64,000 nucleotides of DNA from Spirochaetia bacterium. Its GTDB lineage: Bacteria > Spirochaetota > UBA4802 > UBA5550. Under the pieces are notes generated by a model. The model made no database searches and was not told where the DNA came from. It saw only the letters and a list, made by a program, of their open reading frames with translations. How positions within the stretch are numbered: position 1 is the stretch's first letter; each line of letters opens with the position of its first letter. Made by a program: the position numbers and the translations under genes. Location: the NCBI GenBank assembly GCA_009885955.1, contig VFJS01000019.1, forward strand, positions 1 to 64,000, in the 5' to 3' direction. Below are positions 1-64,000 of this stretch, in pieces.

Positions 1-58
1 TTACATCCCAAGGCTGTTTGACACCTAAAATACTTTTATACAATTCTATATCATTCAT
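1..58 (-). CDS. Transposase N-terminus, ISL3-like (cut by window edge)
   Basis: Read on the minus strand from an ATG at 58, an open frame of 19 codons runs off the window. It contains the string LYKSILGVKQPW, which resembles the conserved N-terminus of ISL3-family transposases (LYxxILGLxxPWxV). Only the start is visible, so the DDE catalytic domain cannot be checked. No clear Shine-Dalgarno site precedes it. A G/C-rich patch near 201-204 (ggcc after an A-run) could be the inner or outer part of an IS end, but this is a guess. If real, an insertion sequence adjoins the ssb gene. The identification rests on one short motif. Confidence 0.5.
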   Translation of the reverse strand, partial: MNDIELYKSILGVKQPWDV

Positions 59-521
59 AATAACAAATATACTCTAATTTTTACCCATTGTAAAGCCTGA
101 AGCCCCTAACTTATTTAATAGAGCAATAAACCAAAAATATGTAAAATCAGCATCATACTTGCATAACTTGTTTTCAATATTTCAATCCTGTATGAGAAAA
201 GGCCATTGTTAAAATTAATTCCTTATCTATCCAAAACAAATCATGAAATCAATGGGTGATTTTTTTTACTGTTCTTTAAAGTTTTAGCTATCAACTATTA
301 TTGTTTGCTGCCCTAATCATCCCAACTTCTCTAACATCAGAATAAAATTATTGAAAAACCAAAAAAAAAATTCACCCCTTTTCCCCGTGAATCGTATTTA
401 TATCAATGAGCTTCAATATTAAAACAGCTGCTGAAAAAGTGAGAAACATTCTCATCATCTGAAGCGCTTTTCATAATATTCGAGGCGTCAGATTAAGAAA
501 TTCAATAATAAGGAGTTTAAC
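59..521. other. AT-rich intergenic region between transposase start and ssb
   Basis: These 463 bases hold no supported gene. They are AT-rich with homopolymer A and T runs (for example 360-370). The part nearest the transposase would contain the terminal inverted repeat of the IS, which I cannot delimit without its other end. The last 80 bases hold the candidate ssb promoter and a palindrome, listed separately. Confidence 0.6.
440..477 (+). promoter_or_regulatory. Candidate ssb promoter with palindromic operator
   Basis: A perfect 15-bp palindrome TGAGAAACATTCTCA lies at 440-454. Its right half (TTCTCA, 449-454) sits where a -35 element would be, 17 bases before CATAAT (472-477). The match to sigma-70 consensus is weak. 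The overlap of a palindrome with the -35 would suit a repressor, but it does not match LexA boxes that I recognise. Confidence 0.3.
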
Positions 522-902
522 ATGCAGAATTTTGCAAACGCGACAATTGAAGGATTTGTAACGCACAGCCCCACGGTAAAACAGACTAAAACAGGTAAAT
601 CGGTCTGCACCTTCTCCATTGCAATCAATCACTTCAATAAAGCTGATTCTGAACCCAGCGTGTCCTATGTGGATGTGGAAACATGGGAAAACCTGGCAAA
701 GATCTGTTCAGGAAACATCATCAAGGGCAAAAGGGTTATGGTCATCGGCGCCCTGAGGCAGGACAGATGGGAGGGAAAGGACGGGAAAACTCAATCAAAG
801 ATAAAAATAATCGGGAATGAAGTGAGGTTTCTTGAAAATTTCAAAAGTCAGAAGGATGAAAAAAAGTATGATGAGGATCTGAATTCCGTCCAGGCTGTGT
901 AA
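522..902 (+). CDS. ssb: Single-stranded DNA-binding protein, short form
   Basis: A 126-residue OB-fold protein of the bacterial SSB family, which coats single-stranded DNA during replication and repair. The SSB pattern is clear: an N-terminal strand starting at residue 2, the segment YVDVETWENLA near 44-54, and the GKRVMVIGALRQDRWEG strand pair near 69-85. The start is supported by AAGGAG about nine bases upstream. It is shorter than the usual 150-180 residues, and the tail ends in DLNSVQAV rather than the acidic DDDIPF-type tip that recruits partner proteins. It may therefore be a secondary SSB. It is transcribed alone, close to an IS-like gene, and is followed by a strong hairpin. Confidence 0.93.
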   Translation: MQNFANATIEGFVTHSPTVKQTKTGKSVCTFSIAINHFNKADSEPSVSYVDVETWENLAKICSGNIIKGKRVMVIGALRQDRWEGKDGKTQSKIKIIGNEVRFLENFKSQKDEKKYDEDLNSVQAV

Positions 903-924
903 GCCGGACGAATGTTGCATGTTC

Positions 925-953
925 AGCAGCCTGCTGTTTTTCAGCAGGCTGCT
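925..953. terminator. Perfect 12-bp hairpin between convergent genes
   Basis: AGCAGCCTGCTG at 925-936 and its exact reverse complement at 942-953 flank a TTTTT loop. The hairpin lies 22 bases after the ssb stop and touches the stop codon of the convergent patatin gene. No T-run follows on either strand, so intrinsic termination is likely but not certain. It probably serves both genes. Confidence 0.6.
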
Positions 954-2037
954 AAACAGGAAAATTGTACAATGGCCTTACTTCATCTTTAATTTTTCCG
1001 CTTGTAACCGAGTCCAGAAATTCATTGCCAAGCCCAGCGGCCTGTTGAAAAATAAATTTCCAATATTGAATCCTCTCATCATTTTTTCCTCTGAATCTTT
1101 TAAAGTCATCCCTGTCCGGAATCCTTTGAAGCGGGAGGCCGCTGATAAATTTCCCCGACGGCGCGACTATCAGAATATTTTTCAGGTTATCCCTGTCCCC
1201 TTTTCTCCATGGGAGGTATTTGTCAAACCAGCCTGGAATTATTCCATTTGAGTAATGGGGGAAAAGAACAATGTCCCCTGGCCCGCACCCGTATGGGATG
1301 TCCATGTGATAGTATATCATTCCTCCATCCCTGTAGATTCCAAAAGGCGCACCGGAAATATCGGCCACGCCATTCATGACAAGGGGGATTGACCCGGAAG
1401 AAAGAAGGGCTGTTTTCAGGTTTTCAGCGGTTAAATGTATATTCTCAGAAGGGAAAACCCTGTCGGTGAAAATATGCCTCTCATTTCTGGAATCAGAAAA
1501 AATTACACTCTGAAACTGATAATTCAACAGGCTTCTGTCAATGATGTTAACAGCAGCGGCGAATGAGAGGCCGGCCCTCTGCGTTAACCGGCCCTCCGAC
1601 GAGGAAGGCCACCTGCAGCGGACCGTGAGGACGTTCAGCCTTATAAACGGGTGCTTTAATATTTCATCCTCCCTGCCGGCGGGAATAAATTGATCGATAA
1701 TATTTCTGCTGACATGTGTGACCTCGCCAGGTGTTGCTCTTTTCCCATAGGTCTGGCCCGTATATGCATCTTCCATCCTGTCAATCGCAGCAGCAGGTTT
1801 TTTCATTGCCAGCGCGGCAAACCTCCATGAACCGATGGATGAGCCGATAAGCTGGAGAGGTTCCTTCCTTCCCCTGAACAATTCCGTAATTATTGCCCTG
1901 TCAAGGCCGCCCAGGACAAGCCATTTAGGCCCGCCTGCTGCGCCGGCCATTATTTTTATCCTCTCCTGGTTCAGGCCTTCATCTTTTATGATTCTATAGG
2001 CATGTTCACCGGCCAGTATTACCAGATTATCCGGCAT
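952..2037 (-). CDS. Patatin-like phospholipase
   Basis: A 361-residue protein with all three marks of the patatin/lysophospholipase fold: a glycine-rich oxyanion segment GAAGGPKW (32-39), the nucleophile elbow GSSIG (65-69, Ser67) and the second catalytic residue in DGG (Asp237). Members hydrolyse acyl ester bonds of lipids by a Ser-Asp dyad. There is no signal peptide, so it is probably cytosolic or at the inner membrane face. Its ATG follows the stop codon of the DUF362 gene directly (taaATG), and a GGTGAG site lies just upstream, so the two genes are one transcription unit and probably translationally coupled. The substrate is unknown. Confidence 0.85.
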   Translation of the reverse strand: MPDNLVILAGEHAYRIIKDEGLNQERIKIMAGAAGGPKWLVLGGLDRAIITELFRGRKEPLQLIGSSIGSWRFAALAMKKPAAAIDRMEDAYTGQTYGKRATPGEVTHVSRNIIDQFIPAGREDEILKHPFIRLNVLTVRCRWPSSSEGRLTQRAGLSFAAAVNIIDRSLLNYQFQSVIFSDSRNERHIFTDRVFPSENIHLTAENLKTALLSSGSIPLVMNGVADISGAPFGIYRDGGMIYYHMDIPYGCGPGDIVLFPHYSNGIIPGWFDKYLPWRKGDRDNLKNILIVAPSGKFISGLPLQRIPDRDDFKRFRGKNDERIQYWKFIFQQAAGLGNEFLDSVTSGKIKDEVRPLYNFPV

Positions 2038-3366
2038 TTAGGATCTCACCATTCCATAGAAAGAGTCATCGAATTCCGGTTTATCTTTATATCTATTCAG
2101 ATAAAAGCCCCCGAGTTTTTCAAAATTCATAATAATGTCAGGATTGACCTCTATCCCCGACTTCTGCAGCGCCTTTACACACTCACCGGGATCCGGCGGA
2201 CACCCTTTAACTGGAATCATCTCATTGATGACCGGATTATCCTTATGCTTCTTGTACATGCATTGCCCTAATAGAATTGTTTTATTTCTCCCTGCCGACG
2301 GTTCCATGATTTTACCTGAGAGGATTTCCACATTATCAAAGGGTGTCCCTTTCCAGGCCTTTGCTATGGCAGTCAGTACGGCACCGGTGAGAAATGAACA
2401 GTAGGTACACAGGGTATTGTCATATTTTCTATAGGATAAACCGGCGATGCCTGATTTTGCCATTGCAGCCGGCAGCGTCCCTTCATCGTTATACGGGAAT
2501 TCGTATCTATGGTGATGCCTCACATCCTCAAGCTTTTCACCATGAATTTCAATATCTGAAAAATCCATGTTACGGCCGGTATGCTGTGCCCGGAGCCTGA
2601 TGTGACCTACATCTCCAGGTTCATAGCCAAGAACCCCGGCGCCAATCATATCTGCAGTGAGAAGGTCGGCTGAAGCAATGAGGATATTGCTCCTCCTGGC
2701 CCTCCCGTCGATTACCGGGCCCCATTCAAGTGTGTAAATGCCGTCAATAATTGTTATCATGTCAGGAAAAAAATCGGGAAGCCTGGACACCATGTAGTCC
2801 AGGTCATGAACCACGTCATGATTATGGCATATTTTCCGGGAACCGATATCCAGCATCCCTTTAAGATTTTTTATGCCCAGGCTCACCTTTGTCTGCGCAT
2901 GTGTTTTAAGAACCGGGATATTGATTACATGGTCGCAGTCAAGAATGTCGGAATTAATATTAAGGGAAATCCCGTTATCGAGCTTGAACTTTTTGAAAGG
3001 GCGCTCGAATACATTGATTACCTCTATCCCGTATTTTTTTTTAAAGAGTTCATAACCCATCGATCGATAGGCATGTTCAGGGATTTCCCGATCCCCGGGT
3101 TTAAATGTTGTAATCCCCTCCCCCAGGGTAATATCACCTATTCCCATCTCCTTCAAATATATGATGGTATCTTCAATTATCCTGGATGTTGTTATTACTC
3201 CGTACTTGGGAAAATCAGTTTTATTTGTCCAGAAAACAATATTTGGTTTAATAAACACCCTGCTGCCGGGCTTCAGATGTTCAAAAGAGCCTGATAATTC
3301 AACGACATTCCTTAATGAATTGCTGCCGGATTCATACCTGACAATTGCCGCCTTATATTTCTCCAT
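2038..3366 (-). CDS. DUF362 domain protein
   Basis: A 442-residue DUF362-family protein (COG2006). The N-terminal region, with IKPNIVFW and later GITTFKPGDREIPEHAYRSMG, and the segment VINIPVLKTHAQTKVSLGIK are typical. A C-terminal part has several cysteines (TLCTYCSF, GQCMYKK, KGCPP, GECVK) that may bind metal or an Fe-S cluster, although it is not a classical 2[4Fe-4S] ferredoxin. Two in-frame ATGs exist. The first (3372) directly abuts AAGGA, so the second (3366, six bases after AAGGA) is the better start. DUF362 proteins have no settled function. The gene is followed immediately by the patatin gene. Confidence 0.8.
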   Translation of the reverse strand: MEKYKAAIVRYESGSNSLRNVVELSGSFEHLKPGSRVFIKPNIVFWTNKTDFPKYGVITTSRIIEDTIIYLKEMGIGDITLGEGITTFKPGDREIPEHAYRSMGYELFKKKYGIEVINVFERPFKKFKLDNGISLNINSDILDCDHVINIPVLKTHAQTKVSLGIKNLKGMLDIGSRKICHNHDVVHDLDYMVSRLPDFFPDMITIIDGIYTLEWGPVIDGRARRSNILIASADLLTADMIGAGVLGYEPGDVGHIRLRAQHTGRNMDFSDIEIHGEKLEDVRHHHRYEFPYNDEGTLPAAMAKSGIAGLSYRKYDNTLCTYCSFLTGAVLTAIAKAWKGTPFDNVEILSGKIMEPSAGRNKTILLGQCMYKKHKDNPVINEMIPVKGCPPDPGECVKALQKSGIEVNPDIIMNFEKLGGFYLNRYKDKPEFDDSFYGMVRS

Positions 3367-3607
3367 ATTCATTCCTTTTTAAGCTTAGTATTTATTAATT
3401 TTGATCCCGGGCGCCTCATAATATCAAAAATCCAGATTCCCCGGATAATTGCGCATGTATGGTACCGCCTGTTTTAATAATAGGAGATTCCCTTATCTTT
3501 GTCAAATACAATATACCTCAAAATTTTGCTTGATAAAAAACTGAAATTATTCAAGATTCACAAATTAGATACCTATGCTAAAATCACCCATAGAATGAAG
3601 GGGCCCT

Positions 3608-4405
3608 ATGAAAAACTTATTGAGACCGGATACCTATGCGCATAACACCCTTGAAAGATATACAGGCTCAAACTGCGAGGATTTCGGATCAAATATTCTG
3701 CTTGTCAACTTTAGCAGGTATATGGATCATTTTTCCAGGATAACCGGCGCGAAAATAATCTCGGGATACTGGGCTGCTGCCCATGATAAAGCAAATGACA
3801 TTTCCATCATCAATTTCGGCGTCGGATCGCCGTCTGCAGGGATTGCAGCGCACTGCCTCTCATTCCTTGACCAGGTTGAGTCTGTTCTTATGCTCGGAAT
3901 GTGCGGAGGAATCGATGAACAGCTGAAAATCGGCGACCTGCTGGTGCCAACTGCAAGCGTAAGGGATGAAGGTACAAGCAAGCACTACCTGCAGCCCAAT
4001 GTACCGGCTCAGCCGAGTTTCTGGATCAACAGGATCTGTGAAAAAGTAATCAAGGATGATTTAAAAAAAACTGCAGTTTCAGGAATAATGATGACAACAG
4101 ATTACCGGATGTGGGAATTTGATAATGAATTCATAAACTATGTCCTTAAACACAGGATCCTGGCCATTGATATGGAAATTGCGACACTCTTTTCAGTTGC
4201 CTACGCCCTGAACCTCCCCATCGGGTCAATAATGCTGGTTTCAGATATGCCGCTGAAAAAAGGGGGAATTAAAAGCAAGGAGAGTTCGGATGCAATTTTC
4301 AAGGAATACCTGGAATTCCATTTTGAAGCCGGTTTAAAATCAATTCATGAAATCAAAATTCATAATTCAATCGGAAAATCATGCAGGCTGAAAAATGAAT
4401 GGTAG
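3608..4405 (+). CDS. amn: AMP nucleosidase-like phosphorylase-family protein
   Basis: A 265-residue nucleoside-phosphorylase/hydrolase fold protein. It follows the short AMP nucleosidase type found, for example, in Bacteroidota: INFGVGSPSAG (68-78), GMCGG (97-101), RDEGTSKHYL (119-128), a YRMWE segment (166-170) and the DME purine/ribose-binding motif (188-190). AMP nucleosidase splits AMP into adenine and ribose 5-phosphate, and so lowers the AMP pool. GAAGGGG lies about five bases before the ATG. The gene stands alone and is convergent with the GDPD-like gene. A related 5'-nucleosidase such as MTAN is less likely because of the RDEGTS and YRMWE segments. Confidence 0.82.
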   Translation: MKNLLRPDTYAHNTLERYTGSNCEDFGSNILLVNFSRYMDHFSRITGAKIISGYWAAAHDKANDISIINFGVGSPSAGIAAHCLSFLDQVESVLMLGMCGGIDEQLKIGDLLVPTASVRDEGTSKHYLQPNVPAQPSFWINRICEKVIKDDLKKTAVSGIMMTTDYRMWEFDNEFINYVLKHRILAIDMEIATLFSVAYALNLPIGSIMLVSDMPLKKGGIKSKESSDAIFKEYLEFHFEAGLKSIHEIKIHNSIGKSCRLKNEW

Positions 4406-4413
4406 GCCTGATA

Positions 4414-5187
4414 TCAGATATCATGAAAGAGGCTCAGATCCATTGTCACAAATCCATCGGCTCCGGCTTCCTTAAGCCTGTTGAATTTTTTTTTATCATT
4501 AACATCAAGGAAATATACTTTTAATCCATGCTTCCTGGCAGCGTTTATCAATCCCGAACTTCCGAAATAGGACATTCCGAGAACCTCGTGAATCAGGAGT
4601 ACATCGCCTGAAAACCTCCTTTTGAAAAAAAGGAGCCCGGTCCTGAAAAGTGCATAAAAAGTAATGATTTCCGGCATAGAAAGGGCTGTTGCCAAAGGGG
4701 GGATTTTTTTTCTTAACCGATTGATCATGCTGAAATTATTGGATGATGCCAGGACTCTATCCTCAGAACCGGTCTTTAATATAACATCTGCTATTGCCTC
4801 TGACAGGCCCCTGTCATTGCCGATAATATTGATGTTGAATCTCTGATCAGGAAATGCAGCCAGAAAGTCATCAAGTGTCTGAAATCTGATACCCTTTCCC
4901 CTGAAAGAATATTCATCATTAATTTTAAAATGATACGCGGCATCGAGCCCCATTAATTCGTCATAGGTGCTGCTTGAAATCTCCCCTTTCCCATTTGAAA
5001 CATTTTCAAGCCTGGCCCCATCGGCCGCTATTAACCGTTTATCAGATGTAAGGTGGATATCCAGGGAAAGGACATCGGCCCCATCGCTGATAGATTTTTC
5101 ACAGGATATTATTGAATGCGGGGGGGTTGCGCCGCCCGGCCCCTGATAGGCAAATATAATTGGTTCAGGCTGAAAAAATTTTTTCAT
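4414..5187 (-). CDS. Catalytically degenerate GDPD-fold protein
   Basis: A 257-residue protein that aligns over its full length with glycerophosphodiester phosphodiesterases: the start (residues 13-25), the SDGADVLSLDIHLTSD segment (34-49), the NGKGEISSSTYDEL segment and the C-terminal VNDKKKFNRLKEAGADGF segment. The catalytic residues are missing, however. HRG is YQG (14-16), the Glu of the ExD pair is Ser41, the general-acid His of the HD motif is Ala55, and the later EIK-type motif is NII. Only Asp43 and Asp56 remain at usual sites. The reading frame is intact, which argues for a retained non-enzymatic role (binding or regulation) rather than decay. A distinct, unrecognised activity is possible. 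Confidence 0.72.
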   Translation of the reverse strand: MKKFFQPEPIIFAYQGPGGATPPHSIISCEKSISDGADVLSLDIHLTSDKRLIAADGARLENVSNGKGEISSSTYDELMGLDAAYHFKINDEYSFRGKGIRFQTLDDFLAAFPDQRFNINIIGNDRGLSEAIADVILKTGSEDRVLASSNNFSMINRLRKKIPPLATALSMPEIITFYALFRTGLLFFKRRFSGDVLLIHEVLGMSYFGSSGLINAARKHGLKVYFLDVNDKKKFNRLKEAGADGFVTMDLSLFHDI

Positions 5188-5441
5188 ATATACCGGTTCA
5201 GGGTAAATTATTTTAAATATTCAGTAATTATCAATAAAAATTCTACATAAAAAGTATAAATTCCAGGAATAATTTGCCTGATTATTGAAATTTTATTATC
5301 AAAAAATAAAATTATATTGATTTTATATTAAATACAAATTATTATTTCCCTAAATATCTAATTTTCAGAAGGAAATATAAATAGTTTTAACAATATCCAC
5401 TTTAATACATACTCAATCTAAATAATGACAAGGATAATAAT

Positions 5442-5990
5442 ATGGCTAAGGCATTATCACTTTTAAAAGCATATCAATCAGGAACTATTCCCCCGGATGG
5501 CGGATTCATCATAACAGGCTTTTTCGCTGACAATACAAATTATGCCATCTATGAGGTTACCGCGTACCAGAATGTAAAGGATATATACCAGGTCCCGGAA
5601 GGTCTGATTTTTAAAACTGATGGAAACAGGACCCATATGCTGGTTGAACCGCCAAGCTATTCCCAGAAACATATAGAGCCCGTGAACAGGAATACCGGGC
5701 AAACCATACCTTACCGGTTCAATGAGCTGCAGATTGCCAAAATGAAAAACCAGACCACCGTCATGATTCCGATGGAACCCATCATGCTCTTTGCATCCTT
5801 TACCATACTGAAAAGCATGGGGGAATCATTCTCCTTTGTTTTTTATCCGACCCCTGATGTATATATGGCAATAAAAAAATTCTTATCAGACAGCCTTTAC
5901 AATGACTGCAGGTTCGGCAAAACCGAGGCAGCTGAAAGCACAGCCACTATTCTGGCCACTATCAAAAAATTTTCCATCTGGGGCGCATGA
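5442..5990 (+). CDS. Hypothetical protein, 182 residues
   Basis: I do not recognise this protein. It has no signal peptide and no clear membrane segment. It seems to be a compact alpha/beta protein with a long mid-section rich in aromatic and proline residues (YQVPEGL, EPPSYSQ) and a conserved-looking MIPMEPIMLF stretch near 107-116. The start is well supported by AAGGA eight bases upstream. It stands between the GDPD-like gene and the corC-recO pair, with an AT-rich 254-base gap in front that holds only a weak A/T inverted repeat (289-313). The frame and codon use look like those of its neighbours, so it is probably a real gene. Confidence 0.6.
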   Translation: MAKALSLLKAYQSGTIPPDGGFIITGFFADNTNYAIYEVTAYQNVKDIYQVPEGLIFKTDGNRTHMLVEPPSYSQKHIEPVNRNTGQTIPYRFNELQIAKMKNQTTVMIPMEPIMLFASFTILKSMGESFSFVFYPTPDVYMAIKKFLSDSLYNDCRFGKTEAAESTATILATIKKFSIWGA

Positions 5991-6145
5991 AATTTTCAGC
6001 AGATCAGTTCAACCGGAAAAAAATTATTTTAACAAAATCGAAAATGTATGCATGAGAGAGGCATACTCTATCTTTAATGGAAAAATCACATGGAGCATTT
6101 TTTCCAGTGGGATTATCTCTCAATTAAGGAACAAACGGGATACTC

Positions 6146-6976
6146 ATGGCAGCTGACGGCACCGCGAATAATAAAAAAAATCTATTCAATACCTTCATTA
6201 AAAGAATAAAGAATTTCGCCAGCAGGGGAAGCGATATCTGCAATAATGACGAATATGAAAGCCTGGATACGCAGAGCAGGGATATGATCAGGGGTATTTT
6301 TGAACTCTCAGGCCTCAATGCCAGGGATATCATGATTCCAAGGGTTGACACCATCGCCATCGATTCCCGGATTCCTTTCAAATCTCTTGTAAATATCATC
6401 AGGGATGCAGGTCATTCACGGCTGCCGGTTTTTGAAAATACAATCGATAATATCATAGGCATACTTCATGTAAAGGACCTTATCAGCCTGCTCATCGATA
6501 AGCCTAAAAAAAAATACCTGCTGAAAAAAATTCTCCGTGATACTTTCTTTGTCCCTGAGACGATGCCGCTTAAGGAACTGCTCTATGAGTTCCAAAAAAG
6601 AAAACTTCATCTTGCCGTGGTTGTGGATGAATACGGAGGCGTGGCAGGCATCGTAACTCTTGAAGATATTCTTGAGGAGATTGTCGGTGAAATAAATGAT
6701 GAACACGATGCCGATGAGATTCCTGAACTTACGAAGAAAAGCAAATATGTCTATGAACTTGACCCGAGAATGACAATTTCAGACTTCAATGAGTACCTGG
6801 GGCAGGACCTGCCCAGGGAGGATTTTGATACCATCGGCGGATTTATACTGAATGTTTTCGGGAAAATCCCTAAAAAAAATGAGATAGTCAAATATAACAG
6901 CATCACCTTCAAGATAAAAGAAATAAAGGGGACTATCATCAGCAGGATTATCGTTTCAATCCCCAGGCAAAAATAG
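6146..6976 (+). CDS. CorC/HlyC-type CBS domain protein
   Basis: A 276-residue soluble protein with two CBS domains (about 55-115 and 120-178; starts NARDIMIPRVDTI and ILRDTFFVPETMPL) followed by a CorC_HlyC domain (about 190-272, with EDFDTIGGFILNVFGKIP). It lacks the DUF21/CNNM membrane domain and therefore matches CorC/TlyC-type proteins, linked to Mg2+/Co2+ efflux in enterobacteria. The segment VVDEYGGVAGIVTLEDILEE in the second CBS is typical. It lies seven bases before recO, a pairing also seen in other bacteria near ybeY and era. AAGGA lies rather far (about 15 bases) upstream of the ATG, so a slightly different start cannot be ruled out. Confidence 0.85.
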   Translation: MAADGTANNKKNLFNTFIKRIKNFASRGSDICNNDEYESLDTQSRDMIRGIFELSGLNARDIMIPRVDTIAIDSRIPFKSLVNIIRDAGHSRLPVFENTIDNIIGILHVKDLISLLIDKPKKKYLLKKILRDTFFVPETMPLKELLYEFQKRKLHLAVVVDEYGGVAGIVTLEDILEEIVGEINDEHDADEIPELTKKSKYVYELDPRMTISDFNEYLGQDLPREDFDTIGGFILNVFGKIPKKNEIVKYNSITFKIKEIKGTIISRIIVSIPRQK

Positions 6977-6983
6977 ACTCATT

Positions 6984-7724
6984 ATGGAGCTTCATAAAAC
7001 CTCTGGAATCATCCTGTCAACCCTGAATACCGGAGAATCGGACGTCCTTTGCAGCATACTCACCAGGGACCATGGCAAAAAAAAATTTACCTTTAAAGGG
7101 CTGAAAAAAAGCAGAAACAGGCCTAAATCTGCTGCTGACCCCGGGACTCTCCTGAATATGGTTTACTACTTTCATGAAGGGAGGGAGGTGAGCACAATAA
7201 ATGATTTCTCCGTAGACGAACATTTCCCCGGGATACGGGAGAGCCTGGACAGGATATACGGGCTCTATTACCTCCTTGAAGTTGTTGATAAGACCACGGG
7301 CTATGGTGATATAAACATACGGCTATTCAACCTTCTCAGGGCAGGTATAGGGGAGACTGCGGTTAAGGGGGCCGGAATTCTCCTGCCGGTATTCTTTACT
7401 ATTCATCTTCTCAGGATTCATGGTATCTTACAGGAACAGGGGTCATGCAGGGTCTGCGACAGCACTTCTTTCAGCAGATTTTCCCTGAACATTTCCGACC
7501 TGGCCATGGTCTGCAGCGACTGCAGAACCGACAGCAGCTATCTGGAAACCGAATCATGGGAATTCCTCAATGAATCGATCAGAAAAAAATTTTCAGCTAT
7601 CGACCAGGCAAAATACAGTGAAAAATGTCTTGAAGACCTTCAGAAGCGGCTGATCCTGTTTATCGAAAATTATTTCTCCATTGAACTTAAGAGCGCACAT
7701 TGCATACAGTCCTTCACCGGTTGA
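6984..7724 (+). CDS. recO: DNA repair protein RecO
   Basis: A 246-residue RecO protein, which loads RecA onto SSB-coated DNA together with RecF/RecR and anneals complementary strands. An N-terminal OB fold (HKTSGIILSTLNTGESD, 4-20) is followed by a helical domain with a four-cysteine zinc site (C155, C158, C177, C180). Length and layout are normal. It follows corC after seven bases and its 3' end overlaps that of the convergent metallopeptidase gene by 11 bases. Confidence 0.9.
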   Translation: MELHKTSGIILSTLNTGESDVLCSILTRDHGKKKFTFKGLKKSRNRPKSAADPGTLLNMVYYFHEGREVSTINDFSVDEHFPGIRESLDRIYGLYYLLEVVDKTTGYGDINIRLFNLLRAGIGETAVKGAGILLPVFFTIHLLRIHGILQEQGSCRVCDSTSFSRFSLNISDLAMVCSDCRTDSSYLETESWEFLNESIRKKFSAIDQAKYSEKCLEDLQKRLILFIENYFSIELKSAHCIQSFTG

Positions 7725-8289
7725 AAAAATCCGGGCTGTATTCCTTCAATTTTCTTTTCAGGGCCTTCCCGTTTCCCACATGCCGGTCAAGTTCCATCCA
7801 GAAACCCCTTCCATGATTTTTAATTTTTGTGTGGACCAGTTCATGCAGTATGACATAATCCATGAGATCCCCGGGGAGATATGCCAGGGAAATATTCAGA
7901 TTAATATTGTTTTTCGATGAGCAGCTCCCCCACCTGGTCTTCTGCTTTCTGATGAAAACCCGGTTGAATGGCAACTCATGGGCCCCGGATAATTCCGTCA
8001 GCCTGGAGATGACCTTTTCCCTTGCCTTTCCAGGGCTTAACCCAAGTTCCATGCCTACGGAAGAATTCTTCTGCCTTGCCTTCATGGCCCTGAGCCTGTC
8101 AAGCTGCTTATGAATCCAGCCGGATTTAGATTCCGCAAATTCAACAGCCTTTCCGGCGGAGATTCCCCCGGGCATGGAAACAATAACCCTGCCCTCCGAT
8201 TTGACTGTTATGATCATGCTCTTTGCCCTGATGCTTCTCCTGAATTCGATTCTGCTGCCTGATATTTCAGAAAAAAAATGGTCCTCCAT
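7714..8289 (-). CDS. YgjP/SprT-like zinc metallopeptidase (DUF45)
   Basis: A 191-residue protein of the YgjP (DUF45, M48-like) family. The core KTRWGSCSSKNNINLN (117-132) is followed by the zinc motif HELVH (His149, Glu150, His153) and a third ligand in NHG (His159), then the invariant FW. Such proteins are predicted small metallopeptidases; substrates are not established. AAGGA six bases upstream supports the start. It is a single-gene unit convergent with recO. The motifs are intact, so activity is expected. Confidence 0.85.
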   Translation of the reverse strand: MEDHFFSEISGSRIEFRRSIRAKSMIITVKSEGRVIVSMPGGISAGKAVEFAESKSGWIHKQLDRLRAMKARQKNSSVGMELGLSPGKAREKVISRLTELSGAHELPFNRVFIRKQKTRWGSCSSKNNINLNISLAYLPGDLMDYVILHELVHTKIKNHGRGFWMELDRHVGNGKALKRKLKEYSPDFFNR

Positions 8290-8522
8290 GGCATTTCCTT
8301 AATCCTGACTTTTATTTATCTATGAAGCCGCCCCTGAATCGACATTCCGATTTATAAACCGGGGCTGCAATAAAAAAATGTAATGCTTTACAAATAATTA
8401 ATTTATTGAAAATATAGTACCAATAATTTAAGGTGTCGGCTGGCAGGCATTGATGCAGGGACAGAAAAAAACTGTTCAAGGAAACAGTAATATGGAATCT
8501 ATGGGAACAGGCTGGGGATTAT

Positions 8523-9818
8523 ATGATTGACCGTTATTCAAGAGAAGAAATGTCAGGCATCTGGAAACTTGAGAATAAATTCAGGATCTGGCTTGATATT
8601 GAAATTGCCGTGTGCGAGGCCTATGCTGAAACCGGTATAATCCCCGGGAAGGATTTACAGATAATTAAAAAAAATGCTGATTTTGAAGTAAAGAGAATAC
8701 TTGACATTGAAAAAGAAGTCCACCATGATGTTATAGCCTTTTTAACTGCTGTTGCGGAAAAAGTAGGGCCCTCGAGCAGATATATTCATTTCGGCCTTAC
8801 CTCGAGCGATATTGTGGATACAGCCTTTTCTATTCAGCTTAAGCAGTCCGGGATAATTCTCGCGAAAGGGATTGAAAAAGTTATTGAGTCATTCAGGATT
8901 CTTGCAGTAAAATACCGGGATACCCCATGTATGGGCCGTTCCCATGGCGTCCATGCCGAGCCCACAACATTCGGGATGAAAATGGCCCTGTATTATGAGG
9001 AGTTCCGTAGAAATCTGGAAAGAATACACAGAGGGATTGAGGTAATATCCTATGGAAAACTCTCCGGCGCCGTGGGGACATACAGCAACATATCCCCTGA
9101 TATTGAAACAGCGGTATGCAAAAAACTGGGACTCAAACCGGATCCAATTTCAACACAGGTAATTCAACGCGACAGGCATGCTGATTTCATGTCTGTAATT
9201 GCCATAACAGCCGGAAGCCTGGATAAAATTGCCACGGAAATAAGGCATTTACAGCGGACTGAAGTGCGTGAGGCTGAAGAACCCTTTCAAAAGGGGCAGA
9301 AAGGCTCCTCTGCCATGCCGCATAAAAGAAACCCGATACTCTGTGAAAGGATAACAGGGCTCGCCAGGGTAATAAAGTCAAACATGATAACCGCGCTTGA
9401 GAACATGACGTTATGGCATGAAAGGGATATATCCCACTCATCAGCCGAGAGGGTCATATTCCCCGATTCAGTCATTGCCCTGGACTACCTCCTTGACAAG
9501 CTTGCATTCATTCTGGACAACCTCCATGTATATCCTGAAAATATGATGGACAATATACACAGAACCGGCGGCCTTTTCTATTCACAGGCGCTTATGCTGA
9601 AGCTTGTGGAAAAGGGGCTCTCCAGGGAAGAGTCGTATTCTCTTGTTCAGGGAATAGCCATGAGGGTATGGGAAAAGGAAGCAACCCTGATTGAGCTTGC
9701 CATGAGCTCCGGTGAAATTTCAGCCCGGATATCCCATGCCGAAATTAAAGAATTATTCAGGATGGAAACATACTTCAAAAATATCGGACGTATCTTTGAA
9801 AAACTGGGATTGTCCTGA
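8523..9818 (+). CDS. purB: Adenylosuccinate lyase
   Basis: A 431-residue fumarase/aspartase-superfamily enzyme. It splits SAICAR and adenylosuccinate, releasing fumarate, in purine synthesis. The signature SSAMPHKRNP lies near 262-271, and other family segments are TSSDIVDTA (near 97) and RSHGVHAEPTTFG (near 139-151). Length matches the PurB type of Gram-positives and archaea. GGGGA four bases before the ATG supports the start. The 233-base upstream gap shows no purine riboswitch core. miaB follows after six bases. Confidence 0.95.
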   Translation: MIDRYSREEMSGIWKLENKFRIWLDIEIAVCEAYAETGIIPGKDLQIIKKNADFEVKRILDIEKEVHHDVIAFLTAVAEKVGPSSRYIHFGLTSSDIVDTAFSIQLKQSGIILAKGIEKVIESFRILAVKYRDTPCMGRSHGVHAEPTTFGMKMALYYEEFRRNLERIHRGIEVISYGKLSGAVGTYSNISPDIETAVCKKLGLKPDPISTQVIQRDRHADFMSVIAITAGSLDKIATEIRHLQRTEVREAEEPFQKGQKGSSAMPHKRNPILCERITGLARVIKSNMITALENMTLWHERDISHSSAERVIFPDSVIALDYLLDKLAFILDNLHVYPENMMDNIHRTGGLFYSQALMLKLVEKGLSREESYSLVQGIAMRVWEKEATLIELAMSSGEISARISHAEIKELFRMETYFKNIGRIFEKLGLS

Positions 9819-9824
9819 CCGGAT

Positions 9825-11147
9825 ATGACTAAACGTTTTTATATAGAGACCTATGGCTGCCAGATGAATAAAAATGACTCTGAAGTCATGATTATGTCAA
9901 TGGAAAGGGAGGGGTTCGTCCATACGGAGAATCTTGATGATTCTGACATAGCCATATATAACACCTGTTCGGTAAGAAGCCATGCTGAAACGCGGGTACT
10001 GGCCAGGATGAGATTAGGAAAGAAAAGGGTGCGCGGGAAAAAGGGGATACTCGCGGTAACAGGCTGCATGGCACAGAGGATGGGGAGCGATCTTGTAAAA
10101 AAAGGGCTCGCGGACATTGCCGTTGGGCCCTATGAATCTCCGGATATCGGCGGTATCATCAGGCTCTTTCTTAACGGGAGGGGCAAGAATGTATTCACTT
10201 CACAGGAGGCCGCCAATTTTCATGACAGGATAATGGCTGAACCCGGCGGCTTCGGAGATGCTTCATGGCACCGGTGGGTCACCATAACACATGGCTGCGA
10301 AAACTTCTGTTCCTACTGCATAGTCCCGTATGTAAGGGGGAAGCTGATATCATTCAAATCAGATACCATCCTGTCCTACATCAAAACCCTTGCAGAGACC
10401 GGGACGAAGGAAATTACACTCCTGGGGCAGAATGTTAACCAGTACGGCACTGACTCCGGCGACATCCCCTTTCACCGTCTTCTTGAGAAAGCCGCAGCCG
10501 TCAGGGGGCTAATCAGAATCAACTTCATCACTTCTCATCCGAAAGACTTTTCCCCGGATATCATAAAAATTATCCGGGACAACGGGAACATCTCCAGGTC
10601 CATCCACCTCCCGCTCCAGAGCGGCTCTGACAGGATTTTAACATTGATGAACCGCAATTATGACATGTCCCGGTACATGGGTATCGTGGAATTGATACAC
10701 AGGAATCTTGAAAGCTACTCCCTCACCACGGACATCATAACCGGGTTCCCGGGAGAGACGGCCGATGATTTTGATGATACCCTTGCATGTGTCAGGCGCA
10801 TACGGTTTGATGATGCATTCATGTATTCCTATTCCCCCAGGGAGAACACCCCGGCAGCCGGCATACAGGAGGATCTCTCAGGCGTGGAAAAGCTACAAAG
10901 GCTGAACAGGCTGATAGCGATACAGAGGGGGATATCCAGGGAAAAGCTCCTGGAAAGGCTGAACATGCATGAGAGAATTATTGTTGAATGCATCAGCAAA
11001 AAATCCCGGCTCGAAGTAATGGGGAAGACATTTCTCAATCATCCAGTGGTAATCCCCGGCAATAAAGAGGATATTGGAAAAGATTTTATTGTTACAATAA
11101 AAAATCTGAAAGGGAATACCCTTCAGGGGATACGGCTTGACCGGTAA
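9825..11147 (+). CDS. miaB: tRNA-2-methylthio-N6-dimethylallyladenosine synthase
   Basis: A 440-residue methylthiotransferase that adds the 2-methylthio group at A37 of tRNAs. It has the N-terminal cluster cysteines C12 (YGCQMN), C48 (NTCSVR) and C81 (TGCMAQ), the radical-SAM CxxxCxxC (C158, C162, C165), the family string LLGQNVNQYG (near 203) and a C-terminal TRAM region. NQYG favours MiaB over RimO or MtaB. It is co-transcribed with purB, and its last codons overlap the next gene. Confidence 0.93.
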   Translation: MTKRFYIETYGCQMNKNDSEVMIMSMEREGFVHTENLDDSDIAIYNTCSVRSHAETRVLARMRLGKKRVRGKKGILAVTGCMAQRMGSDLVKKGLADIAVGPYESPDIGGIIRLFLNGRGKNVFTSQEAANFHDRIMAEPGGFGDASWHRWVTITHGCENFCSYCIVPYVRGKLISFKSDTILSYIKTLAETGTKEITLLGQNVNQYGTDSGDIPFHRLLEKAAAVRGLIRINFITSHPKDFSPDIIKIIRDNGNISRSIHLPLQSGSDRILTLMNRNYDMSRYMGIVELIHRNLESYSLTTDIITGFPGETADDFDDTLACVRRIRFDDAFMYSYSPRENTPAAGIQEDLSGVEKLQRLNRLIAIQRGISREKLLERLNMHERIIVECISKKSRLEVMGKTFLNHPVVIPGNKEDIGKDFIVTIKNLKGNTLQGIRLDR

Positions 11148-12264
11148 AACAGTATCCATCCTCCTTTCCGCTCTCCTGCTCCCTTCATTGGCAGCAGCCA
11201 CTGATGAAATGCATTTGTATAAAGCCATAATCGATTGCTCCTCCGGCGCCGACACAGGGAGGCTTGAAGTATTATCGGACAAATTCATAAAGCAATTTCC
11301 GGAAAGCAGAAACATCCCGAAAGTAAAGATGGTCCTTGCCGAAAAAGAGTCCTCACCTTCAGCCGCAGTTCAGAAATTTTCTGCAATAATATATAACCAT
11401 CCGGCCTTTGAGAAAAGTGATTTCGCCCTGTACCAGGCCTGCCAGATACAGTCACTGATGGCTGACTGGCAGGGACTCAGAAAAAATGCTATCCTGGGCA
11501 TAAAGAATTACGGGAAAAGCCCCTACCATGAACATTTCAGGTTCTTTTACATCCAGTCAGGAACACAGCTGCAAAAATATGATGATGCAGCTGCGGAGTG
11601 CAGGGAAATACTGGCCAGCAATCACAGCAGCAGGACAATGGCACGGGCACTGTACCAGCTTGCGGTGATAACAAAACTTAAACAGGGCATTTCCAGGGAA
11701 TATGTCAGCTCCCTCAGGGAATTGCTGCTCGGATTCAGGGATTCAGACATATACCCTTCAGCCCTCCTGCTCACAGGAAACTTTCATGAAAAAAAAAATA
11801 ATTCCCGGGGTGCCTTGGCGGCCTATGATGAATTGATAAAAAAATTTCCCGCTTCCTTTGAAGCCATGCAGGCAAGAAAAAAAACCGCATCAATGGGCGA
11901 TATCAGCCCGGGACCTGCAGTTTTTATTCCCGATGATGAAACAATAAATAAAACTGAAAATATCGAAATCCGGCCCGAGGAGGATCTGCCTGACGAGGGG
12001 GGTAATGAAGCTGTGCTCTATGCCGTGTCTGTGGGCCCCTTCCCTTCACTGAAAAACATGCAGGAAATCAAAAAGCTCATCAGCCCGGTTGGCGAAATTA
12101 GGTCACTGCAGCTGAGAACAGGACACATGCTCTATGTCGGCAGGGTCCAGGGGAGCGATGCGGCCCTGAACCTGAAAATCCGTCTTGCTGAAGAGTACGG
12201 CATAAACGGACGAATCGTCAGGATCAGGTCCGAAGAAAATAAAAAATATATCTACGGTGAATGA
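11137..12264 (+). CDS. Exported TPR protein with C-terminal SPOR-like domain
   Basis: A 375-residue protein with an apparent signal peptide (about 1-21, ending SLAAA). TPR-like helical repeats run over about 25-250, followed by a low-complexity acidic linker and a C-terminal segment (about 287-365, from AVSVGPFPS to GRIVRIRSE) with the beta-alpha-beta pattern of a SPOR domain, which binds denuded peptidoglycan glycan strands. The start is a TTG inside the miaB end, eight bases after AGGGGA. It overlaps mutS by ATGA-type coupling. A periplasmic cell-envelope role is likely; the partner is unknown. The SPOR call is by pattern only. Confidence 0.7.
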   Translation: MTGKTVSILLSALLLPSLAAATDEMHLYKAIIDCSSGADTGRLEVLSDKFIKQFPESRNIPKVKMVLAEKESSPSAAVQKFSAIIYNHPAFEKSDFALYQACQIQSLMADWQGLRKNAILGIKNYGKSPYHEHFRFFYIQSGTQLQKYDDAAAECREILASNHSSRTMARALYQLAVITKLKQGISREYVSSLRELLLGFRDSDIYPSALLLTGNFHEKKNNSRGALAAYDELIKKFPASFEAMQARKKTASMGDISPGPAVFIPDDETINKTENIEIRPEEDLPDEGGNEAVLYAVSVGPFPSLKNMQEIKKLISPVGEIRSLQLRTGHMLYVGRVQGSDAALNLKIRLAEEYGINGRIVRIRSEENKKYIYGE

Positions 12265-14846
12265 TTATGGACTCAAAACTCACCCCCATGATGAAGCAGT
12301 ATATGGATATAAAAAAAAAATACCATGACGAAATTCTCTTTTTTAGAATGGGCGATTTTTATGAAATGTTTTTTGATGATGCCCATGTCGCGTCAAAAAT
12401 TCTTGATATAGCCCTCACTTCGCGCCAGAACAGCATACCGATGTGCGGACTTCCCTACCATGCGGCTGAGAGTTACATAGCCAGGCTGATCAAGGCCGGA
12501 AAAAATGTGGCAATATGCGAACAGCTCGAAACAGTTCCCTCTTCGGGGACCGTTGTAAAGAGGGAGGTTGTGAGGGTCATAACGCCCGGCACGGTAATTG
12601 AATCGAACCTCCTCCAGTCCGATGACAACAATTTTCTCGGTTCCGTGATCATTGATGACGGGGAGATTGGCCTTGCTTTCGTTGACATTTCCACTGGGGA
12701 TTTTTTCATCTCATCAATAAAAAAATCCATGGAGCTTTTCAGCGGGGAAATTGTCAGGTACAACCCTTCGGAAATTGTATTCAGGGAGGGAAGAGGCCCT
12801 GAAGACGGTATATATCTGGAATATATTAAATCAAGGGACATCCCGGTTTACAAAATTAACGACTGGCTCTATGATGCTGATTACATGTCAGACCTTATCT
12901 GCAGCACCTTTGATATCATAAGCACCAAGGGCCTTGGAATTAATACCGGGCTTGAAATTGCGACGGCCGGTTCCATACTGCAGTACCTCAAAGACACCCA
13001 GAAGAAATCCTTTCATCATCTGAAATTTCCTGAAAAGATACAATCCACAGACAGGATGGTTCTCGATGAATCGACCCAGTCAAACCTGGAACTTATCTTT
13101 AATCTCAATGACAGGACAAAAAACAGGACACTCTTTTCAGTGCTCAACCTTACAAAAACCCCCATGGGAAGGAGGACACTGGAAAAAAATATCCTTCACC
13201 CTCTTCTTGACAGGGAAAAAATCGAAAAAAGGCTTGATATCGTCCAGTATTTTTACCAGTTCCATGAGCTGGCAGGCCGCGTATCAGGGCATCTCAAGGG
13301 TGTGTATGATACAGAGAGGATCCTCTCGAGGATCACAATGGGCAGGGTATTTGCAAGGGATTTCATCTCAATAATGAGCTCCGTAGAATCATCGATGAAA
13401 ATAAAAGAGATGCTGGCTGGCCAGCCGGAAAACTCAGTGAGTGAACTTTCCAGGACAATGCCGGGTCTCACGGGCCTTGCCGAACGCATCAGGGCAACCA
13501 TAGAGGATGAACCCGCGCATACTCCGGAACATGGCAGGGTAATACGCAAAGGATTCAACAGCGAACTGGATCGTCTCTACGGCATAAAGCTCGACGCGAA
13601 AACATGGATAATAAATTATCAGGAAGAGGAAAAAAAGAGGCTCAGGATTCCAACCCTGAAAATAAAATACAACAAAATCCTCGGGTATTATATTGAAATC
13701 AGCAAAGGCCAGGCATCCAAAACGCCGGAGCATTACATGACAAAACAGACACTTGTAAGCTCAGACCGGTTTACCACTGAAAAGCTCCAGGAATTTGAAT
13801 CTGAAATTTTTACCGCATCCGACAGTATCATGGAAATAGAAAAGGAGGAACTGGAGAGGATTAAGAGTGACATCCTGATGCGGCAGAAAGAACTTCAGAA
13901 GATGTCTGTGATGGTTGGAGAAATTGATTTCTACCTGTCCCTGTCTCAATCTGCCGTTGAAAACAACTTCACCAGGCCTGGAATCAACGAAGATAACATA
14001 ACAATAGTTAAAAACGGGAGGCACCCGGTTGTTGAAAAATACTTTACCCGGGAGGTATTCATACCCAATGACATAGTTTTCAACAACAGTGAAAATATCA
14101 TAAAAATAATCACCGGCCCCAACATGTCCGGGAAATCAACCTATATACGGATGGCTGCCGTAATCCAGCTCATGGCGCAGATAGGTTCATTCATTCCCGC
14201 GCAGGAGGCGAACATATCCATCGCAGACAGGATATTCACCAGGATAGGCGCATCTGATAATATATCCAGGGGGGAATCCACATTCCTTGTTGAGATGAAT
14301 GAAACGGCAAATATACTGAATAATGCCACTGAGAGGAGCCTGATCATCATGGACGAAGTCGGGAGAGGCACCAGCACCTATGACGGCCTCTCCATTGCCT
14401 GGGCCGTGGTTGAATATATATCCAGGTATATGAAATCAAAAACCCTGTTTGCCACACACTATCACGAACTGACTCAGCTCGGTGGAAAAGGAGGTATTTG
14501 CAATTATAACGTACTTGTCAAAGAGCATATCAATGGCGTCGACTTTCTCCATAAAATTGCAGAGGGCGGTGCGGATAAATCCTACGGAATCCATGTTGCC
14601 AGGCTTGCCGGCATACCGAAGCAGATCATTGCAAGGGCGCACAGGATCCTGGAAAAGCTTGAAAGCAAGTCACAGATCAAAAGGGATAAATATGATGGAA
14701 AAGAGGATGAAAGCTCAGAGCAGCTGGAAATTTTCAATGCAGCCAACCACCTTGTTGTTCAGGCAATAAAAAATATCGACACCGACAATCTTAAACCGAT
14801 AGATGCCCTGAATGAGCTGCACCGGCTGAAATCCCTCATCCGGTGA
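12261..14846 (+). CDS. mutS: DNA mismatch repair protein MutS
   Basis: An 861-residue MutS1. The mismatch-reading F-x-E is intact (FYE, 33-35), then connector, lever and clamp domains, the Walker A GPNMSGKST near 619-627 and the Walker B MDEVGRGTSTYDG near 695-707 follow. It recognises mispairs after replication. The ATG at 12261 overlaps the upstream stop; a second in-frame ATG at 12267 (MDSKL) is equally possible. No mutL lies in the window. The gene ends a four-gene plus-strand run that starts at purB. Confidence 0.96.
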   Translation: MIMDSKLTPMMKQYMDIKKKYHDEILFFRMGDFYEMFFDDAHVASKILDIALTSRQNSIPMCGLPYHAAESYIARLIKAGKNVAICEQLETVPSSGTVVKREVVRVITPGTVIESNLLQSDDNNFLGSVIIDDGEIGLAFVDISTGDFFISSIKKSMELFSGEIVRYNPSEIVFREGRGPEDGIYLEYIKSRDIPVYKINDWLYDADYMSDLICSTFDIISTKGLGINTGLEIATAGSILQYLKDTQKKSFHHLKFPEKIQSTDRMVLDESTQSNLELIFNLNDRTKNRTLFSVLNLTKTPMGRRTLEKNILHPLLDREKIEKRLDIVQYFYQFHELAGRVSGHLKGVYDTERILSRITMGRVFARDFISIMSSVESSMKIKEMLAGQPENSVSELSRTMPGLTGLAERIRATIEDEPAHTPEHGRVIRKGFNSELDRLYGIKLDAKTWIINYQEEEKKRLRIPTLKIKYNKILGYYIEISKGQASKTPEHYMTKQTLVSSDRFTTEKLQEFESEIFTASDSIMEIEKEELERIKSDILMRQKELQKMSVMVGEIDFYLSLSQSAVENNFTRPGINEDNITIVKNGRHPVVEKYFTREVFIPNDIVFNNSENIIKIITGPNMSGKSTYIRMAAVIQLMAQIGSFIPAQEANISIADRIFTRIGASDNISRGESTFLVEMNETANILNNATERSLIIMDEVGRGTSTYDGLSIAWAVVEYISRYMKSKTLFATHYHELTQLGGKGGICNYNVLVKEHINGVDFLHKIAEGGADKSYGIHVARLAGIPKQIIARAHRILEKLESKSQIKRDKYDGKEDESSEQLEIFNAANHLVVQAIKNIDTDNLKPIDALNELHRLKSLIR

Positions 14847-14859
14847 CACGGCTCTACAG

Positions 14860-15735
14860 TCATCTCTTGTTTACAATCAAATCAGCCAGGATGCCAATGC
14901 CCAGAACCTGGATCCCGCCAAGCGAAATAATTACAGAGACTGTTGAAACATTTCTGTAAAGAATTGCCTGTATCACCATAAGTGTAAAACCCGTGGCAAG
15001 GAGAATGATTGAAATGGGAAGAAAGACCTTCAGGGGATCAAAGAATATGGTTGTCCGGATAATCAGCCTGAAAAAATTCAGCGTGTCGTAGATTGGGCGG
15101 ATTTTAGATTTCCCCTTTCTTTTCTTGTAGTCAATGGCAATATATTTTATCGGGCACCGCTCTGAAAACATCGCTATGGTAATTGTGGTGGTAAAGGAAA
15201 ATCCATCGGGGAGAATATTCAGAAATTTATTCACTACATCCTTCTTCATTATTCGCATCCCCGAATTGACGTCAGGGACTTTCTCATTTGTCATGTAATT
15301 GACAAGCTTGTTTATGAGCCATTTCGGGGGTTTTCTTATAAGCGGAATATTAACATTTTCACCGGTTCTTGCGCCCACAAGCATCGCATAATCATTTTTA
15401 AGAACCTCATCAAAAAATTCAGGGATCCTGTGGTTTGGATATGTGTCATCGGCATCAGTAATGGCAATATAGGAATGCTTTGCCGCTTTTATCCCTGTTT
15501 TAAGAGCAGCGCCATAACCCCTGTTCAGTGGATGATTTAAAACATAAAAATCCTTTCTGGTTTTGAATGTATTCAGTATGTCAGAGGTCCCGTCAACAGA
15601 TCCGTCATTGACAATGATAATCTCTAAATTTACTGGCATGCCGCTTTTCAGCTTTTCCAGGTTGTCAATTGTATTTTTTATTGCCGATACTTCATTGTAT
15701 ACAGGGACAATGAGGGTCAATCCGATTTTATTCAT
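14860..15735 (-). CDS. Family 2 glycosyltransferase, polyprenol-phosphate type
   Basis: A 291-residue GT-A glycosyltransferase. The start (PVYNE at 11-15) and the DAD metal motif (D94, D96) are intact, and two C-terminal hydrophobic segments (about 227-290) anchor it to the membrane. This layout fits DPM1/GtrB-like enzymes that load a sugar on undecaprenyl phosphate. GGAG four bases before the ATG supports the start. It is the last gene of a five-gene minus-strand set with a flippase-like protein, so a lipid-linked sugar step in a surface-glycan pathway is a reasonable inference. Confidence 0.85.
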   Translation of the reverse strand: MNKIGLTLIVPVYNEVSAIKNTIDNLEKLKSGMPVNLEIIIVNDGSVDGTSDILNTFKTRKDFYVLNHPLNRGYGAALKTGIKAAKHSYIAITDADDTYPNHRIPEFFDEVLKNDYAMLVGARTGENVNIPLIRKPPKWLINKLVNYMTNEKVPDVNSGMRIMKKDVVNKFLNILPDGFSFTTTITIAMFSERCPIKYIAIDYKKRKGKSKIRPIYDTLNFFRLIIRTTIFFDPLKVFLPISIILLATGFTLMVIQAILYRNVSTVSVIISLGGIQVLGIGILADLIVNKR

Positions 15736-15858
15736 AACTCTCCGGTAACAAAATAAATAGTATTATTGGCGCTTTTTTATATCCAATAATATACCATGCA
15801 AAAAAATGTTTTGTCAAGAATATTATTTGACGGGTGCTTCCGCGGACCGGACAGACTC

Positions 15859-16818
15859 CTAGACATGAATCTTTTTATCCTTTTTCGTCATCATGTATAT
15901 GTTGATGACCGCGCCATGGAGGCCGAGGATTATGGATATGGAGTATATAGAAAGGGAAAAAAGCACCGCCGCCTCTGTGCTCTCGCCTATTACCGAAAAC
16001 AGGTATATCATAAAAGCCTCCCGCACGCCCAATCCTGAAATCGAAATGGGGAGTATTGTCGCAAGCCCGGCAATGACGAGAAAAAAAAGGTTATGGAGAT
16101 AACTGATATTGATATTATAGCTTTTCAATATCATGAAGGATATCATGGAATAGCATAGAAAAGAGACTATTGACAGGGTGGAGGTTATGAAGAGCAGCTT
16201 CCTGTTTTTTACAAAAAGCATGATGTTGTCCATGAAATCAGCGAAGTTGGATTTAATGGGGTCATAGAATTTTTTCGGTATGAGGTATTTACTGGCAGTG
16301 ATGAATATGTTTCGCACTGATTTGAACTTGACCAGAAGTATAATTCCGGCAACGGCAGGTACAATGACCAGGATGACCGCAAAGGCCTTGATTTCAAAAA
16401 AAACGGTGCAGAAAGGGTAAAGGGCAAAGAGAAGGATAAACCGTATAGCCACATCGTAGAGCCGGTCTATGAAAACCGACACAAAGGCCTCGCCGAAGGA
16501 TTTGAACTTCTCCTGGATATAAATCACCTTGGCAGCCTCTCCAATCCTGCTTGGGGTGACAGCGCCGAAATAGAATCCCCATAGATAGACGGCAAATGTC
16601 TCCAGGTTGGAGTACCTCACTCCCTGGTTACGCATGAGCAGGTTCCACCTCACCGACTTTGTGAAAATCAGAAATATGAGAAAAGGATACCCGAAAATCA
16701 GATAGGAGAAATCGGCATTTTTCAGATAGCCCAGGGTTTCGGAGATATCAATCTTCCGGATAATTATTACCAGCAATACAATCCCGATGATATTCAAATA
16801 TTTCATTTTAAATTTCAA
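15859..16818 (-). CDS. LPG-synthase-TM/UPF0104 flippase-like membrane protein
   Basis: A 319-residue protein with about seven or eight membrane segments and the conserved core SVRWNLLMRNQGVR (near 55-68) and GAVTPSRIGEAAKV (near 85-98) of the lysylphosphatidylglycerol-synthase transmembrane family (UPF0104). Members move or modify lipid-linked substrates; here the soluble LPG synthase domain is missing. The frame opens with TTG (16818), preceded by GGCGGA at good distance; an ATG at 16806 is the alternative. It lies between the DUF218 and GT2 genes and probably works with the latter. Confidence 0.8.
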   Translation of the reverse strand: MKFKMKYLNIIGIVLLVIIIRKIDISETLGYLKNADFSYLIFGYPFLIFLIFTKSVRWNLLMRNQGVRYSNLETFAVYLWGFYFGAVTPSRIGEAAKVIYIQEKFKSFGEAFVSVFIDRLYDVAIRFILLFALYPFCTVFFEIKAFAVILVIVPAVAGIILLVKFKSVRNIFITASKYLIPKKFYDPIKSNFADFMDNIMLFVKNRKLLFITSTLSIVSFLCYSMISFMILKSYNINISYLHNLFFLVIAGLATILPISISGLGVREAFMIYLFSVIGESTEAAVLFSLSIYSISIILGLHGAVINIYMMTKKDKKIHV

Positions 16819-16844
16819 AATTATCCGCCTTCCCGATCATAGAA

Positions 16845-17492
16845 TCATCTTATTACATTTACCAGCCAGCTGTAACTTTTTTCTGAAAGGATGATATACA
16901 GCGCGTGAGATATAATATTATAATTATACTCAGTGAACCCCTCCAGGATCCCCTTCCGGGGCACGGCATCCTCGTCCCTGTACGTGACAGGCCTGAAGGT
17001 GAATTTACTTTCGGGCTTATCCATCAGATGTATCCTCACCAGGTGGTATGACGAGGAGAGGAGCAGCACCTTTTCATACTCCCTCTCTTGTATGATTCGC
17101 CATGCCTCCCTGATGTTGCCGCCGGTGTCGTTCGATTCCACATCATAGTGTATCTTATGCCTGTCTATCCCCCGGGCAGCGGCCATTTCCGCCAGAATCC
17201 TGGAGCCTCTCAGATCCCCCGATTTCCTTCTCCCTCCCACAAAAATTATATTCCGGGCCCTTTCATATTTGACCAGTTCGGTTGCGAAGTTGAATCTTCT
17301 CATAGACTCGTCATCAACCTCCCCGCTGCTTTTATACCCCCCGAAAAAAACAACCACCACATCAGCCGACTGGTACTCCTGCCCGGGATTAAGATAATAT
17401 TCATTGGAAATACTATTTTTAATATATAAAAAACATGCAGTATAAAAAATAATTATTATCCCGTATGCAAATACATTTACTCTGCTTATCAT
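16845..17492 (-). CDS. DUF218 (SanA/YdcF-like) membrane-anchored protein
   Basis: A 215-residue protein with one N-terminal membrane anchor (about 7-26) and a DUF218 Rossmann-like domain: VVVFFGGYKSSG (near 46-57), IIFVGGRRKSG (near 80-90), VESNDTGGNIREAW (near 118-131) and LLLSSSYHLVR (near 144-154). Families of this type are tied to envelope integrity and vancomycin tolerance in enterobacteria, but their chemistry is unclear. It starts five bases after the methyltransferase stop. The catalytic-looking Asn/Thr and His residues of the family are present. Confidence 0.75.
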   Translation of the reverse strand: MISRVNVFAYGIIIIFYTACFLYIKNSISNEYYLNPGQEYQSADVVVVFFGGYKSSGEVDDESMRRFNFATELVKYERARNIIFVGGRRKSGDLRGSRILAEMAAARGIDRHKIHYDVESNDTGGNIREAWRIIQEREYEKVLLLSSSYHLVRIHLMDKPESKFTFRPVTYRDEDAVPRKGILEGFTEYNYNIISHALYIILSEKSYSWLVNVIR

Positions 17493-17497
17493 GGGGA

Positions 17498-18307
17498 TTA
17501 CAGGGAAGCCGGGACATGCTTTTTCAAAATGAATGTCCTTCTTAATGCAAAAAAGCTCTTTATGAAATACGGGAGATATTTCTCCAGGATGTTATCAATG
17601 GCAATAGATATCCTGTTATTAAATGGGAGGAAAATTGTTGAATTCTCCTCAACGATCTGCAAGTTGTTCCGTCTGATGCACTTGATTAGCTCCCTTCTCT
17701 TTAAAAATCTGTGGGGACCTTCACTGTGATTTATATTTATTACTGTACTCAGCCAGTGAACCCACTCCCACATCCTGTTGGGACATGTGAGAATCATGAT
17801 GCCGTCACCGGAGAGCACCCTTGCCAGTTCGTTGAAAAACAGGTCATAGTCATATACATGTTCTATGGTCTCGTATGAGCAGACCAGATCAAATTCCCCG
17901 TCCTTGAACTTCAGCGGCAGGCCGGAAATCCTGATTGACGTGTACTTCAATCCCGATTTCCTGAGCCTCCTGTGCGTAAGGGAAATGAGGTAATCGGAGA
18001 AATCCACGCATACCGAACTTTTTACATATCCCTTCTCATGCCAGAAGAGGCTCCCTTTCCCGCTCCTGGCCTGCAGGTCAAGCATCGTATATTTTTTCTT
18101 TGACAGATGTTTTTCAGCAAGGTCAAATGAATTGGTGAATCTCCTGAAATAGGTATAGAGTTCCTCATTCACGTCGTCATAATCTTCAACAGAGTCCCAG
18201 AATTTCCCCACATCGTCCAGGCTCCAGGGCCTTGTGGTATAATAGAGGTATTCCTGCCTTGCCCTTGTAAAAAATCCCTTTAATGTAAAATAGTACTGGC
18301 CGCTCAA
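17498..18307 (-). CDS. SAM-dependent methyltransferase (class I)
   Basis: A 269-residue protein with a Rossmann methyltransferase core: TMLDLQARSGKGSLFW (motif I, about 94-109), the acidic end of strand two in CVDFSDY (near 119-125), and GEFDLVCSYETIEHVYDYD (motif IV region, near 153-171). The first glycine of the usual GxGxG is changed to an ARSG form. The start is TTG, with GAGG eight bases upstream. It follows the FrhB-like gene by ten bases. Position in a glycan-type operon suggests methylation of a sugar or lipid-linked intermediate, but the substrate is unknown. Confidence 0.78.
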   Translation of the reverse strand: MSGQYYFTLKGFFTRARQEYLYYTTRPWSLDDVGKFWDSVEDYDDVNEELYTYFRRFTNSFDLAEKHLSKKKYTMLDLQARSGKGSLFWHEKGYVKSSVCVDFSDYLISLTHRRLRKSGLKYTSIRISGLPLKFKDGEFDLVCSYETIEHVYDYDLFFNELARVLSGDGIMILTCPNRMWEWVHWLSTVININHSEGPHRFLKRRELIKCIRRNNLQIVEENSTIFLPFNNRISIAIDNILEKYLPYFIKSFFALRRTFILKKHVPASL

Positions 18308-18317
18308 AATTTCATCC

Positions 18318-19667
18318 TCATTGTTTTTCTCTGTATTTCACTACTACATCCCTGGCATTGGGCCTGTAACCCATGAGCCTCTTAAAATTCTTTATCAGAA
18401 ACAGAAGAAAATTGAGCGGCATCGCATTGATAAAAATTCTGAAGGCCGTTGTTGAACCGAGGATAAGCACCAGGTTGTAAACAAAATGATAGAGGCGCCT
18501 CTCAATTTTTTCAGGCCGCTCGAGCCCGCGGAATTCCGGCTTGTGAAGGGCATACGCGTGCCTGATGAAAAATCCGGAGAGCTTGTATGATATATTGAAT
18601 GGGAAAGACTCATTAATTTCGGAAGGGTCGACCTTTTCCAGGAAAATTTTCTTTTTCTTCAGGGCATCTTTCAGGAGTTTCAATCCTGTATCGGTCCTGG
18701 CAATAATACTGGACCACCCCAGCGGTATCCCGGTATCATCCACCCCTTTCCCGAGCAGCCTCATCAGCCATGAGTCGCCGAAACTGATATCGGCATAATT
18801 TCCGTAATAGTCCGGGCATATCCTGCATCTATAAGGGAGATACACGGCATTGAGGTAGTGGTAATGGAAAAAATTTATTCCTCTCTTTTCCCCGTTTTCA
18901 AGAAGGAATGACAATCCCCCTGGCCAGCTCCCGTGGTCCCTGAATTTAATATCAACAACCTGTTCTTTTGATATATTCACCCTCTTCATGCCGAAAACTG
19001 AAGCCTCATATTCCATATTGTGTCCGCATATGAGCCCCAGGACATATGTAAGCTTCAGCGCATCCCTGTTCCCATCAGCCTGGAGCTTCCGTATGCTATG
19101 CACCTGGCAGGGAAGCAGAACAATTGCATATTCGCCCCTGACTTTCTTCAGCCCCTGTAATATTTCGTTAGTGGGGATAAGACAATATTTTGACTGGGAT
19201 GATTTTTTTATCTCTTCAATATCCTGCACGATAGCCGGCTTGAAGAGCCATTTTTTTTCCGGATTGGGCCTGGGGATTATAACACCGCTGACAAGTTTCT
19301 TTTCAACAAGGTGGATGAGAAGCTGCGTCACCAATCCGCCGGACGACCCTTTCTGCCTGATCATGTCATCAGTTGAATGGCCGAGATAGCACTCCTTATA
19401 AGACCCTAAAAATTTATCACAGGTCTCCTTCCCGGTGAACATGGCGTTTAATGCATCAAAATCAACCTCTATCCCCTGGCAATTTTTGTAGCATACGCCG
19501 CATGAATTGCACCTCTCTTTTATAAAAACAGGTCTCCCTTTTTCATAATCCGCGTAGAGGGCCTTCTGTGAACACAGTCCGATACAAGTGCCGCAGAAGT
19601 TGCAGAGGGGCATCTTTTCCCCCCCAAGCCTTTTTATGAGATCAAGAAATCCTATCTTTGCCTTCAT
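18318..19667 (-). CDS. FrhB-family Fe-S protein, surface-glycan type
   Basis: A 449-residue protein. Two N-terminal [4Fe-4S] motifs (CNFCGTC...C and CNSCGVC...C, within the first 70 residues) are followed by the coenzyme F420 hydrogenase/dehydrogenase beta-subunit fold, with KGSSGGLVTQLL and LPCQVHSIRKLQ as family marks. In non-methanogens, relatives occur in exopolysaccharide clusters next to pyruvyl or glycosyl transferases, where they may reduce a sugar intermediate. The longer frame starts at 19715, but GGGAG six bases upstream of the ATG at 19667 marks that as the start. It is the first gene of the five-gene set. Confidence 0.78.
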   Translation of the reverse strand: MKAKIGFLDLIKRLGGEKMPLCNFCGTCIGLCSQKALYADYEKGRPVFIKERCNSCGVCYKNCQGIEVDFDALNAMFTGKETCDKFLGSYKECYLGHSTDDMIRQKGSSGGLVTQLLIHLVEKKLVSGVIIPRPNPEKKWLFKPAIVQDIEEIKKSSQSKYCLIPTNEILQGLKKVRGEYAIVLLPCQVHSIRKLQADGNRDALKLTYVLGLICGHNMEYEASVFGMKRVNISKEQVVDIKFRDHGSWPGGLSFLLENGEKRGINFFHYHYLNAVYLPYRCRICPDYYGNYADISFGDSWLMRLLGKGVDDTGIPLGWSSIIARTDTGLKLLKDALKKKKIFLEKVDPSEINESFPFNISYKLSGFFIRHAYALHKPEFRGLERPEKIERRLYHFVYNLVLILGSTTAFRIFINAMPLNFLLFLIKNFKRLMGYRPNARDVVVKYREKQ

Positions 19668-20231
19668 ATTCATCTCCCTATTCATAATACTATCCACTGG
19701 AACTACCTGAATCATGAATACATAATGCGTTATAATTATTTATCAGCAGCCCATACTGGAAAGTATATATTCAAAATAAAATAAAAATTAAAAAACATCT
19801 CCAGAACAATAATAGTAAAACTGAAATTAAAAAATTCTGTTTCTAAAAAAACAATGTATTATGCAAATGTATTTTTCTATATATATAATTTTTGTCTACA
19901 ATTAATCTGATTTAGCCTTTAATTCAAATTTAAGTGAATAACGAATGATTTATATATGCGATTCCTATGAAGGTACAAACATCAGTAATCATCAGAATTC
20001 ATACTCCCGTAATCCCCCCTGTGGGAGGAAAATAGAAAGGGAGGTAAAAAAATCTTATTTTTAGTTGTGCCTTTAAACAAAATATCATTTTTGTCGTAAA
20101 ATATTTCAAGAAATCCCCGGCGGGATATAAAAATGGCTGCCTGCCAGACAAAAGGATGTTATATATATTATTACAAGCTGTCATCTTTCATAAAAAAAAT
20201 TAATTGCTTAAATTGAATAAAAGATACTTGT

Positions 20232-20249
20232 ATAGTATTATACTATAAT
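20232..20249 (+). promoter_or_regulatory. 15-bp palindrome overlapping a TATAAT
   Basis: ATAGTATTATACTAT (20232-20246) is a perfect palindrome. Its right end overlaps TATAAT (20244-20249). Such an arrangement suits a repressor covering a -10 element, but no good -35 lies at the right distance, and AT-rich palindromes can arise by chance. Confidence 0.25.
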
Positions 20250-20298
20250 TTTATATGAAATAATATTGACTTTAATTTTCCCTGATTATAATTTTTAA

Positions 20299-20325
20299 AA
20301 TAATGCAGGAAATTATTGCATTATT
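20299..20325 (+). promoter_or_regulatory. 9-bp inverted repeat in MacB-like gene leader
   Basis: AATAATGCA (20299-20307) and TGCATTATT (20317-20325) form a perfect 9-bp inverted repeat with a 9-base gap. A TATAAT (20287-20292) lies just before it and TTGACT lies 15 bases further upstream (short spacing). The repeat would sit at the transcript start, as an operator or an RNA hairpin. Confidence 0.35.
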
Positions 20326-20378
20326 CTGCATCTTGTACATGATATCCTGAAACAATACATTTTGTAATAAAGTTGACT

Positions 20379-21572
20379 ATGAATATTAATAATACAATGA
20401 AAACTGCCTTCAAGGCCCTTAATAGAAATAAATTAAGATCAGCTCTCACAAGCATTGGCATTATAATAGGGGTTTCTTCGGTCATAGTCATGATCGGCAT
20501 TGGAAACAGCGCCAGGGTTACTGTTCGGGACCGGGTAGTTACCTTCGGCACGAATGGAATCTCTTTCAAGATGAAAAGCCCAAGAGGTGTAACGAACTCC
20601 GATATTGACAATTTACTAAAATCATTTTATCAGATTAAATATATTTCGCCCTACCTGTACCAGCCTTCGAGAAACATTATCGCAAAATACAGCAATAAAA
20701 ATATGCATGTCATCCTGGAGGGGGTAAACAACGAATTCTTCAAAATTAAGGATAGCAAGTTACAGGCAGGGCGCCTTTTCACAGATGAGGACATATTTTC
20801 CACTGCAAAAGTTGCCGTTATTGGCACATCAGTCAGAAATGAGCTCTTCGGTTCCGATGATCCCGTGGGAAAAACTTTTATCGTTAATAACATACCGCTC
20901 AAAGTCGTAGGAATGCTGGAAGAATATGAAGAGGCTTTTTCAGGTAGAGATTTTAATGCTGTCATATTGATACCTTATACAACGGCTATGGCAAGATTTT
21001 TTGATGGCATCACAAAATACGGTGAAATTTATGCGTCAGCATTGAATGAAAATCTGATAGATGAGGCAAAGGATATTTTAAAAAAATACTTCAGAAGAAA
21101 ATACGCCATACCGGATGGCAAGGATGATGAATTTTTAATCAACACAAGCAAGGACAAGCTCAAAATGGCAGATGATATCTCAAGGGCTCTGGCAATTCTG
21201 CTTGCCGGGATAGCATCAATTTCACTTTTTGTAGGCGGTGTTGGAATAATGAACATCATGCTTGTATCAGTCACGGAAAGGACAAGGGAGATAGGGATCA
21301 GGATGGCCATTGGGGCCAAAAAAAGAGATATCCTGTACCAGTTTCTGATAGAATCAGTGACATTAAGCTCAGCAGGAGGTATTATCGGCATTACACTAGG
21401 CCTGATTATATATTACCTTATAATCTATTTTGTCAAATGGCCTTTCATATTTTCATTCATGTCGATAATAATTTCTGTTTTCTTTTCCGCTGCAGTGGGA
21501 ATATTTTTCGGATATTATCCCTCTAAAAAGGCATCAGATCTTAAGCCCATTGAAGCCCTGCGATATGAATAA
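20379..21572 (+). CDS. MacB/FtsX-type ABC transporter permease, orphan
   Basis: A 397-residue permease: one N-terminal membrane helix (about 20-43, after ALNRNKLRSALTSIGIIIG), a large periplasmic MacB_PCD-like domain (about 48-260), and three C-terminal helices (from about 265). The coupling segment VSVTERTREIGIRMAIGAKKRDI and the end SDLKPIEALRYE are typical of MacB-type mechanotransmission permeases. A TTG at 20373 precedes, but the ATG at 20379 matches family starts better; no clear Shine-Dalgarno is visible. Neither ATPase nor membrane-fusion partner is adjacent, so they must be elsewhere or the gene is a stranded remnant. The frame is intact. Confidence 0.85.
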   Translation: MNINNTMKTAFKALNRNKLRSALTSIGIIIGVSSVIVMIGIGNSARVTVRDRVVTFGTNGISFKMKSPRGVTNSDIDNLLKSFYQIKYISPYLYQPSRNIIAKYSNKNMHVILEGVNNEFFKIKDSKLQAGRLFTDEDIFSTAKVAVIGTSVRNELFGSDDPVGKTFIVNNIPLKVVGMLEEYEEAFSGRDFNAVILIPYTTAMARFFDGITKYGEIYASALNENLIDEAKDILKKYFRRKYAIPDGKDDEFLINTSKDKLKMADDISRALAILLAGIASISLFVGGVGIMNIMLVSVTERTREIGIRMAIGAKKRDILYQFLIESVTLSSAGGIIGITLGLIIYYLIIYFVKWPFIFSFMSIIISVFFSAAVGIFFGYYPSKKASDLKPIEALRYE

Positions 21573-21625
21573 TCCGATTTCTTGTGAAAAAAAGGGTTGC
21601 CTTATAATTAATTTGAAGAAATTAC

Positions 21626-21655
21626 TTGATTTTATGCCGAAATACATGATATAAT
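21626..21655 (+). promoter_or_regulatory. Sigma-70-type promoter of the double CNB gene
   Basis: TTGATT (21626-21631), an 18-base spacer and a perfect TATAAT (21650-21655) predict a transcript start near 21662. The ATG at 21697, preceded by GAGGA, would have a leader of about 35 bases. Confidence 0.6.
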
Positions 21656-21696
21656 TATCTTTTTACTACAGATGACTTCAAATTTAATGAGGAATA

Positions 21697-22917
21697 ATGA
21701 CAGCCACTCAATTTAAAGTTGAGAATTACCAGGCAAACTCTTTCATAATCATAGAGGGAAAGAAAAACGCCAATAATTTTTATATTATTAAAAGCGGCAG
21801 GGTTAAAGTTAAAAAAGAAAATCCCGTTGTCGCTGAAGAGCCCTTTACTGTGTACGGCCCCGGGGATTTTTTCGGGGTTGTATCATGCATGAGCAACCAT
21901 GCACGGATTGAAACTGCCGTTTCCCTTGACAATGTATCTCTCATTTCAGTAGACCGCGAACTGTTCGGGCTCCTGATTCAGAAAAATCCGGCCGTTGCCA
22001 TGAAGATTATCCGTTTCTTCAGCAGAAAGCTCAGAGATTTTGACCAGGCCATTACAAGACTCACATTTAAAAATAATGTTGAAGAGGACCCTACCCATCT
22101 TTTCAACATTGGCGAATACTACGTAAAAAAGAAAATTTTTAATCATGCCATATATGCCTATCAGAGATACCTTCAATACTGCCCGAATGAAGAGCACAGG
22201 GATACGGCGCTGCAGCGCCTCAAGACACTTAAAGCGCCTTTGAAAGAGGCAGAGCACAAAATGCTCGACACCATGAACCGGTCATATCCTGACAATACCA
22301 TGATATTCAGCGAATATGAGCCCGGGAATGAACTCTACATCATCCAGTCAGGGAAGGTCAAAATCACTAAAATAGTTGACCAGGAAGTCCTCCTTGCAGT
22401 TTTAAAAGCCGGGGACATTTTCGGCGAGATGGCCCTTCTCGACAATAAACCACGAAGCGCCTCAGCCATTACTTTCGGAGTGGTTTCAGTTCTTGCCATT
22501 AACAAGTCAAACTTTGAAGGCATGGTTCAGGCGCAGCCCCAGCTTGCAACCAGGCTTATCCAGCTGCTGAGCGAAAGAATCTGGACAGCATACCGCCAGC
22601 TGGAAAACCTCCTCATCAAAGACACCATCGGGAGGATATACGATACTCTCCTTATACAGATTGAAAAACAGAAAATTAAAATTGAACCGAAGCAGCCCCA
22701 TAATTTTGAATTCGGTACAAGAGAGCTTATCAATATGGTGGGCCTTCCGGCGGATAAGGGGGATGTTCTCATGGTGCAGCTTCTCGAGGACAAGCATATG
22801 AAGCTTGAAGAGGGGAAAATAATCTGCACTGATATAGAGGAGCTTGAAAAAACTGTTAATTTTTTCAAGAAAAAAGCCAGTATGGAACGGAAGCGGGAAG
22901 AGAGCAAAAACAAATAA
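21697..22917 (+). CDS. Tandem cyclic-nucleotide-binding domain protein with TPR linker
   Basis: A 406-residue protein with two CRP-type cyclic-nucleotide-binding domains (about 12-120 and 195-305), separated by a short TPR-like region (about 134-185, LFNIGEYYVKKKIFNHAIYAYQRYLQ). The second domain has an intact phosphate-binding cassette, FGEMALLDNKPRSA (242-255, with Glu244 and Arg253). The first has lost it (FFGVVSCMSNHARIE), so only the second should bind ligand. The C-terminal 100 residues look like a degenerate winged-helix region plus a basic tail, so DNA binding is uncertain. A possible cAMP source in this window is the CYTH protein at 57541-58086. Single gene with its own promoter. Confidence 0.8.
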   Translation: MTATQFKVENYQANSFIIIEGKKNANNFYIIKSGRVKVKKENPVVAEEPFTVYGPGDFFGVVSCMSNHARIETAVSLDNVSLISVDRELFGLLIQKNPAVAMKIIRFFSRKLRDFDQAITRLTFKNNVEEDPTHLFNIGEYYVKKKIFNHAIYAYQRYLQYCPNEEHRDTALQRLKTLKAPLKEAEHKMLDTMNRSYPDNTMIFSEYEPGNELYIIQSGKVKITKIVDQEVLLAVLKAGDIFGEMALLDNKPRSASAITFGVVSVLAINKSNFEGMVQAQPQLATRLIQLLSERIWTAYRQLENLLIKDTIGRIYDTLLIQIEKQKIKIEPKQPHNFEFGTRELINMVGLPADKGDVLMVQLLEDKHMKLEEGKIICTDIEELEKTVNFFKKKASMERKREESKNK

Positions 22918-22931
22918 ACCGGGATGGCCTT

Positions 22932-25427
22932 TCAGATCTTTTCAGATCCAATGGGTTCCAAACTTTCATTCACATCACCCTGTTTATTATCAATATTCTT
23001 ATCTTTAATAACTGTTTTAAAGGCTAGAACACCCCCTTTAAGGACGACCCTGATCCTTGTTGAATCCTTCACCCTCCCCTTAAGCATCTCAACGGCGAGC
23101 CTGTCCTCAAGTTCCCGCTGGATGATTCTCCGGAGATTTCTGGCGCCGTACTTTTCATCATACCCCTTATCGAGAAAAAATGCCTTTATCTTCGATGAAA
23201 AAATCAGGGTGCAGCCCCTTTCCTTAAGCCTGTCGTTTATCTCATCAAGGATGATATCAACGATTTCCATTATATGGTCCCTCTTGAGCTTGTGAAAATA
23301 CACCACTTCATCGAGCCTGTTGATAAACTCCGGATTGAAAACCTTCTTGAGTTCATCGGAGACCTTTTCCGCATCGTCGCTCTCTTCTGTATCTGTGTCA
23401 TTTGCGAATCCGAGCTTTCCGCCCTTCTGAAACACGCGGTTTCCGATGTTTGATGTCAGGATGATAATGGTATCCCTGAAGCTCACCGTGTCTCCTGAAC
23501 CATCCGTAAGCTCGCCTTCATCCAGTACTTGTAAAAGAATGTTGAAGATATCCGGGTGGGCTTTCTCAATTTCATCAAAAAGGACAACAGAATAGGGGCG
23601 CCTCTTGATCTTTTCGGTCAACTGCCCCCCTTCATCATACCCAATATATCCCGGAGGCGCGCCAATAAGCCTGGAAACAGAATGCTTTTCCATGTATTCC
23701 GACATGTCAATCCTTATCAGTGATTTTTCATCATCAAACAGGAACTGGGCAAGGGCCTTAGCAAGCTCGGTTTTGCCCACACCTGTGGGCCCGAGGAATA
23801 TGAAGGACCCGGTAGGCCTGTCCAGGATCGAGAGCCCCACCCTGGACCGTCTGATTGCCTTACTTACTGCGCTGACTGCTTTGTCCTGGCCTATGATCCT
23901 CTTGTGGAGCTCTTCTTCCATTCTGAGGAGTTTCTGGGCCATAGATTCCTCAAGGGTATCTACCGGAATACCGGTACTTTCGGAAACGATTGAAGCTATC
24001 AACTCAGGCATCACATAAACGGCGTAATCATTTTTTCGCTCATTCCAGTCATTGACCTTCCCGGAAAGGGAACCTTTTTTGTCAATAATCACATCCCTGA
24101 CAGCAGCCGCTTTTTCGTATTCCTGGGAAAGAACAAGTTCATTTTTTTTCCTGTTGAGGTCGTCAATCTCTTTTTCAAGATTGGTAATATCGACGGGTTT
24201 ATCAAAATTATCGAACCTCGCCTTGGCTCCGGCTTCATCAATTATATCTATGGCCTTGTCCGGAAGAAATCTGTCTGTAATATATCTCTCGGAAAGCATT
24301 ACAGCCCTGACAATGGATTCATGGGGATAAATCACTTTGTGATGCTCTTCATACCTGTTTTTCAGCCCTTCCAGTATAGTAATTGTTTCATCAACATCAG
24401 GCTCTTCAACCAGGATTGACTGGAACCGCCTTGCAAGCGCGGCATCCTTTTCAATGTACATCCTGAATTCATTCAGGGTTGTCGCTCCGATGCACTGCAG
24501 TTCCCCCCGGGCCAGCGCAGGTTTAAGAATATTAGCGGCATCGATGGCGCCCTCTGCTGCGCCTGCCCCTATGATGGTATGCAGCTCGTCTATGAATACG
24601 ATGACCTTTTCCTCGTCCTTTATTTCCTTAACGATCCTTTTCAGCCTGTCCTCAAATTCACCCCTGTATTTTGTCCCGGCCACAATAGCGGCCATATCCA
24701 GTGACATCACCCTGCAGTTCTGCAGCAATTCCGGGACGCTCTTCTTGACAATCCTTTGAGCAAGCCCCTCGACTATTGCCGTCTTGCCCACTCCCGCTTC
24801 ACCGATGAGTATTGGATTATTCTTCCTTTTTCTTGAAAGGATTCTGATTAACCTGTCAATTTCCCGGCTTCTTCCTATTACAGGATCCAGGCGCCCGTTT
24901 AACGCCATCTTTGTAAGGTCATGGGCAAATTCTTCAATTGCAGGCGGTTTTGCGCCTGCTTTCATTGTAGAGGATGTTTCATTCCCGGTCTTTACTCCCA
25001 GGACTCTGATTATTTCATTTTTTATGACATTGTAGTCAAATCCAGCCCTCACCAGGGTATTCAGGCCGTAACATGAACCCTCTTTGAAAATAGCCAGAAG
25101 CAGGTGTTCTGTGCCGATATAGGAATTCTTAAGTTTCTTTGCCTCTTCCTTTGAGACTTCAATGATTTTTTTATATGGCGCGCTGATGGGTATTTTCCCT
25201 AAAATTATTGTTGTACCGCTCTGCTTAAGCGACTGTTCAATCTCTCTCTTCAGCCTCTCGAAATTAATCCCCAGATTTTTCAGAATTCTTGCGGCTACCG
25301 AGTCTTCATCATTAAGGAGCGCGATCATTATATGCTCAGGCCCGAGGAGATCAGAATTCAGCCTCCTCCCCTCCTCCTGGGCGAGCAGTTCAAGAACTTT
25401 CCGGGATCTTTTTGTGAATTCAAACAT
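22932..25427 (-). CDS. clpC: AAA+ protease chaperone ClpC
   Basis: An 831-residue Hsp100 unfoldase for ClpP. It has two N-terminal Clp_N repeats (from FEFTKRSRKVLELLAQEEG), Walker A GEAGVGKTA (near 207) with Walker B VIFIDELH, a UVR/M-domain (near 430-460) and the second ATPase with GPTGVGKTE (near 543). The frame is open upstream to 25490, but GGAG sits just before ATGATG at 25430/25427, and family starts match the second ATG. The start overlaps the mcsB end. In Firmicutes, the partners McsA/McsB mark clients with phosphoarginine for ClpC. Third gene of mcsA-mcsB-clpC. Confidence 0.95.
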   Translation of the reverse strand: MFEFTKRSRKVLELLAQEEGRRLNSDLLGPEHIMIALLNDEDSVAARILKNLGINFERLKREIEQSLKQSGTTIILGKIPISAPYKKIIEVSKEEAKKLKNSYIGTEHLLLAIFKEGSCYGLNTLVRAGFDYNVIKNEIIRVLGVKTGNETSSTMKAGAKPPAIEEFAHDLTKMALNGRLDPVIGRSREIDRLIRILSRKRKNNPILIGEAGVGKTAIVEGLAQRIVKKSVPELLQNCRVMSLDMAAIVAGTKYRGEFEDRLKRIVKEIKDEEKVIVFIDELHTIIGAGAAEGAIDAANILKPALARGELQCIGATTLNEFRMYIEKDAALARRFQSILVEEPDVDETITILEGLKNRYEEHHKVIYPHESIVRAVMLSERYITDRFLPDKAIDIIDEAGAKARFDNFDKPVDITNLEKEIDDLNRKKNELVLSQEYEKAAAVRDVIIDKKGSLSGKVNDWNERKNDYAVYVMPELIASIVSESTGIPVDTLEESMAQKLLRMEEELHKRIIGQDKAVSAVSKAIRRSRVGLSILDRPTGSFIFLGPTGVGKTELAKALAQFLFDDEKSLIRIDMSEYMEKHSVSRLIGAPPGYIGYDEGGQLTEKIKRRPYSVVLFDEIEKAHPDIFNILLQVLDEGELTDGSGDTVSFRDTIIILTSNIGNRVFQKGGKLGFANDTDTEESDDAEKVSDELKKVFNPEFINRLDEVVYFHKLKRDHIMEIVDIILDEINDRLKERGCTLIFSSKIKAFFLDKGYDEKYGARNLRRIIQRELEDRLAVEMLKGRVKDSTRIRVVLKGGVLAFKTVIKDKNIDNKQGDVNESLEPIGSEKI

Positions 25428-26484
25428 CATTTTTCTCCATTTTCTGCATTCCGCTTCTGAGATAATTTGCCCTGTACTCATCACTCTCATCGATACTTTT
25501 AAAAAACTCCCGGTAAAACCTCTGCAAATGGGCCCATTGTATTCCCACCATCAGATCGTTTATTACATTCAGGCTGCCATTCTTTATTATAGCAAGTATA
25601 ATGCCAAGCCTCACATTGGACAGGTGTTCCAGGGCCTCTATATAATTTATTTTTTTTGAATAGAGGAGGATGCCGAAGGATCTCCATGCCAGGTTTTCCA
25701 CCTCTGTCCTGGATTCAGAAAGGTATTTGTCACGGGAATTATCCTCAAGCTCAAGAACTTTATTCACTACTCCGTCCATGAGCTCAACAATATCAATTTC
25801 GGAAACGCCCAGTGTTGTCCTGTTATAGAGCTGATATATGCTGCCGATTGTTTTAATACCCTCGCCGGTTGTCCCCGCGAGGTTAACTCCGATTTTTTTT
25901 ATCTTATGTATGAGAAATGGAATCTTATTCTGGATTGTCAATACAGGGAGGTGCAGCATGGCCGAAACCTTGATCCCTGTGCCGATGTTCGAAGGGCACG
26001 AAGTGAGATATCCATATTCCGTGGAAAAAGAATAGGGCACAAACCTGTTCAGCTCATCATCAACCTTATCAGCAAGCCTGTATGATGAAAGAAACTGAAG
26101 GCCCGGCCTTATGACCTGAATTCTTACATGGTCTTCATCGTTAACCATGATGGAAAAATCCTGGACCTTATTGACAAGCACATGGCTTAAATATGAAATC
26201 TCCATTTCATAGGTTATGATGTTCCTTTCCCTGAGATACCGCTTTTCATTGTTGCTGATAGAACTGAGATCAATGGAATGTGTCCCGGGGAATAAAGCGG
26301 ACTCCTCCCTGAACTTTTCCAGGGAGTGGACAAGCTTAACCATATCCCTTTTCGCCATTCTCCCTGAGAAAGGGAGCCCTTTCATGTTTCTGGCAAGCCT
26401 TATCCTGCTTGAAAGGACTATATCGGAATAGGGACCGCTGGATATCCAGAAGCCCTTATCATGCAGTAAAAGATCTTTATACAA
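25420..26484 (-). CDS. mcsB: Protein arginine kinase McsB
   Basis: A 354-residue phosphagen-kinase-fold enzyme that phosphorylates arginine residues in proteins. It shows the ATP-binding SSRIRLARN (near 26-34), the NDEDHVRIQ catalytic segment (family form NEEDH) and CPSNIGTG with the active-site cysteine. The C-terminal allosteric phosphoarginine motif RDxxRA reads SDEYRA, so its first arginine is Ser. That residue is important in Bacillus, so control may differ here. The gene follows mcsA by 18 bases and overlaps clpC. McsB is best known from Firmicutes and is less usual in a diderm. Confidence 0.93.
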   Translation of the reverse strand: MYKDLLLHDKGFWISSGPYSDIVLSSRIRLARNMKGLPFSGRMAKRDMVKLVHSLEKFREESALFPGTHSIDLSSISNNEKRYLRERNIITYEMEISYLSHVLVNKVQDFSIMVNDEDHVRIQVIRPGLQFLSSYRLADKVDDELNRFVPYSFSTEYGYLTSCPSNIGTGIKVSAMLHLPVLTIQNKIPFLIHKIKKIGVNLAGTTGEGIKTIGSIYQLYNRTTLGVSEIDIVELMDGVVNKVLELEDNSRDKYLSESRTEVENLAWRSFGILLYSKKINYIEALEHLSNVRLGIILAIIKNGSLNVINDLMVGIQWAHLQRFYREFFKSIDESDEYRANYLRSGMQKMEKNDV

Positions 26485-26502
26485 TTATACCCTCAAATTA
26501 AC

Positions 26503-27036
26503 CTAATATTTCCTGATCAAGTCCCGAAATAAAGCTGCATCCTCATATCTTTCTTCGAGAAGGGCAACATCGAGCTTAAGCTTCAGATTTTCCAGAGTAT
26601 CATCATCGTCTTTCTTAACTGGTTCTACTGAACTTTTCATATAATCAGCAGATTTATCATAAAAATCAGGTATCTTGCCGATATGCCTCTTTTCTCCATG
26701 ATAGCTTGATATTACCGGGATAAGGGATTCATCCAGAAAGGTGTAGCACTCTTCGCACCCCAGCCTTCCGCTTCTTTTGAAATCCATGAAAGTTGTCCCG
26801 CAGATGCTGCAGACGGGCCTGGTGCCGTACAGTGATGATTCCTCTGCCTTTACATCATTCACATCAAGGAAGGAGAGCATATCAGAAACGGACAATGAAA
26901 AATTTGACAGCTTTGAATTAAATCCGATTTCCCTTGCGCAATTTTCACAGAGATGCGCTTCAGATCTTTCATCTTTAATGATTTCAGTTAAATGGATTGT
27001 TGCAATTTTTATTTTACACCTGTCGCAAAACAACAT
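26503..27036 (-). CDS. mcsA: McsB activator McsA
   Basis: A 177-residue zinc protein with four CxxC motifs (C4/C7, C30/C33, C76/C79, C94/C97) and a C-terminal UVR motif (about 145-177, LKLDVALLEERYEDAALFRDLIRKY pattern). In Bacillus it binds and activates McsB. GGAG three bases before the ATG supports the start. It is the first gene of the operon; no ctsR repressor gene precedes it, unlike in Firmicutes. Confidence 0.9.
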   Translation of the reverse strand: MLFCDRCKIKIATIHLTEIIKDERSEAHLCENCAREIGFNSKLSNFSLSVSDMLSFLDVNDVKAEESSLYGTRPVCSICGTTFMDFKRSGRLGCEECYTFLDESLIPVISSYHGEKRHIGKIPDFYDKSADYMKSSVEPVKKDDDDTLENLKLKLDVALLEERYEDAALFRDLIRKY

Positions 27037-27098
27037 AATCTCCTGTAATACATCTGCTAATTATCATTTCCTCTGATTCTCTAATATCAATATAATAT

Positions 27099-27139
27099 AT
27101 CGGGCAAAGTACCGTACATCACCAGATTGTATGCCCGAT
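27099..27139. promoter_or_regulatory. 8-bp inverted repeat upstream of mcsA
   Basis: ATCGGGCA (27099-27106) and TGCCCGAT (27132-27139) form a perfect inverted repeat with a 25-base gap, 63 to 103 bases upstream of the mcsA start. It is neither a CIRCE element nor a CtsR heptad repeat. It may be the operator of an unknown stress repressor of the mcsA-mcsB-clpC operon. Confidence 0.35.
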
Positions 27140-27261
27140 TAATAATATAACAATTTATGGAAAAATGTAAAGAATATTTTCAAAATATTGGCGGGTTAAG
27201 TAAATTTTTTATGACTTAAACAAATATCGATGGAATTTCTGTTAATTACCCCTTTTTGCAT

Positions 27262-27291
27262 AGTTTTTATACTGAAATGTATGTAAAAACT
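27262..27291 (-). terminator. Inverted repeat downstream of the 170-residue hypothetical gene
   Basis: AGTTTTTA (27262-27269) pairs with TAAAAACT (27284-27291), 20 bases after the stop of the minus-strand hypothetical gene. The stem itself is A/T-rich and no clean T-run follows, so it is only a candidate terminator. Confidence 0.35.
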
Positions 27292-27310
27292 GGACCTATG
27301 ATATTAAAAA

Positions 27311-27823
27311 TTACATAGCCTCTGCTTCCTTAAAGGAATAATACCAGTCCATGAGCACCTCGGAAAAATTATTCATTATCCCCATATCAACAAAATAATC
27401 TTTCAAAATTTTCAGATGAAGAATTTCAACTTCTTCAGGTGAATAGTTGTCATTCTTTCTGATTATGACCTCGTAATATTTATAATCAACCCATTCAAAA
27501 AACTCCTGCCCCTTGTCTGAAAATATAATATTTGATGATATGACATCATATATTACCGTTTCCACTGCCCTTGCAAATTCATCGTCATCCATATTTAACA
27601 GCAGGCTTGCCATTTCTGTCTGGAAATAATCTCCCCAGGTTATAATATTCGGAAGGACGCCAACCCTGTCCCTTATATCTTCCACACTCCTTTTCTCAAG
27701 GTATTCCTTTGATACCACGCTATCGATAAATTCCTTGATTCTTATGAGATCATGTATTCTCCTTACGCTTATTAAACCATCATTAACCATTGGTATAATT
27801 GCTTCATTAATCACAATCGTCAT
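27311..27823 (-). CDS. Hypothetical protein, 170 residues
   Basis: I do not recognise this protein. It is acidic, predicted mostly helical, and has no signal peptide or membrane segment. It contains a run of Asp/Glu (MDDDEFARAVETVIYD near 77-92) and aromatic-rich segments (FEWVDYKYYEVIIRK near 108-122, and MDWYYSF near the end). The start codon has an AGG-containing site at an acceptable distance. It stands alone, divergent from the sensor kinase-like gene and upstream of mcsA on the same strand, but 274 bases away, so it is probably a separate unit. Confidence 0.6.
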   Translation of the reverse strand: MTIVINEAIIPMVNDGLISVRRIHDLIRIKEFIDSVVSKEYLEKRSVEDIRDRVGVLPNIITWGDYFQTEMASLLLNMDDDEFARAVETVIYDVISSNIIFSDKGQEFFEWVDYKYYEVIIRKNDNYSPEEVEILHLKILKDYFVDMGIMNNFSEVLMDWYYSFKEAEAM

Positions 27824-28157
27824 AGAATAACCTGCCTTTATCCGAGCAAAATTTTGAATCTCATAATTGATAATCGGTATTTGAATGAATTTAGATTAAT
27901 GATATTTAAATTTATAAGGCATAATGATGTTTAATATAATATACATGCATAAAAATTATTTTTTTGATAAAACCGGTGGATATTTTGCAAAGAAATAATT
28001 TTTTTATGGACAGGATTAACTTTCTTAGATATAATCTCATTCCTGGTTAGTTTTATGAAACATTCAGAAACATAAGGCTGTCAGCCGGAAATGAGCAGGA
28101 ATTGTGTTTGTTCACTGAATTATATCGATCTGATAATATGAGAGGGCCGGGACTGTT
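27824..28157. other. AT-rich divergent promoter region
   Basis: This 334-base gap between divergent genes holds no supported gene. It contains the promoter at 28007-28035 and, in the leader after it, a short palindrome GGCTGTCAGCC (28076-28086). The rest is AT-rich and shows nothing that I can name. Confidence 0.55.
28007..28035 (+). promoter_or_regulatory. Promoter of the sensor kinase-like gene
   Basis: TGGACA (28007-28012), a 17-base spacer and TATAAT (28030-28035) match a sigma-70 promoter. The predicted leader is about 115 bases and contains the GGCTGTCAGCC palindrome. Confidence 0.55.
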
Positions 28158-30482
28158 TTGGAAAAAAATAATGTAAAAAATAGTGTCATAGAAGAGCTGA
28201 ACAGATTCATTTCTGCATATTACAATGACAAAAGCATAGCAGATTATATTTTTGATATTTTCTCCATTAAAAGCGGCGGTAACATAATAGACGAGGTTAG
28301 CTATCAGAAATTTTTCAAGGTACTTAACTATCTTCAGAGAATGTCCGGGGACCATAATATATGCTTCAATGCCGGAAGATACTTTGCCGCAAACAGGCTC
28401 TTCTCTGAATCAAGAATAACAGGAATACGGTTTTCCGTAAACAGGGCCTTTAAAAATTTACATAAAGTCCTTGCTGAAATTTTTCCAGCCTGTGATTTTT
28501 CACTGGATTTCAAAGGTCGCAACAGACTGGAACTTACTGCAGCCCGCACTGACAGCAATGTGACACCTGATTTCTTCTTTTCCGAATTTGTCCGCGGCAT
28601 CATATCATATATCCCCAATTACTGGGAACTTCCTTCTGCAGATGTTGTTGTTGATTCCTATCCTTTTAAACTTGAGCAGCTGTTCAGTGACATCGATTTT
28701 CTCTATCAGAAGAAAGATAGCGGATTTTTTGCCTTTGATAAAAAAATTGCCGAAGAGCGGCATGTTTCAGATCCATCTGTTAAACCATCGGAAGGAGATT
28801 TTCTGCAAAGAACAACCCGGGATATATACATTAAATATATATCTGTAAAATCCGGTATCATTTTAAATTCATCAGAGCTGAAAATGAACATCCGGTGGGT
28901 CAGCAGAAAATTAATTGTTAAAACCCTGTTTTTTCTGTCCCTGTCGGCAGGTGCCGGCGCTTTGGCGCTGTCTTTCCATTTAAAAATTCCTGTAATACCG
29001 GAAGTCCTGGGATCCCTATTCATAGCTTATAGCGCGCTGGTTATGCTGATTTTCAGCCTGGCGAGCAGAAGGGTAATGAAAAAACAATACAATAAAATTG
29101 AAACGGACCTCATTTTCGAACTTGCGCGTCAGAAGAGCGACATAAGCGAAACTATTGAAAACGCTTCAGCAAGGCTCCAATCAGTAGAAGACATGATGAA
29201 AATTACCAAGCGCCTCATTCAGGATGAAAACATCGTCAGCCTTTTTGACAACATACGGAAGCTGACCGCCAAAGCACTGAATGCAGACAGGACAACCGTA
29301 TTCATCCATGACCGCGAAACCAAAGAACTGCGCTCCGGCCCTGAACTGAGTGAAGAAAAACTGGAATTCAGGATCCCCGAGGACAGGGGTATCGCCGGGG
29401 AGATCTTCAAACTCAGGAAAATTGTAAACATTAAAGATGCATACAATAATCCCAATTTCAATAAGACGGTAGACAGGCAGACAGGATACCGCACCAAGAC
29501 AATTCTCGGCGCGCCTCTCATCGACCTTGAAGACAACCTCATAGGAGTAATCCAGGTATTGAACAAGGCTGACGGGGAATTCCGGGAACTTGACGAACAA
29601 ATTCTTGAATCTTTGTCAACCTATATCGCAATCGCGCTCAAGAACATCATGACAATACATAAACTGCGGCTTCAGGGGATTGACCCTGAAATGACGAAGG
29701 GCCTCAGTTCCATAATAACCTATATCTTTTACGGATACCAGACTATAGAAAACGAGTTGAATATTCTTGACATACCATCAATAAATTCTTTGAAGCCCAT
29801 GATTAAAGATCTGACCGGGCTGATGGAAAAAATGCAGTTCCTTTTTGATGAAAACATTCACGTCAGCGAAAATAAGATAACTATTGAAAAGCTGGTTGAT
29901 ACATTCAAGATCCAGGTAGAAGAATATAAAAAAAATAAAATCATCAATTATTCATCCTATTCCAGCATTACCGAGCCTGTTCTTTACTCTGATGCCGAAC
30001 TCCTGGGCAAGGCCGCGTCAAGCATTCTCATCAACTGCATTGAAGCTATCAGGGAACAGGGAGAAATCACAACCTTCATCTATAACTATGCAGAAATACC
30101 CAACTCCCTGATGCATGAATATGCGCTGCAGAACATCATTGAAAGTTTCAATAAATACAGCAGTGAGAATTCCCATGGGCTTATCAATTATATTCAGAAT
30201 AGAAAACCCCTGCTTCAAAAAGATTTCGATATTATAGTTGAATCCATGAAGGAGTTTATCGCAATTGAATTCCATGACACAGGCGAAAATATTCCAAAGG
30301 AGCTTAAAAACAGGATATTCCTCCCCTTTTTCTCAACAAAAAATCATTTCGGACTCGGACTGGCAGTAGCCAGGACAGCAGTAAACAAAATCGGCGGAAG
30401 TATAGAAGAGCCCCGCATTGATGATAAAGGAAAAAAAATCAGGGTTCTTATACCGCTTAAAAGGGAGCCGGCAGTAAAATGA
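28158..30482 (+). CDS. Membrane GAF sensor protein with HATPase domain but no H-box
   Basis: A 774-residue protein: a novel N-terminal domain (about 1-240), two membrane helices (about 253-302), a coiled coil, a GAF domain (about 352-495) and a GHKL ATPase domain with an N-box LINCIEAI (near 625), G1 FHDTGENIP, F-box IFLPFFSTK and G2 GLGLAVA. The helix where a histidine kinase would carry its phospho-acceptor (near 510-560) has no histidine in an H-box context. About 60 extra residues sit between the N-box and G1 box. It may signal without classical phosphotransfer or act on a partner. The start is TTG. The HDOD gene follows after 21 bases, suggesting a pair. Confidence 0.78.
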   Translation: MEKNNVKNSVIEELNRFISAYYNDKSIADYIFDIFSIKSGGNIIDEVSYQKFFKVLNYLQRMSGDHNICFNAGRYFAANRLFSESRITGIRFSVNRAFKNLHKVLAEIFPACDFSLDFKGRNRLELTAARTDSNVTPDFFFSEFVRGIISYIPNYWELPSADVVVDSYPFKLEQLFSDIDFLYQKKDSGFFAFDKKIAEERHVSDPSVKPSEGDFLQRTTRDIYIKYISVKSGIILNSSELKMNIRWVSRKLIVKTLFFLSLSAGAGALALSFHLKIPVIPEVLGSLFIAYSALVMLIFSLASRRVMKKQYNKIETDLIFELARQKSDISETIENASARLQSVEDMMKITKRLIQDENIVSLFDNIRKLTAKALNADRTTVFIHDRETKELRSGPELSEEKLEFRIPEDRGIAGEIFKLRKIVNIKDAYNNPNFNKTVDRQTGYRTKTILGAPLIDLEDNLIGVIQVLNKADGEFRELDEQILESLSTYIAIALKNIMTIHKLRLQGIDPEMTKGLSSIITYIFYGYQTIENELNILDIPSINSLKPMIKDLTGLMEKMQFLFDENIHVSENKITIEKLVDTFKIQVEEYKKNKIINYSSYSSITEPVLYSDAELLGKAASSILINCIEAIREQGEITTFIYNYAEIPNSLMHEYALQNIIESFNKYSSENSHGLINYIQNRKPLLQKDFDIIVESMKEFIAIEFHDTGENIPKELKNRIFLPFFSTKNHFGLGLAVARTAVNKIGGSIEEPRIDDKGKKIRVLIPLKREPAVK

Positions 30483-30503
30483 CAAACCTGCCAATGTTTA
30501 ATA

Positions 30504-31433
30504 ATGCTCAATGAAATCATTGAAAAACTCTACACCATTGAACATATTCCATCCCACCCGGCAATAAAGAAAAAAATCGATACTGCCCTGACCATGATAA
30601 ATTTAAAAACAATGGAAGGTATAGATGAACTGGCAGAACTCATATCATATGACCCTTCCCTGTCAATCGAGCTGCTTAAAATAGCAAATTCAAACTCCTA
30701 CGGATTCCGAAAAAAAATATCATCCATAAAACATGCGCTCCAGATACTCGATACAGATCTGATACATCTGATTATCAACCAGCACCCTTCTCTTCCCGGG
30801 CTGGCCATGTACGATGCCAGGGTCAACGAAGAATTCATAAAGCTGCTCAAACACTCCATTGAGGTTCATGAAATCATACGGATCATCGTAGAACGCCTTT
30901 TAGAAAAAAATATAATTGAAGAAACCATTGTTGGTGAAATGCTCTCAGCTGCAGTCATTCATGATATTGGTTTTTATTTTGTACTCGCCTATTTCCCCGA
31001 ATATTATTTTAACATTATACATAATATAAAAAATATCGAAAAACCTATGGTAAAACCCGATAGCAATAAGCTTCCCGATCATTCCATTATCGGGTCGATT
31101 CTCTGTGAATACTGGAATCTCCCGTCTTTCATAAAAACTTCCATCACCTTTCACCATATCCCATGGGCCGCGGATATTGAGGAACGCGGAAACACGATTG
31201 GAACCGATATTCTCTATGTTGGAGACTGCATATCAGATTCCTATTACACGCTTTATCACAACGAAAATGACATCTATACGATAAATGAAAATATTATCAT
31301 GAGACAGAATCTATTAAAAATAATGGAAAGTCTCGGGCTTGATATAACACTGATTCCCGATATTAAAAACAGGTCAGATAAAAGAATTGATGATATATAC
31401 AGGAAATTCGGATTCAGTTCTCCTGCCTCATAA
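30504..31433 (+). CDS. HDOD domain signalling protein (first)
   Basis: A 309-residue protein with an HDOD domain (about 15-215), a relative of HD-type phosphohydrolases that usually lacks enzymatic activity. IEHIPSHPAIKKKIDTAL opens the domain, ISYDPSLSIELLKIANSNSYGF is typical, and an HD-like AAVIHDIG is retained near 150. HDOD proteins act in signalling, often with kinases and cyclic dinucleotide systems. It follows the sensor gene closely and converges with pelG, overlapping its end by 20 bases. The other pelG (50031-51407) also meets an HDOD gene end to end. Confidence 0.82.
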   Translation: MLNEIIEKLYTIEHIPSHPAIKKKIDTALTMINLKTMEGIDELAELISYDPSLSIELLKIANSNSYGFRKKISSIKHALQILDTDLIHLIINQHPSLPGLAMYDARVNEEFIKLLKHSIEVHEIIRIIVERLLEKNIIEETIVGEMLSAAVIHDIGFYFVLAYFPEYYFNIIHNIKNIEKPMVKPDSNKLPDHSIIGSILCEYWNLPSFIKTSITFHHIPWAADIEERGNTIGTDILYVGDCISDSYYTLYHNENDIYTINENIIMRQNLLKIMESLGLDITLIPDIKNRSDKRIDDIYRKFGFSSPAS

Positions 31434-32778
31434 AAATTTTATACTCTATGTCAGTTACCGAATAGAGGAGAAGTCCCAGACCGGTAATAAATGAGATGAG
31501 TATTGATATGAGATAACCGGCGCCCATAGGAACTACAGGATAGAAAACAAAAAGAATGTTAAGCCCGGCATTGAGAAGAAAAAATAGAAATACAAGAAAA
31601 AAACTCAACTGGCTCAGGTCAAAATACATGAGAAAAATTATTATATAGAGAAACATTACCTGGCCTCCGGCAGCGAAAAAGAGGATTCTGAGAATCACTA
31701 TTGAATCCGGTGAAAGGCCGAACCATGCTGCAATGTAATCAGAAAACAGGAAGCCCAGGAGGGAACTGACAAATTGTATGTACAAGAGTTTCCGGATGCT
31801 TGCTTTAAGGAGCCTGAATAGAACAACCTTGTACGCAAGAATTTTGTCCAGGGGCTCCCTTGAGATTGAATCGAAAAAATTTTTATGGGCAAGAAAAAAA
31901 GTGGTTTCCGACTGAATCAGGAAATATGCCAGCGAAGGAATTATAATGAGGTAGGCAATGAATACAGGGGTGTCATAAAGGTTATAGGCCATGAAATTGC
32001 CGTAGATCTTTTCACCATGCACGAACCACCCTATCATCTTGTCCGACCACAATCCCAGGTTGTAGAAAAGCCCGGTAAAAAAAATATAGGGGAAGAGCCT
32101 GAAGTACTTCAAAAACTCCCGGTTAAAAAACCCGTTAAAAGGAAATTCCCTGATTATGAAAAAAAGGAGAGCCAGGAGGATAAAAAGCTGTCCTATCACG
32201 TAACCCCACAGGGCTCCATCAACGTCGTAAAAACTGCCAAGAACCGGGGAACATACCAGGGACATGATGCTCCCTATAAAAAATGAGGTAATGATACCGG
32301 TATAATTTTTTGAGCAGCTGAGAAAATCCATTAAGGTCCATATGGCGCAGATTATCACAAAGAGCGATATGCTGGCTGCTTTATACAGCAGGGAGCCTTC
32401 GTTCATAAAATAGTACCATGGAAGGGCCAGGGAGAGGGATATGATCAGGCTGATCATGAGCCCGGAGAAGAGCCCGGATAGCATTTTATCCTTCTGCTTC
32501 ATATACTCCTTGTCTGCCAGGTACCTTGTCAGGATAAACTGCACCGGCCCGGTAAATATGAGAGAAAAGGCAAAGGTATAGACGATAGTGATGCTGATAG
32601 TGGAAAACTTCTTTGCCGTTGTGAACCTGCCGCTGAGCAGGCCAATGAGCCCCAGGCAGATTATGGACAGTATCCATGGCCCTGAGGTGATGATGGAAGC
32701 AAATATGTAGGCCTTTGCTTTTTTTAAAAATGATTCATCTTCAATCAGCTTCTGCAGCTGAAACCCTATTCCTGCCAT
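31414..32778 (-). CDS. pelG: PelG-like polysaccharide transporter (first copy)
   Basis: A 454-residue membrane protein of the MOP (flippase) superfamily with about twelve membrane helices. PelG is the inner-membrane transport subunit for Pel polysaccharide and works with the synthase PelF. The start MAGIGFQLQKL matches PelG starts (MAGIGFEL in the second copy here) and is preceded by GGA at six bases, so 32778 is chosen over the open frame to 32850. It overlaps the pelF end by 38 bases. Segments such as FTGPVQFILTRYLADKEYM and SGPWILSI also occur in the second copy in similar form. Confidence 0.88.
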   Translation of the reverse strand: MAGIGFQLQKLIEDESFLKKAKAYIFASIITSGPWILSIICLGLIGLLSGRFTTAKKFSTISITIVYTFAFSLIFTGPVQFILTRYLADKEYMKQKDKMLSGLFSGLMISLIISLSLALPWYYFMNEGSLLYKAASISLFVIICAIWTLMDFLSCSKNYTGIITSFFIGSIMSLVCSPVLGSFYDVDGALWGYVIGQLFILLALLFFIIREFPFNGFFNREFLKYFRLFPYIFFTGLFYNLGLWSDKMIGWFVHGEKIYGNFMAYNLYDTPVFIAYLIIIPSLAYFLIQSETTFFLAHKNFFDSISREPLDKILAYKVVLFRLLKASIRKLLYIQFVSSLLGFLFSDYIAAWFGLSPDSIVILRILFFAAGGQVMFLYIIIFLMYFDLSQLSFFLVFLFFLLNAGLNILFVFYPVVPMGAGYLISILISFITGLGLLLYSVTDIEYKIFMRQEN

Positions 32779-34213
32779 TTTTTTCCATTTTTGCAATATT
32801 AGATTTGATGCTGAATTTGAAATATATCTGCCGGTAGCTCTCAATGACATCCTTCACATCATAACTGCGCTTTACCATTTCCCTCCCCTTTACCGTCAAT
32901 TCCTCACGGAGCTGCCTGCTCCTGCATAATTTTATGATTGCGTCAGCAGTCTCCTCAGGGACCCCTGGGGTTGTTATAAACCCCAGGTCTTCCAGCATCT
33001 CCCTGCAACACCCCACATCCGTTGATATACACGGCATGCCCACGCACATCCCCTCGAGGAGGACCAGGGGCTGGGCCTCCCTGACGCTCGTGAGAACCAG
33101 GATGTCTACCTTCGGATAGTAATCGGTCATCTTGACCCTGCCGGTAAATATAATCCGTTCCCCCATGCCCAGTTCCTTTACTAGATCAACGCACTCATCG
33201 TAGTAATCTTCATCTTCATCGGAGGGCCCGATGATATGAAACTCCGCATTGGGGATCTCCTTCGCAGCAATCGATGCGGCTTTTATGAACATCTTGACAT
33301 CCTTTATGGGGACCACCCGGACTACAGTACCCACGATGATCTTTTCACCATTATCAATCTTCTTCAGGGATGTATAGAGGGCAATATCAACGCCATTGGG
33401 AATTATTTCAGTTCGATCCACATTTGCATTATTTGAAACTTCGATAAAAAGATTTCCCCGGTAGAGAGTGATTATCTTGTCTGCAAAAAAATATGAAAGT
33501 CTGCATAAGCTGTGGTAAAAATTAATCCATACCTGCCTCTGGTCATCATCTATCATCTTGGTGATCTTCAGCTCATCTTCCCGCTCCATGGCGTATATTC
33601 CATGTTCGGTCAGGACAAAGGGGATGTTGTACCGTATTTTTGCCAGCGCGGCAAGGGCGCCGGCAAACCCCGTACTTACCGCATGGTACATGTCAGCCCT
33701 GGGGAGCGGATAATTCAATACCCTGAGAAGCGGAAGATGGGTTGATTTCCATGTCCAGAAGTATTTCATGAATCCCGATTTATTTCCTGTTTCCCGGTAT
33801 ATTTTGAAAACGGCATCTATGGCATCCTTTGATTTTGTCAGATCTTCAAGTGATACAGGGCATGAGTCTCCCAGGTTAAACATTTCAGTAATTATTTTGA
33901 AAAAACCATAATTCTTGAGCTTCATTGAGATATGGAAATTCACAATTTCCTTTATGAGCTCCATCCGTCTGCGCCTGGTTTTTTTCAGGGGTGCAGCCGG
34001 GAAATAGTCCCTGTCGAGCCAGACCTGGCGGACCTCAATTACATTTTCAGGCAGATCATATTTAAATTCCTTATCCCGGTATGATGCAGGCAGAATGACG
34101 AGCAGTGTAAAATTGACATCCTTAATTTCAGTGATCAGCTGATGGCACCATGACGATACCCCCCCGGTTATGTAAGGGTATGCCCCCTCAACTACCATGC
34201 ATACATGCGGCAT
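32741..34213 (-). CDS. pelF: PelF-like glycosyltransferase (first copy)
   Basis: A 490-residue GT-B glycosyltransferase (family GT4). PelF polymerises UDP-activated N-acetylhexosamine into Pel. The start VVEGAYPYITGGVSSWCHQL (7-26) and VLTEHGIYAMERE are diagnostic, VVRVVPIKDVKMF follows, and the E-x7-E catalytic pair lies in REAQPLVLLEG near 376-386. Signal peptide and membrane helices are absent, so it is cytosolic, at the PelG complex. It is the first gene of a two-gene unit with pelG and is divergent from glmS across a 193-base gap that may be a shared control region. It differs clearly from the second copy, so this is not a recent duplication. Confidence 0.92.
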   Translation of the reverse strand: MPHVCMVVEGAYPYITGGVSSWCHQLITEIKDVNFTLLVILPASYRDKEFKYDLPENVIEVRQVWLDRDYFPAAPLKKTRRRRMELIKEIVNFHISMKLKNYGFFKIITEMFNLGDSCPVSLEDLTKSKDAIDAVFKIYRETGNKSGFMKYFWTWKSTHLPLLRVLNYPLPRADMYHAVSTGFAGALAALAKIRYNIPFVLTEHGIYAMEREDELKITKMIDDDQRQVWINFYHSLCRLSYFFADKIITLYRGNLFIEVSNNANVDRTEIIPNGVDIALYTSLKKIDNGEKIIVGTVVRVVPIKDVKMFIKAASIAAKEIPNAEFHIIGPSDEDEDYYDECVDLVKELGMGERIIFTGRVKMTDYYPKVDILVLTSVREAQPLVLLEGMCVGMPCISTDVGCCREMLEDLGFITTPGVPEETADAIIKLCRSRQLREELTVKGREMVKRSYDVKDVIESYRQIYFKFSIKSNIAKMEKNGRNRVSAAEAD

Positions 34214-34406
34214 ATCTATTGTCCATTCTTAAGATTTATCTTATGACTTTCAAAAAAATCATGTGTGGCCATTTATGGCTTGACTAAATTAAAATCCATT
34301 ATCATCATTAATTATTACCATACTTATTAAATTTCTCTGTTAAATATACCATAACTGGTGAAAAGGTCAATTATAAAAAATATTAAATGTGGAGGAACAG
34401 GGTGAT

Positions 34407-36236
34407 ATGTGCGGAATAATAGGATATATAGGGAATAAAAATGCTTCTGAAGTCATCATTAAAGGGTTAAAGAGGCTCGAATACAGGGGATACGATTCTG
34501 CCGGAATAGCGCTGGTTGACGGATCCATATATGTAAATAAAAAATCGGGGAAAATATCGGAACTGACAGCCCTTCTTGATTTTGAAAGCCTGAAAAACTT
34601 CCATACCGGCATAGGCCACACGCGGTGGGCAACCCATGGAGCACCTTCAGACATTAATGCCCACCCCCACCTGGACTGCAAAGAGGAAATTGCAATTGTC
34701 CACAACGGGATAATAGAGAACTATTCTGTAATAAAAAAAATGCTGCTGACCAAAGGTCACAAAGTAATAAGTGAAACCGATACTGAAGTCATTGTTCACC
34801 TCATTGAATATTTTTACCAGACCAACCCGCTCCTGGAAGCTGTCATGATGGCCATAACCAAGCTGGAAGGCACCTTCGGACTCCTTGTCATATCAAAAAA
34901 GGAGCCGGGGAAGATCATTGCTGCGAGAAAAGGGAGCCCACTCATCATAGGCATCGGCGATGGAGAGATGATACTTGCCTCTGACGCCAGCGCCATCGTG
35001 GAATATACAAGGAAGGTTGTGTACGTTGAGGACAATGAAATTTTTGAAATATCCGGGGACTCATTCAAGACCTATACAATCGACCATGAAAAAATAAAGA
35101 AGGAAATATCGAACATTGACTGGGACATCAGCTCCATTGAAAAGCAGGGATTCAGCCATTTCATGCTGAAGGAGATCTTTGAACAGCCCGAGACCATAAA
35201 CAATGCCTTCAGGGGGAGGATGCTCTATGACAAGGGAAATATCCGGCTCGACGGGCTGAGGCTCACCGACGAGGAATTGAGCGGCATCAACCGGATCACC
35301 TTCATCGCATGCGGAACCTCGTGGCATGCCGGCCTCATAGGCCAGTATCTTATAGAAGAGTATGCCAGGATCCCGGTAAAGGTTGAATATGCTTCAGAGT
35401 TCAGGTACCGGAAGCCCATTCTGACAAAGGGAGACCTGGTTATCGTGATAAGCCAGTCGGGAGAGACTGCCGATACCCTGGCAGCCCTGCGTGAGGCCAA
35501 GTCAAAAGGAGTTAAGGTCCTGGGAATAACCAACATTGTCGGGAGCACCATTGCCAGGGAAAGCGACGGCGGTGTATATATTCATGCCGGCCCTGAAATT
35601 GGCGTAGCCTCGACCAAGGCCTTCACCTCGCAGATCACCGTACTCATACTGCTCACAATATTCCTTGCAAGGCGCAGAGACATGAATTCAGAGGAGGGGA
35701 AGGTATACCTGGAACACCTGAATGAAATTCCCGGCCACGTGACAGAAATATTAAAGCATAGCGACAGCATAAGGGAAATTGCAGAAATATACAAGGACAA
35801 GAGCAACTTCCTCTATTTAGGCCGGGGCATACACTTTCCCGTTGCCCTTGAAGGGGCCCTGAAGCTGAAGGAGATATCCTATATCCATGCCGAAGGATAC
35901 CCTGCCGCAGAAATGAAGCATGGCCCCATTGCCCTCCTCGATGAAAACATGCCCGTGGTGTTCATTGTTCCTAAAGACGAGATTTACAGCAAGGTTATGA
36001 GCAACATGGAGGAGGTGAGAGCGCGGAAGGCTAAAATCATTGCCATAGCGAACGAAGGCGATGAAGAAATAAAAAAATATGCCAACCATGTAATCTACAT
36101 CCCCGGCGTGAGGAAAATGCTTGCCCCGCTGCTCACGGTAATTCCGCTCCAGCTCCTCTCGTATCACATGGCTGTTTTACGGGGATGCGATGTTGATCAG
36201 CCGAGAAACCTGGCAAAAAGTGTTACGGTAGAATAA
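34407..36236 (+). CDS. glmS: Glutamine-fructose-6-phosphate transaminase
   Basis: A 609-residue enzyme that makes glucosamine 6-phosphate, the first step to UDP-GlcNAc. It has an N-terminal glutaminase domain whose catalytic Cys directly follows the initiator Met (MCGIIGYIG), then two SIS sugar-isomerase domains (about 280-420 and 455-595; ISQSGETADT) and the canonical end PRNLAKSVTVE. The frame opens at 34389, but the ATG at 34407 is the only one that leaves the nucleophile N-terminal. GGAGG and AGGG precede it. No glmS ribozyme is visible in the 193-base leader. Placement inside the Pel-like locus, with the glycosidase gene eight bases behind, suggests a dedicated or dual role in polymer precursor supply. 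Confidence 0.95.
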   Translation: MCGIIGYIGNKNASEVIIKGLKRLEYRGYDSAGIALVDGSIYVNKKSGKISELTALLDFESLKNFHTGIGHTRWATHGAPSDINAHPHLDCKEEIAIVHNGIIENYSVIKKMLLTKGHKVISETDTEVIVHLIEYFYQTNPLLEAVMMAITKLEGTFGLLVISKKEPGKIIAARKGSPLIIGIGDGEMILASDASAIVEYTRKVVYVEDNEIFEISGDSFKTYTIDHEKIKKEISNIDWDISSIEKQGFSHFMLKEIFEQPETINNAFRGRMLYDKGNIRLDGLRLTDEELSGINRITFIACGTSWHAGLIGQYLIEEYARIPVKVEYASEFRYRKPILTKGDLVIVISQSGETADTLAALREAKSKGVKVLGITNIVGSTIARESDGGVYIHAGPEIGVASTKAFTSQITVLILLTIFLARRRDMNSEEGKVYLEHLNEIPGHVTEILKHSDSIREIAEIYKDKSNFLYLGRGIHFPVALEGALKLKEISYIHAEGYPAAEMKHGPIALLDENMPVVFIVPKDEIYSKVMSNMEEVRARKAKIIAIANEGDEEIKKYANHVIYIPGVRKMLAPLLTVIPLQLLSYHMAVLRGCDVDQPRNLAKSVTVE

Positions 36237-36244
36237 GCCGGTTA

Positions 36245-37291
36245 ATGAAAAAGCGGAGATCCTTTTTATGGCGGCCGGCTGCGGTGGTGTTCATAATTCT
36301 CACAACAGCAATCACTTGGCTCCCGGCCTTAGATAAAAACATTCCTGTTGAAAAAAAATTGAATTTCAGGGATGAGATGAGAAAATTCGTTATCGAGCTC
36401 AGCCGGGCAGGTAAAAAAATGAAACCCGGTTTCCTGATAATACCTCAGAATGCCGTTGACATCATTACGGTGAACGGCGAAAGAGACGGGCCGGCAGCCG
36501 GTGACTACATTGCATCTATCGACGGACTGGGCCTGGAAGAGCTTTTTTTCGGCACTCCGGCAGATGGGGCTGTATCACCAAAGACGACGGCAGACTTTCT
36601 CATCCCCTTTCTTAAAATTTTAAAAAACAGGAACCGGCAGATCCTCATCATAGACTACGTGAAGACTTCTGCACAGGCCGAATCATCCTATCAGAAATCA
36701 GAAAAATACGGTTTCCTTTCTTTCCAGGCGGAAAGATCCCTCTCCATGATACCCGGCTGGATAAAAAACCCCAACAGGGGAAATATTGCAAGCCTGAAAG
36801 ACGCAAAAAATTTTTTATTCATGATCAATGGCTCTAAATTTATAAATATACACTGGTATATGGATCAATTAAAAAAAAGCGACTGGGACATTCTTATCAT
36901 TGACCTTTTCTTCCATGGGACGCGCCTCACAAATGAGCAGGTAAACTCGCTTAAAATAAAAAAATCCGGCGGCAAAAGGCTGGTTATTTCATATCTCTCA
37001 ATCGGTGAGGCAGAGGACTACAGGTATTACTGGAAACCGGCATGGAAAAAGTCCCCTCCCCCTTTCCTCGAAAAAGAGAATCCCGAATGGAAGGGAAATT
37101 ACAAGGTGAAATACTGGATGGATGAGTGGAAGGAAATTATTACCGGCAAGGCCGATGGTACGGGTTTCTCAGGCAGTTATGTAAAACAGATTTTAGACGC
37201 AGGATTTGACGGCGTCTACCTTGACATCATTGACGCCGCCTTTTACTTTGAGAAAAAAAATTTGAAAGATGAGAATAAAACAGGCCGATGA
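36245..37291 (+). CDS. Secreted GH114-type glycosidase with permuted domain order
   Basis: A 348-residue protein with a signal peptide or anchor (about 9-29) and a COG2342/GH114-type (TM1410-like) domain. Known family marks are all present but in swapped order. First come FLIIPQNAVDII (63-74) and IDGLGLEELFF (92-102), which normally end the domain. Then come WDILIIDLFFHG (214-225), YLSIGEAEDYRYYW (250-263), GNYKVKYW (284-291) and FDGVYLDIIDAA (321-332), which normally begin it. This suggests a circular permutation of the TIM barrel. GH114 enzymes cut alpha-1,4-linked galactosamine polymers, and Pel is rich in partly deacetylated GalNAc, so the protein is a good candidate for the PelA hydrolase role. 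It follows glmS by eight bases. I read the permutation by eye; a profile search would settle it. Confidence 0.75.
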   Translation: MKKRRSFLWRPAAVVFIILTTAITWLPALDKNIPVEKKLNFRDEMRKFVIELSRAGKKMKPGFLIIPQNAVDIITVNGERDGPAAGDYIASIDGLGLEELFFGTPADGAVSPKTTADFLIPFLKILKNRNRQILIIDYVKTSAQAESSYQKSEKYGFLSFQAERSLSMIPGWIKNPNRGNIASLKDAKNFLFMINGSKFINIHWYMDQLKKSDWDILIIDLFFHGTRLTNEQVNSLKIKKSGGKRLVISYLSIGEAEDYRYYWKPAWKKSPPPFLEKENPEWKGNYKVKYWMDEWKEIITGKADGTGFSGSYVKQILDAGFDGVYLDIIDAAFYFEKKNLKDENKTGR

Positions 37292-37295
37292 GCCT

Positions 37296-37313
37296 CCCGG
37301 TGTTCATGCCGGG
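37296..37313. terminator. Small inverted repeat between convergent genes
   Basis: CCCGG (37296-37300) pairs with CCGGG (37309-37313), extended by two wobble pairs, between the convergent glycosidase and DUF2194 genes. There is no T-run, so the evidence for termination is only positional. Confidence 0.35.
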
Positions 37314-37325
37314 TGAATTATCATC

Positions 37326-39929
37326 TTATCGTACGGATATCTCGCATCTTGATTCATTGGTCTTGTATACATAGTCCCCGGTTCTCGTGTTTCCGAAAAC
37401 CTGTGTGCAATTCTCAGACTTGACTATGGTGCTCCCGTTCTTTATGGTGATCCTGAAAAAAATATACCTGTCTGACCCGTCGGAGGACTCGACTATTATC
37501 CTGCCCGGCTCATTCCGTACCCTGATACTTGTATTGTTATAAAATTGAAACTCATCATAGGCATCCTTAACCGTCATCCATCGCAACCATGGGAAATTTC
37601 TGTTCACCATCGTGAAGTCGGCGGCAAACTGGTTCTTCATCCAGTCCCATCCGGTAAAGCCCCTGGACCTGCTTTCATCAAATACATCATCGGGGTGGAT
37701 GAAATGGCTTATTATGCCGGAATTATGGATACCGTCGTATAATACATATTTTTCCTGGTCGTTCATAACATAACCGAAGGTGAGGCGGGGGACCTGGAAA
37801 AACCTGAGGTCTTTTGTGAATTCAAATTCCTGCTCATTCTCTCCCTGGCTGCTCATATACACCGCGGATACGACATGGATTGAAGGGAAGACCTCTCCAA
37901 GTGCTGAAAGACCGTCACTGTCTATGATGTTATGCGGCGCTACATAAGAAAAGGGCAATGTCGCCGGGGTAAAAATCTTTTCCCACTCATTCCTGGCCAC
38001 GGTTAATCCCTTTACCATGGCATCCCTGTTCCTCCATGGTTCCGAGGCATAGTCCCTGGGCCTGGTCAGAGTCATGGACTGGTGGTTATATCCGTGCAGC
38101 CCCATATCCCACCCGCTGTTCAGCGCAAAATATCCCATTTTGATCGGGAGCGCCCCTTCGGCAAGGTAGAAATCCCTGACAGAAAATTCATCATCGCTTT
38201 TCTTATAGCCGGTCTCCTTGCTGTAATTGAAGATAACGTAACTTGAATATTTGAACCCGAGATTTTTCTGGAACGATGTTATGTCCTTCAGCCAGACGTT
38301 CCGTATAAAATCGGTGTCCGTGATATCGGGATATTTTCTCAAACGCTCCACTATTTCGCCGAGCTTTTTCTTCTTTTCCGAATCGGATTCATTTTCAAAC
38401 ATTTCGTTATAACTTTTAATCCGGTATTCCCTGTAGTTTGTATTCCAGAGGGGCGCGGGGAAATCATCGATCATCATCATGGCTATATTGGCCATTCCTG
38501 AAACAAAATAATCTGTGATATAATGGATACTCTGTACTATGGTGCCCCTGAACCTCTTGCTTTCAGGGATAATATTCATATTCCAGTAAAGAAGCTTTCC
38601 CTTCCCGATGCTTCTTTCCCATAAAGCGGGATAATTCTCCTTTTTTTCACTGTCATTAACCGTTGCAAGCGCCCTGCCGTCAGAAAGCCTGGCCTCCCTG
38701 ACATTTGTGTCCAGCTTGCTGCCGCTCACCTGGGCGCCATTCATGAAAAAGGAAGGGTTTATGCTGAAACCTTCCTTGAAATATTTCGGGCTCCTGCCGT
38801 AATAGCTCAGCCCCATGAGGCTCAAATAGTCCTTTGGTATATCGGCATATTGAATGAATACGGCCCTGCCTCCAAGTTCCAGGTATCTTTGCAGAAGCCG
38901 TACAGGAATTTTTTCCAGGGTGTTTAATGCTATGACAATTGCGCGGTAAACCAGAAGGTCCTCGGCAACCATGGTCTTTAACTGCTTGATGTCAATATAG
39001 GCATTACTGATTTTGGCATAGCGGAATGTATATTCAAGATTCTTTTCCACGGCCTCCCTTTTGGGGATGTCTCCGAGAATAATTCCCACGTCCTGGACAC
39101 CGCTTCCATAAAAGAGTGATTTGCGGAGAAAAAGAGAGGGATTGAGCATCATCCTGTTCCCCATGGTGACATACTGTTCAAGGGCAAACCCGCCATTCTT
39201 CGACGTCATGATAACTGAAGATTCCCCGTCCCCCAGGCCCTTTAGGCTGTCGGTACGTTTTACCGTGAGATAGGTGGTTACATCGCTTCTTATGGGAACA
39301 AGAAGCTGGTAGTGCCGCGATGCCCCCACATCCTGCTTCCCGTCCTTCTCAGCCATTTCCCTGTCAATCTGGGAAATCCTGAGTATGCCCGGGTCATTGG
39401 TCCAATAGCCCCTGAAGGAGAAACCCATTTTAATAAACAGCGGTTTTATTTCATCGATGAGGTCCCATTTATCAACCCCGTCATCCTTATAACCGTACGC
39501 GCCAAAGGAGTTGATGATGATAAGCTTAACTCCCCTGTCAACAGCCCCGTTCAGGTATCTGATATACTTGATTCCCTTGTCCCTGTTTGGAACTGTGCTG
39601 CTGTTATACCATGTTATGATGGCCCTTGTATTTTCCAGGTTATCCGTATCAGGGAGGCCCCTGTCGATATCATGGTAATCTACTGCCAATCCGGATTTGA
39701 GGAGTTCCTGCTCAAAATACATTTTTACAGGATTATTCGCGTCCCCGTAACCGTCGGAGCCCTTATAAAACGCCATGATGCGGCTGCCGTAGGCATCGGC
39801 AAAGCCTTCACGAAGGCCCAATCCTGAAAGCAGAACAACCGTGGCAAAAAGAACAGGTTTAATATACCCCGCAATCCGGGTAAAAAATTGAAGTGTTCTT
39901 TTAATACATCTCAATTTCATATCTTCCAT
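37326..39929 (-). CDS. DUF2194 polysaccharide-deacetylase-like exported protein
   Basis: An 867-residue protein with an N-terminal signal/anchor (about 20-45). The first half (about 45-470) holds Rossmann-like domains. The second half resembles a NodB/CE4 deacetylase: MIDDFP near 485-490 (motif-1 Asp pair), HGYNH near 611-615 (HxxxH zinc site), APHN near 683 and SHFIHPDD near 759. DUF2194 proteins are seen with PelF in other genomes as the likely equivalent of the PelA deacetylase half. It probably trims acetyl groups from the growing polymer in the periplasm. The start may instead be the ATG at 39920. Its first codons overlap the end of the outer-membrane protein gene, so the two are coupled. 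Confidence 0.72.
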   Translation of the reverse strand: MEDMKLRCIKRTLQFFTRIAGYIKPVLFATVVLLSGLGLREGFADAYGSRIMAFYKGSDGYGDANNPVKMYFEQELLKSGLAVDYHDIDRGLPDTDNLENTRAIITWYNSSTVPNRDKGIKYIRYLNGAVDRGVKLIIINSFGAYGYKDDGVDKWDLIDEIKPLFIKMGFSFRGYWTNDPGILRISQIDREMAEKDGKQDVGASRHYQLLVPIRSDVTTYLTVKRTDSLKGLGDGESSVIMTSKNGGFALEQYVTMGNRMMLNPSLFLRKSLFYGSGVQDVGIILGDIPKREAVEKNLEYTFRYAKISNAYIDIKQLKTMVAEDLLVYRAIVIALNTLEKIPVRLLQRYLELGGRAVFIQYADIPKDYLSLMGLSYYGRSPKYFKEGFSINPSFFMNGAQVSGSKLDTNVREARLSDGRALATVNDSEKKENYPALWERSIGKGKLLYWNMNIIPESKRFRGTIVQSIHYITDYFVSGMANIAMMMIDDFPAPLWNTNYREYRIKSYNEMFENESDSEKKKKLGEIVERLRKYPDITDTDFIRNVWLKDITSFQKNLGFKYSSYVIFNYSKETGYKKSDDEFSVRDFYLAEGALPIKMGYFALNSGWDMGLHGYNHQSMTLTRPRDYASEPWRNRDAMVKGLTVARNEWEKIFTPATLPFSYVAPHNIIDSDGLSALGEVFPSIHVVSAVYMSSQGENEQEFEFTKDLRFFQVPRLTFGYVMNDQEKYVLYDGIHNSGIISHFIHPDDVFDESRSRGFTGWDWMKNQFAADFTMVNRNFPWLRWMTVKDAYDEFQFYNNTSIRVRNEPGRIIVESSDGSDRYIFFRITIKNGSTIVKSENCTQVFGNTRTGDYVYKTNESRCEISVR

Positions 39930-42900
39930 CCCACTTGTTGTTTTTTTGTTTCATGTAGGGGAATTCCTTCCCGACGCCTTTAAACGTCACCTCTATGGCC
40001 TTGAATTTATCCTTGATAATCTTTGCCAGGATTTTTGCCCTTTCCTTTGAAAGCTCAAGGTTTGAGCTTTCCGAGCCTTCCTGTGTTGTATGGGAAATAA
40101 CCCTGATATTTTTAACATTTGCCCTTTTCCCAATCTGCTGCAGCAGCCTTTCAATTACCGGGTCTGCCGCCTTGCTCACTTCACTCATCCTCCGTTCATG
40201 GATGATATCCTGATCGAATATGATGAATGCATCCTTCCCGTCTATCTTCTTCATGAGAAAATCGAGCCAGAATGTGAGCCTGTTGGATTTGGACTTATTG
40301 CCCGCCTTGTCGGTGACCTCAAGCTCAGTTGTCACCGGCATGTTGTAGCCGGCCGGCAGCCCCTCCTCGTCGGTGCCGTCCCATGCTATTGCCTCGGGAA
40401 GCTTCTCACTTCCGTGAATTACCTTGATGAGCCTGCCGTCAATAGAAAAGAGGGAAAGGTTCCATACCTCAACTTCCCTGTTGGAAATTTCGGGAACAAT
40501 GGTGAGCATACCCTGCTTCGGCAGGAATTCCCGCACTTCTGTCTTTATATTCAAGGAAAACCGCGTAATTATTTTAACCTCGGTTAAAGGCGATGTAATG
40601 ATGTTCCTGTCCCGGTACTGCACCTTGAGCATCAGGTTATACGTACCGTCGGGAAGGACATTCCCGTCGGAACCCCTTCCATCCCATTTCATGTCAAAGG
40701 GGAGGAACTCATATCCCTTTATGGACTTTAATGCATACCCTGCCTGGTTCATGATACTGAATTCCCAGTTGTCGATGTTGGTTTTATCAGTAATGTTGAA
40801 TTCAATATTTATCGTATCCTTTATCCCGTCATTGTTCGGCGAAAAATCTGGGTATGATTTCTCAAGGGTAACAGCCCTGCCTATCCTTGAAAGGAAGAGT
40901 CTGTCCTTTTTCGATGAAGTCTGTTTCCCTCCGGAATTGACAATCGTCAACTGGTAAAAATAGGTACCCTTGGGGAGTAGGTTGTTTGCCTTATCCGAAC
41001 CATCCCATTTCTGCGTTGACGGGGGGATACCGGCCCTCCCGAAATTGTTTACCTTCACTCCCTGTTCATTAAATATGTCAAGCCTCCAGCTGGAAATACC
41101 CCTGTCGTCAAAGGCGTTGAGTGTAAATGTAGTAAAATCATCCTTCCCGTCCCCGTCTGCGGTAATGAGGGTGGGGCTTGCGCTCACGTGGACAAAGGGT
41201 TCATCTCCGCGCCCCTTGGGTGTGTACATGGTGAAAAACTTCCACTTTGCTCCGAAGTTTACATTATGTGATATAAAAGGATCGGGATCCGGATTGGCAA
41301 CTGTGGGATTGATTTTTGAATGCGAGTAATTATAAGAAAGATGCAAGCCAAGATGGTCATTATCAAATTTTATTCCTGCGCCTGGCCCCATATTCCTGTT
41401 CTGCATATTATCAAGTGTATAATTAAATGATAACGTGTAAAAGAGCCTGCCGCTGGCAACATTTGACACCGTGTGCGACCATCGCGCAGCACCGCCGTAG
41501 GATCTGAGATTATCCGGGGCCCAGTACGGCAGTGAAGTCATGACACTGGGGTCTGAAACGGTATACCTGTTAAACCTGCTCGCTTCATAGGTGTATATTC
41601 CTGAAAGATCAAAATACATTTCCCATTCGGGGAATCTGAGGAGCCTGAATGTGAGTTCATTATAATTTGACGTCCTTTTATTTGTGTCTGAAATCATACG
41701 GTACTTGACATTTGTATAGATAAATATCCTGCTGCTCAAAGGGAAATCAAGCTCCTGGAAAGAACCGTCAAGTGTGCCGCTTATGGTGTTTGATGTTATT
41801 TCATCCCTTTTTACCAGCCGTAATGACTGAGACAGATCAGCCAGATCCTCATGGTAGTAACCGAGGGTGAGCGATAGTATTTTAAAAACAGGACCCACCC
41901 GGACAATTCCTGAATAATTTACTGTATAATAATTCAGTTTTGAATCGTATGTATCGTAATGTTCAAAATCAACGATGCCGTTATAATAATGTCCATACCC
42001 TTCAAGTGAAATTGAAGTGCGCAGGGGTGGTATTATGAACCCTGCCTTTGCATACCCTGTATGTCTTATCACATCACCCGTTTTTATCCCCGGATAGGTC
42101 TGTCCTGTTTGGGATACCCCTCCCTTCTCATCAATTTTTAAATATTTATACCCGCCGCTTAATGTGAGCCAGTCATATAAAGGATAATCCCACATAAGAC
42201 CTGTGCTTAATCTTTTTACGGCCTTTTCCGAGTAGTAGTCGTTTTCATTTCTTAGAGCCGGCGAATATTCCTTCTGAATGTCAAAATGCCTGCTTCGCGC
42301 AAGATTGTTCTCAAGCTGATTATTGATGCAGACTTCATAGTTGGCCAGGGCCGATTTCCAGAAACCCGATGTCTCGTTCAGTGTGCCGAGTTTAAAATTT
42401 ATGTCGACATTGAGGGGCTGTACCTGAAGGATGTTGTGATAATAATCCAGGGCATACAGGATCTGATTATTATTCAGATAATACTGGCCGATTTCCCTGT
42501 ACGTGGGGACATTCTCATTTTCAAGTTCAAGGAACCCCTTCTCATACAGGCTCCGGATGGTCACCTTCATAGACTTGTTCTTTTCTGTCAATTCCTGGAA
42601 AAGCCCATTCATCCGTTTTGCGCTGTCAGCGGATTTTGCGGCAATTTCCCTGGCCATCTTAAGCCTGTCTGCCGGAGCAACCTCCTGTGAGTACCCCTTG
42701 CTGAAGGCATTGAGGCTCTGTTCAATCTCTTTCAGTTTATTGATGACGCCCGTATTCCCTGTGTTCCCCCTGATTGCCGTGTTTATGAGATCCCGGGCCT
42801 CATTCTGGTTTCCCGTGGCAGACAGTGCAATTATCAGTGATGGGATTGCCTTCTTCGGTTCCTTTTTGCTGACGAACCTGAGCGATGTAACAGCCTCGCT

Positions 42901-44901
42901 CCCGTTGCCGTATAATATATCAATCAGGGAAATTACCTTTTTCGGCCTGTAGTCTCCGGGATAGCTCTTCTCGGAATTTCTGGCCTGCTGTAATATCCTC
43001 GATCTGTCAAATTCCCACTTTAAAACTTTTTTCTGCGACATGAAACTCTGAACATCTTTTGTATAATAATTAAGGACATCGCCGAGTATAGAGAGATTTT
43101 TTTCAAAAATATCAAGCTTCTTAATCAGTTCAAGAAGCTTTTTGTAATCAGATGACACCTTGTCCTGGGACAGCCTGTCAGGAAGGGGCCTGTTTTTGCT
43201 TATCATCTCCCCGGTGTCCCTGTATTCACGATCGATCTCCGTTAAAGATGCGAGGAGGCTGTTTATTCCAGGCTGCATTAAATTAAATTTTATGAACTCT
43301 GCCTCAATGGAATTAAGCCTCTCTTCAACATTGTCAATTTTTTTCAGTATCCTCACATTGAGCAGTGTGCTGTACTCGGTTATGGCCTTTGCCTCCATCC
43401 TGTTCCAGCGGTACGCATCAATAAGATTTTTCCTCGCTTCCAGATCCTCGGGATCCTTTGCCACGGCCTTGACATATTCATCAATGGTAGCTTTCAGTTC
43501 CTTGTCCTGTTCGCCTTTCACATCGAGAGAAATATTTGAGAGTTCGGGATATATCTTGATTATCCTTGCAGCATCATCGAGTATTTCCGATGATGTTTTA
43601 TTCTGCCCCTGGTCCATGTATATTTTAGCAAGCTTCTTGTACGCCGTTATCTCCTTCTCATTTATGGATATGATCTTTTTAAACTGCCGTATGGCATTGT
43701 GAGTATTTCCGGACCAGTTATAATTGTCCCCGAGGGCGTAGAGGACTTCAATGTTGTCCGGAGCTATCGCCTCGGCCTGCGCAAATACGCCGATGGCCTT
43801 GTTTACCTCGCCGCTCCAGGTAAGCTGGGTTGCCAGGGAAATATAGGCATCAACGTTCATCGGATCTATCTCAATGATCTCCTTGTAGTTTCTGATGGCC
43901 TCGTCGTATCTGTTATTCCATCCGGCAAGCACGGCAAGGAGTTTTCTCGCGGTAATGTTCTTATTGTCAATGGCAAGGATATTTTTATACTCTTTGATGG
44001 AATCATCAAGCCTGTCCCCCCAGGCAAGGTTGCTGGCAAGGAGCAGGCGTATCTCCAGGTCCTTTGGATTGTCCTTGATATATGCCTCGGCAAGATCTAT
44101 CGACTTGTTGTATTCATAGAGCCATGCATAGATCTGCAACAGGGTAAAAACATTTTCCCTGTAGTTGTTTCTGGTCTTAATCTGGTCCTTGTAGTAATCT
44201 ATGGTATTCAGCCTCACCCCTGCGCCCTTGTCGGAATAATCCCTCGGGCTTATTTCTGGAAAACTCATGAGGGGGATAAGATATTCCGAATAGGTGGGGA
44301 GGAACAGAATCGCATCAATATAATAAAAATAGTCCCATCCGCTGGACCTCTTCTGCTTGACCCTGAATGTGAGATGGTGCTGCCCGGCGCTCAGGGTTCC
44401 GGTTGATATCTTTACCCAGTAATACCCTCCCGGTGCATAATACTCCTTGACAAAGGTATTCTCAGATGATGCCAGGGTGAACTGGCCTTCATCGATCTTC
44501 CATTCAATGGGAGAAGCATAACCGGGTTTATCGGGATACATGGATCCGGGAGGTGTGCACGCCATCCAGAAGTCATAGCTCTTTGTTTTGGGCACATGAA
44601 ATACATAGGTGGCATAATACCCCTTGTCCGGGGAGGGGTCAGCATCCTTTGAAAGCTGGAGAGAGTATTTATTGCTGCAGTAGAAGTTATAGGTCTTTTC
44701 CTTGGCGAAGTTAGTTGCAAGGGCATTTTCACCCTCAATCCAGATATAGTTCTTATAGTATGTCTTGTTCCTGGGAGTAACAGGGACTTCGACTTTAGAT
44801 GTTTTGGCATCGCCGTCTTTGCCGATGCTATGGCCCGGGATTATAATACCTGTTATGATAGTTGAAAATATAATTATGAAACTTTTTATTATTTTTGGCA
44901 T
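39901..44901 (-). CDS. Giant PelB-like outer-membrane protein (CBM, TPR, barrel, FlgD-Ig, OmpA)
   Basis: A 1666-residue exported protein (signal peptide about 1-25). Modules in order: a CBM6/35-like carbohydrate-binding fold (about 50-205, WIEGENA to DAILFLP), TPR repeats (about 225-450), a helical region with further TPRs (to about 880), a beta-barrel-like region of alternating aromatic strands (about 890-1210), three FlgD/Ig-like modules (about 1240-1540, with SPNNDGIKD and WDG-GTY motifs) and an OmpA peptidoglycan-binding domain (about 1555-1666, LSKERAK present; the usual Asp of TD is Thr). PelB of Pseudomonas has TPRs plus a barrel, so export of the polymer is the likely role; the added modules would hold sugar and bind the cell wall. 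GGTGG five bases upstream supports the start. Confidence 0.78.
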   Translation of the reverse strand: MPKIIKSFIIIFSTIITGIIIPGHSIGKDGDAKTSKVEVPVTPRNKTYYKNYIWIEGENALATNFAKEKTYNFYCSNKYSLQLSKDADPSPDKGYYATYVFHVPKTKSYDFWMACTPPGSMYPDKPGYASPIEWKIDEGQFTLASSENTFVKEYYAPGGYYWVKISTGTLSAGQHHLTFRVKQKRSSGWDYFYYIDAILFLPTYSEYLIPLMSFPEISPRDYSDKGAGVRLNTIDYYKDQIKTRNNYRENVFTLLQIYAWLYEYNKSIDLAEAYIKDNPKDLEIRLLLASNLAWGDRLDDSIKEYKNILAIDNKNITARKLLAVLAGWNNRYDEAIRNYKEIIEIDPMNVDAYISLATQLTWSGEVNKAIGVFAQAEAIAPDNIEVLYALGDNYNWSGNTHNAIRQFKKIISINEKEITAYKKLAKIYMDQGQNKTSSEILDDAARIIKIYPELSNISLDVKGEQDKELKATIDEYVKAVAKDPEDLEARKNLIDAYRWNRMEAKAITEYSTLLNVRILKKIDNVEERLNSIEAEFIKFNLMQPGINSLLASLTEIDREYRDTGEMISKNRPLPDRLSQDKVSSDYKKLLELIKKLDIFEKNLSILGDVLNYYTKDVQSFMSQKKVLKWEFDRSRILQQARNSEKSYPGDYRPKKVISLIDILYGNGSEAVTSLRFVSKKEPKKAIPSLIIALSATGNQNEARDLINTAIRGNTGNTGVINKLKEIEQSLNAFSKGYSQEVAPADRLKMAREIAAKSADSAKRMNGLFQELTEKNKSMKVTIRSLYEKGFLELENENVPTYREIGQYYLNNNQILYALDYYHNILQVQPLNVDINFKLGTLNETSGFWKSALANYEVCINNQLENNLARSRHFDIQKEYSPALRNENDYYSEKAVKRLSTGLMWDYPLYDWLTLSGGYKYLKIDEKGGVSQTGQTYPGIKTGDVIRHTGYAKAGFIIPPLRTSISLEGYGHYYNGIVDFEHYDTYDSKLNYYTVNYSGIVRVGPVFKILSLTLGYYHEDLADLSQSLRLVKRDEITSNTISGTLDGSFQELDFPLSSRIFIYTNVKYRMISDTNKRTSNYNELTFRLLRFPEWEMYFDLSGIYTYEASRFNRYTVSDPSVMTSLPYWAPDNLRSYGGAARWSHTVSNVASGRLFYTLSFNYTLDNMQNRNMGPGAGIKFDNDHLGLHLSYNYSHSKINPTVANPDPDPFISHNVNFGAKWKFFTMYTPKGRGDEPFVHVSASPTLITADGDGKDDFTTFTLNAFDDRGISSWRLDIFNEQGVKVNNFGRAGIPPSTQKWDGSDKANNLLPKGTYFYQLTIVNSGGKQTSSKKDRLFLSRIGRAVTLEKSYPDFSPNNDGIKDTINIEFNITDKTNIDNWEFSIMNQAGYALKSIKGYEFLPFDMKWDGRGSDGNVLPDGTYNLMLKVQYRDRNIITSPLTEVKIITRFSLNIKTEVREFLPKQGMLTIVPEISNREVEVWNLSLFSIDGRLIKVIHGSEKLPEAIAWDGTDEEGLPAGYNMPVTTELEVTDKAGNKSKSNRLTFWLDFLMKKIDGKDAFIIFDQDIIHERRMSEVSKAADPVIERLLQQIGKRANVKNIRVISHTTQEGSESSNLELSKERAKILAKIIKDKFKAIEVTFKGVGKEFPYMKQKNNKWDGRYEIEMY

Positions 44902-44941
44902 ATTTCCACCGTCATGTTATAATTTATGGTGCTCCGCCTGA

Positions 44942-46063
44942 TTATTGAGCAAATCGTTTTATCATTTTATTAAAAATTCCTACAGCTTCCAGTCCTTCAA
45001 CGGGATTTTCCGGCTGCATTGAACCGCCCAGGGACAGCCCGATTATATTTTCTTTTACTGAAATCCTGATAGCGTTATAAAATATATCAGCGGAGTCCAC
45101 ATCCACAATCGGCGATTTTATATTCTTCGGGTAGCTTGATCGGTAATCCATATTTCCGGTGGAGATTACAAGGAAATCTTCAACAATTTTTGCCATCTCC
45201 CTCCGGGTAATACTCTTAAAAGGTTCAAACTTATCGCTTTCAATATACGAGAATAGGCCCTTGCTCCGGAGCAGCTCAATGGACTTGCTGTACATTGAGC
45301 CGGAAATATCGGCAAACTCCTTTAAAGGCTTAGAGAACCTGAGATATCTGTCGAGCCTGAAAACCGTCTGCAGAAGATCGGCAATCTCCCCTCTCGACAC
45401 GGCCTTGGAGAACAGGATGTTCTGAAACTGTTTCGGATCAATCTTCAGTTTTTCAATTTCATCAAGGGTTTCAAGCCGTTCAGCCGCAAGGACTTGTAAA
45501 TCGCCGCCGATGAACAGGACTTTCCTGTAATGGATCCTTGATTTGTTAAAATCCATGAGATAGTAATAGCTGTCGCCAAGCGACAAATGGGCTTCAGCCA
45601 TATCAGGATCATTTTTTATTATATAATTGAGGATATCAACGGCATCCTTTGCATAATCCTTTCCTTTTTCCTTTATGAGGATCCTGGTTTCAAGAACCTT
45701 TATAAGAGTATTGTTTGTCTTATAGGATTTCGCATTTTCAAGGTTTTTCTTTGACTGCAGATTATCGCCTCTCACATAGAAATAAAGGGCAAAACCGTAG
45801 GATATTTCAATTTCAGGAGAAAAATCTTTTTTGTTTTTTTCATCCTTTTTTATGAGAAGTTCCGCCTGTTTGATAAAACCTAAAGCTTCATCCAGGAGTC
45901 CGTTCCTCTGTTTTAAGTCTTCAATGGTTTCAGCCTTGTACATATTCTTTTTTGCCCTGTTAACCAGGTTTTTTATATTGCTGTCAGATCCGGGGATTAT
46001 CTGTCCGCAGGCAATAATCATAAAACTCAGGAGTGATATTAAAATTTTAAGATTTACCTTCAT
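44942..46063 (-). CDS. TPR-SLH lipoprotein
   Basis: A 373-residue lipoprotein: signal peptide 1-18 with lipobox ending at Cys19 (FMIIAC), TPR-like repeats (about 45-200, NDPDMAEAHLSLGDSYYYL is typical) and SLH-like segments (about 215-370: SRGEIADLL, FADISGSMYSKSIELL, ITRREMAKIVEDFL, VDVDSADIFYNAI). It should be lipid-anchored in the periplasm. First gene of the minus-strand unit with the giant outer-membrane protein and the deacetylase. No PelC gene is seen, so this lipoprotein may take the PelC-like role at the outer membrane; that is inference. AAGG about eight bases before the ATG supports the start. Confidence 0.75.
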   Translation of the reverse strand: MKVNLKILISLLSFMIIACGQIIPGSDSNIKNLVNRAKKNMYKAETIEDLKQRNGLLDEALGFIKQAELLIKKDEKNKKDFSPEIEISYGFALYFYVRGDNLQSKKNLENAKSYKTNNTLIKVLETRILIKEKGKDYAKDAVDILNYIIKNDPDMAEAHLSLGDSYYYLMDFNKSRIHYRKVLFIGGDLQVLAAERLETLDEIEKLKIDPKQFQNILFSKAVSRGEIADLLQTVFRLDRYLRFSKPLKEFADISGSMYSKSIELLRSKGLFSYIESDKFEPFKSITRREMAKIVEDFLVISTGNMDYRSSYPKNIKSPIVDVDSADIFYNAIRISVKENIIGLSLGGSMQPENPVEGLEAVGIFNKMIKRFAQ

Positions 46064-46258
46064 TTTCTTTGCCTTTTCATTAATTTAATATATACAATAT
46101 TTTACTCTTTTTTAAGGATATAAGTCAAGTTAATATTTTCGATCGGGGTTAAGTTTTTTTTCATGGCGGCCGGGTTTTGCTGAATATATCAAAAATAATG
46201 TCGATAAATATTAATAAGGGAATCCTGAACAGTTAAAATATCATTTAAAAATTATCTG

Positions 46259-47734
46259 ATGAAAATTACAGAAAAAATCTTATCTGCAGTCAAAAAAATA
46301 CACCCCGGTGAAATTTTATTTTCAGTTTCCATCATTTCCGTAATAAATTATTTTTATTATCCCGAAGACCCCCTGTTTCTCCAGTTTAAAATCAATCCAT
46401 TCATCATACTTATCCTTTTCTTTTCCGTATTTTACGGAAAAGTTCCGGGAATCATGACACTCATTCTTTCAATGACAGGAACCATCCTGGCGCTGAATTT
46501 TATTATTATGTTTGATGATACCGCTGGATTTCCTGATACCCTCGGCAGGATATACTCCATCTACTCCACCGGTGAGAATTATAAATCCCTAGTGCAGTTC
46601 TTTTTTGCATCGTTTATACTCTCGATAATTTTTGGCGAGATACGGGACACCCTGAGCACAAATATCCAGAAAATGAGGGACCAGAAAATCCAGCTTCTGA
46701 AGAAAATCACCAAAATTGAGCAGGAATTAAATTCAATTGCCCTGGTGAACGAGGAGTACCAGGACAGGATCCTCGGGCAGCAGAACTCACTTATTTCACT
46801 TTACTCCACTATGCTTACCCTCAATACACTGGACCTCCAGAGCATCTACCCCAACATACTGGAGGCCATAGTAAAATTCTCCAATGCCGGGAAATGTTCA
46901 CTCTGGAAGTATAAGCGTGATGAAAGCAAACTCGAACTCCTCTCAAGCCATGGGTGGGAGGAACAGGAAAAGCAGGAACATAAAATTATGTCCGATTCAG
47001 ACTCCATTACCGGCTGGGTTGCCCGTAACAATACGCTCTTTTCCGTAAAGATGCTGAAAAAAAACCAGTATCTCCAAAAACTCGACACCAAGAACAATAT
47101 CATAACCGTCCCGATCATTATTGAGAAAAGCGTCTGGGGAATAATAAATATCGAGGCAATGCCTTTTGTAAAATACAACCTTTACTCTGAGCAGCTCATC
47201 ATCATGATCTCGGACCTGGTGGCCCCGATAATAGGCAATGCAATCAGGTTCGGAGAAATATCGATGATGGGAGACATAGATCCCATTACCAAGCTCAGAA
47301 CCATCAATGAAATGTTCATGATACTGAAAGACGAATTTTCCAGGTCCATGACCAACAACATTCACCTGTCTCTGGCAATAGTCGAAATTTCAAATTCCAG
47401 GGAAATCCTCGGTAATTTTACAGAGAAAGAGAGCCTCACGCTGGTGCGGGAAATATCGGGCCTTGCGAACCAGGTTGCAATGGGGAAAGGGCTCATATTT
47501 CAGTACAAGGAGACCTTCCAGTTTTCCGTTATCCTCCCCAACATGGACCATGACGGCGCTGCCATATTCTGCCTCTCAATTATAGAACAGCACAGCAAAG
47601 CTGTATATAAAATCAATGAAACAATCGTATACCCGGAAATAGTCATCGGGTACAGCAGCCTCAGGCAGAATCATAAATCGGAATTTGACCTCATCCTTCT
47701 GGCCGAAAACCTGATGGAGATGCAAAAAATATAA
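46259..47734 (+). CDS. PelD-like TM-GAF-degenerate GGDEF protein
   Basis: A 491-residue inner-membrane protein with four predicted helices (about 17-128), a coiled coil (135-175), a GAF domain (about 180-325) and a GGDEF-like domain (about 330-490) that has lost its active motif: ETFQF stands where GGDEF would be. This order is that of PelD, the c-di-GMP receptor of the Pel machinery. At the place of the inhibitory RxxD site I read MGKG, so c-di-GMP binding in the PelD manner is doubtful. It is the first gene of a unit with pelE-like, pelF and pelG genes and overlaps the next by taATG. No Shine-Dalgarno site is visible. It is divergent from the lipoprotein gene over 195 bases. Confidence 0.8.
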   Translation: MKITEKILSAVKKIHPGEILFSVSIISVINYFYYPEDPLFLQFKINPFIILILFFSVFYGKVPGIMTLILSMTGTILALNFIIMFDDTAGFPDTLGRIYSIYSTGENYKSLVQFFFASFILSIIFGEIRDTLSTNIQKMRDQKIQLLKKITKIEQELNSIALVNEEYQDRILGQQNSLISLYSTMLTLNTLDLQSIYPNILEAIVKFSNAGKCSLWKYKRDESKLELLSSHGWEEQEKQEHKIMSDSDSITGWVARNNTLFSVKMLKKNQYLQKLDTKNNIITVPIIIEKSVWGIINIEAMPFVKYNLYSEQLIIMISDLVAPIIGNAIRFGEISMMGDIDPITKLRTINEMFMILKDEFSRSMTNNIHLSLAIVEISNSREILGNFTEKESLTLVREISGLANQVAMGKGLIFQYKETFQFSVILPNMDHDGAAIFCLSIIEQHSKAVYKINETIVYPEIVIGYSSLRQNHKSEFDLILLAENLMEMQKI

Positions 47735-48591
47735 TGTATGCGAACATCAAATCAAAAATCTTCAATTCCTTTGACCGGATCGAACTCGCTCCCATAGAAG
47801 AAGAACAATCAAAATCAGTGAATGACCTCTATTTTTTCAAGGACCCCTTCGACTTCTACAGGGTAGCGGACAAGGCGGATATCTACATTCCGAAAACACA
47901 AAAGGGGCTCAGGATGGCCTTTATCAGCGGGACCATCGGCATTGAATTCTTTCTCCAGATGGCAACATCACTCAGGCCCCTAGCCGATGAAGCCCAGGAC
48001 ATAGACGAAATAACCAGGCTCTTCTCACAACAGAAACTGTCACAGAGCCCCACCCCCCACTCGGTAAAAATCCTGATCAATATGATCCAGGACCCGAATC
48101 CTGAAATTGCACTCTATGCTGCCGAGGGGCTCAGTGTCATTGAAAACAGCTTTATTCAAAAAATCCAGCGCCTCAAGGAGAGAATTTCCAGCGGCAAAGG
48201 AAGCATCTTCATAAATCATTATTCCCTCGGAATTCTTTACCTGAGGTTTTCCAGGCTTCTGGACTGGCAGCCTCTTATTAAAAAATTCTACCTGAAGGAA
48301 GCCCTGGCAAACCTTGAGAAAGCTTTTCATGAAGAAAAAAACCATTATAAAACAATGATGGCTGTGGGTGAAATCTTTATCTTGATCAACCGGCACTCCA
48401 CTGCTCTGGAAGTCTTTAAAAATATTCTGTCAGTACGGCCCGATGATTACAGCTGCCTGATGCGTATTGCGGAAAGTTATTATTTTCTCGGCCTCTACGA
48501 TAAAATTGAAGAGACTTTCAACACCATGATCAGGGTACATCCTGACCTCGATAAAAATGATGAGATCATCGTATATCAATGGCTGATATAA
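47734..48591 (+). CDS. PelE-like TPR protein, apparently soluble
   Basis: A 285-residue protein. The N-terminal third (about 15-115) is not recognised. A HEAT-like segment NPEIALYAAEGL lies near 127-138 and TPR repeats near 190-275 (ALANLEKAF, ALEVFKNILSVRPDD, YYFLGLYDKIEETF). PelE of Pseudomonas has a TPR domain plus two membrane helices and binds PelD. No strong helix is seen here, so it would sit in the cytoplasm next to PelD and PelF. It starts in the pelD-like stop codon (taATG) and overlaps pelF by 13 bases, so the three should be made together. The PelE label rests mainly on position and repeats. Confidence 0.62.
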   Translation: MYANIKSKIFNSFDRIELAPIEEEQSKSVNDLYFFKDPFDFYRVADKADIYIPKTQKGLRMAFISGTIGIEFFLQMATSLRPLADEAQDIDEITRLFSQQKLSQSPTPHSVKILINMIQDPNPEIALYAAEGLSVIENSFIQKIQRLKERISSGKGSIFINHYSLGILYLRFSRLLDWQPLIKKFYLKEALANLEKAFHEEKNHYKTMMAVGEIFILINRHSTALEVFKNILSVRPDDYSCLMRIAESYYFLGLYDKIEETFNTMIRVHPDLDKNDEIIVYQWLI

Positions 48592-50012
48592 TTCTAAACA
48601 AAAAGGATACATCTAAAAAAACCATCTGCATGATCACAGAGGGATCATACCCCTATATCACCGGCGGAGTATCGTCATGGATCCAGGACATCATCACCGG
48701 GCTCACCGATTTTAATTTTATCATCTATGCCCTTTCAGCAGATGAGGACAATGAGATTAAATACAAGATCCCTGAAAATGTCATCGCCATTGAAAACCGG
48801 ATCCTTACCGGCGCGACGCCCCCGGGAAACATGAAACTCGATAAAAAATTCTTTAACATTATCAGGAATGCCCACACCGACTTCATGAAGAACCAGGACT
48901 TTTCCCGACTTGAGTGGATTGTTAAACACATGCAGGAGAAAAAGTACACCAAGCAGTTTCTTATGTCCCATATCGAGAGCTGGGACATGGTATGTAAATA
49001 CGGAGAGCTCCATAATCCGCTCTATGCATTTTCCGATTACTTCTGGGCATGGCTGGCATCCCATGAATATATCATCAAAATTCTGTCATGGCCCTTTCCT
49101 GAAGCTGACCTGTACCATCCAATATCCACGGGCTATGCGGGCCTCACCGCGGCCGTTGCGAAAATTACCAGCGGAAAGCCCGTAGTCCTCACTGAGCATG
49201 GCCTCTATAACAAGGAGCGTGAAATTGACATCAAGAGGGCGCAGTGGGTCAAAGGCTACCAGAGGGACCTGTGGATAAACATATTCAATGACATGAGCAG
49301 AATTACCTATGACTATTGCAATCTCATCATATCACTCTTTGAACATAACAGGAATATACAGATCTCCCAGGGGGCCAAAAGAGAGAGAACAATGGTAATA
49401 CCAAACGGTATAGATTCGGACCGTTTTCTGGATTTAAAAAAGGACTCAAAGAGTGAATTCTCCATCGGCTTTGTCGGCAGGGTCGTGCCGATAAAGGATG
49501 TGAAGACCTTCATCATCACTGCCAAAATAATGGCTGAAAAATCCGGCAACTTTAAAATCTACATCATAGGCCCCCAGGATGAAGACAAGCCCTACATGGA
49601 TGAATGCAGCCAGCTTGTGGCAAATTTCAAACTTCAGGACAAGGTGATTTTCACCGGCAAGGCCGACGTCAGGGAATATTACCGGTTCATTGACATCATG
49701 GTGCTGTCAAGCATCAGGGAGGCACAGCCGCTGGTAATCCTTGAGGCCTTCTGCGCGGGAATCCCCGTTGTATCAACGCGCGTGGGGAATGTTCCCGAGA
49801 TGCTGGATTATGATGAAGACCTCCTTGCAGATCCAAAGGACTCGCAGAAACTCGCGTGGAGCATTTTAAACCTCATGGAGAATGAAGGATACCGGAAGGC
49901 GTTGATAAAAAAGAACAGGCAGAGGGTCCTGGACTTCTATAACAAGAAAGACCTGATAGACAAGTACAGAAGTATATACAACAAATACATTGGAGGCGGA
50001 AAAATTGAATAA
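48579..50012 (+). CDS. pelF: PelF-like glycosyltransferase (second copy)
   Basis: A 477-residue GT4 enzyme with the PelF start (TEGSYPYITGGVSSWIQDI, about 20-38), VLTEHGLYNKERE, GRVVPIKDVKTF and the E-x7-E pair in REAQPLVILEAF near 379-390. It should polymerise a UDP-N-acetylhexosamine at the PelG/PelD/PelE complex. It is a clear paralogue of the first copy (shared VGRVVPIKDVK, LTEHG, REAQPLV) but differs at many positions, including the loop after the first domain. This copy sits in the canonical order pelD-pelE-pelF-pelG, so it is the more likely main synthase. Confidence 0.92.
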   Translation: MADIILNKKDTSKKTICMITEGSYPYITGGVSSWIQDIITGLTDFNFIIYALSADEDNEIKYKIPENVIAIENRILTGATPPGNMKLDKKFFNIIRNAHTDFMKNQDFSRLEWIVKHMQEKKYTKQFLMSHIESWDMVCKYGELHNPLYAFSDYFWAWLASHEYIIKILSWPFPEADLYHPISTGYAGLTAAVAKITSGKPVVLTEHGLYNKEREIDIKRAQWVKGYQRDLWINIFNDMSRITYDYCNLIISLFEHNRNIQISQGAKRERTMVIPNGIDSDRFLDLKKDSKSEFSIGFVGRVVPIKDVKTFIITAKIMAEKSGNFKIYIIGPQDEDKPYMDECSQLVANFKLQDKVIFTGKADVREYYRFIDIMVLSSIREAQPLVILEAFCAGIPVVSTRVGNVPEMLDYDEDLLADPKDSQKLAWSILNLMENEGYRKALIKKNRQRVLDFYNKKDLIDKYRSIYNKYIGGGKIE

Positions 50013-50030
50013 TTTTTTCCGCGGTATTAT

Positions 50031-51407
50031 ATGGCCGGCATAGGATTTGAATTATACAGGATACTGCACAAAGGGACAATGGGTTCCATCCTCAAGGTAT
50101 TTTTCCTCGGGACAATCATAGTTGCCGGCCCGTGGATACTGTCCGTGATGAGCATATATGTCATACAGAAATTCGCGTACTCGGCGATTTCGGAGAATCC
50201 AATTCTCTTCAACGTGACCATAGTCTATGTATACGCCTTCTCCCTTTTTTTCTTCGGCGGAGTACACTATGTCTTTTCCCGGTACATAGCCGACATGCTC
50301 TATATCGAGGACAGGATATCCACTCCCACGGCCCTGTTAACGGCATTTCTTCTCATAACCGTCATATCGGTAATCTCATCGCTCCTGTTCATCACCTTTA
50401 ACGACTTCTCAGGACTGAAACACCCTTCCCTCTACAAAATATCTCTTGTATTTCTGTTTACAACAATCAATCTCATATGGATCATGCTTGTTTATGTGAG
50501 CCTTTTAAAAGAGTATAACATGGTATTCCTGTCGTACATATTCGGGGTCCTGGCAAGTATCGGCGGGGTCTTTTATCTTGGAGAAAGATACGGCATATCA
50601 GGGGCCCTGCTGGGTTATACAGCAGGCCAGTTTTTAATTATTGTGCTTCTCCTTATCGTATCGCTGAGGCTCTACCCGATAAAAAAACTTTCATTCAATT
50701 TCGAATTATTAATGTACTTTAAAAAATTCAGGTATCTCCTCCTGCTCGGCATGTTTTTCAACATGGCCATCTGGTCAGATAAGATAATCTACTGGTTTAC
50801 CAGAGGAGAAAGCATCAGCGGCACCCTGTATAATTATTACATGGCCTATGACATACCTGTTTTTATCGCGTTTATTTCAATGATCCCCGGCCTGGTGTAT
50901 TACCTGGTAATTACAGAGCCGATTTTCCATACGGCCTATTCTAAATTCATGAAAAATATTCTTCAAGACAACCTCATTGCAATACGGGAGAACAAGCAAT
51001 CGATGATAGTCAGCCTGAAAACCGGACTGGGAAAACTGACTGTTTTCCAGGGGGCCTGGACAGTGGGTCTCATACTCAATACTGAACAGTTTCTTATCAT
51101 GATGGGTTACACCACTGTTGATGAAGGCATTATGAAACTGCTTCTCATAGCCGTATTCTTCCATTTGCTGGCATTGACACTGCAGACCTACATGCTTTAT
51201 CTTGAACTGAGGAGGGAAGCGGTAATATCATCATTCATCTATATGATACTGAACACTATCCTTACCATAATTTTTATTGTTTCCGGCATAGAAATGCCCG
51301 GGCTGAGCTATCTCCTGTCAGCCATGATGACATCTTTTTTGAGTGCATGGTACCTCTATAGAAAAGTTCCGGAAATAGATTTTCTGATTTTTATCAAGAC
51401 GGTGTGA
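50031..51407 (+). CDS. pelG: PelG-like polysaccharide transporter (second copy)
   Basis: A 458-residue membrane protein with about twelve helices and the PelG start MAGIGFELYRIL. It is a MOP-superfamily partner of PelF for moving the polymer across the inner membrane. YVYAFSLFFFGGVHYVFSRY and GALLGYTAGQF resemble the same places in the first copy (YTFAFSLIFTGPVQFILTRY; GALWGYVIGQL). It follows pelF by 18 bases and ends opposite an HDOD gene 37 bases away. Confidence 0.9.
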   Translation: MAGIGFELYRILHKGTMGSILKVFFLGTIIVAGPWILSVMSIYVIQKFAYSAISENPILFNVTIVYVYAFSLFFFGGVHYVFSRYIADMLYIEDRISTPTALLTAFLLITVISVISSLLFITFNDFSGLKHPSLYKISLVFLFTTINLIWIMLVYVSLLKEYNMVFLSYIFGVLASIGGVFYLGERYGISGALLGYTAGQFLIIVLLLIVSLRLYPIKKLSFNFELLMYFKKFRYLLLLGMFFNMAIWSDKIIYWFTRGESISGTLYNYYMAYDIPVFIAFISMIPGLVYYLVITEPIFHTAYSKFMKNILQDNLIAIRENKQSMIVSLKTGLGKLTVFQGAWTVGLILNTEQFLIMMGYTTVDEGIMKLLLIAVFFHLLALTLQTYMLYLELRREAVISSFIYMILNTILTIIFIVSGIEMPGLSYLLSAMMTSFLSAWYLYRKVPEIDFLIFIKTV

Positions 51408-51444
51408 TTACTGGCATGAATCCTGACGCATATCCTCCATTCAG

Positions 51445-52335
51445 CTACGCGCCGATGAGGCTCGAGCTTACAACGTAGAGCGGGTCATTCTTTATGTCGT
51501 TGATGAAATTTTCCTTAATGTAGGCATCAATATCGCTCTGAATTGACAGGGACTTTGAATACATCTCCTTCAGATCCTGATCCGCCCTTGAAAGGGGTTC
51601 ATTTGAGATAACCCTGGCATAGAGATTTGCCAGGCCGACAATTTCCACGGTCTTCTTATTCGGAGAATCCACATGAAGGTTGTGGTGCTGCGATACGGCA
51701 TCTATCAGCTCATTGGGGAAGTTCCATTTCTGAAATACAATCTTCCCCACCTCACCGTGATGGATGCCGAAAATATTTTCTTCTGTTGTGATGATATCAA
51801 TCTCCGGATCTTTGCTGATAAACTCAAGGTATTCCTGATACTTTGACTGGTTATTCATGAGTAAAACGATCCTTCCTATATCGTGAAGAAGGCCCGCAAT
51901 AAAAATACTTTCCTTCAGGCTGTCAAGCTGGAGCTTCATGGCTATGTATCTTGAAAGAAATCCGGTGATGACAAGGTGGCGCCACATGACAATCTCCGAG
52001 GACTTTGACTCCGATACAATAAAATTGACATTCGATTTCCATTTCGACTTTCCATACATGTTTGACGCGCATACAAGAAGGACAAGGCTCTTTATCGTCT
52101 TAAAGCCGAGGAGTGTTATTGCCTGCTGAAGGCTCGTGATCTCCCTCTGCCTTGCATACAGCGCCGAATTCGCCACTTTCAGAATTTTAGAGGTGAGAGC
52201 GGGATCGAGGAGTACAATCTGCTCAAGTTCCTTAAAGCTGATATCCAGGTGATCCTCCTGCATCTGGAGAATCTTTGTCGCGACCTGGGGCATAATTGGT
52301 ATTTCTTTTACAGATTCTATGTTGAATTCAGGCAT
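51445..52335 (-). CDS. HDOD domain signalling protein (second)
   Basis: A 296-residue protein with an HDOD domain (about 5-210): IPIMPQVATKILQMQ, VLLDPALTSKILKVANSALYA and the HD-like GLLHDIGRIVLL (near 149). The histidine-aspartate pair is kept, but the full HD-GYP set is not. It converges with the second pelG, mirroring the first HDOD gene at the first pelG. A signalling link to polysaccharide synthesis is plausible but not shown. A GGAG lies about 12 bases before the ATG, so the ribosome site is weak. Confidence 0.82.
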   Translation of the reverse strand: MPEFNIESVKEIPIMPQVATKILQMQEDHLDISFKELEQIVLLDPALTSKILKVANSALYARQREITSLQQAITLLGFKTIKSLVLLVCASNMYGKSKWKSNVNFIVSESKSSEIVMWRHLVITGFLSRYIAMKLQLDSLKESIFIAGLLHDIGRIVLLMNNQSKYQEYLEFISKDPEIDIITTEENIFGIHHGEVGKIVFQKWNFPNELIDAVSQHHNLHVDSPNKKTVEIVGLANLYARVISNEPLSRADQDLKEMYSKSLSIQSDIDAYIKENFINDIKNDPLYVVSSSLIGA

Positions 52336-52402
52336 TTCAGTTCATAACTCCATTTAACATACTATCGATATATACACATCCAAAAAATAGCAATTTTTTC
52401 TA

Positions 52403-53353
52403 TCATGCCGGGCTGGATTTATACCATTCTATTGTATCCATGAGCCCCTTGTCAAAACCCGAGTTTTCAACCCAGCCGGTATTCATAAGCTTTTCCACTG
52501 AAGCATAGGAATATTTTATATCGCCGGGCCTTGAATTTTCATAAATAATTTTAGATGATGATCCCGTCAATCTGATTATCATCTTGACAAGGTCATTTAT
52601 AGTAATGAATTTGCCATATCCGAGGTTAAACGTCGGGTTTTCCCTGTTTTTTTCAGAATTTTCCATGAGGTAGTAGATAGCCGATATCAGGTCTCCGACA
52701 AAAATAAAATCCCTTGTCTGCCCGCCATCGCCGTATATGGTAATGTCCCTGTTCTGCAGCGCCCTTTTGATAAAGATGGGTATGGCAGCGGAATACTGGG
52801 ATTCAGGATTCTGCCTTGGCCCGAAGACATTGAAAAACCGGCAGTTAACGGCATTATAGCCGTAGACCTGGGAGAAATACCTGTTATAGTATTCCCCGGT
52901 TATCTTGGTAATTGCATAGGGCGATTTCGGTTCGGGTACCATCTCCTCTCTCTTGGGGAGTTCCTGACTGTCTCCATACACTGCAGCCGAGGAGGCATGT
53001 ACGAAATATTTTATCCTGTGTTTTCCGCAGATCTCAATGAGGTTTATCATCCCGTTTACATTTATATCCTCGGTGAGTTTAGGCTTCTCGGTCGATTCCG
53101 CAACCGATATCAGCGCGGCAAAATTGATGCATGCGTCTATTTTATGATCGATGAATATTTTTTCCATGGCAGCTCCATCCCTTATGTCTGCCTCATAAAA
53201 CACACACCTCTCCTTATCAGCCAGGCCTGAAATATTTTTGTAAAAACCTGAGAGCAGGTTATCGGCAATGATTACCCTGTTTCCCTTCTTAATGAGAAAA
53301 TCAGCGCTGTTGCTGCCGATAAATCCTGCCCCGCCCGATATGAGAATATTCAT
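52403..53353 (-). CDS. NAD-dependent UDP-hexosamine 4-epimerase-like protein
   Basis: A 316-residue extended short-chain dehydrogenase. GGAGFIGS (8-15) binds NAD, YAITK (YxxxK) gives the catalytic Tyr/Lys, and RFFNVFGPRQNPESQYSAAI together with YGDGGQTRDFIFVGD matches GalE/WbpP-type 4-epimerases, including those acting on UDP-GlcNAc. PelX of Pel loci is such an enzyme and supplies UDP-GalNAc. AGGAGG four bases before the ATG is a very strong ribosome site. It lies just outside the Pel-like block, on the minus strand. Action on UDP-Glc or another sugar cannot be excluded. Confidence 0.82.
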   Translation of the reverse strand: MNILISGGAGFIGSNSADFLIKKGNRVIIADNLLSGFYKNISGLADKERCVFYEADIRDGAAMEKIFIDHKIDACINFAALISVAESTEKPKLTEDINVNGMINLIEICGKHRIKYFVHASSAAVYGDSQELPKREEMVPEPKSPYAITKITGEYYNRYFSQVYGYNAVNCRFFNVFGPRQNPESQYSAAIPIFIKRALQNRDITIYGDGGQTRDFIFVGDLISAIYYLMENSEKNRENPTFNLGYGKFITINDLVKMIIRLTGSSSKIIYENSRPGDIKYSYASVEKLMNTGWVENSGFDKGLMDTIEWYKSSPA

Positions 53354-53387
53354 ATGTCCTCCTGAATGTTGAATGATTTTTTCTGAA

Positions 53388-54236
53388 TCATTTCATTTTA
53401 ATTATTTTACTCTCCATGGCGGATATTAATTCGCCCGGAATGGCCTTATCATCGCTGTAATAACCTATCTTTTCAACCTTATCTCCATGGAAGTCGCTTC
53501 CTCCGGTAATGATGAGGTCTAATTTTTCGGCAATCCTGATATAATTTTTTATTCTCTCTGAATCGTGCATGGTTGAGTAGACTTCTATCCCGGCAACCCC
53601 CAGTTTCCGGTACACCGTAAGCTGCTTTTCAAATTCAGAGTAACTATCAATGTTCATGGTAACCGGATGGGCAATAACAGGAATCCCGCCGGCGTCCCTG
53701 ATTAACGAAATTGCCGATGCAAGATCAATTCTTTCTTTCCTTACATAACCGGGCTTCCCTTTCACAAGGTAATTTTTAAAAATATCATTAAAATTTTTTC
53801 CATAACCGTATTTCAACATAATTCGTGCGATATGGGGGCGGCCTATGGCCCCGCCTCCCGAGAGCTTTTCAACATCACCAATGGGAATGTGTATGCCATG
53901 AGTATTCAAATCATCAACCATTTTATGGGCCCGCGTACCCCTCATCATGGCAAGCCACCCGCATTTGGATCTAAGCGGTTCATTGGCGTGATCAATATAG
54001 AGCCCGAGCAGATGAAAAGTGCCCCCATCATAATCAATGCTGAATTCAATACCGGGGATGAGCTGTATACCATGTATCCCTGCATGGTTCGCAGCCTCTT
54101 CGAGGCCGGATACAGTATCATGGTCGGTTATGGCCATTGCGCCTATCCCCTCCTGCGCAGCTAATTCCACAAGGCCGCGCGGAGAAAAAATGCCGTCTGA
54201 AGCCGAGGTATGAAGATGAAGATCTATTTTTTTCAT
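53388..54236 (-). CDS. PHP-domain phosphoesterase, RNase AM/YciV type
   Basis: A 282-residue PHP-domain protein. Metal-binding motifs are intact: HLHTSASDG (7-15), ITDHDT (near 33-38), GIEFS (near 61), IAHP (near 187) and GSDFHGD (near 245). The layout is that of COG0613 enzymes such as 3',5'-nucleoside bisphosphate phosphatase/RNase AM. The frame runs open to 54323 through a repeat, but family starts and an AAAGGG site point to the ATG at 54236. Its promoter must lie within the repeat region upstream. Confidence 0.85.
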   Translation of the reverse strand: MKKIDLHLHTSASDGIFSPRGLVELAAQEGIGAMAITDHDTVSGLEEAANHAGIHGIQLIPGIEFSIDYDGGTFHLLGLYIDHANEPLRSKCGWLAMMRGTRAHKMVDDLNTHGIHIPIGDVEKLSGGGAIGRPHIARIMLKYGYGKNFNDIFKNYLVKGKPGYVRKERIDLASAISLIRDAGGIPVIAHPVTMNIDSYSEFEKQLTVYRKLGVAGIEVYSTMHDSERIKNYIRIAEKLDLIITGGSDFHGDKVEKIGYYSDDKAIPGELISAMESKIIKMK

Positions 54237-54270
54237 ATGATACAAAAGCCCTTTCAGTAAAATCGTACTC

Positions 54271-54542
54271 CCCTCACCGCGCTCTGCGCGCCCTCTCCCG
54301 GCAGGGCTAACTACTACCCACATTTCCCATGTGTAAGAAATGGAGATAGGGAGATAGGAAGAGATAAGGAGATGGGAAAATATTATTATTCAAATAGTCA
54401 CCAATCCATATATTATAAATATTATGAATAATTCTTATTATGCTATTTATCATCCCCCTATCGCTAATATCCCCTTATCCCCTTTCTTATACATTTGTGT
54501 GTAGAAGTGATCCCGGCAGGGCGAGGGCTTCTTATTCATAAA
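54271..54542 (+). repeat. Dispersed intergenic repeat, copy A (interrupted)
   Basis: The left part (54271-54307) and right part (54511-54542) together match, in reverse orientation, segments of copy B at 61160-61277. Shared pieces include CCGCGCTCTGCGCG, CCTCTCCCGG and GAGGGCTTCT followed by ATTCATAAA. Between them sits the 203-bp insert listed separately. The repeat is GC-rich in AT-rich surroundings and forms hairpins. Confidence 0.65.
54308..54510. mobile_element. MITE-like 203-bp insert with 12-bp direct repeats
   Basis: TCCCGGCAGGGC occurs at 54296-54307 and again at 54511-54522, bordering a 203-bp AT-rich stretch without a gene. The outer ends of the stretch are imperfect inverted repeats (left TAACTACTACCCACATT; right, read inward, TCACTTCTACACACAAAT). 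Its two arms also pair over a longer, looser distance (GTAAGAAATGG.. and the complement of ..CCCTTTCTTAT). Removing the stretch and one 12-bp copy restores a continuous version of the flanking repeat. This is what a small non-autonomous transposable element with a 12-bp target duplication would leave. No transposase of matching type is in the window. Confidence 0.5.
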
Positions 54543-54734
54543 CATAATATAATTTCCCGGTAAACAATTCAAATATTTACATAATATCACCATTTATCAA
54601 GCATAAAATATTCCAATGGTATTTAAATTATTGACCAAAAAAAATCTTTACTAATTTATTTAATAATCAATGATTGTCTTTCTCATAAAATCATCAAATC
54701 AACGATATTATTAAAGTGTAAAAAAAGGAAATAC

Positions 54735-55682
54735 ATGTTTGCAGGATTGGATATTGGCGGAACAAATATCAAGGGAGTCCTTGCTGATAAGTCAGGGAAA
54801 ATTTTAAGCTTCAGGGAGATCCCGACTCCTGATACAGCCGAAAGGATAGACCAGGAAATAAACACATTAATTGAAAACCTGGCCGCATCATCATCCTACT
54901 CCAAAATGGACATTAAGGGTGTGGGCATAGGCGCCGCAGGCTCGATAGACAGGAAGAGGGGAATCATAATCACGAGCCCGAATATAAGCGGCTGGAAAAA
55001 ATATCCCCTGGCCAAAAATATAGAAAAACTTACAGGGCTCAGGATATTTCTTGAAAACGACGCAACGGTGGCCCTCATAGGCAGCTGGTGGAAAGGGGAC
55101 GGCAGCAAATACAAAAACTGGATTATGCTCACACTGGGAACAGGCATCGGAGGCGGGGTAATTATTGACAATAAAATATATACAGGGCAATCCGGCAGCG
55201 CCATGGAGGTGGGCCATATGGTCATTGACTATAACGGAAAAAAATGCAAATGCGGCAATACCGGCTGCTTTGAACAATATGCCTCGGCAACAGCCCTGGT
55301 CAATTTCGTAAGGGAAAGTATTATTAATTATAAAAATTCATCGATAGTTAAAAGGATCGAAAAAGAAGAGATCACCTCAAAAATTATATATGAAGAGGCC
55401 CTGGCAAATGACGAATGCGCCCTTCATGCAATCAACGAAATCGCAGGATATATAGGAATCGGCGCTGCAAACCTCGTGAACATCTTCAATCCCGAGGCGA
55501 TTATCCTCGGAGGCGGTCTCTCCATGGCTCACAAGATAATTATACCGGTTGTAAAGAAGGTAATACAGGAAAGGGCCCTCCGCGGGTTAAAGGAGAATCT
55601 GAAAATATTGCCGGTAAAGGACCAGTCTACATTACCGTCACTTGGAGCTGTCAAGGTTGCCATGGACTCACTGGGGACATAA
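54735..55682 (+). CDS. ROK-family sugar kinase
   Basis: A 315-residue ROK protein with the phosphate-binding DIGGTNIKG (6-14), the catalytic Asp in LENDAT (Asp109), GTGIGGG (135-141) and the zinc site His161/Cys171/Cys173/Cys178 (CKCGNTGC). There is no N-terminal DNA-binding domain, so it is a kinase rather than a repressor, probably of glucose, N-acetylglucosamine or N-acetylmannosamine. AAGGA six bases upstream supports the start. It could feed amino-sugar recycling for the nearby polymer locus, but nothing shows this directly. Single gene, convergent with the chemoreceptor gene. Confidence 0.9.
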   Translation: MFAGLDIGGTNIKGVLADKSGKILSFREIPTPDTAERIDQEINTLIENLAASSSYSKMDIKGVGIGAAGSIDRKRGIIITSPNISGWKKYPLAKNIEKLTGLRIFLENDATVALIGSWWKGDGSKYKNWIMLTLGTGIGGGVIIDNKIYTGQSGSAMEVGHMVIDYNGKKCKCGNTGCFEQYASATALVNFVRESIINYKNSSIVKRIEKEEITSKIIYEEALANDECALHAINEIAGYIGIGAANLVNIFNPEAIILGGGLSMAHKIIIPVVKKVIQERALRGLKENLKILPVKDQSTLPSLGAVKVAMDSLGT

Positions 55683-55710
55683 AACCGCCCGCCGTCTTTG
55701 AGCAGGAGTT

Positions 55711-57441
55711 CTAATCTATCTTGAAGAACTCCACCTTTCTCTTCAAATCCTCAGCAGTATTTGTAACCGTTATTGAATTTGCCGACATCTGTTCAGAACC
55801 CGATGCATTCGCCTGGGTCAGCTCATTTATGTTGGTAATGGACTTAACTATTTCAAATACCGCATTTTTCTGCTCTTCTGTCGACGACTTTATCTCGCTT
55901 GCGCTGGCCTTGACTTCATCGGCCATTTCATTAACAACACTGTTCACATCAAGCTGTTTCTTCATGTTATCATAAACTGCCTGTATCAGCTCCCTGATAG
56001 AACCGACACCTTTGATTATAATCTTTGTATTTTCAACCGTCTCATTCACATTCTGCATCCCTTTGCGGATCTCGTCATCATTCCCCTTAATCAGCTTGCT
56101 TATTTCATTGATGCTGGTGGCTGTCTTATCTGCAAGCTTTGATATTTCATCGGCAACAACTGCAAATCCCCTGCCGGCGTCCCCTGCCCTTGCCGCTTCA
56201 ATTGCTGCATTGAGTGACAGGAGGTTAATCTGATCCGAAATGGTATTAATAATGTTGACTATACTCGACATCTCATTGGAGCTGTCGCTTATTTTTATCA
56301 TGCTGGAATTCATTGCCCTGAGGGACTCGTCGCCTTTCTGAGCCCTTGTAGTTACATCTTCCACCATTTTCTGGGTCTCCTGCATCCTGTTCCCCATTTC
56401 ATTGATCAGCCTGGACAGATCGTTTATCTGGCCTATCAACTGGTTTAATTTCTCAAACTGCCTGCCGGCACCGATGGCCACATTGTCCATACCCGCAGAT
56501 ACCTCCTCCACCGTGGCCGTTATCTCTTCCGCGGTTGCAGACTGGTTCTGTGCGTTGTCGGAGAATGACTGGGTAGCGGCATTCATCTCCTCTGATGAGA
56601 CGGCAAGTTCATCGGCAATTAATTTGATATTTTTTATAACATTCTTTATACTTCCAACAAATTCATTGAAGTTCTTCACGAGGCTCCCGACTTCATCGGT
56701 TCCGCGCACTTCAAGATTTATCGTGAGATCCCCTGCCGATACGTCTCTCAGGTTTTTCTCAACCTTGATAATGGGGCTGGCGATAGCTCCGGCCAGCAGG
56801 ACAACTCCTAAAAATGATGCCAGGATTACAAAGACAAATACTATTGTAATCAGCAGTTTAATAGATTTGATCTCCTCTTTTACGTCCTCTAAATATATCC
56901 CGGTACCAATAATCCACTTCCAGGGCTCAAAGGTTTTAACAAAGGAGACCTTTTCCACGATAAGGTCCTCCCTGTCCTTCCACTGCCAATCGTAGTCAAC
57001 AAATCCTTCCCCTGCCTTGCTGCATACATCGACAAATTCCTTGAACAAAAATTTCCCGTGGGGGTCCTTGTAATCGGAAAGGTCCTTGCCGTCGAGATCC
57101 GTACGGTATGGATGCATGATCATTTTAGGCTGAAAATCGTTTATCCATATATAATCCTTATTTTCAGGTCCGAAGCGCATTTCCTTTATATATTTTATTC
57201 CTAAAGCCTGGGCCTCCTGAAGAGTGTATTTCCCATCTTTCTGCATTTTTTCAACGGTTGTCAGGAGGCTGATGCCGGCTTGTACTATCTCTTTCAATTT
57301 TTCTTTTTTCAGGTTTATCATGTTCTTGTTTACCTGAGGGATTAAAAACCCGAATATGACCAGAGCAAAAAAGAAAAGGATTAAGGCTAAAACTAAAATT
57401 ATCTTTCTTTTGATTGAAATATTGCTCCATTTTAAACTCAT
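55711..57441 (-). CDS. Methyl-accepting chemotaxis protein with sCache domain
   Basis: A 576-residue chemoreceptor: membrane helix 1 (about 12-34), a periplasmic single-Cache domain (about 38-185; [20 protein letters not shown] and [14 protein letters not shown] are typical of sCache_2), helix 2 (about 193-218), a HAMP domain and a signalling domain with the hairpin tip [21 protein letters not shown]-like segment. It senses small ligands and controls a CheA kinase, which is not in the window. The frame opens at 57504, but AGGAG just before the ATG at 57441 defines the start. Confidence 0.9.
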
Positions 57442-57540
57442 ATATTCTCCTGGCCGTACGTATGGATATTCCTGGAAATATGCCTTTTTATCTGCAAATG
57501 TCAAAATTTCATGCCTTATAAAAACTTCAAATCAAATACT

Positions 57541-58086
57541 CTATTTCTGATTATTTTTTTCACCCTTTATGGTGTCCAGTAGAATCTGGAGGTAGGATCT
57601 TTTTTCAAAGGTATTAAACCCGGTTTTCTCAGCCAGGGAGAGAAGCTCTTTTTCAGCATATTCCCTGTCGGCTGAAATCATTTCGAATTCAACAAACATT
57701 CCGGCGCCCTCCACCCTGTCCAGGCATATTGTAACATCTCCCAGTTTATGGACCTCTCTCTCTTTTTTCACGTCAATATTCCTGGCAAAACCTAAATATT
57801 CAAGAATGGCGCCCATGGATAGGGGATCTGAAACCTCTACCTCTTTTTCAATCCTTGTTTTAACAGGGCCTTTCAATCTGGGGCCCTTGTAAGTCAACAT
57901 AGATATGCCATTCACAACTCTTATTCTCAATGCTTCATCGGTAAGTGCAAAGTCCTTTCCGGGATGGTTATAATAGGTATCACTCTGCTTTTCCAGTCTT
58001 ATAAATTCCGCATTCAACCTGGATAATTTCCCCCGTAAACCGTCGCAATCATCGCAGAGAGCTTTTAGCTCTATCTCATAGGACAT
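57541..58086 (-). CDS. CYTH-domain protein (class IV adenylate cyclase-like)
   Basis: A 181-residue CYTH protein with the N-terminal EIELKA (4-9), followed by the beta-tunnel charged residues ALRIRVVNG, YKGPR and KTRIEKEVEV. The layout is that of CyaB-type class IV adenylate cyclases, which turn ATP into cAMP; some relatives are triphosphatases instead. AGGAG lies seven bases upstream, inside the end of the GerMN gene, so the two are coupled. A cAMP-binding domain protein lies at 21697-22917. Confidence 0.8.
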   Translation of the reverse strand: MSYEIELKALCDDCDGLRGKLSRLNAEFIRLEKQSDTYYNHPGKDFALTDEALRIRVVNGISMLTYKGPRLKGPVKTRIEKEVEVSDPLSMGAILEYLGFARNIDVKKEREVHKLGDVTICLDRVEGAGMFVEFEMISADREYAEKELLSLAEKTGFNTFEKRSYLQILLDTIKGEKNNQK

Positions 58087-58087
58087 A

Positions 58088-58870
58088 TTATTTTCTCCTG
58101 TGCAGCGGGCCGCTTATGGAAAGCCCGTCACTGCCGAGTGTCTCTTTCCTTTTGCCGTTTATGGTAATAATGATGTTCTCAATTTCCTCGAACTGTGTTG
58201 CCGTATATACTATCTGGTCAAGCCTGCTGAGGAGTATATTTCCAGAAGCCCCCTTTTCTATGGAGCTGTTGAAATCAATTAAAGCAGTTCTGTTTACTAC
58301 CTTGATTCCCCTGATTTTTAAATCGAAAGGTACGGCATTTAACAGCCCCCTCTCCTTCTCTTTTTTCGAGAGCCCTTTGATAAGCTCCCTGATAGCCCCC
58401 TCAAGGCGGCTGCTCCCTTCTATTTTCCTGATAACAGGATAGAGCTCCATGTTTTCGCTCCTGTCATCCATTTTAATAAAATATATCGATGCTTCATTAT
58501 CCTTAACAGCACCGGATGAATTTCCATCATCCTCCATACCGCTTCCTGGCTTTTCCCTTGTATTATCCTGTTCCCTGTTATTCACGTTTTCCTTTTTTGC
58601 TGAGGGCTGATTCTTTTTTTTCACTTCAGATTCATTCTGATAATAAATTTTATTCATCAGAAATGCGATTACGATAATTAACGCCATAATTGTAAGAACA
58701 AAAAACGGCCTCATCCCGTGCCCTGCAGATAGGGGCCTGGCCGATTTGACCGATGCGGGGCTCTTCTTTTCTGAACCTTTTAACACCTTTGCCCCTGTTT
58801 TTTTCGGGGCACTTTTTTTCTTTTGTGCAGTTTTATTCGCAGCTGATGAATTTTTATCTTTCTTTGCCAT
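58088..58870 (-). CDS. Membrane-anchored GerMN-domain protein
   Basis: A 260-residue protein. It has a Lys/Ala/Ser-rich basic N-terminal tail (1-50), one membrane helix (about 54-75), a polar linker rich in Lys, Asn and Glu, and a C-terminal GerMN domain (about 127-250: LEGAIRELIKGLSKKEKERGLLNAVP pattern, TALIDFNSSIEKG, LSRLDQIVYTATQF). GerMN domains occur in sporulation protein GerM and in envelope proteins of other bacteria. The domain should be periplasmic. It is the first gene of a pair with the CYTH gene. Its function is not known. Confidence 0.75.
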   Translation of the reverse strand: MAKKDKNSSAANKTAQKKKSAPKKTGAKVLKGSEKKSPASVKSARPLSAGHGMRPFFVLTIMALIIVIAFLMNKIYYQNESEVKKKNQPSAKKENVNNREQDNTREKPGSGMEDDGNSSGAVKDNEASIYFIKMDDRSENMELYPVIRKIEGSSRLEGAIRELIKGLSKKEKERGLLNAVPFDLKIRGIKVVNRTALIDFNSSIEKGASGNILLSRLDQIVYTATQFEEIENIIITINGKRKETLGSDGLSISGPLHRRK

Positions 58871-59019
58871 GTCATTACTCTTTAAAATTTTATCATTTAT
58901 ACTACTTAATTTCGGCCTTCCAACAGCTCAAAAAACCAATTTTTCATAAAAAATTCTAATAAAATACTTTTTTGAAATCTTTAACAGAGGCATGATTTTG
59001 ATAATTATAAATATTCCTC

Positions 59020-59049
59020 TTGACTTAAAATTTAAAGATATTGTATGAT
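59020..59049 (+). promoter_or_regulatory. Promoter of the KimA-like transporter gene
   Basis: TTGACT (59020-59025), an 18-base spacer and TATGAT (59044-59049) form a good sigma-70 promoter. It covers the TTG at 59041 that would open the longest frame, so translation cannot start there from this promoter. The leader to the ATG at 59101 is about 45 bases. Confidence 0.6.
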
Positions 59050-59100
59050 AAAAAGCTCAGCTCACGAAACACTCGCTGGATTGCGGAAAAACCGGAAAAA

Positions 59101-61056
59101 ATGATCAAACTAAAAAGAATTTTCAGCCATATAAAAGGAAAACCCAGGGATATCAATAAACCGGGAATTCTTCAAAAACTTGCCCTTCTCCCATTCTTTG
59201 CCTGGATTGGGCTTGGAGCAGACGGGCTCTCCTCGTCATCCTATGGGCCGGAAGAGGCCTTCAAGGCAATCAGCGGCCATGCCTACCTTGCCCTGCTTCT
59301 TGGCGCTGCTACGGTACTGACTATCATAGTTATTTCCTATACCTATTCCAGGATCATTGAACATTTTCCCCATGGAGGCGGCGGGTACATTGTTGCATCC
59401 CATACCCTGGGAGAGCGTGTTGGAGTCATATCGGGAAGCGCCCTCATTATTGACTATATTCTGACAGTAGCTGTCTCCATAACAGCCTGCTCATATGCGA
59501 TATTCAGTTATATACCGGTGGAATATCAGAAGTACAAATTATTTTTTGCTCTGTTCCTCATTATAGTCCTCATTCTCATGAATATTCGCGGCACAAAGGA
59601 GTCGATATCATTCCTCACTCCCATTTTTATAATTTTTATTATCACTCATGTTATCATGTTATTCTATGGATTATTCACCCATATACCTGATATGCCCGGG
59701 ATTGCCGGCGAAATGAAAAACAGCTTCAACCATGACCTGTCAACCATCGGAGGGGCGGGAATTATCCTGATATTCCTGAGAGGATATTCACTTGGCGGCG
59801 GGACCTATACCGGCATAGAGGCAGTATCCAACGGCCTGCAGATTATGAAAGAACCGAAAGTTCATAACGGAAAACAGGCCATGCTCTACATGGCAGTATC
59901 CCTCTCCATTGCATCGGGCGGGCTGTTTCTCTGCTACCTTTTGTTAAAAGTCGGGCCTGTCGCAGGAAAAACACTTAATTCGGTTCTGGCAGATTCGCTG
60001 TACAGCGGATGGGAATACGGGCATCTGCTCAGTGCCGTAACGATATTCTCGGAAGGGCTGCTTCTCTTTGCCGCTTCCCAGGCCGGTTTCATCAATGCCC
60101 CCAGGGTCATGGCCAATATGGCTGTGGATTCATGGCTGCCTCACCGCTTCGGAGCCTTTTCAGAAAGGCTCACCATGAGAAACGGCATTATCATTATCGG
60201 GGTTTCGGCCATGGCCATCCTTGTATATACGGAAGGATCCATAACAACACTCATCATCATGTATTCGATCAATGTATTCATTACATTTACGATATCAGAG
60301 CTTGGCATGTCCATCTATTACATCAAAAACCGGAGGAAGGAGTTAAAATGGAAAAAACATCTCTCCTTCCAGCTTGCAGGACTTTTACTATGCGCAACTA
60401 TTCTAGCCGTAACGGTATATGAAAAATTTACCGAGGGAGGCTGGGTAACCCTTTTGATAACATTCCTCCTTGTCGTTTTATGCATATCGATAAAAAAGCA
60501 CTACAACAGAATAAAAAAAGAGATAAAAAAATTCGACACCCTTCTGACCCATCTGCCTGCAGCCGGCGCCAGAAACATGAAAAAACCTTTAAAAAAGAAC
60601 ATGACGGCAATACAGCTTGTCGGGAGATACAACGGTTTCGGTGTCCATACCCTCAATTCAATTATCAAGACCTTTCCTGATCTCTATAAAAATTTTATCT
60701 TCGTTTCCGTGGCGGTTGTGGATCAGGGCGCGTTCAAGGGCCATGACGGAATAGATTATTTAAAAAAATCCGTTGAATCAGACCTCATTAAATATACAGA
60801 GATTGCCAGGGACCTGGGCTATCCCTCTGATTACCGGCTGAGTACAGGAATCGATGTCCTGGAGACATCGGTAAAAATGTGTATCGATATCAGGAAGGAG
60901 TTTCCCAGGTCCACAGTTTTTTCCGGGAAAGTAGCATTCAGTTATGAACAATTTTATCACAGCATACTCCATAACGGTACGGCATATGCAATACAGAGGC
61001 GTCTCCAGTACAACGGCATAACCAATGTTGTCCTGCCCATACGCCTGGATACATAA
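59101..61056 (+). CDS. APC-family potassium transporter, KimA-like
   Basis: A 651-residue amino acid-polyamine-organocation superfamily protein with about twelve helices and a C-terminal cytosolic domain (from about 460). The segment GADGLSSSSYGPEEAF, PHGGGGYIVASHTLG and SLGGGTYTGIEAVSNGL match KimA (YdaO-type) potassium/proton symporters. The C-terminal part (TAIQLVGRYNGFGVHT, VAVVDQGAFKG) resembles the KimA regulatory domain. The frame extends up to TTG 59041, but that overlaps the promoter; the ATG at 59101 has GGA six bases upstream. No ydaO riboswitch fits in the short leader. Single gene, followed by a hairpin. Confidence 0.82.
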   Translation: MIKLKRIFSHIKGKPRDINKPGILQKLALLPFFAWIGLGADGLSSSSYGPEEAFKAISGHAYLALLLGAATVLTIIVISYTYSRIIEHFPHGGGGYIVASHTLGERVGVISGSALIIDYILTVAVSITACSYAIFSYIPVEYQKYKLFFALFLIIVLILMNIRGTKESISFLTPIFIIFIITHVIMLFYGLFTHIPDMPGIAGEMKNSFNHDLSTIGGAGIILIFLRGYSLGGGTYTGIEAVSNGLQIMKEPKVHNGKQAMLYMAVSLSIASGGLFLCYLLLKVGPVAGKTLNSVLADSLYSGWEYGHLLSAVTIFSEGLLLFAASQAGFINAPRVMANMAVDSWLPHRFGAFSERLTMRNGIIIIGVSAMAILVYTEGSITTLIIMYSINVFITFTISELGMSIYYIKNRRKELKWKKHLSFQLAGLLLCATILAVTVYEKFTEGGWVTLLITFLLVVLCISIKKHYNRIKKEIKKFDTLLTHLPAAGARNMKKPLKKNMTAIQLVGRYNGFGVHTLNSIIKTFPDLYKNFIFVSVAVVDQGAFKGHDGIDYLKKSVESDLIKYTEIARDLGYPSDYRLSTGIDVLETSVKMCIDIRKEFPRSTVFSGKVAFSYEQFYHSILHNGTAYAIQRRLQYNGITNVVLPIRLDT

Positions 61057-61087
61057 TGTTTTTTTATAGGAAGGCCCTCACCCCCGG

Positions 61088-61113
61088 CCCCTCTCCCGAA
61101 ATAGGGAGAGGGG
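61088..61113 (+). terminator. 10-bp hairpin after the KimA-like gene
   Basis: CCCCTCTCCC (61088-61097), loop GAAATA, and GGGAGAGGGG (61104-61113) form a perfect stem 32 bases after the stop. No T-run follows. The hairpin is part of a GC-rich repeat zone, so it may be a repeat unit that also ends transcription. Confidence 0.5.
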
Positions 61114-61159
61114 TGATAAGTAAATGAATTTCATATTTTATATAAAAATGAAATTGGAA

Positions 61160-61277
61160 TTTATGAATCAGAAGCCCTCTCCTTACCGGGAGAGGCGACA
61201 GGCAGGAGGCCTTAGTGTCGAGCGCGGACAGGATGTCCAAAAAGCGCTCGACGAACGCGCAGAGCGCGGTTGAGGGC
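61160..61277 (-). repeat. Dispersed intergenic repeat, copy B
   Basis: Read on the minus strand this shares CCGCGCTCTGCGCG (within 61256-61269), CCTCTCCCGG and GAGGGCTTCT with ATTCATAAA with copy A at 54271-54542, in the opposite orientation. Compared with copy A it has an extra stretch of about 60 bases (61195-61255) that contains the nested hairpin at 61217-61252 and lacks the 203-bp insert. Confidence 0.65.
61217..61252. repeat. Nested inverted repeat
   Basis: GTCGAGCGC (61217-61225) pairs with GCGCTCGAC (61244-61252). Directly inside, GGACA (61226-61230) pairs with TGTCC (61234-61238), leaving a GGA loop and an AAAAA bulge. The total stem is 14 bp. It lies within copy B of the dispersed repeat, 113 bases before the epimerase start. 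Confidence 0.55.
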
Positions 61278-61364
61278 ATGCAGTTTTAGCGGGAATAATT
61301 TTATTTTTTCCAAATATTCCTGAAAGTGCATATAAAATATAATTATATTTTTGAGAGGCGTTCT

Positions 61365-62270
61365 ATGAAAATACTACTCGCAGGCGGCTCCGGATTTGTC
61401 GGGACAAGCCTTACAAAAGAATTGAGCAGGAATAACAGCATTACCGTGGTGGACAGGAATGTACCGGCTCCAGATAGGAATTCAGAAAATATCAGGTATG
61501 TAGCCTCAGACCTATCAAAACCCGGTGAGTGGCAGGCCCTGATCCCTGAACAGGATGTTATCATTAACCTTGCAGGCGCCACAATTTTCAAAAAGTGGGA
61601 CAGCAATACAAAAAAAATCATTTACGACAGCAGGATACTCACCACGAGAAACATTGCCGATGCGCTGAAAGGAGGTAAAAGGAAAAAGGTGAGGATACTG
61701 AGTACCTCTGCCATGGGATATTACGGATTCCACGGCGATGAAATAATCGATGAATCCTTTCCTCCAGGCACCGATTTTCTTGCCGGTGTTGCTTCCGACT
61801 GGGAGAAGGAGGCAAACAGGGCCGTGGAATTCGGGGCAACGGTGGTGAATTGCAGATTCGGGATTGTCCTGGGAAAAAACGGCGGGGCACTGGGAACAAT
61901 GCTCCCGCTTTTCAGGCATTATCTCGGTTCAAGGCTTGGTTCCGGAAAGCAGTGGTTTCCATGGATCCATGAGAAGGACCTGGTGGGGATATACCTTTTC
62001 CTGATAAAAAACAGGTCCCTGGCTGGCCCGGTAAACTGCACCTCGCCCAACCCGGTAACCAACAGGGAGCTTACTGAGGGGATCAAAAAGGCGCTGAAAA
62101 AACCTTCGCTCATCCCCTTTGTACCGTCGTTTGCCATAAAAATTCTCATGGGCGAGTTCGGAAACCTGATCCTTGAAGGCCAGAGGGGCATACCTAAAAA
62201 ACTTGCTGATCATGGCTATACCTTCCTTTTCCCGACTCTTGAAGAAGCCCTGAAAGATATTATTCCATAA
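61365..62270 (+). CDS. TIGR01777 family NAD-dependent epimerase (YfcH-like)
   Basis: A 301-residue extended short-chain dehydrogenase/reductase of the TIGR01777 (YfcH) type: GGSGFVGTSL (7-16), VINLAGATIFKKWDSNTKKII (near 64-84), RILSTSAMGYYG (near 113-124) and a C-terminal DUF1731 region (from about 245). Function in vivo is not established for this family. The frame opens at 61326, but GAGG seven bases before the ATG at 61365 and the nucleotide-binding start define the gene. The rRNA methyltransferase gene follows after three bases. Confidence 0.85.
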   Translation: MKILLAGGSGFVGTSLTKELSRNNSITVVDRNVPAPDRNSENIRYVASDLSKPGEWQALIPEQDVIINLAGATIFKKWDSNTKKIIYDSRILTTRNIADALKGGKRKKVRILSTSAMGYYGFHGDEIIDESFPPGTDFLAGVASDWEKEANRAVEFGATVVNCRFGIVLGKNGGALGTMLPLFRHYLGSRLGSGKQWFPWIHEKDLVGIYLFLIKNRSLAGPVNCTSPNPVTNRELTEGIKKALKKPSLIPFVPSFAIKILMGEFGNLILEGQRGIPKKLADHGYTFLFPTLEEALKDIIP

Positions 62271-62273
62271 CAT

Positions 62274-63479
62274 ATGGGACTGACGGTATTGGCGGAAAAA
62301 CCGGCCTATGGAGGATATTCTATTGCCAGGGTGGATGATAAAGTAACATTCATTGAAGGGGCCATCCCCGGTGAGACAGCCGAAATAGAAATAACTGTCA
62401 ATAAATCAGAGTACTCCTATGCCGTGGCAAAAAAAATTCTGGAAACCTCGCCGGACAGGATTATTCCGGTGTGCCCCTATTTCGGCGTATGCGGTGGGTG
62501 CAGTTACCAGTATATATCCACGGAACGGCAGATATCCCTGAAGGATGAAATAATCTCAGATGCCCTCAGGAGGATAGGGAAAATGGAGGTATCCCTTTCA
62601 CCGGCATTAACTGACTGCAGCTGGAACTACAGGCACAGGGCAAAGATTCAGTTTTCAAAAACCGGTGATATCGGCTTTTTCAGAAAATCAAGCCGGGAGG
62701 TTGTACCGATTGATGCGTGCCCCCTTCTTCATGCCGACATAAACCTGCTTTTACAAAACATGATGTCGCTCGGGCCTTTGACAGGGGTTGCCGATATTGT
62801 TATAACATCCGGGAAATCCCAGATCGCCCTCATCACCGGCGGAAATAACAGAAAGCTGCTGCGTTATATGCTGAACCGGTGCGGCCTTTCCGGAATGGCC
62901 TTTGATGACAAGCCTGCGAATGGAAAAAATTATGCCGAATTTCAGCTAAACGGCATGAAATATACGGTATCCCCGTCAACCTTTATCCAGTCCCACTGGA
63001 AAATGAACTCCAGGCTGGTTGACCATCTTATTGCCGCCATGGCGCCACTTGCAGGGAAAAAGGTTCTTGACCTTTATGCAGGCGCGGGAAATTTTTCTCT
63101 CCCCGCTGCCAGGGCTGGGGCCAGGGTTACTGCAGTTGAGAGCAGCGCAGCGGCTTTCAGTGACGGACTCAGGAACATGGAATTAAACGGCATTGACAGC
63201 TGCCGGTTTATCCAAATGCCCTCGGAATCCTTCACCATTAATGATGAGTATGATATTATCATACTCGATCCGCCAAGGCAGGGGGCTGCGCCGGCGGTCA
63301 TGAACATGCTTCTCAGCGCCAGGCCGGATATGCTCATCTATATATCATGCGACCCGTCAACCCTTGCAAGAGATCTAATAAGGCTTTCAGGCACATACAG
63401 GATTGACACGATACGCCAGATAAACTTCTTCCCCCAGACCCATCACATTGAAACAGCGGCATTTCTCAGGAGAATTTGA
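62274..63479 (+). CDS. rlmD: 23S rRNA uracil-5-methyltransferase, RlmD/RumA type
   Basis: A 401-residue methyltransferase: TRAM-like N-terminus (1-55), [4Fe-4S] cysteines C67, C73, C76 and C149, a Rossmann SAM domain (VLDLYAGAGNFSLPAARAG, near 265-283), DPPRQGA near 338 and the catalytic cysteine in YISCDPSTLARD near 359. It methylates C5 of a uridine in rRNA (U1939 in E. coli for RlmD). The Fe-S site excludes TrmA. Other relatives (RlmC, RlmCD) differ only in target, so the exact site is uncertain. Coupled to the epimerase gene and convergent with dprA. Confidence 0.88.
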   Translation: MGLTVLAEKPAYGGYSIARVDDKVTFIEGAIPGETAEIEITVNKSEYSYAVAKKILETSPDRIIPVCPYFGVCGGCSYQYISTERQISLKDEIISDALRRIGKMEVSLSPALTDCSWNYRHRAKIQFSKTGDIGFFRKSSREVVPIDACPLLHADINLLLQNMMSLGPLTGVADIVITSGKSQIALITGGNNRKLLRYMLNRCGLSGMAFDDKPANGKNYAEFQLNGMKYTVSPSTFIQSHWKMNSRLVDHLIAAMAPLAGKKVLDLYAGAGNFSLPAARAGARVTAVESSAAAFSDGLRNMELNGIDSCRFIQMPSESFTINDEYDIIILDPPRQGAAPAVMNMLLSARPDMLIYISCDPSTLARDLIRLSGTYRIDTIRQINFFPQTHHIETAAFLRRI

Positions 63480-63486
63480 CATAATA

Positions 63487-64000
63487 TCATACCTTGGATA
63501 TGTAATTACCCTTTCTCCTGATCATTCCCGTTAATTCAAGAAGCATTATTGCCTCCTGCACATCATTGATCTTCTCATTTACCCTATGGATTACCGCGTC
63601 TATATCCATCTCATCATCGTTGAGGAGGCTGAATATCCTTAATTTCAAGGAATCATCGCCGGGTGGTTCCATGACAGGATTGCTTTTATGATTTACTTCA
63701 CCTGGTTTCTTCCCCTCATGAGCATATCTCCCATTCACAGCATGGCACGGTATTTCATTGAATATATCCTCTGTGGTACCAACAAGTACAGCGCCATTTT
63801 TTATCAGGCCGTTGCATCCGGCATATCCCTGGTCATATGAATTACCGGGGCATGCAAAGACCTCCCTGTTCTGCTCTGCAGCATATCGGGCTGTGATAAG
63901 GGCGCCGCTCTTCAGCCCGGCCTTCACAACAACTGTTCCCAGGGATATGCCGCTGATAATCCTGTTCCGTCTTACGAAGGTCCATTTCCCTGCCAGTATT
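63487..64000 (-). CDS. dprA: DNA processing protein DprA, C-terminal part (cut by window edge)
   Basis: The last 171 residues of DprA/Smf. At the window edge the frame reads KWTFVRRNRIISGIS, then the Rossmann-fold end GLKSGALITARYAAEQNREVFACPGN (given in parts: SGALITARYA, EVFACPGN), GLIKNGAVLV, and a C-terminal winged-helix domain (about the last 60 residues, LKLRIFSLLNDDEMDIDAVIH). DprA binds incoming single-stranded DNA and loads RecA in transformation. The frame stays open to the edge, so the start is outside. Confidence 0.9.
   Translation of the reverse strand, partial: ILAGKWTFVRRNRIISGISLGTVVVKAGLKSGALITARYAAEQNREVFACPGNSYDQGYAGCNGLIKNGAVLVGTTEDIFNEIPCHAVNGRYAHEGKKPGEVNHKSNPVMEPPGDDSLKLRIFSLLNDDEMDIDAVIHRVNEKINDVQEAIMLLELTGMIRRKGNYISKV

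What the first reader, a model, noticed from the sequence alone, without database searches (positions are those of the whole stretch)
36245..37291. GH114-type glycosidase appears circularly permuted
Seen: motifs that close the COG2342/TM1410-type domain (IIPQN at 65-69, IDGLGLEELFF at 92-102) come before those that open it (SIGEAEDYRYYW at 252-263, GNYKVKYW at 284-291, FDGVYLDIID at 321-330). The frame is complete, with a signal peptide in front. Known: the usual order is the reverse. Inference: tandem duplication followed by loss of the outer halves, giving new termini just after the YLDIID strand. TIM barrels tolerate such changes.
Basis: partly seen in the sequence, partly recalled or inferred. 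Interest (0 to 1): 0.75.

Follow-up and report, generated by a model that had tools for sequence, protein, structure and literature searches.

The report
Circularly permuted Pel-locus galactosaminidase (GH191)
This gene encodes a secreted sugar-cutting enzyme whose two halves are in swapped order relative to all solved relatives; the same swap is shared by dozens of spirochaetes, by fusobacteria and by a few proteobacteria, and here it sits in a gene cluster that makes the biofilm polysaccharide Pel.

Summary
The observation and its main interpretation hold up. The 348-aa ORF at 36245-37291 (+) is a GH191/TM1410-type glycosidase with its half-barrels swapped: residues 181-338 match the first half of the usual domain and residues 41-172 the second. 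The two halves meet at adjacent template positions (162/163), and a doubled canonical profile gives one continuous alignment (E 7.5e-75). The catalytic residues of TM1410 (Asp156/Glu225) map to D327 and E98.

It is not an artefact or unique. I found 52 distinct permuted proteins: in 43 of 393 sampled genomes of the window's phylum (one broken), in Fusobacterium and Cetobacterium, and as mostly decayed forms in 5 of 398 proteobacteria. Trees fit a single ancient permutation. AlphaFold2 with canonical half-domains aligned in swapped order gives a plausible eight-stranded barrel.

The window is a pel locus, and the gene follows glmS and lies beside the DUF2194 deacetylase gene. Best reading: a secreted Pel-cleaving endo-alpha-1,4-galactosaminidase doing the job of PelA's hydrolase domain. 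All 9 genomes of its subclade carry PelG; most other permuted members do not. Activity is inferred from the family. I found no paper describing the permutation. The duplication-and-loss route is plausible but unproven.

The parts
36245..37291 (+). Circularly permuted GH191-type glycosidase, 348 aa, signal peptide, complete frame
36365..36760 (+). Residues 41-172: canonical SECOND half (alpha4-beta8) with general acid/base E98
   Evidence: hhalign to canonical template 163-284; E98 aligns with TmGH191 Glu225
36761..36784 (+). Residues 173-180: linker joining the canonical C-terminus to the canonical N-terminus
   Evidence: gap between the two profile matches
36785..37258 (+). Residues 181-338: canonical FIRST half (beta1-beta4) with beta3 insertion Trp282 and nucleophile D327 near the C-terminus
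   Evidence: hhalign to canonical template 19-162; D327 aligns with TmGH191 Asp156, W282 with Trp121
34389..36236 (+). glmS, 8 nt upstream, same strand; pair also adjacent in G006
37326..39929 (-). DUF2194 protein, PelA-deacetylase-like
   Evidence: PF09960 E 4.2e-79
39901..44901 (-). TPR / outer-membrane / OmpA protein, PelB-like by position
44942..46063 (-). SLH-domain protein
   Evidence: PF00395
46259..47734 (+). GAF/GGDEF membrane protein, PelD-like
   Evidence: PF01590, PF00990
47734..48591 (+). PelE-like TPR protein
   Evidence: weak PF14559; position; not separately tested
48579..50012 (+). PelF glycosyltransferase
   Evidence: NF038011 E 1.6e-106
50031..51407 (+). PelG transporter
   Evidence: PF16933 E 4e-92
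32741..34213 (-). second PelF
   Evidence: NF038011 E 1e-106
31414..32850 (-). second PelG
   Evidence: PF16933 E 6.9e-113

Best explanation
The gene encodes a secreted endo-alpha-1,4-galactosaminidase of the GH191 (TM1410) type that is a true circular permutant. Its chain runs alpha4-beta5-beta6-beta7-beta8, then a short linker, then beta1-beta2-beta3-beta4, with the new termini in the beta4-alpha4 loop, about 20 residues past the catalytic Asp. It should fold as the usual barrel, so nucleophile D327 (end of beta4) and acid/base E98 (end of beta6) still face each other. It should cut partly deacetylated alpha-1,4-galactosaminan (Pel) in the periplasm or outside the cell, taking the place of the hydrolase domain that PelA carries in Pseudomonas. 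SHOWN: swapped order, completeness of both halves, conserved catalytic pair, pel-locus context, wide conservation. INFERRED: barrel fold of this protein (model only), substrate, cellular role, and origin by duplication and loss.
For: Swapped matches to TM1410 and Env-GH191. The canonical halves abut exactly, and the doubled profile gives one alignment. 52 permuted against 15 canonical-order proteins sort cleanly, with no mixed forms. Permuted proteins end a median of 11.5 residues after the catalytic Asp, canonical ones at least 83. The Asp is kept in 48 of 52 and the Glu in 50 of 52 permuted proteins; exceptions are proteobacterial. AlphaFold2 with six rows: pLDDT 74.9, pTM 0.77, eight strands. 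Foldseek finds TM1410 best but aligns only about 158 columns, one half. Env-GH191 cleaves Pel (PMC12054363). The window is a pel locus. In Cetobacterium the permuted gene lies beside pelD-DUF2194-pelE-pelF-pelG. All 9 genomes of its subclade carry PelG. In F. nucleatum a gene annotated as polygalactosaminidase is down-regulated together with DUF2194, pelF and pelG (PMC9848294).
Against: No permuted member is known to have been assayed. TmGH191 showed no activity on fungal GAG (PMC12054363), so family membership does not guarantee the substrate. Of 43 permuted-gene genomes in the phylum, 33 lack PelG, so Pel processing is not the role of the whole clade. The model used half-domains of canonical relatives aligned in permuted positions; with only two rows it was poor (pLDDT 45).
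Confidence: 0.8

Rival explanations
1. Same permuted enzyme, but its substrate or role is not the cell's own Pel: it degrades polymers of other microbes, for nutrition or biofilm invasion.
For: 33 of 43 permuted-gene genomes in the phylum have no PelG. Two genomes of the window's phylum without PelG (G108, G345) carry a Fusobacterium-type copy. F. vincentii has a second copy far from its single pelG.
Against: For the window's own subclade every sampled genome has PelG, and three copies lie inside pel loci.
Confidence: 0.15
2. Broken or rearranged pseudogene, or assembly error that merely looks permuted.
For: One relative, G370, does carry two broken partial copies.
Against: Complete frame; the same order and same stop position in dozens of independent genomes, several of them single-contig, and in named complete Cetobacterium and Fusobacterium records; catalytic residues conserved.
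Confidence: 0.01
3. Chimera: a C-half from one GH191 paralogue fused to an N-half from another, rather than permutation of one gene.
For: Single-half trees are weakly resolved, and the C-half tree needs three changes. Adjacent glycosidase genes, one of TM1410 type, exist in Deinococcus.
Against: In the N-half tree the permuted rows form one side of a starred branch; the C-half tree does not force more than one change with starred branches. Both halves of the window's gene have permuted proteins as nearest rows.
Confidence: 0.1

Closest known systems
GH191 TM1410 (TmGH191; 2aam, 9euz) and Env-GH191 (9ep5)
   Same: Both half-domains, catalytic Asp/Glu, beta3 insertion with its Trp, secretion
   Different: They run beta1 to beta8; here beta5-beta8 precede beta1-beta4, with termini in the beta4-alpha4 loop. 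The Asp64 loop residue of TmGH191 is not kept (H224 here)
PelA hydrolase domain (GH166) of Pseudomonas aeruginosa; PelA-H of Bacillus cereus
   Same: Pel-locus hydrolase, related barrel, Asp/Glu pair; separate hydrolase gene as in B. cereus (PMC7112168)
   Different: Different GH family (GH166 for PelA-h), canonical order
GH114 endo-alpha-1,4-polygalactosaminidases (Ega3, FsGH114)
   Same: Fold family and Pfam PF03537
   Different: Canonical order; lower similarity
GH70 against GH13; MalS (PMC10223318)
   Same: Precedents for circularly permuted glycosidases (GH70 from general knowledge; MalS paper seen only as an abstract)
   Different: Unrelated families; here a near-exact swap of half-barrels
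Cereibacter WP_238823723.1 (L138)
   Same: Closest canonical-order relative in the tree; near pelG; its loop IIDAFEFWEETAPRSGIDYRQEM reads like a permuted C-terminus joined to a permuted N-terminus
   Different: Canonical order, RTX-like repeats, no swap

Membership tests
GH191 / TM1410 family | Sequence similarity over the whole domain | tested here: met
   Both halves match; doubled profile E 7.5e-75
GH191 / TM1410 family | Canonical linear order beta1 to beta8 | tested here: not met
   Swapped. This is why it is filed as a permuted variant; TIGR01370 scores 160.7, below its 181.25 cut-off
GH191 / TM1410 family | Catalytic Asp (beta4) and Glu (beta6) | tested here: met
   D327 and E98 align with Asp156 and Glu225
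GH191 / TM1410 family | Three-stranded beta3 insertion with Trp at the loop tip | tested here: met
   W282 aligns with Trp121 by sequence and is invariant in 21 permuted proteins; the three strands themselves were not verified
GH191 / TM1410 family | (beta/alpha)8 barrel | tested here: inconclusive
   Model only: eight strands, pLDDT 74.9, pTM 0.77; one half matches 2aam
GH191 / TM1410 family | Galactosaminidase activity on Pel | not testable with these tools
   Known for Env-GH191 only (PMC12054363)
Pel biosynthetic locus component | Adjacent pelF, pelG, PelA-type deacetylase and PelD-like gene | tested here: met
PelA (GH166 + deacetylase) | Hydrolase and deacetylase in one chain | tested here: not met
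   Separate, convergently oriented genes

The most novel reading that the evidence does not exclude
One ancient swap of GH191 half-barrels founded a cross-phylum clade of permuted galactosaminidases. Termini opened in the beta4-alpha4 loop beside the nucleophile change the acceptor side of the cleft and hence substrate or product choice. Part of the clade serves Pel export, part was spread by horizontal transfer to attack neighbours' Pel, and a proteobacterial branch became non-catalytic.
Probability: 0.4. Interest if true: 0.7.

Novelty: new variant of a known kind. Interest (0 to 1): 0.57.

Why it matters
Natural permutations of catalytic TIM barrels that split the barrel into swapped halves, keep the catalytic residues, and span phyla are uncommon (general knowledge). 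This one gives a ready natural experiment on half-barrel modularity: same active site, canonical and permuted versions both available. It also matters for annotation. Order-dependent models score the permuted form below threshold (TIGR01370) or see mainly half of it (Pfam), so the hydrolase of pel loci in spirochaetes and fusobacteria, including probably the two putative polygalactosaminidases of F. nucleatum, is easily missed or treated as ordinary. It is a candidate anti-biofilm enzyme family.

Tried and rejected
AlphaFold2 from two permuted sequences failed (pLDDT 45). Adding half-domains of L003 and L059 worked. Loci from the genome search were not sent to the folding tool because its stated rule does not name them. 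DNA repeats around the gene: only short chance-like repeats, no duplication relic. Phages: no match. A viral contig (L059) has a canonical-order copy. Conserved non-pel neighbours of the other permuted genes: nothing convincing. In the free tree the canonical Cereibacter protein falls inside the permuted clade, but holding permuted proteins together is not rejected (lnL 6.67 higher, p-AU 0.635). Literature searches for GH114 with circular permutation: none; the GH191 and Pel papers contain no 'permut'. Absence of a report is limited to open-access text.

Full report
It is the only GH114-type (PF03537) match in its genome.

ORDER. Against the PDB, TM1410 (2aam, 9euz; E 1.5e-27) and Env-GH191 (9ep5) each match in two stretches in swapped order: residues 209-339 to chain residues 23-142 of 9euz, and residues 44-146 to 152-244. 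A profile of 21 permuted proteins against a profile of canonical-order relatives gives query 181-338 = template 19-162 and query 41-172 = template 163-284. The halves abut with no gap or overlap. When the canonical profile is written twice in a row, one alignment spans query 41-338 with E 7.5e-75 and a score (551) close to the sum of the two halves (359 + 203). This is the signature of a circular permutation. The cut is in the beta4-alpha4 loop.

CATALYTIC RESIDUES. Counting along chain 9euz as printed, with the construct starting at residue 27, the published pair Asp156/Glu225 of TmGH191 (PMC12054363) aligns with D327 and E98, and Trp121 of the beta3 insertion with W282. The Asp is kept in 48 of 52 permuted proteins and the Glu in 50 of 52; W282 is invariant in 21 aligned. 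The exceptions are all in proteobacteria (L068-L072).

NOT AN ARTEFACT. The same order occurs in relatives within the phylum. In a sample of 393 genomes of the phylum I count 43 with the permuted form (42 whole, G370 broken) and 6 with the canonical form. It also occurs in Cetobacterium somerae and Fusobacterium vincentii, and in 5 of 398 sampled proteobacteria. Over all loci, 52 permuted and 15 canonical proteins separate without mixed forms. Permuted chains stop a median of 11.5 residues after the Asp.

ONE ORIGIN. Trees made on aligned model columns, which do not depend on chain order, put the permuted proteins together with support 0.998 (FastTree) and 99 (treekit quick), except for the canonical Cereibacter protein L138 and, in FastTree, the very long-branched L081. 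Forcing the permuted proteins into one clade gives a better likelihood (by 6.67; p-AU 0.635), so one origin is not rejected. Because TM1410, Env-GH191, Ega3, Sph3 and PelA-h all have Asp before Glu (PMC12054363), the canonical order is most likely ancestral. The TM1410 and Env-GH191 rows were typed with filler residues between the segments. Fusobacterium-type copies in G108 and G345 (same phylum as the window) nest among Fusobacterium sequences, which suggests horizontal transfer.

FOLD. AlphaFold2 on the window protein, L002, and the separate halves of two canonical relatives placed in swapped positions (A3) gives pLDDT 74.9, pTM 0.77, with strands at 64-68, 94-98, 132-139, 158-163, 189-193, 216-220, 246-252 and 323-327: eight, as expected. 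Foldseek's best hits are TM1410 structures, but only about 158 columns align, i.e. one half. This is what a chain-order method should see in a permutant.

CONTEXT. The window holds a pel locus: two PelF and two PelG genes, a DUF2194 deacetylase-like gene, a TPR/OmpA outer-membrane gene, a GAF/GGDEF PelD-like gene and a PelE-like gene. The permuted gene follows glmS by 8 nt. The glmS/permuted-gene pair and the deacetylase gene are also neighbours in G006. In Cetobacterium the permuted gene heads pelD-DUF2194-pelE-pelF-pelG. The 9 genomes of the window's subclade all carry PelG (Fisher p 1.5e-12, but these are relatives and not independent), whereas only 1 of the other 34 permuted genomes does. 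In F. nucleatum cocultured with P. gingivalis, an 'endo alpha-1,4 polygalactosaminidase' falls with DUF2194, pelF and pelG (PMC9848294); that it is the permuted gene is inferred from the F. vincentii locus.

FUNCTION. Env-GH191 cleaves Pel, preferring deacetylated stretches (PMC12054363). B. cereus uses a separate PelA-H hydrolase next to its pel operon, and losing it increases biofilm (PMC7112168). By analogy the window's protein is most likely the Pel hydrolase of this locus. For the many permuted members without PelG, attack on foreign polymers is the likelier role.

NOVELTY. Nothing in the held open-access literature reports the permutation. Subscription papers and database notes could not be checked.

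Noticed in passing
L068-L072 (G755, G641, G751, G557, G685): Proteobacterial permuted homologues with the catalytic Asp or Glu region degenerated (VLMAGID, VVLGGLD, VMLEGLE; L071 IDG); three have a Tat-like SRRRF/SRRHF leader. Possible pseudoenzymes.
   Followed up: partly
L120 8717-9528 and L121 8268-8693 (G370, single contig): Permuted gene present as two broken partial copies about 465 kb apart, sharing 233 bp at 96.6% identity: a recent duplication followed by decay.
   Followed up: partly
L138 1342-2799 (Cereibacter azotoformans plasmid): Canonical-order GH191 with RTX-like repeats near pelG; closest canonical relative of the permuted clade, with a beta4-alpha4 loop resembling permuted C- and N-termini joined.
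   Followed up: partly
L132, L133 (G108, G345): Genomes of the window's phylum without PelG carry Fusobacterium-type permuted hydrolases; looks like horizontal transfer.
   Followed up: partly
window 31414-34213 and 48579-51407: One pel locus holds two PelF/PelG pairs in opposite orientation; G006, G024 and G033 also have two PelG genes.
   Followed up: no
L137 437-2247 (Deinococcus aquaticus plasmid): Two adjacent glycosidase genes, one annotated polygalactosaminidase and one TM1410-type, overlapping by about 19 nt: a tandem pair.
   Followed up: no
L059 2992-3756 (IMG/VR contig): Canonical-order TM1410-type glycosidase in a viral contig, next to a helicase-like gene.
   Followed up: no
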